Positions 1 through 28,079 of a stretch of 28,079 bases of DNA are shown here, one piece after another. The translations under genes and the position numbers were made by a program. The notes under the pieces were generated by a model that had not been told where the DNA came from, did no database searches, and saw only the letters and a list, made by a program, of their open reading frames with translations. The stretch covers positions 1 to 28,079 of IMG/VR virus record IMGVR_UViG_3300038825_000308; one strand, given 5' to 3'. The stretch's first letter is position 1. Every line of letters begins with the position of its first letter. Source of the DNA: a virus.

Positions 1-496
1 CGTCTGTCTTCAGGCTCTGGGCGATTGACTGCTGCGTCTCACGCCACGCCTGAAGGTTTGCGACAGGCTCCTCCAGCCGCCAGTAGCAGTGGCCGCGAAC
101 GAATGGCACTGTGCCTGTCTTGACTGACATCGTGAACTGCGGGCCTGCAAAGCTCAAGATATTCTTCATGGCTCCGTCGGTGTCGGCATCAGCAAAGCAG
201 TAGAACGCCGCGAGGATGTCTTTGTCGTGCGCTCCGAAGCCAGCCCTGATGTCCGCGTTGCCATCGACAGGGTTGACGCACATGTAGACGTTGCGTTTTG
301 CGTCGTTCATGGCTCTGGCGTGATCCGCCGCCAAGTCCAGCATGTCGAGACCGAAGCGGGCTATGTTAGCGCTGCCGTGCTCTGACAGCGCCCTGATCTC
401 AACCACTGGCTTGCCATCAAGCTCTGACCAGCCATCGGTGATCTGCTCAATAAACTCCGCGATTGTGTCCTGCTGCGCTTTTAGCTCTGGCATCAT
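1..496 (-). CDS. RepB/AEP-like primase (possible primase-helicase), N-terminal part, cut by window edge
   Basis: The reading frame is open from ATG at 496 to the left edge, so about 165 residues of the N-terminus are visible. Two features recall the RepB-like branch of the archaeo-eukaryotic primase superfamily. One is an N-V-Y-M-C-V-N-P strand. The other is an acidic F-A-D-A-D-T-D-G motif (candidate metal-binding D-x-D), followed about 20 residues later by S-V-K-T-G and then R-G-H-C-Y-W-R-L-E-E-P, like the 'SG.G.H.YW.L..P' signature. In phages such proteins usually prime replication and often carry a C-terminal helicase, which would lie outside the window. The start overlaps the methyltransferase stop (ATGA), with GGAGG about seven bases upstream. 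A second ATG at 493 is possible. The fold is inferred from motifs only. Confidence 0.62.
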   Translation of the reverse strand, partial: MMPELKAQQDTIAEFIEQITDGWSELDGKPVVEIRALSEHGSANIARFGLDMLDLAADHARAMNDAKRNVYMCVNPVDGNADIRAGFGAHDKDILAAFYCFADADTDGAMKNILSFAGPQFTMSVKTGTVPFVRGHCYWRLEEPVANLQAWRETQQSIAQSLKTD

Positions 497-1347
497 GTCA
501 TCTCCTCCACCATCTGTATTCTCTCGCCGATCCAGCGCATCACCGGGACAGCCATGCTGTTGCCCATTGCCTTGTATCGCGGGCCATCTGGGCAGTCTTC
601 CGCTACCTTATTTCGCCATGCTATCTGCGTGTAATTGTCTGGGAAGCCTTGTAGGCGCTCGCACTCTGTCGGTGTTAAGTGTCTAATCCCGCCACATTCC
701 TCAATGACATAACCTTCTTCTTCTCTGAGGCTTCCCGGCCCTCTGCGCGTGAGGCAAGGAAATACCCACCCAGAAACCTCCCCCGCTTCTCTGCTCGGCG
801 CAGGATGCCCTGACAGGCTTTCGCGCTCAAAAAGAACCGCTGCGGCACGTCGCCAGTCTCCAAGGTATCCGACAACGAACACACGGCGGCGTCGCTGGGC
901 CACTCCGAAGTATTGAGCGTCCAGCACTCGGTAGGCGAACCCATACCCGATTTGCCCCAGCGCTGCGAGGAAGGTTCCAAAGTCCCGTCCTCGGTTGGAT
1001 GACAATACGCCGGGGACGTTCTCCCAAACCAGCCATCTGGGCTGATAGCGTTCAGCAATGGCAAGATAGGTGAGCATGAGGTTTCCTCGTGGGTCATCAA
1101 GTCCTTTGCGAAGTCCTGCGACACTGAACGATTGGCATGGGGTTCCTCCAACGAGAAGGTCGATTGGGTCATTGGGCCACTCCTTAAATTCTGTCATGTC
1201 GCCAAGGTTCGGCGTGTTTGGATAATGATGCTCCAGAACTGCGCTGGGAAACTTTTCTATTTCGCTAAACCACTGCGGCTCCCATCCAAGCGGATGCCAA
1301 GCTGCTGTCGCAGCTTCAACGCCGCTACATACTGAACCATACTTCAT
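493..1347 (-). CDS. C5-cytosine DNA methyltransferase (orphan, Dcm family)
   Basis: This 284-residue protein transfers a methyl group from S-adenosylmethionine to carbon 5 of cytosine in DNA. The family motifs are present in order: motif I (F/V-C-S-G-V-E, residues 4-11) for SAM binding, motif IV G-G-T-P-C-Q-S-F with catalytic Cys71, motif VI W-E-N-V (108-111), motif VIII Q-R-R-R-R (151-155), motif IX around 222-236 (L-T-P-T-E-C-E-R-L-Q-G-F) and motif X G-N-S-M-A-V-P (262-268). The target-recognition region (about 165-220) is short, so specificity cannot be read. No restriction endonuclease lies next to it, so it looks like an orphan enzyme protecting phage DNA from host restriction. Both ends overlap neighbours by 4 bases (AlpA-like gene before, primase after), which suggests coupled translation with replication genes. 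Confidence 0.96.
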   Translation of the reverse strand: MKYGSVCSGVEAATAAWHPLGWEPQWFSEIEKFPSAVLEHHYPNTPNLGDMTEFKEWPNDPIDLLVGGTPCQSFSVAGLRKGLDDPRGNLMLTYLAIAERYQPRWLVWENVPGVLSSNRGRDFGTFLAALGQIGYGFAYRVLDAQYFGVAQRRRRVFVVGYLGDWRRAAAVLFERESLSGHPAPSREAGEVSGWVFPCLTRRGPGSLREEEGYVIEECGGIRHLTPTECERLQGFPDNYTQIAWRNKVAEDCPDGPRYKAMGNSMAVPVMRWIGERIQMVEEMT

Positions 1348-1559
1348 GTCGCCACCTTCTTGATGTATTCCTCAACATCAACCTGCTGGTCGCCTGTCTT
1401 CAGGTCTGCGATATACTTGTCCAGATCGGCCTTGCGCCAACGGGTCGCTCCGCCGATCTTGACTGGCTGCGGGAATTTGTCGATGCTGCCGACCCAGCGC
1501 CACACGGTATTGCGTGACACCGACATCATCTCGGCGACTTCTACGTCAGAGAGTAGCAT
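1344..1559 (-). CDS. AlpA/MerR-type helix-turn-helix protein (excisionase-like)
   Basis: A 71-residue protein. Residues 3-40 form a MerR/AlpA-like winged HTH: L-S-D-V-E-V-A-E-M-M-S-V-S-R-N-T-V-W-R-W, then F-P-Q-P-V-K-I-G and T-R-W-R-K-A-D-L-D-K-Y-I. The 'FP.PVKIG...RW...D...YI' ending is characteristic of AlpA and phage excisionase-like regulators. It is first in a transcript with the methyltransferase (ATGA overlap) and has a good ribosome site (AGGAGAAACAA before ATG) and its own promoter. No integrase is visible, so a regulatory role is as likely as excision. The family call is secure; the job is inferred. Confidence 0.8.
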   Translation of the reverse strand: MLLSDVEVAEMMSVSRNTVWRWVGSIDKFPQPVKIGGATRWRKADLDKYIADLKTGDQQVDVEEYIKKVAT

Positions 1560-1584
1560 TTGTTTCTCCTAATTGGTTTAGGGC

Positions 1585-1614
1585 AACATAGGGCCACATG
1601 AGGCTGCATGTCAA
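1585..1614 (-). promoter_or_regulatory. Sigma70-like promoter for the AlpA-like/methyltransferase/primase unit
   Basis: Read on the minus strand: TTGACA (1614-1609), 18-base spacer, TATGTT (1590-1585). The predicted start of transcription is about 19 bases before the ATG at 1559. The -35 box is followed by TGCA, as in the promoter at 2155-2183. The same half-site found in that promoter's palindrome (AGGGCCA, plus strand 1590-1596) abuts the -10 box. Confidence 0.6.
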
Positions 1615-1653
1615 CGGAATACAAGGTGAGTGATGATCTCGGATGAGCTTGGC

Positions 1654-1839
1654 TCACAGACCCGCCTCCCCCAGCATGATCTCAATGCAATATGCTGCAA
1701 TGGGGTTGAGCGGGCGCTCGCCCTGCTCCCAACGGCGGATCGTGCGTGCGCCGTGCTCCCCCATGCCCCACTCGTCCGCAAGTGCTTGCTGGCTGTAGCA
1801 GAGCGCTCTGCGTGCGTCCTTGAATTGTGTCGGTGTCAT
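1654..1839 (-). CDS. Small Xre-like helix-turn-helix protein
   Basis: A 61-residue protein whose whole length fits one HTH domain: M-T-P-T-Q-F-K-D-A-R-R-A-L-C-Y-S-Q-Q-A-L-A-D, then A-R-T-I-R-R-W-E-Q-G-E-R-P, with the 'S.Q.LA......R.I..WE.G..P' pattern of Cro/CI-type regulators. Such proteins bind operators as dimers. It starts 12 bases after the preceding gene ends, and the preceding stop codon TAA is part of its ribosome site (TAAGGAGA). It sits between two promoters that share a sequence element (1585-1614 and 2155-2183), which makes it a natural candidate for the repressor of this region. That link is inference. Confidence 0.75.
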   Translation of the reverse strand: MTPTQFKDARRALCYSQQALADEWGMGEHGARTIRRWEQGERPLNPIAAYCIEIMLGEAGL

Positions 1840-1851
1840 TGGTGTGTCTCC

Positions 1852-2112
1852 TTATTGAAAGCTGGATGCGTACATCTCAGAAACTTTGTCGGCGATGTCT
1901 TTACGCTTAGTGCTAGACAGCGTTACACCAGTGGCCATTGCGTAATTTATGTTATTTGTTTGGCTGCCGTACTGTGCAAAACCATTTTCAATTTTAAAAA
2001 TGTAGCCAACATATTCTGCGCCGACCTTGCGGATAAAGCCGACTGGCGTGTAGCTTTTGCTGTTGGTCATTGCGATAATGCCGTCGCGTCCAAATGATAC
2101 TTTCTTTTGCAT
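1852..2112 (-). CDS. Hypothetical protein, first gene after the palindrome-bearing promoter
   Basis: I do not recognise this 86-residue protein. It looks like a small soluble domain rich in beta-strand patterns: V-G-A-E-Y-V-G-Y-I-F-K-I-E-N-G-F-A-Q-Y-G is followed by a basic helix with T-K-R-K-D-I-A-D-K-V. No membrane segment or cysteine cluster is seen. The ribosome site is strong (AGGAGAACGAAA before ATG); almost the same leader, AGGAGAACGA, precedes the genes at 4856 and 5245. It is the first gene of a transcript continuing into the HTH protein. Confidence 0.65.
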   Translation of the reverse strand: MQKKVSFGRDGIIAMTNSKSYTPVGFIRKVGAEYVGYIFKIENGFAQYGSQTNNINYAMATGVTLSSTKRKDIADKVSEMYASSFQ

Positions 2113-2154
2113 TTTCGTTCTCCTGATTGGCGGGCTTCATTGCCCTATGAGTTA

Positions 2155-2183
2155 TATATAGGGCCAGTGGCCCTGCATGTAAA
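2155..2183 (-). promoter_or_regulatory. Strong sigma70-like promoter with internal palindromic operator
   Basis: Read on the minus strand: TTTACA (2183-2178), a 17-base spacer, then TATATA (2160-2155). The optimal spacing and near-consensus boxes predict a strong early promoter. The spacer holds a perfect palindrome, AGGGCCAGTGGCCCT (plus strand 2160-2174), with 7-base arms around one central base. It sits exactly where a repressor would block polymerase. The predicted 5' leader of the gene starting at 2112 is about 36 bases. Confidence 0.65.
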
Positions 2184-2233
2184 CCCCCAATGCCAAATAA
2201 ATTTAAAAAAATTCTTTCTGGCATTCGGGCAGC

Positions 2234-2262
2234 AAAAAGCCCCACCATTTCTGGCGGGGCTT
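2234..2262 (-). terminator. Intrinsic terminator closing the recombination gene block
   Basis: On the minus strand, AAGCCCCGCCA pairs with TGGTGGGGCTT around a GAAA tetraloop. This gives an 11-bp stem with one G-T wobble, followed by TTTTTGC. It is 25 bases beyond the stop codon at 2288 and separates the upstream transcript (from about 4880) from the next unit started at about 2148. Confidence 0.88.
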
Positions 2263-2287
2263 CCACTCAACTTGATTAAAATCCGCT

Positions 2288-2905
2288 TTAGAACTCAGCG
2301 TCAGTAATGACTGCCGCCGCTGGTGCGGCTGCTGGTGCTGCCACAGGCGCTGGTGTTGGCTCTGTCGCAATGCCAGCCGCAACGCCATCCTTCAGGCAGT
2401 CAGGGCGATCAACCCACTTGACGATTTCGAGGATTGGCACGACTGTTGAGCCCTTAGTGAACTGCACGAACTTGGCCTCTTGCAGACGGACCATTGGCAA
2501 GCTCTTGGCGTCTGGGCGCTGACCCAGTAGGGGCGCGAGTGCCTCCAGAGACTGCCACGCAGACGCGCCTGCTTGCTCCCATGTGGCGACAGCGCCGCCA
2601 CCTGTGGCGCACGGCACGCTGAAGCCCTTCTTCCAATCGTCGCCCGGCTTCCCCATCATCTGTGAGACGCTCTCGTTCCACTTCCATGACGGAGCCACGC
2701 CCACAGCGCCCTCGCTGTGCTGCCAGCCTGTCTTCAGTGCGTCGATGTCCATGACGAAGCCAGTGCTGGCATCATATGGGGTTTTATTGCCGCCGTCGCG
2801 GACGTAGAAGCTGCGCGCTGGGACAGTGCCATCGCGTGTGCCGATTGCTGACCATGCGAGGAATGGGCCTGCTGCGCCTGTGGAGCCTAGATCAAGATTA
2901 AACAT
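2288..2905 (-). CDS. Putative single-stranded DNA-binding or recombination accessory protein
   Basis: A 205-residue soluble protein with no clear catalytic motif. Residues 1-170 look like a compact domain rich in Trp, Gly and aromatics (F-L-A-W-S-A-I-G, K-W-N-E-S, V-Q-F-T-K-G). An Ala/Pro-rich flexible linker of about 25 residues follows, and the protein ends in I-T-D-A-E-F. A domain, a low-complexity linker and a short acidic, hydrophobic tip is the layout of SSB proteins. The neighbours (PD-(D/E)XK nuclease, RuvC-like resolvase) fit a role on ssDNA. It is last in its transcript, just before the terminator. The ribosome site is modest (AAAGGCGAC). The functional call is inference from layout and context. 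Confidence 0.7.
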   Translation of the reverse strand: MFNLDLGSTGAAGPFLAWSAIGTRDGTVPARSFYVRDGGNKTPYDASTGFVMDIDALKTGWQHSEGAVGVAPSWKWNESVSQMMGKPGDDWKKGFSVPCATGGGAVATWEQAGASAWQSLEALAPLLGQRPDAKSLPMVRLQEAKFVQFTKGSTVVPILEIVKWVDRPDCLKDGVAAGIATEPTPAPVAAPAAAPAAAVITDAEF

Positions 2906-2949
2906 TTTTGTCGCCTTTCATTGCTGACAGTTTGTCGTGTTGCGTATGG

Positions 2950-3702
2950 TCAGAAGCCATACATTTCTTCGCGGAGTGCCTCGGAGCCTGACCAGTAGAA
3001 CGTATTCGGGTTCACTGGCACGATGGCCCTTGCGGTCTCCGCATCGCACGCTGAGAGGAATTTCTCAAGCCGCGCAATCTTGTGTTTAGCGTTAGCCAAA
3101 ATTTCGTTCACGTCGCCATCTTCCAGCATCAGCGACTTGGCCTTGCTGACATAGAGGAACTTGACGCCGTAGTTGCCCATCGCCTTCTGATAGATGGCGC
3201 GCTGCAACTGGTGCTCTGCCGACATCACCTGCGTGATGCGGTTTGTGGTCTTGAGGTCGATGACCATGCCGCTCTCTGGGAAGACCAGATCAAGGTAGCC
3301 GATCACAGGGACTTCCCAGCCTTCGCCTTTTGCTGTGATGCTGATCTTGTGCTGGCTGCCGTCCTCTGGAAACTCTGGCTTGCCATAGTCCTTCAGCGCC
3401 TCAACAGCGTTGGCGACCATAGGGGCGATCACATCGCGCTCCTTGGTGGTCTTCTCGTCTCCGATGATGAAGCGCTTATCAAACTTGTCCAAGGCGCTCT
3501 GTGTGGCCTCCTCGACGCTCTGTGAGCCTGTCAGGGCCGCCACAACTGCATCCTCAGAGCATATGCCCCGCCAAGCCGCTGGCCCCATCGGCGTGCGCTT
3601 CTTAAAGAGGTATGACATGACCCACACGTCGGGCGCGTTTGACCAGAGGTTGATGCTGCTGGCAGAGAGGTGATCAATGCCGTGCTTTTCAAATCCATTC
3701 AC
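2950..3702 (-). CDS. PD-(D/E)XK nuclease of the RecB/Cas4 exonuclease type
   Basis: A 250-residue nuclease. The core is visible: G-Y-L-D (Asp138), then V-I-D-L-K-T (Asp149, Lys151) and a Q-R-A-I-Y motif (Gln167 to Tyr171), the Q-x3-Y that marks the RecB/AddB/Cas4 branch. An upstream R-G-x3-E (residues 45-50) supplies the usual N-terminal acidic residue. Such phage enzymes degrade DNA ends during recombination or host DNA breakdown. I see no four-cysteine iron-sulfur cluster, unlike Cas4 and AddB. The start is GTG in a GTGA overlap with the gene before it. It lies between a probable ssDNA-binding protein and small unknowns in a recombination block. Confidence 0.9.
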   Translation of the reverse strand: MNGFEKHGIDHLSASSINLWSNAPDVWVMSYLFKKRTPMGPAAWRGICSEDAVVAALTGSQSVEEATQSALDKFDKRFIIGDEKTTKERDVIAPMVANAVEALKDYGKPEFPEDGSQHKISITAKGEGWEVPVIGYLDLVFPESGMVIDLKTTNRITQVMSAEHQLQRAIYQKAMGNYGVKFLYVSKAKSLMLEDGDVNEILANAKHKIARLEKFLSACDAETARAIVPVNPNTFYWSGSEALREEMYGF

Positions 3703-3989
3703 TCTACCAACTCCACATTTTCTTCATCGATCACTTCGTGGACCATACTGATGATCTCGCCTAGTTCTTCAGCCGTTCCGAAGCCTTTGCAGTATGCCTT
3801 CATAACGTGAGGCCAAAAGTTTACTTCAAAGCCGTTTATCTCAGCCTGAACGTGCCACGGCGCTTTATCGTGATTAGGGAAATAAAGATCATCCCTGATG
3901 TCTGTCGCGTTGATGATCGTTTCAAAATCTTGGAGATTGTTGTCGTGCTCAAAGCACCGATTAAAGGCGTCTCTGTAATTATATCGCAT
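3699..3989 (-). CDS. Hypothetical protein in the recombination block
   Basis: I do not recognise this 96-residue protein. It is rich in aromatic and acidic residues: D-D-L-Y-F-P-N-H and P-W-H-V-Q-A-E-I-N-G-F-E-V-N-F-W-P-H suggest a small alpha/beta fold, and the C-terminal helix ends in an acidic tail (I-D-E-E-N-V-E-L-V-E). An excellent ribosome site (GGAGGAG, 7 bases before ATG) overlaps the stop of the preceding gene. Its end overlaps the nuclease start by 4 bases, so the two are probably made together. Function unknown. Confidence 0.75.
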   Translation of the reverse strand: MRYNYRDAFNRCFEHDNNLQDFETIINATDIRDDLYFPNHDKAPWHVQAEINGFEVNFWPHVMKAYCKGFGTAEELGEIISMVHEVIDEENVELVE

Positions 3990-4003
3990 TATGTCACTCC
4001 TCC

Positions 4004-4228
4004 TCAGCGGATGCCTTCATCGCGTTCTCGCAAATACCGCGTATGCTTCTCAATCGCCTCGGCTATTGAGAACAGTCCCTGCGCTATCCCAATAAATGCG
4101 TTCCCTCTTCCTTCGTCCATCTCCGCAATGGATCGGATAGCATCGGCAATATTGTCCCCCCGACATGTTAGGGCGGTTTCAAGCTCATTAAACTGGACCT
4201 GGTCTAGCTTTATCTCAACTTCAGTCAT
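4004..4228 (-). CDS. Small hypothetical protein, helical
   Basis: About 74 residues from the ATG at 4228; a GTG one codon earlier (4231) is a less well-spaced alternative. It looks fully helical, with alternating acidic and hydrophobic residues: L-D-Q-V-Q-F-N-E-L-E-T-A-L, F-S-I-A-E-A-I-E-K-H, R-Y-L-R-E-R-D. The start shares one base with the stop of the RuvC-like gene (TGATG) and has GGAAG seven bases upstream. I recognise no domain. A small partner of one of the neighbouring nucleases is conceivable but unsupported. Confidence 0.68.
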   Translation of the reverse strand: MTEVEIKLDQVQFNELETALTCRGDNIADAIRSIAEMDEGRGNAFIGIAQGLFSIAEAIEKHTRYLRERDEGIR

Positions 4229-4695
4229 CACATTACTTCCTTTCCATATAGGGCGATCAGTGTCGCCTCCGCGCGGCCATCGTCTTTGACGCGCTTGAAT
4301 TGATCTGCGTATTTAGGGAAGCGCTGCATCGCCAGCCCACGGCTCACACCCTTGTCTCTTGTCAGGCCGAAGTGCTTCTTCCACTTCTGCGGCGTGACGA
4401 GATACATCGGCGTCTCATTGGCGGCCAGCGCCATCTGCAATGCGCCGAACTGCTCGCCAAAACGAAACATTGACGACACGCCTTGGCCACGCATGGCTCC
4501 GACCTGCTCCATGAATGCAACACGCGCCTCATCGCCCTCTGGCTGCAATATCTCCAAGATGCCGTGCATATTGAGGACAGTCTTGCCCTTCGCGCTCGGC
4601 ATCGTCGGCATATCGTAAACCTCAATGTCGTTTGTCTTTGGCCAGTAGAGCGTGATTGCGCCCGTGTAGCCTGGGTCAATTCCGTATATCAGCAT
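4228..4695 (-). CDS. RuvC-like Holliday junction resolvase
   Basis: A 155-residue RNase H-fold nuclease. It opens with Y-G-I-D-P-G-Y-T-G (Asp7), has F-M-E-Q-V (Glu63), and ends with K-D-D-G-R-A-E-A-T-L-I-A (Asp138/139 and Glu143). These are the acidic residues that bind the two metal ions in RuvC. The length is close to bacterial RuvC (about 170) and typical of phage versions. It would cut four-way junctions or branched DNA formed during replication and recombination before packaging. It starts one base inside the preceding stop (TGATG), so it is co-translated with the small RHH-like gene. Confidence 0.9.
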   Translation of the reverse strand: MLIYGIDPGYTGAITLYWPKTNDIEVYDMPTMPSAKGKTVLNMHGILEILQPEGDEARVAFMEQVGAMRGQGVSSMFRFGEQFGALQMALAANETPMYLVTPQKWKKHFGLTRDKGVSRGLAMQRFPKYADQFKRVKDDGRAEATLIALYGKEVM

Positions 4696-4856
4696 CAGTC
4701 CGCTCTCGGCTGCTCTGTGTGGATGCCTTTAGACGCAGCGTCCTTCAGGGCGCAGTGACGCAAGTATGTGGACAGCGCCATGCCTGATTTGCCGGCGGCA
4801 TACATCAGAGCTTCGTGCTGCGCCTCCGTCAATAAAACCCGACTTTCCTTCTTCAT
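4695..4856 (-). CDS. Small ribbon-helix-helix-like (MobC/CopG-type) protein
   Basis: A 53-residue protein, the first gene of the leftward block. The sequence M-K-K-E-S-R-V-L-L-T-E-A-Q, then A-A-G-K-S-G-M-A-L-S-T-Y-L-R-H, fits the ribbon-helix-helix pattern: a short basic strand, a helix, a G-x-S/A-x-S-x-Y-L-R turn and a second helix. It resembles MobC and CopG-like DNA-binding proteins. The ribosome site is strong (AGGAGAACGAGC before ATG). As first gene after the divergent control region it may regulate its own promoter. The fold is inferred from the pattern alone. Confidence 0.72.
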   Translation of the reverse strand: MKKESRVLLTEAQHEALMYAAGKSGMALSTYLRHCALKDAASKGIHTEQPRAD

Positions 4857-4883
4857 GCTCGTTCTCCTGTAATGATGCTCCAG

Positions 4884-4911
4884 ACCATATAGGATAAAAA
4901 ATGCAGGTCAA
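4884..4911 (-). promoter_or_regulatory. Leftward promoter of the recombination block
   Basis: Minus strand TTGACC (4911-4906), a 16-base spacer, then TATGGT (4889-4884), about 27 bases before the ATG at 4856. The -35 box is followed by TGCA, as in the promoters at 1585-1614 and 2155-2183, but the AGGGCCA element is absent here. Confidence 0.5.
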
Positions 4912-4925
4912 GTCCTATAAAGTTG

Positions 4926-4955
4926 TTGACGGTGATTATTTTCACATGCTAGGAA
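4926..4955 (+). promoter_or_regulatory. Rightward promoter of the 4991-7911 operon
   Basis: Plus strand TTGACG (4926-4931), an 18-base spacer, then an extended -10, TGC-TAGGAA (4947-4955). The leader to the ATG at 4991 would be about 29 bases. An imperfect dyad, CACAT-N7-ATGTG (4943-4959), covers the -10 box and could be an operator. It faces away from the leftward promoter, making 4857-4990 a divergent control region. Confidence 0.45.
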
Positions 4956-4990
4956 TGTGCATCGAACGAAATTAACCAAGGAGCAAAATA

Positions 4991-5224
4991 ATGAGCACAG
5001 GGGACAATATGATCCGCAAGCGCAGGGCGAACGAGTTTCGCATCTGGCGTGCAGGACAGTCAGTCGGCTGGGACTGCACAGCCAAGGAGCTTGCGGCTGA
5101 GCTCGATCTGCATGTCGATACCATCCGCAAGATATGCAGGCAAAGGGGCTGGGCGTTGGCGGATGGCCATCACTATGGCTCTGTCCGCGAAAAGCGTGAA
5201 GTCGACTACTACTTTGAAGAATAA
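4991..5224 (+). CDS. Helix-turn-helix DNA-binding protein
   Basis: A 77-residue protein with a central HTH: A-K-E-L-A-A-E-L-D-L-H-V-D-T-I-R-K-I-C-R-Q-R-G-W (roughly residues 32-55), preceded by a basic N-terminal arm (I-R-K-R-R-A-N-E-F-R) and followed by an acidic tail. The 'AAELDLHVDTIR' helix pair is the recognition unit seen in sigma-like and resolvase-like HTHs. It is first in the rightward operon, next to the divergent promoters, so it is a good candidate for local control. Start chosen on AAGGAG seven bases before ATG. Confidence 0.8.
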   Translation: MSTGDNMIRKRRANEFRIWRAGQSVGWDCTAKELAAELDLHVDTIRKICRQRGWALADGHHYGSVREKREVDYYFEE

Positions 5225-5244
5225 CCAACCCAAGGAGAACGAAC

Positions 5245-5754
5245 ATGCAAACAATCCTCATCACAAATTATCACCCAGACGGCTTCGCCTTCGCTTTGAC
5301 TGAAGCAGGCGAGCAGATTTTCATCCCGCCATACGCCATTGACGGAGCCGAGCTTCAGCGTGGCAAGCGCTATCAGGCCGTGCTCGTGGACAATCACAAA
5401 GAGCACCAGCGCGAGCGCACGCCCTACATGGCTGTCAGCGTATTGGTCACTGAGCACGTTTTGAAGCCAGAGCCACCCGAGGCCGCTACATCCGCTACAT
5501 CCGCTACACAAGCGGAGGACATCAGCATCGAAGATCGTGACGAGGCTATCTTCAACCTGATCTGCGAAAGCGAATATATGACATCGGCAGAGCTTGCCGA
5601 GCACAGTGGCCTTGATAGCAAGACGGCAAGCAACAGCGCCAATCGCCTGTATATCGCAGGCCGCATCGCCAAGGCAGACGTCTACAATCGTGTCGGCCAA
5701 GCTCGCGCCAGCCTCACGCTGTGGGCCGAGAACGCCAACAAGTTCGTGGAGTAA
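5245..5754 (+). CDS. Two-domain protein: cold-shock/OB-like N-terminus, winged-helix C-terminus
   Basis: A 169-residue protein. Residues 1-70 resemble a short OB/cold-shock barrel (G-F-A-F-A-L-T-E-A-G-E-Q-I-F-I-P-P, then L-Q-R-G-K-R-Y-Q-A-V-L-V-D). A linker contains a 9-base tandem repeat giving A-T-S-A-T-S-A-T-Q. Residues 95-165 look like a winged helix (D-E-A-I-F-N-L-I, M-T-S-A-E-L-A-E-H-S-G-L-D-S-K-T-A-S-N-S-A-N-R-L). Nucleic-acid binding by both halves is likely, perhaps as a transcription or replication regulator. The ribosome site is the AAGGAGAACGAAC leader shared with leftward genes. The domain calls are from pattern, not a search. Confidence 0.72.
   Translation: MQTILITNYHPDGFAFALTEAGEQIFIPPYAIDGAELQRGKRYQAVLVDNHKEHQRERTPYMAVSVLVTEHVLKPEPPEAATSATSATQAEDISIEDRDEAIFNLICESEYMTSAELAEHSGLDSKTASNSANRLYIAGRIAKADVYNRVGQARASLTLWAENANKFVE
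5483..5509 (+). repeat. Three 9-bp tandem units in the linker of the OB/winged-helix gene
   Basis: The unit CCGCTACAT occurs three times in a row (last base changed in the third). It keeps the reading frame and encodes a repeated Ala-Thr-Ser linker. Such short in-frame repeats readily change copy number. Confidence 0.8.
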
Positions 5755-5758
5755 TGTC

Positions 5759-5920
5759 ATGGAGAAGGAACGCAAAACCATTCTGGCCCGCCTGCGCCGC
5801 AAGATCGACATCATCAGGCTGGACCAAAAGCAGCGTGGAGGCGACTTCGGTGGCCACGCATCAGAGTGCCTGACACTTCTGGATATTCTGGACCGTATGG
5901 AAGAGGGAGAGAGCAAATGA
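5759..5920 (+). CDS. Small hypothetical protein, charged helix
   Basis: A 53-residue protein that is mostly one or two charged helices: M-E-K-E-R-K-T-I-L-A-R-L-R-R-K-I-D-I-I-R-L-D, a glycine turn (R-G-G-D-F-G-G), then L-T-L-L-D-I-L-D-R-M-E-E. GGAG sits seven bases before the ATG, overlapping the previous stop region, and its own stop overlaps the next gene by 4 bases (ATGA). No family recognised. The coding call rests on frame, ribosome site and tight packing. Confidence 0.65.
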   Translation: MEKERKTILARLRRKIDIIRLDQKQRGGDFGGHASECLTLLDILDRMEEGESK

Positions 5921-6375
5921 TTACCGCCGCAGCCTGCCTTGCAATGGCAATCTACCACGAAGGTCGCTCTGAGCCAGTGGATGCTCAGATGGCCATTGCA
6001 GAGGTTATCGTCAATCGGACGCAACATCCTGACTTCCCCAGCACCGTCTGCGGTGTGGTCAAGGAGCACCGCTCGCCAGTGTCTCGCCCGTGGGCCTGCC
6101 AGTTCAGCTTTTACTGTGACGGCAAGTCAGACAGGCCGACAGACGCTAAGGCGTGGGCAGCGGCTCAGGCAGTGGCCAAAGAGGCTCTCTCAGGCGCAAC
6201 TCTGGGCATTGGGGCAACCCACTACCACACGAAGGCAGTCAAGCCTGTCTGGCGGCACGATCTGACGCCCGTTGGCGCTATTGGAGAGCATATCTTTTAC
6301 ACGGACGGCAAGTGCCTGCTGGCGCTCGGCTGCTCACTGCGCCCTGTGGCGCGTCCAGAAGGAGATAAGGGATGA
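5917..6375 (+). CDS. SleB-type cell-wall hydrolase (Hydrolase_2 family)
   Basis: A 152-residue enzyme. It matches the SleB/CwlJ catalytic domain: an A-I-Y-H-E-G-R-S-E-P motif (candidate catalytic Glu near residue 15), then A-Q-M-A-I-A-E-V-I-V-N-R-T, Y-C-D-G-K-S-D and G-A-T-H-Y-H near the middle, with a basic tail. These are peptidoglycan hydrolases, most likely lytic transglycosylase or amidase types. There is no clear signal peptide; the N-terminus M-I-T-A-A-A-C-L-A-M-A-I is already part of the domain. It lies in the rightward small-gene operon, far from the endolysin and spanins, so it may act at another stage or as a second lysin. The ATG overlaps the preceding stop. Confidence 0.9.
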   Translation: MITAAACLAMAIYHEGRSEPVDAQMAIAEVIVNRTQHPDFPSTVCGVVKEHRSPVSRPWACQFSFYCDGKSDRPTDAKAWAAAQAVAKEALSGATLGIGATHYHTKAVKPVWRHDLTPVGAIGEHIFYTDGKCLLALGCSLRPVARPEGDKG

Positions 6376-6551
6376 CCAAACAAGAAGAACTCAAAGACTG
6401 CATTGCATCATTGCGCAAGGAGCGTGACGAGATGGAAATGCGCTATCAGGGCGTGCGTCCATCATATGTCAGCACCGATCTGGCGGTATTGGAGGAGCGT
6501 ATCGAGCGTTACAAGGCCAAGCTGGCCGAGATGGAGGGAGAAGCGGAATGA
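6372..6551 (+). CDS. Small coiled-coil protein
   Basis: A 59-residue, highly charged protein predicted to be almost entirely coiled coil: E-E-L-K-D-C-I-A-S-L-R-K-E-R-D-E-M-E-M-R-Y, a short break with Gly-Val-Arg-Pro-Ser-Tyr, then L-A-V-L-E-E-R-I-E-R-Y-K-A-K-L-A-E-M. AAGGAG sits seven bases upstream, and there are ATGA overlaps with both neighbours (SleB before, membrane protein after). It sits between a wall hydrolase and a membrane protein, but no function can be assigned. Confidence 0.7.
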   Translation: MTKQEELKDCIASLRKERDEMEMRYQGVRPSYVSTDLAVLEERIERYKAKLAEMEGEAE

Positions 6552-6772
6552 CTGAAATTTCACTTGAGCTTATTCCTGGTGCTTTACATGGCGCTGGAGC
6601 GGTAGCGTTTTATTTTGCAGCGATTGATGTAGTAAAAGAAAGAAGGGGTCGCGCGGTAGTTAAGGACAAGTTGATAATAGCCTTTGTCAGTCCGCTCTGG
6701 CCCTGCCTGATCCTCTATCAACTGTTCTACCGCCTGCTTGCAACGATTATTAAGGAAGGAGACAAGACATGA
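6548..6772 (+). CDS. Small membrane protein with two hydrophobic segments (holin candidate)
   Basis: A 74-residue protein with two hydrophobic stretches, about residues 8-28 (I-P-G-A-L-H-G-A-G-A-V-A-F-Y-F-A-A-I) and 43-68 (L-I-I-A-F-V-S-P-L-W-P-C-L-I-L-Y-Q-L-F). They are separated by a basic loop (K-E-R-R-G-R) and followed by a charged tail. Size and topology fit small two-helix phage holins, and a cell-wall hydrolase lies two genes upstream. There is also a one-helix protein right after it. Equally it could be an early membrane protein of another kind. ATGA overlaps on both sides. Confidence 0.68.
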   Translation: MTEISLELIPGALHGAGAVAFYFAAIDVVKERRGRAVVKDKLIIAFVSPLWPCLILYQLFYRLLATIIKEGDKT

Positions 6773-6918
6773 GTGACCCACTACCAAACCTGACACGCAG
6801 AGAGCGCATTGCGCTTTGGTTTATCATCCTCGCCTTGGATACTGTCGGCGCATACCGATTTAAGCACGAGTGGAAAGAGCTTAGTGAAGACTTGAGAAAG
6901 GAGCTTCGTGATGGATGA
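6769..6918 (+). CDS. Small single-helix membrane protein
   Basis: A 49-residue protein with one hydrophobic segment (A-L-W-F-I-I-L-A-L-D-T-V-G-A-Y, about residues 15-29) between a basic N-terminus (T-R-R-E-R) and a charged C-terminal helix (E-W-K-E-L-S-E-D-L-R-K-E-L). AAGGAG lies seven bases before ATG; the start overlaps the previous stop by 4 bases and the end overlaps the next gene by 8. It may pair with the preceding two-helix protein. Unrecognised otherwise. Confidence 0.62.
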   Translation: MSDPLPNLTRRERIALWFIILALDTVGAYRFKHEWKELSEDLRKELRDG

Positions 6919-7303
6919 CCGTAAATTTACACCGCCAACAGAGTTCCCCGCTGAGTATGTCGATAGTAATGGTGACAAGGCCGTGATCTTGGGGCGAGGG
7001 CCACACAAAGTGTTTCCGTTTATTGGCCATAACGCTGCTGGATATGCTCGATATTGGACTGAGAAGGGGACTTTCTCCAGTTTAGGTATAAACGGATTCG
7101 ACCTCCACGACATCCCCAAGCGCATCACAAGGTGGCACAATGTTTACGATGGTTGGGTTGGCCACCAGTTCTTCACTCGAAGTCACGCAGACGAGCATTA
7201 CGATGCTTGCAAGGCGTTTAAACCACGCCCTCGCCTCTGCGTCTACCGCATTGAACGTAACGAGGATGGCAGCAACCCTGAGATATTCGTGGAGGAAGTT
7301 TAA
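6911..7303 (+). CDS. Hypothetical phage protein
   Basis: A 130-residue soluble protein. It has many aromatic and charged residues (G-R-G-P-H-K-V-F-P-F-I-G, N-A-A-G-Y-A-R-Y-W-T-E-K-G, R-C-like R-L-C-V-Y-R-I-E-R-N) and ends in an acidic I-F-V-E-E-V. The first two thirds contain regularly spaced G-x-x-x-[YF] turns suggestive of a small beta-rich fold. The start is the ATG at 6911, with AAGGAG seven bases upstream; GTG at 6908 is possible. The stop shares a base with the next ATG (TAATG). No function assigned. Confidence 0.75.
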   Translation: MDDRKFTPPTEFPAEYVDSNGDKAVILGRGPHKVFPFIGHNAAGYARYWTEKGTFSSLGINGFDLHDIPKRITRWHNVYDGWVGHQFFTRSHADEHYDACKAFKPRPRLCVYRIERNEDGSNPEIFVEEV

Positions 7304-7911
7304 TGGCACAAAAAGTAGTAGACGCAGACATGATTGAGACGATCCGCAGGGGAGCCAAGGCTGGCCTCACGGCAAACCAGATCGCCGCCACGCTTGATGT
7401 GGTCGTCACCACGGTGCGCCGTCACGCCTACAAGCACGGCATAGCGCTGGCAAAGGCTCAGCTCGAAAACAGCCCCGCCATCAGAGACAAGCAGATCAAG
7501 CAGCTCAACTTGGCGGCGGCGGCACGCAAGAAGGCCGAGAAGAAGCGGCTCATGCAGGTTGCGCAAGACTTGGCAAAAATCTCGAACCCGCAGGAGCGCA
7601 AGGAGGCGCTATATGGCCAAGCTCTGATGGCATTTGAGCTGAAGCAGGCCGCAGAGGGACGCAGAGACAAGCTGCCCTGCCACGCGCCGTCACCCGAGGC
7701 ACTGAAGCAGCGCAGGCGCAGAGATATAAAGAACTACAAGCCGCTGGAGATCGCAGGCATTACATTCGCCTCACGCACCTGCGCTGCTGAAGCTCTTGGC
7801 GTCAGTCGCGGGGAATTTTCTGCTATGATTTCTGACAAAGCCACTCCGTTCCGCCGTCAGAAGCTCGCGCGGATGCTGGGCGAGTATAAGCGTAAGGTGG
7901 CGGCAGGCTAG
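7303..7911 (+). CDS. DNA-binding protein: N-terminal HTH, C-terminal NUMOD1-like module
   Basis: A 202-residue, very basic protein. Residues 8-48 form an HTH (G-L-T-A-N-Q-I-A-A-T-L-D-V-V-V-T-T-V-R-R-H). A long Lys/Arg-rich helix follows (A-A-A-R-K-K-A-E-K-K-R). The end (about 152-196) reads E-I-A-G-I-T-F-A-S-R-T-C-A-A-E-A-L-G-V-S-R, the 'F.S...AA.ALGVS' pattern of NUMOD1-type modules found on phage HNH homing nucleases. No HNH or GIY-YIG catalytic motif is present, so it looks like a DNA binder without a nuclease. Last gene of the rightward operon, its stop overlaps that of the opposing gene. Confidence 0.75.
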   Translation: MAQKVVDADMIETIRRGAKAGLTANQIAATLDVVVTTVRRHAYKHGIALAKAQLENSPAIRDKQIKQLNLAAAARKKAEKKRLMQVAQDLAKISNPQERKEALYGQALMAFELKQAAEGRRDKLPCHAPSPEALKQRRRRDIKNYKPLEIAGITFASRTCAAEALGVSRGEFSAMISDKATPFRRQKLARMLGEYKRKVAAG

Positions 7912-9020
7912 TCGCCAGAGGCGACAACCGTCAAAACCTCGCCCCGATCTCGGTGCAGAGTAACGGCGCGAATTTCAGACTTCCCTGAATATGCCCCATT
8001 GAACGAATAAGCGTCCTTTGGGGCAACCGCTCTAAGCTGCTGCCACAACATGCCACCGATCTCGCTGCTCTTCAGGTGATGTAGGTGGCCCGTCCACAGG
8101 AACCTGTGCTTAGTCTTGCCCCACTCCTCACTGTGCCGATCCGCAATGGCCATAATCAGTCGCTCTGGCTTTGACTTGTCGCCGTGATGGCTGGCCAAGA
8201 GGCACTGGCCGAAGCGCATAATGAAGAAGTCACTGGGGTCTAGCTGAACATCAATGCGAGGCTCGTTTCGGTAATATGCGTGAACGGCAAAGAGCGTGAT
8301 CATGTAGCTCGTCGGGTTGTGATTGCCCGCAAGTATCCTGACGATAACCTTCTCGTGCTTTGCGAGCGCCATGTCACAGCAATGCACAAGCGTCTTGATG
8401 CTGGCATCAGCCGTTCTGAAGTGACGCGTTGCAACATCAAGCTGATGCTTGCTCTGAGGCGTGCGATTGTCTTGGCTGTCTGCGTGGTGCAGGTCGCCAA
8501 CATCCAGAATAACCGCAGTGCTTGACGATGGAGACGCGTCAATGGCGGACTTCATCCAGCGCTTGACGCGGGCTTCCGCGATGTCGGTGTCATAGTCCTC
8601 GCCAACCTCCTCTCCCCACGCATACATGCCCATATGGACATCCGCTATGGGGTAGATGGTCAACAGGTCATCATCGCAATGAGGCGGCTCTTCTGCGGCC
8701 TCTATGGGGCGCATGTCGGCCAAGCTGGCCTTGATGCTCTCCGCAAGGTCTTCAATGCTGTTCCCGCCGCCGTCCTTTGGCATTTGAAAATACAGGGAAG
8801 CGCCTTCGCTCTTGATCCAGCCTGAGTGCAGTGGCCCAGCGTCCTGCATTCCGACAGAGCTCATGGCCCCTTGGATAGCACCGTCTGCCTCTGCGTGCTT
8901 GCGTGCGCCCTTCAGACGGTTTCGCAGTGCGTTTTCAGCAATGCCAAGCTGCTTCGCAATAGCTCGGCCCGACATCCCTGCGAGATGTAACTCCCACGCT
9001 TCTCTTTGCTTGGGGGTCAT
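7908..9020 (-). CDS. Calcineurin-like metallophosphoesterase with N-terminal helix-turn-helix
   Basis: About 370 residues from the ATG at 9020, which gives an ATGA overlap with the spanin gene; a GTG at 9026 is the alternative. Residues 3-42 form an HTH (A-G-M-S-G-R-A-I-A-K-Q-L-G-I-A-E-N-A-L-R). The catalytic domain has every motif in order: D-V-H (127-129), G-D-L-H (175-178), G-N-H-N (232-235), S-H-H-G-D (277-281) and G-H-L-H-H (311-315). These ligate two metals, as in Mre11/SbcD and related phosphodiesterases. The likely activity is cutting nucleic acid or nucleotide phosphoesters, with targeting by the HTH. It is last in the late operon, after the lysis genes, an uncommon place for a DNA enzyme. 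Confidence 0.9.
   Translation of the reverse strand: MTPKQREAWELHLAGMSGRAIAKQLGIAENALRNRLKGARKHAEADGAIQGAMSSVGMQDAGPLHSGWIKSEGASLYFQMPKDGGGNSIEDLAESIKASLADMRPIEAAEEPPHCDDDLLTIYPIADVHMGMYAWGEEVGEDYDTDIAEARVKRWMKSAIDASPSSSTAVILDVGDLHHADSQDNRTPQSKHQLDVATRHFRTADASIKTLVHCCDMALAKHEKVIVRILAGNHNPTSYMITLFAVHAYYRNEPRIDVQLDPSDFFIMRFGQCLLASHHGDKSKPERLIMAIADRHSEEWGKTKHRFLWTGHLHHLKSSEIGGMLWQQLRAVAPKDAYSFNGAYSGKSEIRAVTLHRDRGEVLTVVASGD
7911..7925. other. Hairpin at the convergent gene junction
   Basis: GTCGCC and GGCGAC form a perfect 6-bp inverted repeat around a 3-base loop, directly at the point where the two operons meet and inside the last codons of the metallophosphoesterase. Neither side has a T run, so it is not a standard intrinsic terminator. 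It may still slow polymerase or protect 3' ends. Confidence 0.4.
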
Positions 9021-9223
9021 TGGCACAATCTCTCGTGTGTTTCGTTGTAGATTACAATGTCAGTAAGCAGCTTGCGGTCATGCTCAATAAGCCACTCCGC
9101 TGTCTTCATGCTGTCAAAGTATAGCGGGGAGGCTATATCGCAGTAACTATTCGCCTCGACCTTCACGCACCCAGCGAGAGGCACGATCAGCAAGGCCGCT
9201 GTCGTCCAGAACTTCAATCTCAT
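9017..9223 (-). CDS. Outer-membrane spanin lipoprotein (Rz1-like)
   Basis: A 68-residue protein. It begins M-R-L-K-F-W-T-T-A-A-L-L-I-V-P-L-A-G-C, a clear lipoprotein signal with lipobox L-A-G-C, so the mature protein starts at Cys19 and would be lipidated at the outer membrane. The start at 9223 is supported by AAGGAG seven to nine bases upstream and lies inside the end of the Rz-like gene in another frame. This is the classic Rz/Rz1 overlap. The mature part is not especially proline-rich, unlike lambda Rz1. Together the pair would fuse inner and outer membranes at lysis. Confidence 0.82.
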   Translation of the reverse strand: MRLKFWTTAALLIVPLAGCVKVEANSYCDIASPLYFDSMKTAEWLIEHDRKLLTDIVIYNETHERLCQ

Positions 9224-9389
9224 CTTCGATCTCCTTGGCAGCACGCATTGCGTCAATGCGCTTTTCAGCCTGATCTGCCTGCATCTTGAGCAGGGCTTTG
9301 CTTACGGCATCATGCCGCAGCTTCAAGAGCGCAGCGATAAAGACCGCTACGCCAATGGCATATAGCTTCAGGCGTGCCATGGCGAACAT
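9147..9389 (-). CDS. Inner-membrane spanin (Rz-like)
   Basis: About 80 residues. An N-terminal membrane anchor (L-K-L-Y-A-I-G-V-A-V-F-I-A-A-L-L-K-L, residues 6-23) is followed by a long charged coiled coil (L-L-K-M-Q-A-D-Q-A-E-K-R-I-D-A-M-R-A-A-K) and a basic C-terminus. This is the single-anchor, periplasmic-helix layout of i-spanins, though shorter than lambda Rz (153 residues). ATG at 9389 overlaps the preceding stop (TGATG); an in-frame ATG at 9380 is an alternative. The lipoprotein partner begins inside its 3' end. Confidence 0.8.
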   Translation of the reverse strand: MFAMARLKLYAIGVAVFIAALLKLRHDAVSKALLKMQADQAEKRIDAMRAAKEIEDEIEVLDDSGLADRASRWVREGRGE

Positions 9390-9574
9390 CAGGTTGGCTC
9401 TCCCCACGCAACGCACTTGGCGTCCTGCACGATCATATTCGGGTAATTCTCTTCGATCATCAGCCAGCCGAAGGGGATGCCGCCCATGCACTCGTCCAGC
9501 GTTCTTGTCGCTGGCCCTGCCACGCCGATACACTGGCCATCAAGAGAGCACGCAAGTAGGATCGCAGTGAACAT
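9389..9574 (-). CDS. Small cysteine-containing, probably exported protein in the lysis cassette
   Basis: A 61-residue protein with a short hydrophobic start (M-F-T-A-I-L-L-A-C-S-L) and four cysteines (about residues 9, 15, 29 and 54), which could form disulfides in the periplasm. The ribosome site is ideal (GGAGG seven bases before ATG) and overlaps the endolysin stop codon. Its stop overlaps the Rz-like start. Small Cys-containing exported proteins are common next to lysis genes in phages of alphaproteobacteria, but I know no defined role. The hydrophobic stretch is too short to be sure of a signal peptide. Confidence 0.7.
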   Translation of the reverse strand: MFTAILLACSLDGQCIGVAGPATRTLDECMGGIPFGWLMIEENYPNMIVQDAKCVAWGEPT

Positions 9575-9578
9575 CAGT

Positions 9579-10244
9579 TTACCTCCAGCCAGCAGCCCAT
9601 GCCTTGAGCCGCTCCTTCAGGATATACATTGCCAGCAGTGCTATCACAACACACCCAGCCATAGCAATGATCTGGGCCGTTCCGTTGAGCGCCTGAAACG
9701 CCGCTACAGCGCCACCCACTGCCGATGCACCCTGCACTACGCTGGCTTGCACGGTCTTGCTCTGTGTGGCGCTTGTGCGGGCCGTGGCGGGCTTCTCAGC
9801 AACAACAGGCGTGAGGAACAGATCAACCTCGGCCTCACGGCGGTTGATCAAGCCCTTCACGACCTTGCCACCAGCCTTGCGCCACATGCGAATAGATGTT
9901 GGAACACGATCTTTATTGCCAGCATTGAAATGCCGCAGCGCAGAAGACTTGCGGAACGCAGTCGGGCCAATGTTATACGCCAGTGAAGTGAACGCACCAA
10001 GCTCATTCTCATTGATCGGTGCAGTGATTGCGGGTGTAATCTCCGCGAGGAACTTCTCGATGGTCTTCTCGAGATACCAGTCAGCTTCGGCCTGCGTGAT
10101 TTTGGTGTCGGGGCCAACCTCAATGAAGCCAGCGTTGGTCGTCAAACCGTAACCAACAGTCCAGACGCCAGCCGAGCACTTGTAAGCCTTGAGCTTGCAG
10201 CCTTCCCAGCGCTTGATTAGATCGAGTGAGGCTTGGTTCAACAT
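9579..10244 (-). CDS. GH24 lysozyme (endolysin) with C-terminal membrane segment
   Basis: A 221-residue muramidase that would cut the N-acetylmuramic acid-N-acetylglucosamine bond of peptidoglycan. The T4-type catalytic spacing E-x8-C-x5-T is present: Glu14 in K-R-W-E-G, Cys23, and Thr29 in V-W-T-V-G-Y-G; Cys replaces the usual Asp. The fold's later motif L-I-N-R-R-E-A-E closes the domain near residue 140. Beyond it come an Ala/Ser/Thr-rich linker and a single hydrophobic helix (residues 190-209), then a basic tail. No N-terminal signal or SAR anchor is seen. Adjacent genes are holin candidates upstream and spanins downstream. The tethered tail is unusual for T4-type endolysins. Confidence 0.95.
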   Translation of the reverse strand: MLNQASLDLIKRWEGCKLKAYKCSAGVWTVGYGLTTNAGFIEVGPDTKITQAEADWYLEKTIEKFLAEITPAITAPINENELGAFTSLAYNIGPTAFRKSSALRHFNAGNKDRVPTSIRMWRKAGGKVVKGLINRREAEVDLFLTPVVAEKPATARTSATQSKTVQASVVQGASAVGGAVAAFQALNGTAQIIAMAGCVVIALLAMYILKERLKAWAAGWR

Positions 10245-10253
10245 GTCAGTCTC

Positions 10254-10394
10254 CTATTTCGAAAACGCATCACTGAGCAGGACTATTTCAAGGCGCTGCA
10301 CCTGAAGCTGGAGCTCGTTTGTCGTTTTGATATTCCACGAAAGCAGAGCAACAATAACGCTGACGAGCGCTGCGGTGATCACCTTGTTGTCCAT
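10254..10394 (-). CDS. Very small membrane protein (holin or antiholin candidate)
   Basis: A 46-residue protein with one transmembrane helix (V-I-T-A-A-L-V-S-V-I-V-A-L-L-S-W, about residues 5-20) and a short amphipathic tail (L-Q-L-Q-V-Q-R-L-E-I-V-L-L). It starts one base inside the previous stop (TGATG) and ends just before the endolysin's AGGAG ribosome site. Position directly upstream of the endolysin and small size fit a holin-class protein; single-helix (class III) holins exist. Not proven by sequence. Confidence 0.68.
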   Translation of the reverse strand: MDNKVITAALVSVIVALLSWNIKTTNELQLQVQRLEIVLLSDAFSK

Positions 10395-10618
10395 CACTTT
10401 CTCAATGCCTCTTCAATGCCATCTAATTTCTCAAAGACACGCTTGAAGTTCTCACGCACCTCTTTGAACTCACGGTCGTGTGCAATTCGTGTGGCCTCGA
10501 CCTGCGCCTTCAGCACCTCGATCTCCGTGTGATGGCTGTTAATCTTCGTGTGGATCATCCATACGAATGCGCCGACTGGCACAACGATGTACTTCAAAAG
10601 CAGGTCAAGAGTTTCCAT
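10394..10618 (-). CDS. Membrane-anchored coiled-coil protein in the lysis cassette
   Basis: A 74-residue protein with an N-terminal hydrophobic segment (L-L-L-K-Y-I-V-V-P-V-G-A-F-V-W-M-I, residues 5-21) followed by a long coiled coil (T-E-I-E-V-L-K-A-Q-V-E-A-T-R-I-A-H, and F-K-R-V-F-E-K-L-D-G-I-E-E-A-L). The anchor plus helix resembles haemolysin-XhlA-like lysis accessories. It is joined by one-base overlaps (TGATG) to both neighbours, so these are made together. Function is inferred from layout and place. Confidence 0.7.
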   Translation of the reverse strand: METLDLLLKYIVVPVGAFVWMIHTKINSHHTEIEVLKAQVEATRIAHDREFKEVRENFKRVFEKLDGIEEALRK

Positions 10619-10926
10619 CAGTACGATCCCTCCCACACCCGCAGGGCGGAGAACTCGTTGGACATCATCTTGCGCTTGATGACATCTTTCATGGCCTCTG
10701 TATCTTCCCATGATACACCAGCCTCTTTGAGCCAAACGCCGAGCAGGCCAAGGTCTACGTTGCCGACGTGCTTGTAGTCGGATGCAAAGCTGTTCTGCGT
10801 GACTTCACGGGCGTGCTTCGCGTCGCTGAGCATGTGGGATGCGTCAAACGTCTTCTTGATGATCAGCTTGTCGTCGTCGAAGCTGACTTTCTCGGAGAGT
10901 TTAGTTGAGTGAGCGGCTTTTTGCAT
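10618..10926 (-). CDS. Hypothetical virion or assembly protein
   Basis: A 102-residue soluble protein. The N-terminal half has a D-D-K-L-I-I-K-K-T-F-D-A-S motif, followed by H-A-R-E-V-T-Q-N and a C-terminal helix (W-E-D-T-E-A-M-K-D-V-I-K-R-K-M-M-S-N-E-F). It lies between the capsid genes and the lysis cassette, where phages often encode small head or head-tail proteins. Its start lies 26 bases inside the end of the preceding gene, with GGAAG upstream. I cannot name the family. Confidence 0.72.
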   Translation of the reverse strand: MQKAAHSTKLSEKVSFDDDKLIIKKTFDASHMLSDAKHAREVTQNSFASDYKHVGNVDLGLLGVWLKEAGVSWEDTEAMKDVIKRKMMSNEFSALRVWEGSY

Positions 10927-11122
10927 TGCGAGACTTCCGTGGCTTTTTAGGGGCTTCAGTTGGCTTGGGAGGCTCTACAACCTCGCGCAAAACGGTGATG
11001 CTGTCGGGTCGGAATGTCTTGATCTTGGCGATCTCAGCGTCCGACAGGATAACAGTTTCGCCCTTTTCAATGCGGCCCTTGCTGCACTTGATCTTGATGC
11101 GATTGACGATGACTTCTTTCAT
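10901..11122 (-). CDS. Small basic-tailed protein downstream of the capsid gene
   Basis: A 73-residue protein. Residues 1-50 look like a small beta domain (M-K-E-V-I-V-N-R-I-K-I-K-C-S-K-G-R-I-E-K-G, then E-T-V-I-L-S-D-A-E-I-A-K-I), and the end is a Pro/Lys/Arg-rich tail (P-P-K-P-T-E-A-P-K-K-P-R-K-S-R). This layout is like the small head or 'mu-like FluMu' helper proteins found after capsid genes, but the match is only stylistic. Start chosen at 11122 because GGAG lies about seven bases upstream and the longer frame runs back through the hairpin and the capsid gene. Confidence 0.7.
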   Translation of the reverse strand: MKEVIVNRIKIKCSKGRIEKGETVILSDAEIAKIKTFRPDSITVLREVVEPPKPTEAPKKPRKSRNAKSRSLN

Positions 11123-11144
11123 GGGGAACTCCGCGAGATGAGGT

Positions 11145-11168
11145 AGAGGGGGCCGTGAAGCCCCCTCT
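11145..11168 (-). terminator. GC-rich hairpin after the capsid gene (partial terminator or mRNA stabiliser)
   Basis: A perfect 9-bp inverted repeat, AGAGGGGGC/GCCCCCTCT, with a 6-base loop lies just after the capsid stop codon. On the minus strand it is followed by ACCTC, not by a T run, so full termination is unlikely. Such hairpins after capsid genes often give partial termination or protect the abundant upstream mRNA from 3' decay. Confidence 0.5.
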
Positions 11169-11175
11169 GTCGTCA

Positions 11176-12132
11176 CTATGACGTTGTGTTGTCGAAGATG
11201 CCGCCGTTGGCCGCTTCGTTCTTCGCGCAGAGTGTGAGCTCTGTAACAACTTGGCGAGTTGTGTTGTCGCCAGTTTTCGCGAGTGCCACGTTCTTCGTTG
11301 GACGAAGAACCGCAACTTCCCACATGTTGTCCTGCATAATAAAGACGTCACGTGAGCGGTTCTCGCGACTTGGCATGAACTCTACACTCCCCCATGGGGT
11401 CACATAAACTGCCAAGGACTTGATGACACGCTCGTCGCCAGCTTGAACGGCTGAACGCTGGTTGTTGTTACCAGTAAAGCCGAGAGCTTTGTTCATCTGG
11501 AACGCTGAGAGGTAAACCGTGTCTGGCTTGCCGCCTTCTTCCCAGATTGACTGCATAACAGTGTCGAACTTTGTCTGGTCGAACGCTGTGAGAGCAGTTG
11601 TCTCGTCTGTACGGGCGTCTGTGCCGTCGCCTGTTGGGTCTGCACCTTCGTTGGCGCCGAACACTGTGTTCGATGTCAGCCATGCAGGCGCACCAGCAAG
11701 TTCACGAGCAGTTGAAGAGTTGCCAGCAACGCGAGCGTTGTTGTCGAAGAGCGCTTTTTCGATGTCGAGCTTCTGCTCTTTTGCGATCTTCAGGGTCTGG
11801 TATGCAACCTCTTTTGCGCGGCCAGCTTTGTCCAAACCTTCGTCTGTGTCTGGAACGACAACAGCGTTTTTGAAGATTTGTGTGTAGTTGCCGAGACGGG
11901 TTGTCGCGCCGCGAGCTTCGCCAGCAGTTGCGTCGCCTTCAATGTGCGCGTTTGCAGCAGAAGCGCGGAGGCTGTCTGTCTGCCACTCGACGAGAGTGTT
12001 GCGAGCTGAAGTTTTTGAAGACTTCGAGTAGAAGGGCGTTTCTTCCGGGGAGATGTTGTAGATTACATCTTTCAGGTCTTCCCGGATACCGACGGCATCA
12101 TAGCTGTCGAATGTGTTTGTTGGCTGTGCCAT
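11176..12132 (-). CDS. Major capsid protein (SU10/DUF5309 type)
   Basis: A 318-residue coat protein that would form the icosahedral shell. The N-terminus M-A-Q-P-T-N-T-F-D-S-Y-D-A-V-G, then R-E-D-L-K-D-V-I-Y-N-I-S-P-E-E-T-P-F, is characteristic of the SU10-like coat family (DUF5309) with HK97 fold. The middle I-F-K-N-A-V-V-V-P-D-T-D and the C-terminal E-L-T-L-C-A-K-N-E-A-A-N-G-G-I also fit. It follows the scaffold gene directly, and a stable hairpin lies after its stop. The ribosome site GAAAGGA precedes ATG. No protease gene is visible nearby. Confidence 0.93.
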   Translation of the reverse strand: MAQPTNTFDSYDAVGIREDLKDVIYNISPEETPFYSKSSKTSARNTLVEWQTDSLRASAANAHIEGDATAGEARGATTRLGNYTQIFKNAVVVPDTDEGLDKAGRAKEVAYQTLKIAKEQKLDIEKALFDNNARVAGNSSTARELAGAPAWLTSNTVFGANEGADPTGDGTDARTDETTALTAFDQTKFDTVMQSIWEEGGKPDTVYLSAFQMNKALGFTGNNNQRSAVQAGDERVIKSLAVYVTPWGSVEFMPSRENRSRDVFIMQDNMWEVAVLRPTKNVALAKTGDNTTRQVVTELTLCAKNEAANGGIFDNTTS

Positions 12133-12153
12133 TTGTGTAGTCCTTTCAAAGAC

Positions 12154-13134
12154 TTAGGAGTTGAGGATCAGACCCAATGCGTCATTGATTGAGCCTGTTT
12201 TCTGCAAGCGCGATTGCGCCTTCTTGCGAGTTGCAGCTTGGCCGTCTGGTGTTTTCTTCGCACCAGCTCGCACGACAGGACGGGCCTTCTCGCCCTTCTG
12301 CTGTGCATCTTTGCGCTTAGCCACGAGTGCTCGATACTTCCGTGCGTCATTCAACGCTCGGACATAACGTGCATCTGAGACCTGTGCCATCTCCTCGGCT
12401 GTGAAGCCGTAATCCATGCCGACTTGCATCAAGTCGCCCTTCAACTTCTCACCCTTTTCGGGATCAGCAATCTCGGGGATGTGCTGCCGCAAAATTTCAG
12501 CCTGCTCTTGCAGATACGACTGATGCGCCTGCTGTTGCCGCTGAGCTGTTTGCTGCTGCACTTGCTGCATTTGGTAGAGATTTTGGTCGTATGTAGCCTT
12601 TGCCTCGTCGTACTCAAGCTTCATTTCCATATAGGATATGGGATCGCTTTCGAATAGCTCTCGTGACGGTGGGGTTGGGGCTTGCAAACCACCTTCTTGC
12701 GCTTGCTGATACAACTGCACCAGTTGCTGTTGCTGCTGTGCTAAAGCGGCATTCGCCTGCTCGATTTGCTTACGCGCCTCGGCAGCCTCTTGAAACCGCT
12801 TGTTGATTGCCGCTTGACCCGCAGCAGATTGCTTTAGCTGATCCAGTGTCCACATCTGCTCTTTCCCGTCTACTTTAACGGGGATCAGATTGGTGTCTTC
12901 AGCCTCTGCCTCTACTAGGTCTTCGTCGTCAATTTGGTCATCATCGTAGTCTTCGTCGGATGCCTCAACGTCATCGTCGCTCTCGGCTACAGCTTCAAGC
13001 TCTTCACCCTGATCGTCATCAGACGGCTCAGTGATTGAGTCTACAGCTTCGCTCAGATTATCACCCTGCGCCTCGGGGGCTTCGGATGTCGATAGCAGGC
13101 TCTCGGCCGCTTGTTCTAGGGTAGTCGCTTCCAC
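12154..13134 (-). CDS. Scaffolding protein
   Basis: A 326-residue protein with scaffold layout. Residues 1-80 are extremely acidic (runs such as E-S-D-D-D-V-E-A-S-D-E-D-Y-D-D-D). Residues 90-215 are a Gln-rich coiled coil (E-Q-A-N-A-A-L-A-Q-Q-Q-Q-Q-L). The C-terminus from about 265 is strongly basic (K-R-K-D-A-Q-Q-K-G-E-K-A-R, K-K-A-Q-S-R-L-Q-K-T), which in P22-like phages binds the coat. It lies between portal and capsid genes, as scaffolds do. The start is GTG, with AAGGAAG seven bases upstream overlapping the stop of the previous gene. Confidence 0.85.
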   Translation of the reverse strand: MEATTLEQAAESLLSTSEAPEAQGDNLSEAVDSITEPSDDDQGEELEAVAESDDDVEASDEDYDDDQIDDEDLVEAEAEDTNLIPVKVDGKEQMWTLDQLKQSAAGQAAINKRFQEAAEARKQIEQANAALAQQQQQLVQLYQQAQEGGLQAPTPPSRELFESDPISYMEMKLEYDEAKATYDQNLYQMQQVQQQTAQRQQQAHQSYLQEQAEILRQHIPEIADPEKGEKLKGDLMQVGMDYGFTAEEMAQVSDARYVRALNDARKYRALVAKRKDAQQKGEKARPVVRAGAKKTPDGQAATRKKAQSRLQKTGSINDALGLILNS

Positions 13135-13138
13135 GGTG

Positions 13139-13381
13139 CTACTTCCTTTGCTTGCGATCTAAAAATGCCTCTGCCGTCATAGCGGCGTCGAGTTTCATTT
13201 CGATCTGGTTTAGCGCACGGATTATTCCATGCGCCTCTTCACGGACGGCAACGTCTGCCGCACCACTGCTTGCGAAGAGCCTCATTTGCTCATCGCGAAC
13301 ATCCTGCACGAATGCCGAAAAGGCGCTGTCGGCTTTTAACCGACGCGCCTCATCTGCCTTTATGCGTATCTCTGTCGTCAC
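13139..13381 (-). CDS. Small helical protein between portal and scaffold
   Basis: An 80-residue protein made of charged helices: I-K-A-D-E-A-R-R-L-K-A-D-S-A-F, F-V-Q-D-V-R-D-E-Q-M-R-L-F-A-S, and I-R-A-L-N-Q-I-E-M-K-L-D-A-A-M. The GTG start overlaps the portal stop by 4 bases (GTGA), and the stop feeds the scaffold's ribosome site. Small proteins in this position are widespread in podoviruses and are usually head-assembly helpers. No domain recognised. Confidence 0.75.
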   Translation of the reverse strand: MTTEIRIKADEARRLKADSAFSAFVQDVRDEQMRLFASSGAADVAVREEAHGIIRALNQIEMKLDAAMTAEAFLDRKQRK

Positions 13382-15558
13382 TGCTGCATATTCCCTTGTG
13401 CTATGCCGCTAACTACGCGCAACTTGTCTTGCTCGGCCTGAACCTTAGCCACATCTACGGCTGCGCCATACTGGCCGTAAATCTTGGCGGCATCGACGAG
13501 CAAATCTTGCGCCATCCTATCACGCTTCAGGTCGTCTTCGGAAGCCGCTTTCTGTGCGTCAAGTTGCAATTTTGCCATATCCGTCTGCATTTTTGTCTGC
13601 GCCTTCATTTGCTCTGCCTGCAAGAAAGCTGCATTCGGATCAGACGCTTGGCCCTGAGCCGCCTGCGCCTGCTGCTGCATTTGCAACATCTGGGCCTCAA
13701 TCTCTGGCGTGATCGGCGCGAAGTAGCGGTCTGCGTTGCGGACACCAGACGCCGCAAGCAAGTCTGCCAGCGTGTTGCGGATGTTCGTCAGAGACACGAG
13801 ACCGTTCATCGGGCCGTAGTTCTGATAGACCATCGTCTGCATTTGAAGCGCTTGGTTCAAGCCCATCATCTTCTCTTCTTCACGACCAGTGCCGAGACCG
13901 ACATTGATTGAGACGTCCATAGAGCCGTCCCAGATGCGGGGATCGACAGGGATGAATGAGCCGTTGAGGCGCATCATCTGCTCTTCGTCCACGTTCTTGG
14001 AGTAGAGGCGCAGCATGATGCCGAACAGATCACGCATACCGTCGGCCAAGTTGCGAACCATAACCTCAACCTGCCCAGCGGCGGCCTGAACCGTCGCCTG
14101 CACGGCTGCCTTGGTCGTTGACTGCATGGCGTCTGGGTCGAGACCCATAGAGGCCCGCGTGACGCCTGTTTTAGTTTCTACAAGGCCGTCGAGGTAGCTC
14201 AGAGCACCGAGCGTCTGGCCAGCCACGAATGGCACTGTCAGGTCTTGCACTGCGCCTGCCTGACGCATCCGCACGATAGCGCCGATCTCGTTGTTGAGGA
14301 CGTCATCCATATCAACAGCGCCTTCCACAACAGCGAGGCGTGGGTTGTTGGTCATGGCCACGTTGTCGAGGATGCCACGCAGAATAGATGTGGCGGCGTC
14401 TTGGTCGTCAATGACGATCTCAGCCAAGCTGCGGCCATAGAAGGCGTGAGGCTCTGGGTCGATCTCGAACTTTGCGAATGGGATTTCATCGCAGGGCTCG
14501 TAGTCCAGCATTTCGTATGCCGTGCCGCCGAGCGTGATCTTGTGAAGAACGGGAATGCCCGTGCCGTCTGCGTCAATCCGCATGTAGGCCTCTGTAACGG
14601 TGACATTGCGCATGGCAGGGTCTTGCGTGTCTTCGTCAGAGAAGTCCTCATCGTAGCCGCGACGCTCAAAGACTTCCGCCTCAGTCATCTCTGAGCCGCT
14701 GTCAAAGCTGTCCAGCTTCGTCACGTCTTCAGGGTCAAAGCCCATAGCGATCAGGTCGCCAGCACGCATCTCTGTGCGGTGAGCGACGATGTAGGCGTCC
14801 TTCAGGTTCCGTGCGTCACGGTTGATAAAGAACTCTTCTGGCGGAACGCTGTCGATCCGCATCTCGCCCTTGTCTTCTTGGCGGCTGATCTTGACGCTGT
14901 GGACAGGCATCTCAACTTCCATGCCCATTGGGTCGATGGACATTGAGTATTCGACTGTGTGCTCAAGGACGCTCACAGTGTCGTCGTCCAGAAGGTATGT
15001 GTATTCGTCGTCAGACAGGTCTGAGAACGTGTAGATTTTGGCGTGTGGCGCCATCAGCCAATACGCCTTAACGATACCCTGCTTCTTCACGAGAGCGTCG
15101 TGGAAGGCGTCGTTGAGCACACGGTAGCCGTTAAGGCGTGTGAACTCGTGGTGCATGAAGGATGTGGCCTGCTCGGCGGCTGCCACGTCCTCTGGGCCTT
15201 TTGGCGTGTATTCGACAGGCTTGGCTGTGCTCAGGAAGATGCGCATCAGGCTTGGCTTCACGGCACGTACAGTGTCCCGTACCTTTGTCGCCACAACCTT
15301 GCTGCGGCCATCCTCGTGGCCGATGTCAACTTCGCCGTCGTAGTAGCGCTGGGCCTTGATGCGGTCATCGCTGATCTCGCTCTCAATGAAGTCCACGGCG
15401 TCGTTCATGGCGTCCTGAACGATGCTCTCGATCTCACGCTCAGACTTCGGCTTGATGCCGCTCTCAGCGAGGTCTTCAGCCTCGTCCATCGGGTCTTCCA
15501 GCTCTTCGCCAAGCATGGATGCAATGATGTCGTCTTCTGTCATGTCTTCGGGTTCCAT
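13378..15558 (-). CDS. Portal protein (P22 gp1-like)
   Basis: A 726-residue protein, the size of the P22 portal. It forms the dodecameric ring for DNA entry and exit and the base of the tail. Recognisable stretches are A-Q-R-Y-Y-D-G-E-V-D near residue 70, R-S-K-V-V-A-T-K-V-R-D-T-V and P-S-L-M-R-I-F at about 85-110, a helical barrel region near D-Q-D-A-A-T-S-I-L-R-G, and a C-terminal Gln-rich coiled coil (Q-M-L-Q-M-Q-Q-Q-A-Q-A-A-Q) matching the P22 barrel crown. The N-terminus is acidic. The ribosome site is AAAGGAAAACGC before ATG. It precedes scaffold and coat, as in P22. Confidence 0.93.
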   Translation of the reverse strand: MEPEDMTEDDIIASMLGEELEDPMDEAEDLAESGIKPKSEREIESIVQDAMNDAVDFIESEISDDRIKAQRYYDGEVDIGHEDGRSKVVATKVRDTVRAVKPSLMRIFLSTAKPVEYTPKGPEDVAAAEQATSFMHHEFTRLNGYRVLNDAFHDALVKKQGIVKAYWLMAPHAKIYTFSDLSDDEYTYLLDDDTVSVLEHTVEYSMSIDPMGMEVEMPVHSVKISRQEDKGEMRIDSVPPEEFFINRDARNLKDAYIVAHRTEMRAGDLIAMGFDPEDVTKLDSFDSGSEMTEAEVFERRGYDEDFSDEDTQDPAMRNVTVTEAYMRIDADGTGIPVLHKITLGGTAYEMLDYEPCDEIPFAKFEIDPEPHAFYGRSLAEIVIDDQDAATSILRGILDNVAMTNNPRLAVVEGAVDMDDVLNNEIGAIVRMRQAGAVQDLTVPFVAGQTLGALSYLDGLVETKTGVTRASMGLDPDAMQSTTKAAVQATVQAAAGQVEVMVRNLADGMRDLFGIMLRLYSKNVDEEQMMRLNGSFIPVDPRIWDGSMDVSINVGLGTGREEEKMMGLNQALQMQTMVYQNYGPMNGLVSLTNIRNTLADLLAASGVRNADRYFAPITPEIEAQMLQMQQQAQAAQGQASDPNAAFLQAEQMKAQTKMQTDMAKLQLDAQKAASEDDLKRDRMAQDLLVDAAKIYGQYGAAVDVAKVQAEQDKLRVVSGIAQGNMQQ

Positions 15559-15568
15559 GCGTTTTCCT

Positions 15569-17197
15569 TTATTGGCCAGCCGTTGCTTGCGTTGCGCCGC
15601 GCGTCAATCCGCCGACAGCGGCCTCTTGTAGCAGCTTAAACGCTTCTGGAGCTTTTTGCGCCACCTGATCAGCCATTCCTGTCGAAATAATCTCCTGGAG
15701 CAGTCTGGCGCGCTTCTCCATACTCATCTCACGAACGGCACGCAGCCCTGTAGTTGCGGCGGCTTCGACGCCAGCACCCACCAAGGCTCCCAATGGGCCT
15801 CCAGTAAAGCCGCCCACAAGTCCGCCAGTGACGAGGCCACCAGTCGGTACAGTTCTACCGCCGCTAGGGGAGAAGCCGAGGTAGCTGATTCCTGCCAATG
15901 CTCGCCCAAGAGGCGTGCCTGTTTGTATTTCGGACAGCAGGCGCAACTCACCCTCGCTGAAGCCGCGTCGCTGCTTCGGGTTGCGGAGAATTGTGCCGAT
16001 CTGAGTTTTAAGCCCAGACTCAAAGCCGCCTGCGTATCCGCCCTCTTTGGCCGTTTCGATAATATTTTGCAACTTTTCCGTGCGTCGCATTCTTGCCCAC
16101 ATGTCTCTGGCCGCTTTGAAGGTCTCCGACACACCGTCTATAGTCCCGCTGGTCAACTGCTCGGGGTTGATGCTGTCAACAAAGTCATCAATTCCCTCAA
16201 TGATCATTGATGCTGCGCGCTGCTCGCCTTTGTCCGTGACCTTACCCGCAGGCGTTTGTGCTAGCTTTCGGAAGGCGTCCAGGTCGTCCACGCCGACAGA
16301 TTGCCCGACCTTGCGCTTCATTGCTTCAAGAACCGCTGCCGAAGAAGGCGTCAGTTTAGCGGCGATGTCTTCATCTACGCCGCCTGATACCTTGGCGATT
16401 GTCTGAGACACAAAGTTCTCAAAGGCGTCTTTAGAGATAGTTGCGCCGCTTGCGCGAGCCTCCTCATAAAGAGCGTTAGCGGAAGCCTTGAGTTCGTCCA
16501 CAGACTGACCGCCCCTGGCAATAGCCTTGGCGGCTTTGTCGGACAGGTAGCGCTCAAAGCCTGACCCGACCATATCGGAAGCCTTTTTGAACCCTGCACC
16601 AAACATACCACCCAGTGCGGCATTTAAGGCCAGTGACTTCGCTCTGTCCGCTGCGCTACCTTCGCCTGACAAGAAGCCGCTCGCAGCTCCGTAGCCGAGA
16701 CCTGTCAGGGCTGCCTGCCCCATAGTCTTGACGGGTCCAATGGGCAGCGCCATGCTTGAAACAACCTCTGAGGCAAGCGCCGTCTTCGGAGCTTGCTCTT
16801 CAAACTGCCCAAGCCGTGAGCGCTCAAGCTCAAGCTCTTGGCTGTAAATGTCACCCATCGAACGCTCGTCGCCTGTCAGCTTCTTCAGTGCCGACACACC
16901 GCCAGCCACGATCTCGTCGCCGCCGCCGAGTGTAAGCCCTTGGAAGCCACTACGGAGAGCGCCCATAGCGCCGCCGCCAACAGACGGTTCTGGCTGCTCA
17001 AACTTCAAGCCCTTGCCTACGCTGTTAGCAGACTTGAGCATTTCCAAAGATTGAGCCTTGTCTAGGCCGATCTGCTTTGCAAAGCCGACGATTGGCATGT
17101 CGGAGTAGAACTTGTTGTAGACGCCAAAGGCAAGCTGCCCATCGCTCAGGTCTTCGTACTGCGGGAACTTCTCGCGGAGTGATTTGATGCCTTCCAT
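15569..17197 (-). CDS. Internal virion/DNA-ejection-type protein
   Basis: A 542-residue protein. The N-terminus has an F-P-Q-Y-E-D-L-S-D-G-Q-L-A motif (residues 11-23) typical of phage proteins starting with 'FP.y.dlsd..L'. There are several glycine-rich hydrophobic stretches, for example residues 150-180 (G-P-V-K-T-M-G-Q-A-A-L-T-G-L-G-Y-G) and 453-485 (G-G-L-V-G-G-F-T-G-G-P-L-G-A-L-V-G-A). These could insert in membranes. Helical regions with K/D-E-rich repeats lie between. The mix of amphipathic helices and Gly-rich membrane segments, next to the portal, is that of ejection proteins which leave the head first. Exact equivalence to P22 gp7/16/20 cannot be claimed. Confidence 0.78.
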   Translation of the reverse strand: MEGIKSLREKFPQYEDLSDGQLAFGVYNKFYSDMPIVGFAKQIGLDKAQSLEMLKSANSVGKGLKFEQPEPSVGGGAMGALRSGFQGLTLGGGDEIVAGGVSALKKLTGDERSMGDIYSQELELERSRLGQFEEQAPKTALASEVVSSMALPIGPVKTMGQAALTGLGYGAASGFLSGEGSAADRAKSLALNAALGGMFGAGFKKASDMVGSGFERYLSDKAAKAIARGGQSVDELKASANALYEEARASGATISKDAFENFVSQTIAKVSGGVDEDIAAKLTPSSAAVLEAMKRKVGQSVGVDDLDAFRKLAQTPAGKVTDKGEQRAASMIIEGIDDFVDSINPEQLTSGTIDGVSETFKAARDMWARMRRTEKLQNIIETAKEGGYAGGFESGLKTQIGTILRNPKQRRGFSEGELRLLSEIQTGTPLGRALAGISYLGFSPSGGRTVPTGGLVTGGLVGGFTGGPLGALVGAGVEAAATTGLRAVREMSMEKRARLLQEIISTGMADQVAQKAPEAFKLLQEAAVGGLTRGATQATAGQ

Positions 17198-17199
17198 AA

Positions 17200-18759
17200 T
17201 CAGTTCCTTAATCCGAGAGGATCGGCCGTTGCACCGCCGCTGGGCGCAGTCGCCGTGGCGCCGCCAGTGAGCGCCGCATAGTCACGCTCCTTCTGAGCAA
17301 TAAATGCGTCAAGCACCACTTTTTTCTCTGCTGGTGTTTTGTCAGGATCGCCAAGTGTGGCGCGCAATGTGTCGCCCTCTTTTGCTGTAAACGCAGCTCC
17401 GAAGGTTTGCTTCAAAAGGGGTAGGATTTGGTTGTCCACAACAGCTATATACTCAGCCCTAGCGACTGCCCCCTCACTCGGCTCTAGGCCGAGTTGCTTG
17501 CGCACCTCATTGGAGGCACGTCCAAGCGCCGTATACGTTGCTTGATCCGAAAGAGCGCTGAGCTGGTCAACAGTCACCCGCAGGCTGCCAAGGTTGCGCT
17601 CCATCTCACTCAGCTCTGATGCCTTCTCCACGTCCTGCTTGCCTTGAGCAGTACCCGCAGCCACAACCCTTGCCGCCTCTCCGCCAGTCTCAGTCTGCGC
17701 TAGGTTTGTGGCAGTTTGCTTTGCACCCGCCTGAAGCCCCGCCCCACGAGTCGCCATAAATTCTTTAAACTCAGGCGTACCTTTCTCAAAACCAGCAGCC
17801 TCGGCTTGCATCTCAAGTGCTCTGTATGTAGCAGGCGCACCCCCGCCAGCAAGCATGAATTGCTCATACTCTGGCGTGCCTTTTGTAAGCCCTGCGGCCT
17901 CAGCTTGGTACTCTAGCGCTCGAAACGCGGCTGGTGTACCGCCGCCCATCATCGCGGTCGCAGCCTCTTTACCACCAATCAAGCCCTGATTGACCATGTC
18001 CGCTAGATCACCACGACCAGCCTTGCGGAGATACTCGGCTGTCTTATTCCGCGCCTTGTTCTCTGTCCGCTGCTTGGCGATGTCATCGGCGATCTCTTCC
18101 ATGCCCATGATGCCCATGCGGCCAAAGCCCTGCGCAAGAACTGCCGCCGTGTCTTTGAAGCTGTCGCGCTGGTAGAAGCGCTGGCCTGTCTCGCCCTCTG
18201 CGCCTTCTTCCATTTTCTGAATGCCGAGAGAGCCAAGTAGCCCCTGTGGCTTTTGTTCTTGCATCATCTGCGGGCCTTTCGTCGATGTTTGTGGGCCTTT
18301 GCCCAGTAAGCTCATAGTTTCGGCTGCGATCTTTTTACCTTCGCGAGCGCCAGCAAGCTCAACCTGCCAAGGCTCCCAACTCATCGGCACGTCAAGGCCG
18401 AACTTGGTTGCGTTGGCCTTGAGCCACTGGGCCTCTCGGCTATTCGGGTCTCTCAAAAGTCCGCCGCCAGCCGCGCCGAAATCAACAGCAAGACCTTTGT
18501 TGTGCATTGATCTCCCTGGGGGCGCTACCCACTTACGAGCAGCGGCAGGTGAGCCATACTTCTTGAGCGCCGCTTCATAAAGCTCAGCCTGCTTTTCTGG
18601 CGAGCGGTAGGCGGATGTAATGGAAAGCGCATTGGGGCCGAGGTCGGCCTCTGCCGCTAGGAGCATTTGAGACAAAGCCGTCGAAAAGTCAGGATTTAAG
18701 CCCGTAAAGCTGTCGGGGCGTTTTGCACCCCCGACAGCGTATTTGCTCCAATCGAACAT
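17200..18759 (-). CDS. Virion protein with N-terminal M15/VanY-like peptidase domain
   Basis: A 519-residue protein. Residues 20-137 resemble the M15 D-Ala-D-Ala/L-Ala-D-Glu peptidase fold: I-T-S-A-Y-R-S-P-E-K-Q, then R-S-M-H-N-K-G-L-A-V-D (zinc ligands His86 and Asp93). The third ligand is normally His in 'E.WHVE', but here the motif reads E-P-W-Q-V-E-L (Gln132). The rest is helical, with a duplicated 33-residue unit (272-337) and a hydrophobic-poor C-terminus. It may thin the cell wall during DNA entry, or only bind wall peptides if inactive. It lies beside ejection-type genes in the same frame order, with 2 bases between it and the next gene. Confidence 0.82.
   Translation of the reverse strand: MFDWSKYAVGGAKRPDSFTGLNPDFSTALSQMLLAAEADLGPNALSITSAYRSPEKQAELYEAALKKYGSPAAARKWVAPPGRSMHNKGLAVDFGAAGGGLLRDPNSREAQWLKANATKFGLDVPMSWEPWQVELAGAREGKKIAAETMSLLGKGPQTSTKGPQMMQEQKPQGLLGSLGIQKMEEGAEGETGQRFYQRDSFKDTAAVLAQGFGRMGIMGMEEIADDIAKQRTENKARNKTAEYLRKAGRGDLADMVNQGLIGGKEAATAMMGGGTPAAFRALEYQAEAAGLTKGTPEYEQFMLAGGGAPATYRALEMQAEAAGFEKGTPEFKEFMATRGAGLQAGAKQTATNLAQTETGGEAARVVAAGTAQGKQDVEKASELSEMERNLGSLRVTVDQLSALSDQATYTALGRASNEVRKQLGLEPSEGAVARAEYIAVVDNQILPLLKQTFGAAFTAKEGDTLRATLGDPDKTPAEKKVVLDAFIAQKERDYAALTGGATATAPSGGATADPLGLRN
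17749..17946 (-). repeat. Tandem 33-residue duplication in the M15-like virion protein
   Basis: Two adjacent 99-base units encode G-G-G-T-P-A-A-F-R-A-L-E-Y-Q and G-G-G-A-P-A-T-Y-R-A-L-E-M-Q, each continuing with A-E-A-A-G and K-G-T-P-E. The DNA has diverged between copies, so this is an old duplication. Confidence 0.8.
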
Positions 18760-19712
18760 CAGGCTGCCTCCGCCGCCAGTCCGCTGTAGTCAACGCGGAG
18801 GAAGCCGTCAGCGCCGAGCTTGACGAGATGCGGATGCGTCTCCTGAAGCTCCTGAGCCATGACACCAACCTTCGGCTGTGACGGATCGGCAATGCGCTTG
18901 CCGTCTTCATTCCAGTCCCACGAGTAGACGTTGTGGCCGTTCTCTGTGCCGAGCAGCTTGACGTTGGTCTTGAGGCGGCTGTCTGAGAAACTCGCAGCCG
19001 CGCTTGCGCCGAGCGACAAGTAGTCGAACAGCCCTGGGTTTTTGCTCTGCGTTGTGGTCTGCGGTACGGGGGCTGCGCCGAGGGCTGCCAATGGCAGAGA
19101 CAGCGCCTGCTGTGGTGCGCCTGTGAAGCCCGCATACTGCCCGCGAGCCGCGTCGATGAGCGCCTGCTGCATGCCTTGCTGCATGAGACCCTGCTGCATC
19201 TGCTGCTGCTGGATCGCTTGACCAGTGCCGAAGGCTTGCTGGCCGAGTTGGCCGAGCTGTGCTGCGCCACCCATCTGCAAGCCCTGCTGAGCCTGAGCCG
19301 CGCCGAGAGCTGTGTTGAAGCCCTGCTGCTGCAAGTTGCCGAATGTCTGTGCGCCTTGGCGTGCAAAACCTTCGTTGGTGAGAGCTTCTGCAACGCCGTG
19401 GCGTGATCCGCCGAAGGCTCCAGCCTGTGTGGCTTGAGCGCCTGTCGTGTTCACGGCCATCTGACGCTGCCGTTCAAGGTCGCTGAGCGTCTGCCCCGTC
19501 ACCATGCTGGTGTAAGGGTTCATAAACTGGCCGATATTCGGACCAGCCATCGCTCGCTGCGTGCCCTGCATGGCCTGCTGCAAGCCGCCTGCCGCTGCTT
19601 GATTTACGTTGAAGTTACCTTGCGGAGCCAGAGGTGCGTATTGACCCTGCGCGGGTGTTGCTACGGGCTGTGCCGCTGTGCTGCCGCCCTTACCGCCTGT
19701 TGATCCAGCCAT
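18759..19712 (-). CDS. Gln/Ala-rich internal virion protein with C-terminal S74 chaperone domain
   Basis: A 317-residue protein. The N-terminal three quarters are Gly/Gln/Ala-rich with repeated Q-Q-G-F, A-Q-A-Q-Q-G-L and Q-Q-Q-M-Q-Q-G-L elements. From residue 243 a complete peptidase S74 (intramolecular chaperone, endosialidase-type) signature appears: S-D-S-R-L-K-T-N-V, G-H-N-V-Y-S-W-D-W, V-G-V-M-A-Q-E-L, D-Y-S-G-L. Ser243 would be the self-cleavage residue. Such domains normally end tail fibres or spikes and help them trimerise. Here the body is not fibre-like. Its start M-A-G-S-T-G-G-K-G-G-S-T is shared with the next gene to the right. One-base overlaps (TGATG) join both neighbours. Confidence 0.8.
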   Translation of the reverse strand: MAGSTGGKGGSTAAQPVATPAQGQYAPLAPQGNFNVNQAAAGGLQQAMQGTQRAMAGPNIGQFMNPYTSMVTGQTLSDLERQRQMAVNTTGAQATQAGAFGGSRHGVAEALTNEGFARQGAQTFGNLQQQGFNTALGAAQAQQGLQMGGAAQLGQLGQQAFGTGQAIQQQQMQQGLMQQGMQQALIDAARGQYAGFTGAPQQALSLPLAALGAAPVPQTTTQSKNPGLFDYLSLGASAAASFSDSRLKTNVKLLGTENGHNVYSWDWNEDGKRIADPSQPKVGVMAQELQETHPHLVKLGADGFLRVDYSGLAAEAA

Positions 19713-20701
19713 TACACGGCCTCCTTGTTCATCTTAGGCAAGAACACCTTGCCGATCATACGGCAGATCGGGTGCCCGACCGCCATCAGGGCTTTACCGA
19801 ATATGTTCGACTTGTATTCGCTTGGGCGCATAACGTGTGCCATCTCGGCTGCCCACGCCGTTGCGACTGGCGACACGATTGCCAGTGCGACCTTGGAGCC
19901 GATGCTGTCACCCTTGATGTATTCTGCGACCGAAGTGGCCCACAGGCGGTATCCGTCTCCAAGCATCGGGTCTTCACGGTTCACGCGCAGTCCGAACTCA
20001 GCGTCCAAGGCGTACATCTCATCGGACAACCGACCGAGCTCGTGAAGAGCCGTGCAGATGACCTTATCGCCGCCACCGCCGCCGCCTTCTCCACCGTTAT
20101 CCCCCATGAACCCCTTAGCACCTGCCCCAAAGCCTGTTCCGCCCATTGCAACAGAGGCGTTCGAGATTGCGTTGCCTAGGTCCGTGCCAAACCCTTCGCC
20201 ACCAGCGTTAGCGCTTGCATTCCCGCCGTAGTCCATGTCTCGCCCGCCGTAGTCTGCAAATGTGGGGGCCGAAACCGCTGGAGCCACTGGAGCCACTGGA
20301 GCCGAGGGGGCTGCGCCCGTCATTGGATCAAGGAACTGAGCCATGATCGCGTCGTATTGCCCTGGGCGGCGAGCGGCAAACTCGGCGACAGACTGCTCAT
20401 ACATCGGAGCCGATGAGTAACCCTGCACGCCACCTGCGGATGTTGTCGGCGCTGGCATACCGCCCATAATGTCCTGCTGGGACGTCGGGGCCGCCAAGCC
20501 GAAGGCTCCCGCAGTGTCGGCAGTGTTCTGGAACGCCGCCTGCTGCATCGGTGAGAACGCAGCGACGTCAGGGCCGTAGTACGGTGTGTAGCCGATCTTT
20601 GAGATGTCGCTTGCGCGTGCCAAGTTCGCCTTGGACGCCGCCTCGATGTATTCGGGGATTTTTACTTCTGAAGTGGTTGAACCACCCTTGCCGCCTGACA
20701 T
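19712..20701 (-). CDS. Gly-rich internal virion protein
   Basis: A 329-residue protein, probably structural. It starts M-S-G-G-K-G-G-S-T, like its neighbour. Residues 15-60 are helical with a Y-T-P-Y-Y-G-P-D-V motif. A Pro/Ala/Val repeat (A-P-V-A-P-V-A-P) and a Gly-rich stretch (G-G-E-G-G-G-G-G-G-D) separate it from a conserved-looking C-terminus: C-T-A-L-H-E-L-G-R-L, W-A-T-S-V-A-E-Y-I-K-G, and a hydrophobic segment A-L-A-I-V-S-P-V-A-T-A-W-A. Placed between the tail stabiliser and ejection genes, it is probably an ejection or tail-core component. Confidence 0.75.
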   Translation of the reverse strand: MSGGKGGSTTSEVKIPEYIEAASKANLARASDISKIGYTPYYGPDVAAFSPMQQAAFQNTADTAGAFGLAAPTSQQDIMGGMPAPTTSAGGVQGYSSAPMYEQSVAEFAARRPGQYDAIMAQFLDPMTGAAPSAPVAPVAPAVSAPTFADYGGRDMDYGGNASANAGGEGFGTDLGNAISNASVAMGGTGFGAGAKGFMGDNGGEGGGGGGDKVICTALHELGRLSDEMYALDAEFGLRVNREDPMLGDGYRLWATSVAEYIKGDSIGSKVALAIVSPVATAWAAEMAHVMRPSEYKSNIFGKALMAVGHPICRMIGKVFLPKMNKEAV

Positions 20702-21063
20702 CAGCCGAACTCCTTAATGTATGAGGCGTGCTGAGCTTCCCAGCCGTGTGCCTTCAGTGGTTTCTTCCAGCCAAAGCGGCCAGACATTGTAAGTGCGCTG
20801 CAACCTTGAGCTTTTGCCCATTCTATCACATCGTCGTGCATATCCAAAATCTGTTCAAGTTCTCCGCCACCCAAGAACACATTGAGGACACTTTTTCTAG
20901 GATATACCACAATTTCAGTGATGATACACCCCTTGGGCGTTGGCCAAAGTTGCAAGTAGCCCTTGCCGATCCCCTCAACTATGTCGCTGAACTCGTGCGT
21001 GCCGCCTGAATACTCAAGTGCGGCCTCAATCCACGGTCTGCATCTCTCCAGCTCGTTATCCAT
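20701..21063 (-). CDS. GNAT-like acyltransferase-fold protein in the tail cluster
   Basis: A 120-residue protein starting at ATG 21063, 8 bases inside the preceding gene, with GAGG upstream. The sequence P-K-G-C-I-I-T-E-I-V-V-Y-P-R-K-S, then D-V-I-E-W-A-K-A-Q-G-C-S-A-L and F-G-W-K-K-P-L-K-A-H-G-W, fits the later half of a GNAT fold: a central strand, a helix, then 'GW......GF'. Similar small proteins occur in many podovirus tail clusters, where their role is unknown. An acetyl-CoA pyrophosphate loop (R/Q-x2-G-x-G/A) is not obvious, so it may not be an active acetyltransferase. Confidence 0.72.
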   Translation of the reverse strand: MDNELERCRPWIEAALEYSGGTHEFSDIVEGIGKGYLQLWPTPKGCIITEIVVYPRKSVLNVFLGGGELEQILDMHDDVIEWAKAQGCSALTMSGRFGWKKPLKAHGWEAQHASYIKEFG

Positions 21064-21712
21064 GAAGCCTCGTAATTGCCATTGTTGACGCAGGTGCGGC
21101 GGGCGCGAATGCCGTGGCCGCCGAGGCGTTGAGCGTGCCGCTCGTGCCGTCAACTGCCCACATGGCCTCCAAGTAGTCGCCAGCCGCAAAGTCAAAGATC
21201 GCTGTCCGAGACACGACAATAACGGCGCCGTTTTGGTGCAGAGCGTTCTTCATTGTTGAGCCCGCAACGTCAACGCCGTTCACGCGCGGCCAGAACCAGA
21301 AGTTGACCGTGCTTGACGATGTAGACGAGATTTGCGCTGAGAAGGAGACCATGTACTGGCCAGCCTCCGCAAATACCAAGCGAGACGCAGGCGTGCCGTT
21401 GGTGATGCCACTCTCGACGGACGGCGTGTAGGTCAAGGCGTAGGCAGTGTTGGCCAGCGCAGCCGTCTGGCTCGCAGTCACCGCACCAGAATACTGGCCG
21501 TCCTCAAGCACGATCTGCCGCCACTCTCCGTTCTTGGAGACGATGGGGTATTCATTTACCTCATCCCAGAGGATGACGCCATTCTCTGACGCACGGGCGT
21601 CGGCACGCTTGAAGGCCAGACGTGATGCCGTGCGTTGCAGATATGTCACAATGTTCTGCGACCATACCTTCAGGTCACCCGTGACTGGGGGAGGCGTGTA
21701 CCCGCCACTCAT
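21056..21712 (-). CDS. Tail-associated protein with jelly-roll (C1q-like) C-terminal domain
   Basis: A 218-residue protein. Residues 1-70 are a helical adaptor with a W-R-Q-I-V-L-E-D-G-Q-Y-S-G junction. From about 75 to 215 there is a beta sandwich pattern close to C1q/TNF-like phage domains: F-A-E-A-G-Q-Y-M-V-S-F-S-A-Q-I, V-N-F-W-F-W-P-R-V-N-G-V-D, I-F-D-F-A-A-G-D-Y-L-E-A-M-W. Such domains form trimers and often bind sugars or proteins on the particle. It overlaps the gp10-like gene by 4 bases (ATGA). Start M-S-G-G-Y-T-P-P-P. It could be a head decoration or tail tip protein. Confidence 0.75.
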   Translation of the reverse strand: MSGGYTPPPVTGDLKVWSQNIVTYLQRTASRLAFKRADARASENGVILWDEVNEYPIVSKNGEWRQIVLEDGQYSGAVTASQTAALANTAYALTYTPSVESGITNGTPASRLVFAEAGQYMVSFSAQISSTSSSTVNFWFWPRVNGVDVAGSTMKNALHQNGAVIVVSRTAIFDFAAGDYLEAMWAVDGTSGTLNASAATAFAPAAPASTMAITRLHG

Positions 21713-23184
21713 CGCTTGCTGCCTGCCGTGGCTTCAAGGCGCATAACGCCGACACGCCAGTCTGCCAGCTTTGCGCCCTCGACGCGCATCCGCACCTGAC
21801 GCCCAGTGAAGCGCACGGACGTCGGATTGGCCATGGCATACGGCCCGTAGGTGCGCTCGTCGTCATTCGGATGGAAGCGTGTCTTGAATGTCGCCTCAAC
21901 GTCACCCTGCGTGAGCTCGTCTGGAATGAGCATCGTGGCCGACATGACATTGTCGCCTGCGCCGAGGCTGATTGGGCCGCTCTCGGCGAAGACCTCTGCG
22001 CCCTCGTAGTTGAGGCCAGTGTCGTGATTGTATGCGTCGCCGTCAGTCTTGAACCACACGGGGCGGCGGAACACGCCGCGGTCAAAGCCAGCCGTGCGTG
22101 AGAGCTGGCCGATAGACCAGTGACCCTCCTTGTAGTTGTAGCTGACGTAGCGGTCGATCTCGTTGGAGCCTTCCGACGGATACCACCACCAGATTTCGTT
22201 GTACTGCTGATTGGCCACCGCCCACACCTTCGAGGCTTGCGCCGCGTTCATGTCGTTGAAGACGTGATCGGCAACCTCGCAGGGGATGTCCTGCACGGCC
22301 CCGCCTGCGTAGGCGAAGAAGCCACGCTGGCCCATCCAGAAGACGCCCTCGTCAACCGCCGCCGCTGATCTGCGGCTCACGGCCCCACATGAGGAGCCGA
22401 CGCGAGAGAAGCCGTAGACGAACTGGCCGCCGATGTATGTGACGCTGTGGGCGTCGATGTCGGTGATGACGAGAGACTGCCCGCGCGTACGGATGCCCTG
22501 CATGATCTGGCCAGCCGTTTGCAGCTCGATGTCGCCAGCCTCGTTTGTCGCTGCGGGCGTCCACGAGGTGTTGTTCTCGCGGTCGCACCACTGCACGAGG
22601 CGGGGGTTGCCGCCAGCGCCGAGCGCGAACAGGAAGCGTTCCTCCGTGACCAGCAGGCCGAGGTTGTTGGTCGGCGCATTGGCAATCGGCGCGGCGTTTG
22701 TATTTGTGTCGAGCTGCCACTCAAGCAGGCGTCCGTCTGCCGTGGAGCATGCCACGAGGTATGAGCCCCAGTTATCCAGAGAAAACGTGGTGGCCTCCGA
22801 GTAGTTGCCAGCGTCGGCGCGCTCTGTGCCGTAGAAGCCGAGGCCGTAGAAGCCGCCGCTGTAGCCGATGTTCGCCACCGCGTCGAGCGTGCCAGCCGTC
22901 AAGTCTGCTGGCGTGATGTCAGTGACGATGTTGCTCTCCGTGGAGACCACGAGCTTGTCGTGGAAGCCAGCGGCAAACCAGCGGTCGGACGTGGTGTCCT
23001 GCCACGCGATAGCGGCTCGCGGCGCAGTCGTGCCGAGCGAGACGCGGCTCTCCCACCCACGCACGGGGCGCATGGTGTTCTCAACCCACCGCACGAGGTT
23101 GGCGTCACGCCAGCGGTTGCTGCCCTGAAGCTCAGTGCCGTTGCGGTAGACGCCTGCGGGGATTTGGAGTGGAATTAGCGGCAT
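21709..23184 (-). CDS. Tail stabilisation protein (P22 gp10-like)
   Basis: A 491-residue protein, close to P22 gp10 (about 470). It begins P-L-I-P-L-Q-I-P-A-G-V-Y-R-N-G-T-E-L-Q, then N-R-W-R-D-A-N-L-V-R-W and R-P-V-R-G-W-E-S-R, the common opening of the phage stabilisation (packaged DNA stabilisation) family. Repeated W-x-x-A-x-F and G-N-P-R-L-V-Q-W-C-D-R segments suggest a beta-propeller-like body. It would close the tail channel below the portal and connect to fibres. The ribosome site is GAAGGG before ATG. Confidence 0.86.
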   Translation of the reverse strand: MPLIPLQIPAGVYRNGTELQGSNRWRDANLVRWVENTMRPVRGWESRVSLGTTAPRAAIAWQDTTSDRWFAAGFHDKLVVSTESNIVTDITPADLTAGTLDAVANIGYSGGFYGLGFYGTERADAGNYSEATTFSLDNWGSYLVACSTADGRLLEWQLDTNTNAAPIANAPTNNLGLLVTEERFLFALGAGGNPRLVQWCDRENNTSWTPAATNEAGDIELQTAGQIMQGIRTRGQSLVITDIDAHSVTYIGGQFVYGFSRVGSSCGAVSRRSAAAVDEGVFWMGQRGFFAYAGGAVQDIPCEVADHVFNDMNAAQASKVWAVANQQYNEIWWWYPSEGSNEIDRYVSYNYKEGHWSIGQLSRTAGFDRGVFRRPVWFKTDGDAYNHDTGLNYEGAEVFAESGPISLGAGDNVMSATMLIPDELTQGDVEATFKTRFHPNDDERTYGPYAMANPTSVRFTGRQVRMRVEGAKLADWRVGVMRLEATAGSKR

Positions 23185-23207
23185 GAGCAGCCCTTCTTTC
23201 GTTCAAC

Positions 23208-24038
23208 TTACTGGCTGTATGCCCTGATGTAGAGATCAAAATTTGAAGAAGACACTGTCATGATATTGTTTGAGCTTAGTTGAACGATCCGCAAAGCTGC
23301 ACCAATCCTCGCAACGACTTGCCCTCCACGGATGACCACCGCCATGCCGCGAGCATTTTCATAATCCGTATAACCACCGACTTGAATTTTGTCGCCGACC
23401 TGATAGCCGTTTATAGCTGCCGTACACTGCAAATAGACGTCAGCTCGGGCGGGACTAAAGCTCGGCGTGAAAGTGAACGTGGAGGCTATTGCAATCGTCT
23501 GCGCTGTGCTGGTCTCTGTAGACACGGCTGGAGCCAGCGCCTCAATCGCCGCCTTCACCTTCGCAGGCGACACGAGGCTTTCCGTTGTGCCCGTGCCAGC
23601 TTCCCAAGTCGCCTCAGACTGCGTCGCAGCCTCATATTTGGTGTCAATCTGCGCCTGAATTGCGGACGTCACGCCGTCGAGGTGATTGATCTCGGCTGTG
23701 GTGGCCGTGACACCGTCAAGCACGTTGAGCTCTGTCGCTGTGGCTGTGACGCCATCAAGGATGTTGATCTCTGCCGTTGTGGCCGTGACGCCATCAAGGA
23801 TGTTGAGCTCTGACGTTGTGGCTGTAACGCCATCGAGGACGTTGAGCTCTGCCACGGAGGCCGTGACGTCTGCACCGCCGATCTTGAGGGCTGTCAGGTT
23901 GGGCGATATGGCCGTCGTGCCGTCCAGCAAGTTGTCCAAGCTGTCGAGGTTTGTGTTGAGCTTCGTGCCCCATGTATCGGCGGATGCGCCGACCTCTGGT
24001 TTGACGAGACTGTAGGTTGTGGTGGTCGTGTCAGCCAT
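23208..24038 (-). CDS. Tail fibre protein with [11 protein letters not shown] repeats
   Basis: A 276-residue trimeric-fibre-like protein. Residues 1-60 form the base ([20 protein letters not shown]), a start common to phage fibres. Residues 64-128 hold five copies of a 13-residue repeat ([12 protein letters not shown]). Then come a linker with [15 protein letters not shown] and a C-terminal beta domain ending I-R-A-Y-S-Q. The repeat class is known from tail fibre shafts. It lies between gp10-like and further tail genes. Its C-terminus (about 180-276) is likely the outer, binding part. Confidence 0.82.
23655..23849 (-). repeat. Five 39-bp tandem repeats in a tail fibre gene
   Basis: Five head-to-tail units, each encoding E-[LI]-N-x-L-D-G-V-T plus A-T-T-[AS] or variants. 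DNA identity between units is high, so slippage could change copy number and fibre length. Confidence 0.88.
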
Positions 24039-24082
24039 TTCGCTTCCAATCCGTTCGCTGTGTGGCTCAGAGAGCGCTTAAT

Positions 24083-24673
24083 TTAAGGCGCATCTTGCCA
24101 CGTTTTGCTATTTGAGGCAACTGGAGACCAGATGCCAGAGGCGCTGCCCGCGCCGACCCAAGTTCCGACAGAGCCAGCGGCGGGCGTCCAAGCGGCAGAG
24201 GCGTCGCTAGCGTCTGTCCATATCTCAGGCGTCGGCGGCAGCGGCTCCCACTTCTCGATGGCGCTTGCTGCAAACGCCAGAGACGCCGCCAGTGCTGAGG
24301 CGCTGGGCTTAACACGGACGCAGTTCGCCGCTGTGGCGGAGGTTGCCGATGTGGTGACGTGTATCTCGTAGACTGCGAGGGCTGTCGCCGATGTCGTGAG
24401 CGCTGCGGACGTCGCTGCGGACGTCGGGCGCACCCGCACAGCCAGTGAAGCCACTGAGAGCGACGGAGAGGCCGCACCAGAGCCCAGACGCACTCGCAGG
24501 GCGCTGGGCGTCGCGGTGAGCGCCGTTGACGCCGTAGCGTCCGCGCTGCGGAGCCTGATGGCGTCAGCGTCAGTCGTGGCAGCCGTGTTGATTTGGCACG
24601 CTGCCGAGATGGCGTCGCCGACAGCATAGCCTTCAAGCCAGTATTCAGGTTCGACGTAATACGGGAGCGCCAT
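24083..24673 (-). CDS. Repetitive tail protein with Trp decapeptide repeats
   Basis: A 196-residue Ala/Ser/Thr-rich protein. Residues 1-30 (P-Y-Y-V-E-P-E-Y-W-L-E-G-Y) form a small N-terminal cap. Residues 38-140 contain four or five loosely repeated units of about 20 residues beginning [LV]-R-[LV]-[RK]. The end holds six tryptophans at 142, 152, 162, 172, 182 and 192, exactly ten apart. Repeats of this kind occur in phage tail and decoration proteins, but I cannot name this one. GAGG lies seven bases before the ATG. GC content is high compared with the genes to its right. Confidence 0.75.
   Translation of the reverse strand: MALPYYVEPEYWLEGYAVGDAISAACQINTAATTDADAIRLRSADATASTALTATPSALRVRLGSGAASPSLSVASLAVRVRPTSAATSAALTTSATALAVYEIHVTTSATSATAANCVRVKPSASALAASLAFAASAIEKWEPLPPTPEIWTDASDASAAWTPAAGSVGTWVGAGSASGIWSPVASNSKTWQDAP
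24098..24250 (-). repeat. Six Trp residues with strict 10-residue (30-bp) period
   Basis: Codon positions for Trp142 to Trp192 fall every 30 bases. Intervening residues are mostly Ser, Ala, Gly, Thr and Pro (for example W-T-P-A-A-G-S-V-G-T). Confidence 0.9.
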
Positions 24674-24714
24674 CAGTGAGCCTCTATCAGCGGGGTTTGC
24701 GTGAGTGTATCACG

Positions 24715-24853
24715 CTATGGCTTATCTGGCCACGTTACGTTGTCAGGGAAGCCAACCTGTTGCGGCACATCCAAGAGTGCTTGTCGGTATGCAGCTCATG
24801 CTGCCTGTGTCTCAGCGTCAAGTGCAATCTCTGATTTCTTCTACTGTAGCCAT
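24715..24853 (-). pseudogene. Broken second tail-fibre-assembly gene (remnant)
   Basis: The 180 bases between the sulfotransferase and the repetitive tail gene hold no intact gene but a clear remnant. An ATG at 24853 overlaps the sulfotransferase stop (TAATG) and gives M-A-T-V-E-E-I-R before the frame is lost. In another frame the remains read A-L-D-A-E-T-Q-A-A, an in-frame TGA at 24796-24798, then A-A-Y-R-Q-A-L-L-D-V-P-Q-Q-V-G-F-P and V-T-W-P-D-K-P, then TAG at 24715. That end is a homologue of the intact neighbour's C-terminus (A-Y-R-R-A-L-L-N-I-T-D-Q-A-G-F-P, V-W-P). So at least one frameshift and one nonsense change separate it from a working fibre-assembly gene. Confidence 0.78.
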
Positions 24854-25419
24854 TAAGTCATCACTCCATCTGCACCACTCTCATAAAGGTCAAAGTCTTC
24901 TGAGGCTGCACCTTCAAACAAATATGCCATTTTTTTACTTAATATAACATCACATTCAGGAGAGACGTTATGATGGCTCATCTTTGGCATTTGTCCACAA
25001 GTAGCCCCAATGTGGGCAACAGCATCAGGCAAGTCTTCGAAACGATATATAAAGTCTGTGATTACGCCATTGCGCAACAAATACATTGATTGCAAACGCA
25101 GAGGCTCTGGCCACAAATGATGTCCGTCACAAAACCTACCTACAAACTCCTCAAAAGTCTTCTCGCCAATACCCCAAGCAGAGCTTGCAGAGTAAAAGTA
25201 AGGCGAGTGCTTCAAATACAAGTAATAGCTTTTAATCCAGTCATGCGGGTTGCGTATCAAGCCCAAGCAATCTTGACCGCCGTCACGCTTCACAACATCG
25301 ACAGGCTCGTGAGTATGAGGTGTATAGTTTTTCGCATAAGGAGAAAATGCCTTTTCAATGGCAATCGTGGCAGTCTTTGGAACCGCCACGAAACTTATGT
25401 TTTTGAGGTGAAGTGTCAT
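24853..25419 (-). CDS. Sulfotransferase-family protein (PAPS-dependent, predicted)
   Basis: A 188-residue protein with the two PAPS-binding elements of the sulfotransferase fold. The 5'-phosphosulfate loop is F-V-A-V-P-K-T-A-T-I-A (residues 10-20, Lys15, Thr16, Thr18). The 3'-phosphate site is L-I-R-N-P-H-D-W-I-K-S-Y (Arg56, Ser64). Further matches are F-I-Y-R-F-E-D-L (123-130) and a C-terminal D-F-D-L-Y-E, as in the 'iryEdL...D..LY' pattern. It would move sulfate from PAPS to a hydroxyl or amine, perhaps on a host surface glycan or on the phage fibre. It sits inside the fibre module, overlapping the fibre-assembly gene (ATGA), and is more AT-rich than the genes to its left. Confidence 0.85.
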   Translation of the reverse strand: MTLHLKNISFVAVPKTATIAIEKAFSPYAKNYTPHTHEPVDVVKRDGGQDCLGLIRNPHDWIKSYYLYLKHSPYFYSASSAWGIGEKTFEEFVGRFCDGHHLWPEPLRLQSMYLLRNGVITDFIYRFEDLPDAVAHIGATCGQMPKMSHHNVSPECDVILSKKMAYLFEGAASEDFDLYESGADGVMT

Positions 25420-25826
25420 GCAAGGAAAGAAGGCACTTCTGGCCAGACGATATCGGAGGGGAAGCCAGCCTGATCAGTAATATTAAGCAGCGCCCTGCGA
25501 TAAGCCGACACCTCGTCCTTTCTTTCTTGTGAAAGATCATCCCATCGAAGCGGGTTTGTTGCGACAGGGTCAACAATCTCAGTCAAAAGCTGACTGCGAT
25601 AATATCTGGCCTCTGAAGTCTGCTCATATAAAATTTCAGCCTCAGTGGGCGGGACATATGGCAGTGTTTCAGGGTTTGCGGCCATCTCAGCGTGAAGGGC
25701 TGCAACATCAAACTCAGAGCCAGCATCGCTTGGATCACAAGTGAACGGTATCCAACCGTGAACAGGGTGTTCAATCTCGCAGTCAATTTTCGTGCTGTTG
25801 ATGTATCGTGCGCTTTTGTATTTCAT
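25416..25826 (-). CDS. Tail fibre assembly protein (chaperone-like)
   Basis: A 136-residue protein. The N-terminal half has a small beta domain (I-D-C-E-I-E-H-P-V-H-G-W-I-P-F-T). The C-terminal half is helical and ends with A-Y-R-R-A-L-L-N-I-T-D-Q-A-G-F-P, then V-W-P, the typical end of Caudovirales fibre-assembly chaperones encoded just after their fibre genes. It follows the big fibre gene with its start 2 bases beyond that stop codon (TAGC-ATG). It would help the fibre fold and trimerise. The ribosome site is AAGGA, placed somewhat far from ATG. Confidence 0.82.
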   Translation of the reverse strand: MKYKSARYINSTKIDCEIEHPVHGWIPFTCDPSDAGSEFDVAALHAEMAANPETLPYVPPTEAEILYEQTSEARYYRSQLLTEIVDPVATNPLRWDDLSQERKDEVSAYRRALLNITDQAGFPSDIVWPEVPSFLA

Positions 25827-25827
25827 G

Positions 25828-28079
25828 CTATGAAATCCTTACCCAGAGCGAAACCCCACGCTGACCGCCGCCACGGCCTGAAACATATTGAACGGGACCG
25901 CCAACATTTCGCCAAGTTCCTGTTAAAGTGACGGTGCTTGATGTTGTGGTGAGAACGGTGAACCTGTCTAGAGCGTATATGTTACGGTAGCGCAAGTTTG
26001 ATCCCGCAGTAGTGCCACCTTGCGCAACATTTACCCCAGTGCAGGCGACTGTGTAAGTCCCCACTGCGTGCAAGTCTGTAGGCGGAGCTCCGCCACCATC
26101 AATCCAGTCATAATCAGTCCCATTCCAAGACAAGACCTGATCAGTTGTGGCTGTGCCTGTGTTGAGGTGCGTATCTACGTCAGCATCAGTGTAGCCAGCA
26201 GGTAAACCTGTGAGGGCTGAACCATCACCTACAAAAGCAGTAGCCTTTACAGTGCCAGATACGTCCAGCTTTTCAGTGGGGCTTGTTGTCCCAATCCCGA
26301 CATTACCGCTGCTGCTGATGCGCATGGCTTCTGCGTTGTTTGAGTTAAATCGCATATTATCATCGTTGTGGTCATAAACTAGTCCACCAACGAAAATGTC
26401 ATTACTGCGACCAAAGCTAAAGTAACCGAAGCCTGTGTCGCCTGTTTGCCTCGCCCTAATAATTGTGTCGGTGAGACCCCTTACATTTAAACTTGCCGCC
26501 CCAGAAGTGTTTTCCACCTCAAGGTTTGCGTCAGGCGAACTCGTGCCAATCCCGACATTACCGCTGCTGTCGATGCGCATCTTTTCGCTGTTGCCGTTAG
26601 TCTTAAACACCAATGGATGGTTCGTTTCAACTCGAATCTCTGCGAAAGAATTTGTGTAAGCTGACAGCTTCAAGCCAACATCAGGATTGGCTACTCGCAT
26701 GGCAGCTATAGAGCCGCTTGCACCTTCTACATCTAAAAGGTTGCTAGGCGAACTCGTGCCAATCCCCAGCCGTTCAGCACTCGCATCCCAGAAGAACTTT
26801 GGCGTCGTGCCCGTGTCCTCATAGAAGCTGATGTCGCCATCTGTATCAATGTTCAAACGCTGTACGGAAGCTGTATCACTGTTATCGGGGCGAGTGTAAA
26901 AGTTTAATCCTGCACGACTATCAGACGCATCAAACTCTTTTGCTAAAATCTGTGCGGCGGGGTGAGTGTGTGAAGGATTAGTGGCAAAGCCAATGCCAAA
27001 CTCTTGCTGAGTGCCACTATCAACTGTGCTGGAGATTCTTACGATTTCGCCATCAGTACCCTCCACAGTCAGACCATCAGCCGTGACAGTGCCAGTAACG
27101 TCAATACCTGTGCTGGTGGTGGCGAGTTTGAGGGCGTTGTCGTAGTAAAGCTGCACAGGACCATCTTGAAACAACCTGAGCATCTGCTCCGAGGAACCGT
27201 TAGATTTAAACTGCATTCCAGCGCCGTCGGTGGTAACAACTAATTCACCAGTGCCTGAGTCCCTAATCCAACTATTCGACCCATCATGGTAAATCTGTAG
27301 GTCAGACCCAGCACCGAAGATGGCTTTGTCGTTGTCACCGAAGGTGGCGTTGCCAGTTGTATTAATGCCAGCAAACGTAGGTGTGTCATTGGGTTGCACG
27401 GCACTGTCTGACAAAGCCCCCTGAGCAGCCGTGGCGTAATCAGTAGAGGCTGTAGTGGCGGCAGTACCTAGACCAAGATTGTTGCGAGAGTCACTTGCAG
27501 ATGCAACGTCAGACAAGTTGTTAGCGCCAAACATAGCACCTGACAAAGAGGCATAAGCGGCCACCCAGAGAGAGCCATCATATACCTTCATGATTTCGTC
27601 AGTGGTGTTGAAGTACAAAGCACCAGCTACGAGGGCATCACCATCGTTATCCAGTGTGGGATCAGATGTCTTCTGGCCAAGGTAACGATCATCAAACGAG
27701 TCCAAAGCAGACAGAGCCGCATCGGCAGAGGCCGAGGCAGAAGACGCAGAAGACGCTGCGCTAGAAGCTGAGGAGGCAGCATTGGTCTCAGATGTAGCTG
27801 CATTGCTTGCACTTGTAGAAGCGGCAGATGCAGACGTTGCAGCATTAGTTGCCTGAGTTGTAGCTGTAGACGCAGAAGTAGCTGCATTGCTTTCAGAGGT
27901 AGCAGCATTAGTTGCTGATGTCGCAGCAGCAGATTCAGAAGCCGCAGCATTTGTTTCACTAGCCGCAGCGGCAGTCTCAGAAGCGGCTGCATTGGTTTCT
28001 GATGCAGCAGCATTTGTCTCTGAAGTAGAAGCTGCACTCGCACTGCTTGATGCGGCTGACGCACTTGCAGCAGAAGCTG
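25828..28079 (-). CDS. Large tail fibre (receptor-binding) protein, N-terminus beyond the window
   Basis: The frame is open from the right edge to the stop at 25828, about 750 residues; the true start lies outside. From the edge to about 27705 it is a Ser/Ala/Thr-rich shaft with heptad-like S-E-T-N-A-A-A units, as in lambda side-tail-fibre proteins. Next is a Y-F-N-T-T-D-E junction, then beta-rich shaft with G-D-N-D-K-A-I-F-G and three N-V-G-I-G-T-S-S-P-type units (near 26280, 26545 and 26755). The last 100 residues end in G-G-P-V-Q-Y-V-S-G-R-G-G-G-Q-R-G-V, probably the tip. A TTG at 27705 is not a credible start. No S74 domain is present at this C-terminus. Confidence 0.9.
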   Translation of the reverse strand, partial: ASAASASAASSSASAASTSETNAAASETNAAASETAAAASETNAAASESAAATSATNAATSESNAATSASTATTQATNAATSASAASTSASNAATSETNAASSASSAASSASSASASADAALSALDSFDDRYLGQKTSDPTLDNDGDALVAGALYFNTTDEIMKVYDGSLWVAAYASLSGAMFGANNLSDVASASDSRNNLGLGTAATTASTDYATAAQGALSDSAVQPNDTPTFAGINTTGNATFGDNDKAIFGAGSDLQIYHDGSNSWIRDSGTGELVVTTDGAGMQFKSNGSSEQMLRLFQDGPVQLYYDNALKLATTSTGIDVTGTVTADGLTVEGTDGEIVRISSTVDSGTQQEFGIGFATNPSHTHPAAQILAKEFDASDSRAGLNFYTRPDNSDTASVQRLNIDTDGDISFYEDTGTTPKFFWDASAERLGIGTSSPSNLLDVEGASGSIAAMRVANPDVGLKLSAYTNSFAEIRVETNHPLVFKTNGNSEKMRIDSSGNVGIGTSSPDANLEVENTSGAASLNVRGLTDTIIRARQTGDTGFGYFSFGRSNDIFVGGLVYDHNDDNMRFNSNNAEAMRISSSGNVGIGTTSPTEKLDVSGTVKATAFVGDGSALTGLPAGYTDADVDTHLNTGTATTDQVLSWNGTDYDWIDGGGAPPTDLHAVGTYTVACTGVNVAQGGTTAGSNLRYRNIYALDRFTVLTTTSSTVTLTGTWRNVGGPVQYVSGRGGGQRGVSLWVRIS
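27709..28077 (-). repeat. Ser/Ala-rich heptad repeat region of the fibre shaft
   Basis: About 120 residues built from repeated S-E-T-N-A-A-A, A-T-S-A-T-N-A-A and similar 7-residue units; it continues beyond the right edge. Low-complexity DNA such as this often varies in unit number between related phages. Confidence 0.85.

Follow-up and report, generated by a model that had tools for sequence, protein, structure and literature searches.

A probable exchangeable phage cassette resembling acr-aca operons, with a palindromic promoter element linked to a terminal 61-residue HTH gene

The closest described systems are the acr-aca operons. In each bacterial Aca family analysed in PMC9410906 the core promoter contains conserved inverted repeats, and those Aca proteins that were tested there repress their promoter. 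As stated in PMC9765179, anti-CRISPR genes share little sequence and many of them were found via the adjacent Aca gene; the AcaFinder threshold for a family is given there as E < 1e-10. Anti-restriction genes and orphan methyltransferases are described in PMC7648647 as clustering with Aca-marked loci, and PMC11065993 reports anti-defence candidates of archaeal viruses that were found through a conserved promoter sequence.

The virus record IMGVR_UViG_3300038825_000308 was analysed over a stretch of 28,079 bases, referred to as the window; related loci carry L numbers. Part of the structural genes of the window resembles Octadecabacter Antarctic DB virus 2 (66.5% identical, with 24% of a 7.9-kb query covered), and similarity to Sulfitobacter phages was detected in short stretches of these genes; the comparison with named phages covered positions 1-8000 and 11000-18900. 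Judging by the window's relatives, the phages that carry the cassette described below probably infect Rhodobacterales. On the minus strand, a 205-aa gene is followed by a terminator-like hairpin, the promoter P1 with its palindrome, an 86-aa gene and the gene of the HTH protein HTH61. Beyond HTH61 lie the promoter P2, an HTH_17 gene, a C5 methyltransferase gene and a further gene leaving the window edge. The features are the following:

2231-2262, minus strand: terminator-like hairpin after the 205-aa gene, at the left edge of the cassette
1615-2231, minus strand: inserted cassette (P1, O1, leader, cargo, HTH61), absent in the relatives L002-L006
2155-2183, minus strand: promoter P1, near-consensus and sigma-70-like (TTTACA 2183-2178, 17-bp spacer, TATATA 2160-2155)
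2160-2174, no strand: predicted operator O1, the perfect palindrome AGGGCCA-C-TGGCCCT filling the P1 spacer
2132-2145, minus strand: leader GGGCAATGAAGCCC, predicted 5' end of the transcript, possible 4-bp stem with hexaloop
1852-2112, minus strand: cargo gene, an 86-aa ORFan (start ATG 2112, Shine-Dalgarno AGGAGA 2124-2119)
1654-1839, minus strand: HTH61, a 61-aa Xre-type HTH protein (from sequence, profile and model), last gene of the cassette and proposed repressor of P1
1585-1614, minus strand: P2, promoter of the HTH_17 gene, resident and outside the cassette (TTGACA 1614-1609, 18-bp spacer, TATGTT 1590-1585)
1589-1608, no strand: imperfect palindrome of P2, TGCAGCCTCATGTGGCCCTA, a degenerate form of TGCGGCY-N6-RGCCGCA
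1344-1559, minus strand: HTH_17/excisionase-like 71-aa protein
493-1347, minus strand: C5 cytosine methyltransferase, downstream of P2

The unit formed by P1, O1, the 86-aa gene and HTH61 is likely to be a phage cassette that is self-contained and exchangeable, functions in the manner of an acr-aca operon and carries a cargo most probably serving counter-defence. This reading is based on the anatomy of promoter and operator, the linkage of operator and HTH gene, their co-variation, the presence or absence of the cassette and the exchange of its cargo.

A preliminary description of this DNA had reported a perfect palindrome at 2160-2174, between the -35 and -10 elements of P1, which was confirmed (AGGGCCACTGGCCCT, 7+1+7); the positions given there for both promoters are right as well, including TGGCCCT abutting the -10 of P2 (TTGACA/TATGTT, spacing 18). 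The transcript from P1 is predicted to start at about position 2148. The core shared by the operator family, GGNC-N5-GNCC, corresponds to 2161-2173. A consensus promoter scan listed P2 and missed P1; its rule requires a T at the end of the -10, where P1 has TATATA. The rest of the genome was searched for the palindrome as proposed in that description, and AGGGCCACTGGCCCT was found as a single copy in the 28,079 bases with up to two mismatches allowed; on this ground a genome-wide O1 regulon was rejected. AGGGCCA occurs eight times in the window against 3.4 expected, a number reached by 2 of 100 shuffles. The palindrome alone is not significant, because the window contains two perfect 7+1+7 palindromes and 20 shuffles contained 0-5; its rarity was thus rejected as evidence, and the weight for O1 is its conservation at the same promoter position. 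A link between the GGCC of O1 and the target of the methyltransferase was discarded too, as GGCC is not avoided (165 sites vs 171 expected from composition).

Relatives of HTH61 were gathered by protein alone (39 loci, with more among the later loci). The 66 HTH matches were reduced to 51 non-redundant ones, and L062 and L063, without upstream DNA, were skipped. Up to 1,300 nt upstream were searched for a P1-type pattern (TTNNNN, 3 to 6 bases, RGNC-N5-GNCC, TA) derived from the same loci. Promoter and operator were present in sense orientation upstream of 32 of the 34 non-redundant main-family HTH genes and in antisense orientation upstream of none (0/34), with a mean of 0.14 (maximum 2 of 50) in shuffles. 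As for the two misses, the operator of L035 is located 1.8 kb upstream and the contig of L031 starts 10 nt before the leader. Among more distant HTH relatives the operator was found in 7 of 15 (antisense 1/15). All 33 placed main-family promoters have a -35/-10 spacing of 17 bp and an operator abutting the -10, in a count that sets the -10 immediately behind the operator; when the -10 was chosen automatically by a looser rule, 20 of 31 rows had 17 bp and the rest 15, 16 or 18. In the distant group the spacing is 17 in four and 16 in three of seven promoters. As 17 bp is the optimum, this spacing favours a repressor over a spacer-bending activator.

In a test independent of the HTH gene, viral contigs were scanned for the leader GGGCAATGAAGCCC (at least 119 stretches) and genome contigs for ATAGGGCAATGAAGCCC (31 stretches). 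Among the matches listed, a same-strand HTH-family gene is located downstream of 14 of the 17 viral leader sites that have an operator 13-22 nt upstream, and in the three misses the contig ends after 357, 292 and 42 nt; the corresponding number for viral leader sites without operator is 10 of 109, again among the matches listed. Genome leader sites are followed by the HTH gene in 2/3 cases with operator and 1/30 without. The association (Fisher p ~1e-11 among the matches listed) refers to non-independent sites: 3 of the 14 positive ones (L078, L107, L155) are on contigs also present in the HTH-query set, and L166 was counted twice. No HTH61 was found in the 1.9 kb following the operator-plus-leader site of L186. 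When the collection was scanned with promoter and operator only, HTH61 was detected within about 1.1 kb downstream in 15 of 19 stretches, 13 of these positives being on contigs already in the set; a control scan with scrambled operator returned six stretches, none with HTH61. Six contigs of the promoter-operator scan were new. Two of them carry HTH61, in one (L246) the third gene after the operator encodes another small HTH protein (HTH_3 below cut-off), and the remaining three have neither HTH61 nor another small HTH gene.

A sample of 394 genomes from the family of a Sulfitobacter strain, with up to 16 candidates scored in each genome, contained an HTH61 match in at least four. Out of five matches, L239 and L241 are preceded by a P1-type site on the sense strand and L240 and L242 by no such site, and the contig of L238 is cut at the HTH gene. 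Two genome contigs carry a full cassette, L194 under the title Rhodobacteraceae and L208, from a metagenome bin, under Verrucomicrobiales. Comparison of HTH61 with 50,697 named phage records gave a single match, with 41% identity. L243 and L244, two named phages whose structural genes are related, have no HTH61, and no P1-type site was found in L244; one place in L243 (26,739 on) matches a loose P1 pattern on both strands, without HTH61.

HTH61 was modelled with high confidence (pLDDT 97) as four helices, with residues 30-39 as recognition helix; it is a single small HTH domain without extension beyond the four-helix fold. Pfam HTH_3 scores 17 bits, under the cut-off of 23. A profile of HTH61 searched against 177,635 solved sequences matched best with Aca3 (3.8e-6), then with 7xi5 (1.8e-5), which is named Aca10 in the fold comparison. 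Since a bridging factor comes third (7.5e-5) and is followed by a designed protein, Aca2 (1.2e-3), HigA2 and the lambda and 434 repressors, the relatedness to Xre proteins is broad. Searching with the single sequence of the window HTH61 gave nothing convincing (best 0.54). In Foldseek the antitoxin HigA2 was first and Aca2 fifth, all matches being weak (no E below 0.001).

Residue 31, close to the N-terminal end of the recognition helix, co-varies with the operator. It is E in 10 main-family proteins, all of which (10/10) go with GGNCA on both arms, i.e. A at arm position 5. In the other 23 the residue is A, G, N, R or S, and one of these proteins (L095) goes with GGNCA on both arms. These counts are confounded by clade, as the E proteins are mutually alike, and include L038 twice with one operator. 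We take residue 31 to occupy the position of the base-contacting Gln28 of the 434 repressor. The co-variation gives support, short of proof, to the proposal that HTH61 reads the O1-type operator, and the specificity of the pair appears to depend on one recognition-helix residue. The autoregulation suggested earlier for the unit of HTH gene and palindromic promoter is most likely, given the operator-HTH linkage and this co-variation. Its interpretation as a switch says more than can be read from the single operator seen; a pulse followed by shut-off would fit as well as or better than a switch.

On the minus strand of L241 (1090-1683), a P1-type site precedes the gene of a 197-aa protein with an HTH61-like stretch, possibly a cargo-repressor fusion; such a fusion can be likened to AcrIIA1 and AcrIF24. 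L035 contains a broken HTH copy (3261-3428), whose first 22 residues match before the sequence becomes unrelated, and an intact copy downstream in the same operon. Two tandem HTH61 genes (4737 and 5001) are located in one operon behind a single operator in L038.

The cassette itself is present or absent between related phages. In L002-L006 the gene preceding the cassette is directly followed by P2 and HTH_17, and L004 has 11 bases (ACTTAGGCCCA) in place of the 617 of the window. In a second lineage an HTH61 cassette with a 142-aa cargo occupies the same spot in L225/L228 (contigs of L030/L033), and L221-L224, L226, L227 and L229 are without cassette. The 86-aa cargo of the window has a homologue in L001 (72-73% identical), which is accompanied by a much more distant HTH (5e-13) and the same operator type. 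For the 86-aa protein, no useful family match, no solved relative and no match in named phages were found, nor any match in the 394 genomes, in a search that had no positive control; its AlphaFold model is unreliable (pLDDT 55). A terminator-like site is located inside its gene (2026-2004), one of 8 such sites in 6 kb vs 5.2 in shuffles. By eye, the ORF at 4991-5224 on the plus strand resembles the cargo proteins of L035, L040 and L042 (IWRA..SV.WDCT motif), and a cargo-type gene may thus also be present on the rightward side of the window.

Across the relatives, short predicted operons with small cargo end with the HTH gene (36 loci). Between operator and HTH gene, 63 cargo ORFs belonging to 45 clusters were called by a simple start/Shine-Dalgarno rule, which makes the number approximate; L043 and L045 have no cargo ORF upstream of the HTH gene. 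Some cargo clusters occur with different HTH and operator types, and cross the HTH subgroups (L036/L041 with L044/L055; L028 with L046; L052/L208 with L115; L001 with the window). For domain analysis, 46 of 65 called cargo ORFs (62 distinct sequences) were scanned as one set; those left out were mostly near copies, together with two short ORFs, two HTH copies and two long proteins (pentapeptide, TAGT), which were scanned afterwards. At least 41 of the 46 proteins had no Pfam match at 0.01. The recognised cargo comprises Mom (2.2e-39) in L114 with a close copy in L037, a TET-associated glycosyltransferase (TAGT, 5.1e-49) in L035, LPD29 (9.4e-23) in L052 and L115 with a close copy in L208, and a pentapeptide-repeat protein in L038; one PHROG match was to an HNH endonuclease (4e-4). 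Mom and TAGT are phage DNA-modification proteins that protect against restriction. Pfam and NCBIfam gave no match to a known anti-CRISPR family for any of the 46 proteins.

The leader GGGCAATGAAGCCC accompanies 29 of the 33 main-family P1 promoters. Its predicted fold has a z-score of only -1.3, with 22 of 200 shuffles equally good, and no known RNA family (Rfam) was matched in window positions 1-8000. A role as second operator is unlikely: its GGGC...GCCC remains constant when the operator shifts from GGGCC to GGACA, and it likewise precedes chromosomal genes and internal cistrons. GGGCAATGAAGCCC was observed 19-25 nt before the start codons of phage cistrons and chromosomal genes (L188, L195, L212, L213), the gene being by eye that of the same 184-aa protein in L195, L212 and L213, and it resembles a leader hairpin in general use among Rhodobacteraceae. 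Other short hairpins (GGGGCTTCGGCCCC, GGGGCATAAGCCCC) are located upstream of internal cistrons in L031, L034, L048, L050 and L061, as if each cassette cistron carried its own 5' stem. The hairpin at 2231-2262 reaches -24.2 kcal/mol (z -4.3), which none of 200 shuffles equalled, and was missed by the terminator scan.

Taken together, a mechanism can be proposed in which P1 would fire immediately upon DNA entry, when the repressor is absent. The transcript would yield the cargo protein, most likely a counter-defence protein, and HTH61 as product of the last gene. A dimer of HTH61 would then bind O1 with one recognition helix per GGNC half-site, and the occupied operator, which fills the -35/-10 spacer, would exclude RNA polymerase and end the pulse. 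Alternatively, the cassette could stay almost silent in the lysogenic state. In this scheme we infer the sign of the control (repression, not activation), the binding as a dimer, the timing and the function of the cargo.

The preliminary description had instead proposed that one HTH protein controls P1 and P2 as a pair via a common AGGGCCA element, with TGCA after the -35, in a switch for the methyltransferase/primase unit. Both promoters indeed contain an exact TTKACATGCAG and share TGGCCCTAT, and the terminator scan listed nothing between the HTH61 stop (1654) and P2, the same scan that missed the hairpin at 2231-2262. This explanation is nevertheless quite improbable. The four bases after the -35 vary across P1 relatives (TGCA, CTGA, TGTA, TATC, AGGC, CACC and others), so that TGCA is not a conserved part of a shared element. 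P2 is found in 15 of 18 HTH_17-related loci, one of them truncated, and TTGACATGC is exact in 12 of the 14 untruncated ones; TGGCCCT is present in only 5 of 15 P2 loci, the right arm being mostly AGCCGCA in the others. Four P2 relatives have TGCGGCTGCATATAGCCGCA, a perfect palindrome with 7-bp arms and a 6-bp spacer (TGCGGCT-GCATAT-AGCCGCA), which differs from O1 in its centre, and TGCAGCCTCATGTGGCCCTA is unchanged in close relatives without HTH61. TGCA is part of the left arm of the P2 palindrome and TGGCCCT part of the right one, and neither of them is an O1 half-site: the copy at 1590, regarded earlier as such a half-site, belongs to the right arm of P2's own palindrome (1589-1608), which is kept where the cassette is absent. 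P2 is thus a neighbouring, separately regulated promoter, as far as can be read from the DNA, and the HTH_17 protein is its natural candidate regulator. The P2 palindrome before HTH_17 genes (window, L221-L230) represents a second, separate candidate operator-regulator pair. What is left of the proposed control of the methyltransferase/primase unit is indirect: it would not act via a shared P1/P2 operator, and read-through from P1 is a weak possibility, no terminator being listed. The C5 methyltransferase has 284 aa in the window vs 385 in L036 and 440 in L033; the missing segment would be the expected target-recognition region, and the copy in L002, also without the extra part, aligns over its full length.

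Three further explanations start from the HTH protein itself. In a toxin-antitoxin operon the cargo would act as toxin, with HTH61 as a HigA/MqsA-type antitoxin that represses its own operon. The HigA2 fold match, weak NCBIfam similarity to the antitoxins Y4mF (0.0025) and MqsA (0.0049), both far under the cut-offs, and the order with toxin first and HTH last would suit a type II system, yet 45 cargo clusters stand against one conserved 61-aa HTH without extension, DNA-modification proteins are among the recognised cargo, and no toxin-named family was matched by the 46 cargo proteins, most of which have no match at all. We regard this explanation as unlikely. An operator of a lysis-lysogeny repressor of the CI/Cro type is very unlikely: the Xre fold, the palindromic operator and the lambda, 434 and P22 repressors among the weak matches agree with it, but the whole window, possibly a fragment, contains a single P1-type site, the HTH gene ends a short cassette missing from close relatives, and an integrase is present in 2 of the 12 cassette-bearing records searched (fragments or of unknown completeness). 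Just as improbable is a C-protein-like controller of the solitary C5 methyltransferase. Such a gene is located downstream in the window and near HTH61 relatives in L033 and L036, and C.Kpn2I and C.Csp231I are among the structural matches of HTH61; against this, different genes follow other cassettes among the matches listed (one of 408 aa in L029, L031 and L032 and one of 184-190 aa in L050, L052 and L061), and phages lacking the cassette still have P2 as the resident promoter of the HTH_17-methyltransferase unit.

Going beyond the acr-aca-like cassette of the window, it is conceivable, though we advance it only tentatively, that HTH61 and its operator form an undescribed and widespread regulator class in (probably marine) alphaproteobacterial phages, with one evolvable repressor-operator code (residue 31/arm position 5) and cassettes trading counter-defence cargo. 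In that case the majority of the 45 cargo clusters would represent new defence inhibitors or evaders that are readable by the operator alone, and the 86-aa protein of the window would be one of them. No description of an HTH61-type regulator or operator was recognised in the literature searched; HTH61 may be among the 36 new families of AcaFinder. A list of short, mostly domain-less phage proteins is obtained as candidates for counter-defence. As with the adjacent Aca gene, a conserved promoter-operator together with a small HTH gene could mark candidate genes in uncultivated phages.

HigA2/MqsA-type antitoxins have a palindrome in their own promoter and share the Xre fold with HTH61; the cassettes differ from them in having no recognised toxin partner, no extra domain and cargo that is unrelated between operons. 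The acr-aca operons (Aca1-Aca10), as described in PMC9410906, resemble the cassettes in the strong promoter with an inverted repeat in its core, in small unrelated cargo with a small HTH gene at the end (averaging 60-65 aa in that source), and in the combination of the same HTH with different cargo and the reverse. The closest solved relatives of HTH61 are also Aca3 and Aca10. The cassettes differ in their GGNC-N5-GNCC operator, in occurring almost only in uncultivated phages and in that an anti-CRISPR is proven in none of them; HTH61 is too distant from the solved Aca2, Aca3 and Aca10 to belong to these families. The cassette probably works like an acr-aca operon, and membership in a numbered Aca family is not claimed, because the best E against these three (3.8e-6) falls short of the AcaFinder level of < 1e-10 and there is no proven anti-CRISPR. 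The Aca-marked anti-defence clusters of PMC7648647 are alike in that Mom, TAGT and C5 methyltransferases are found here beside HTH-marked operons; according to that source they are defined by proven anti-CRISPRs and belong to plasmids and prophages, whereas the present loci are defined by regulator and operator. The approach of PMC11065993 is similar in that a promoter sequence guides the finding of counter-defence candidates; it concerns archaeal viruses, while here a bacterial sigma-70-like promoter, an operator and the predicted cognate HTH gene together provide the guide.
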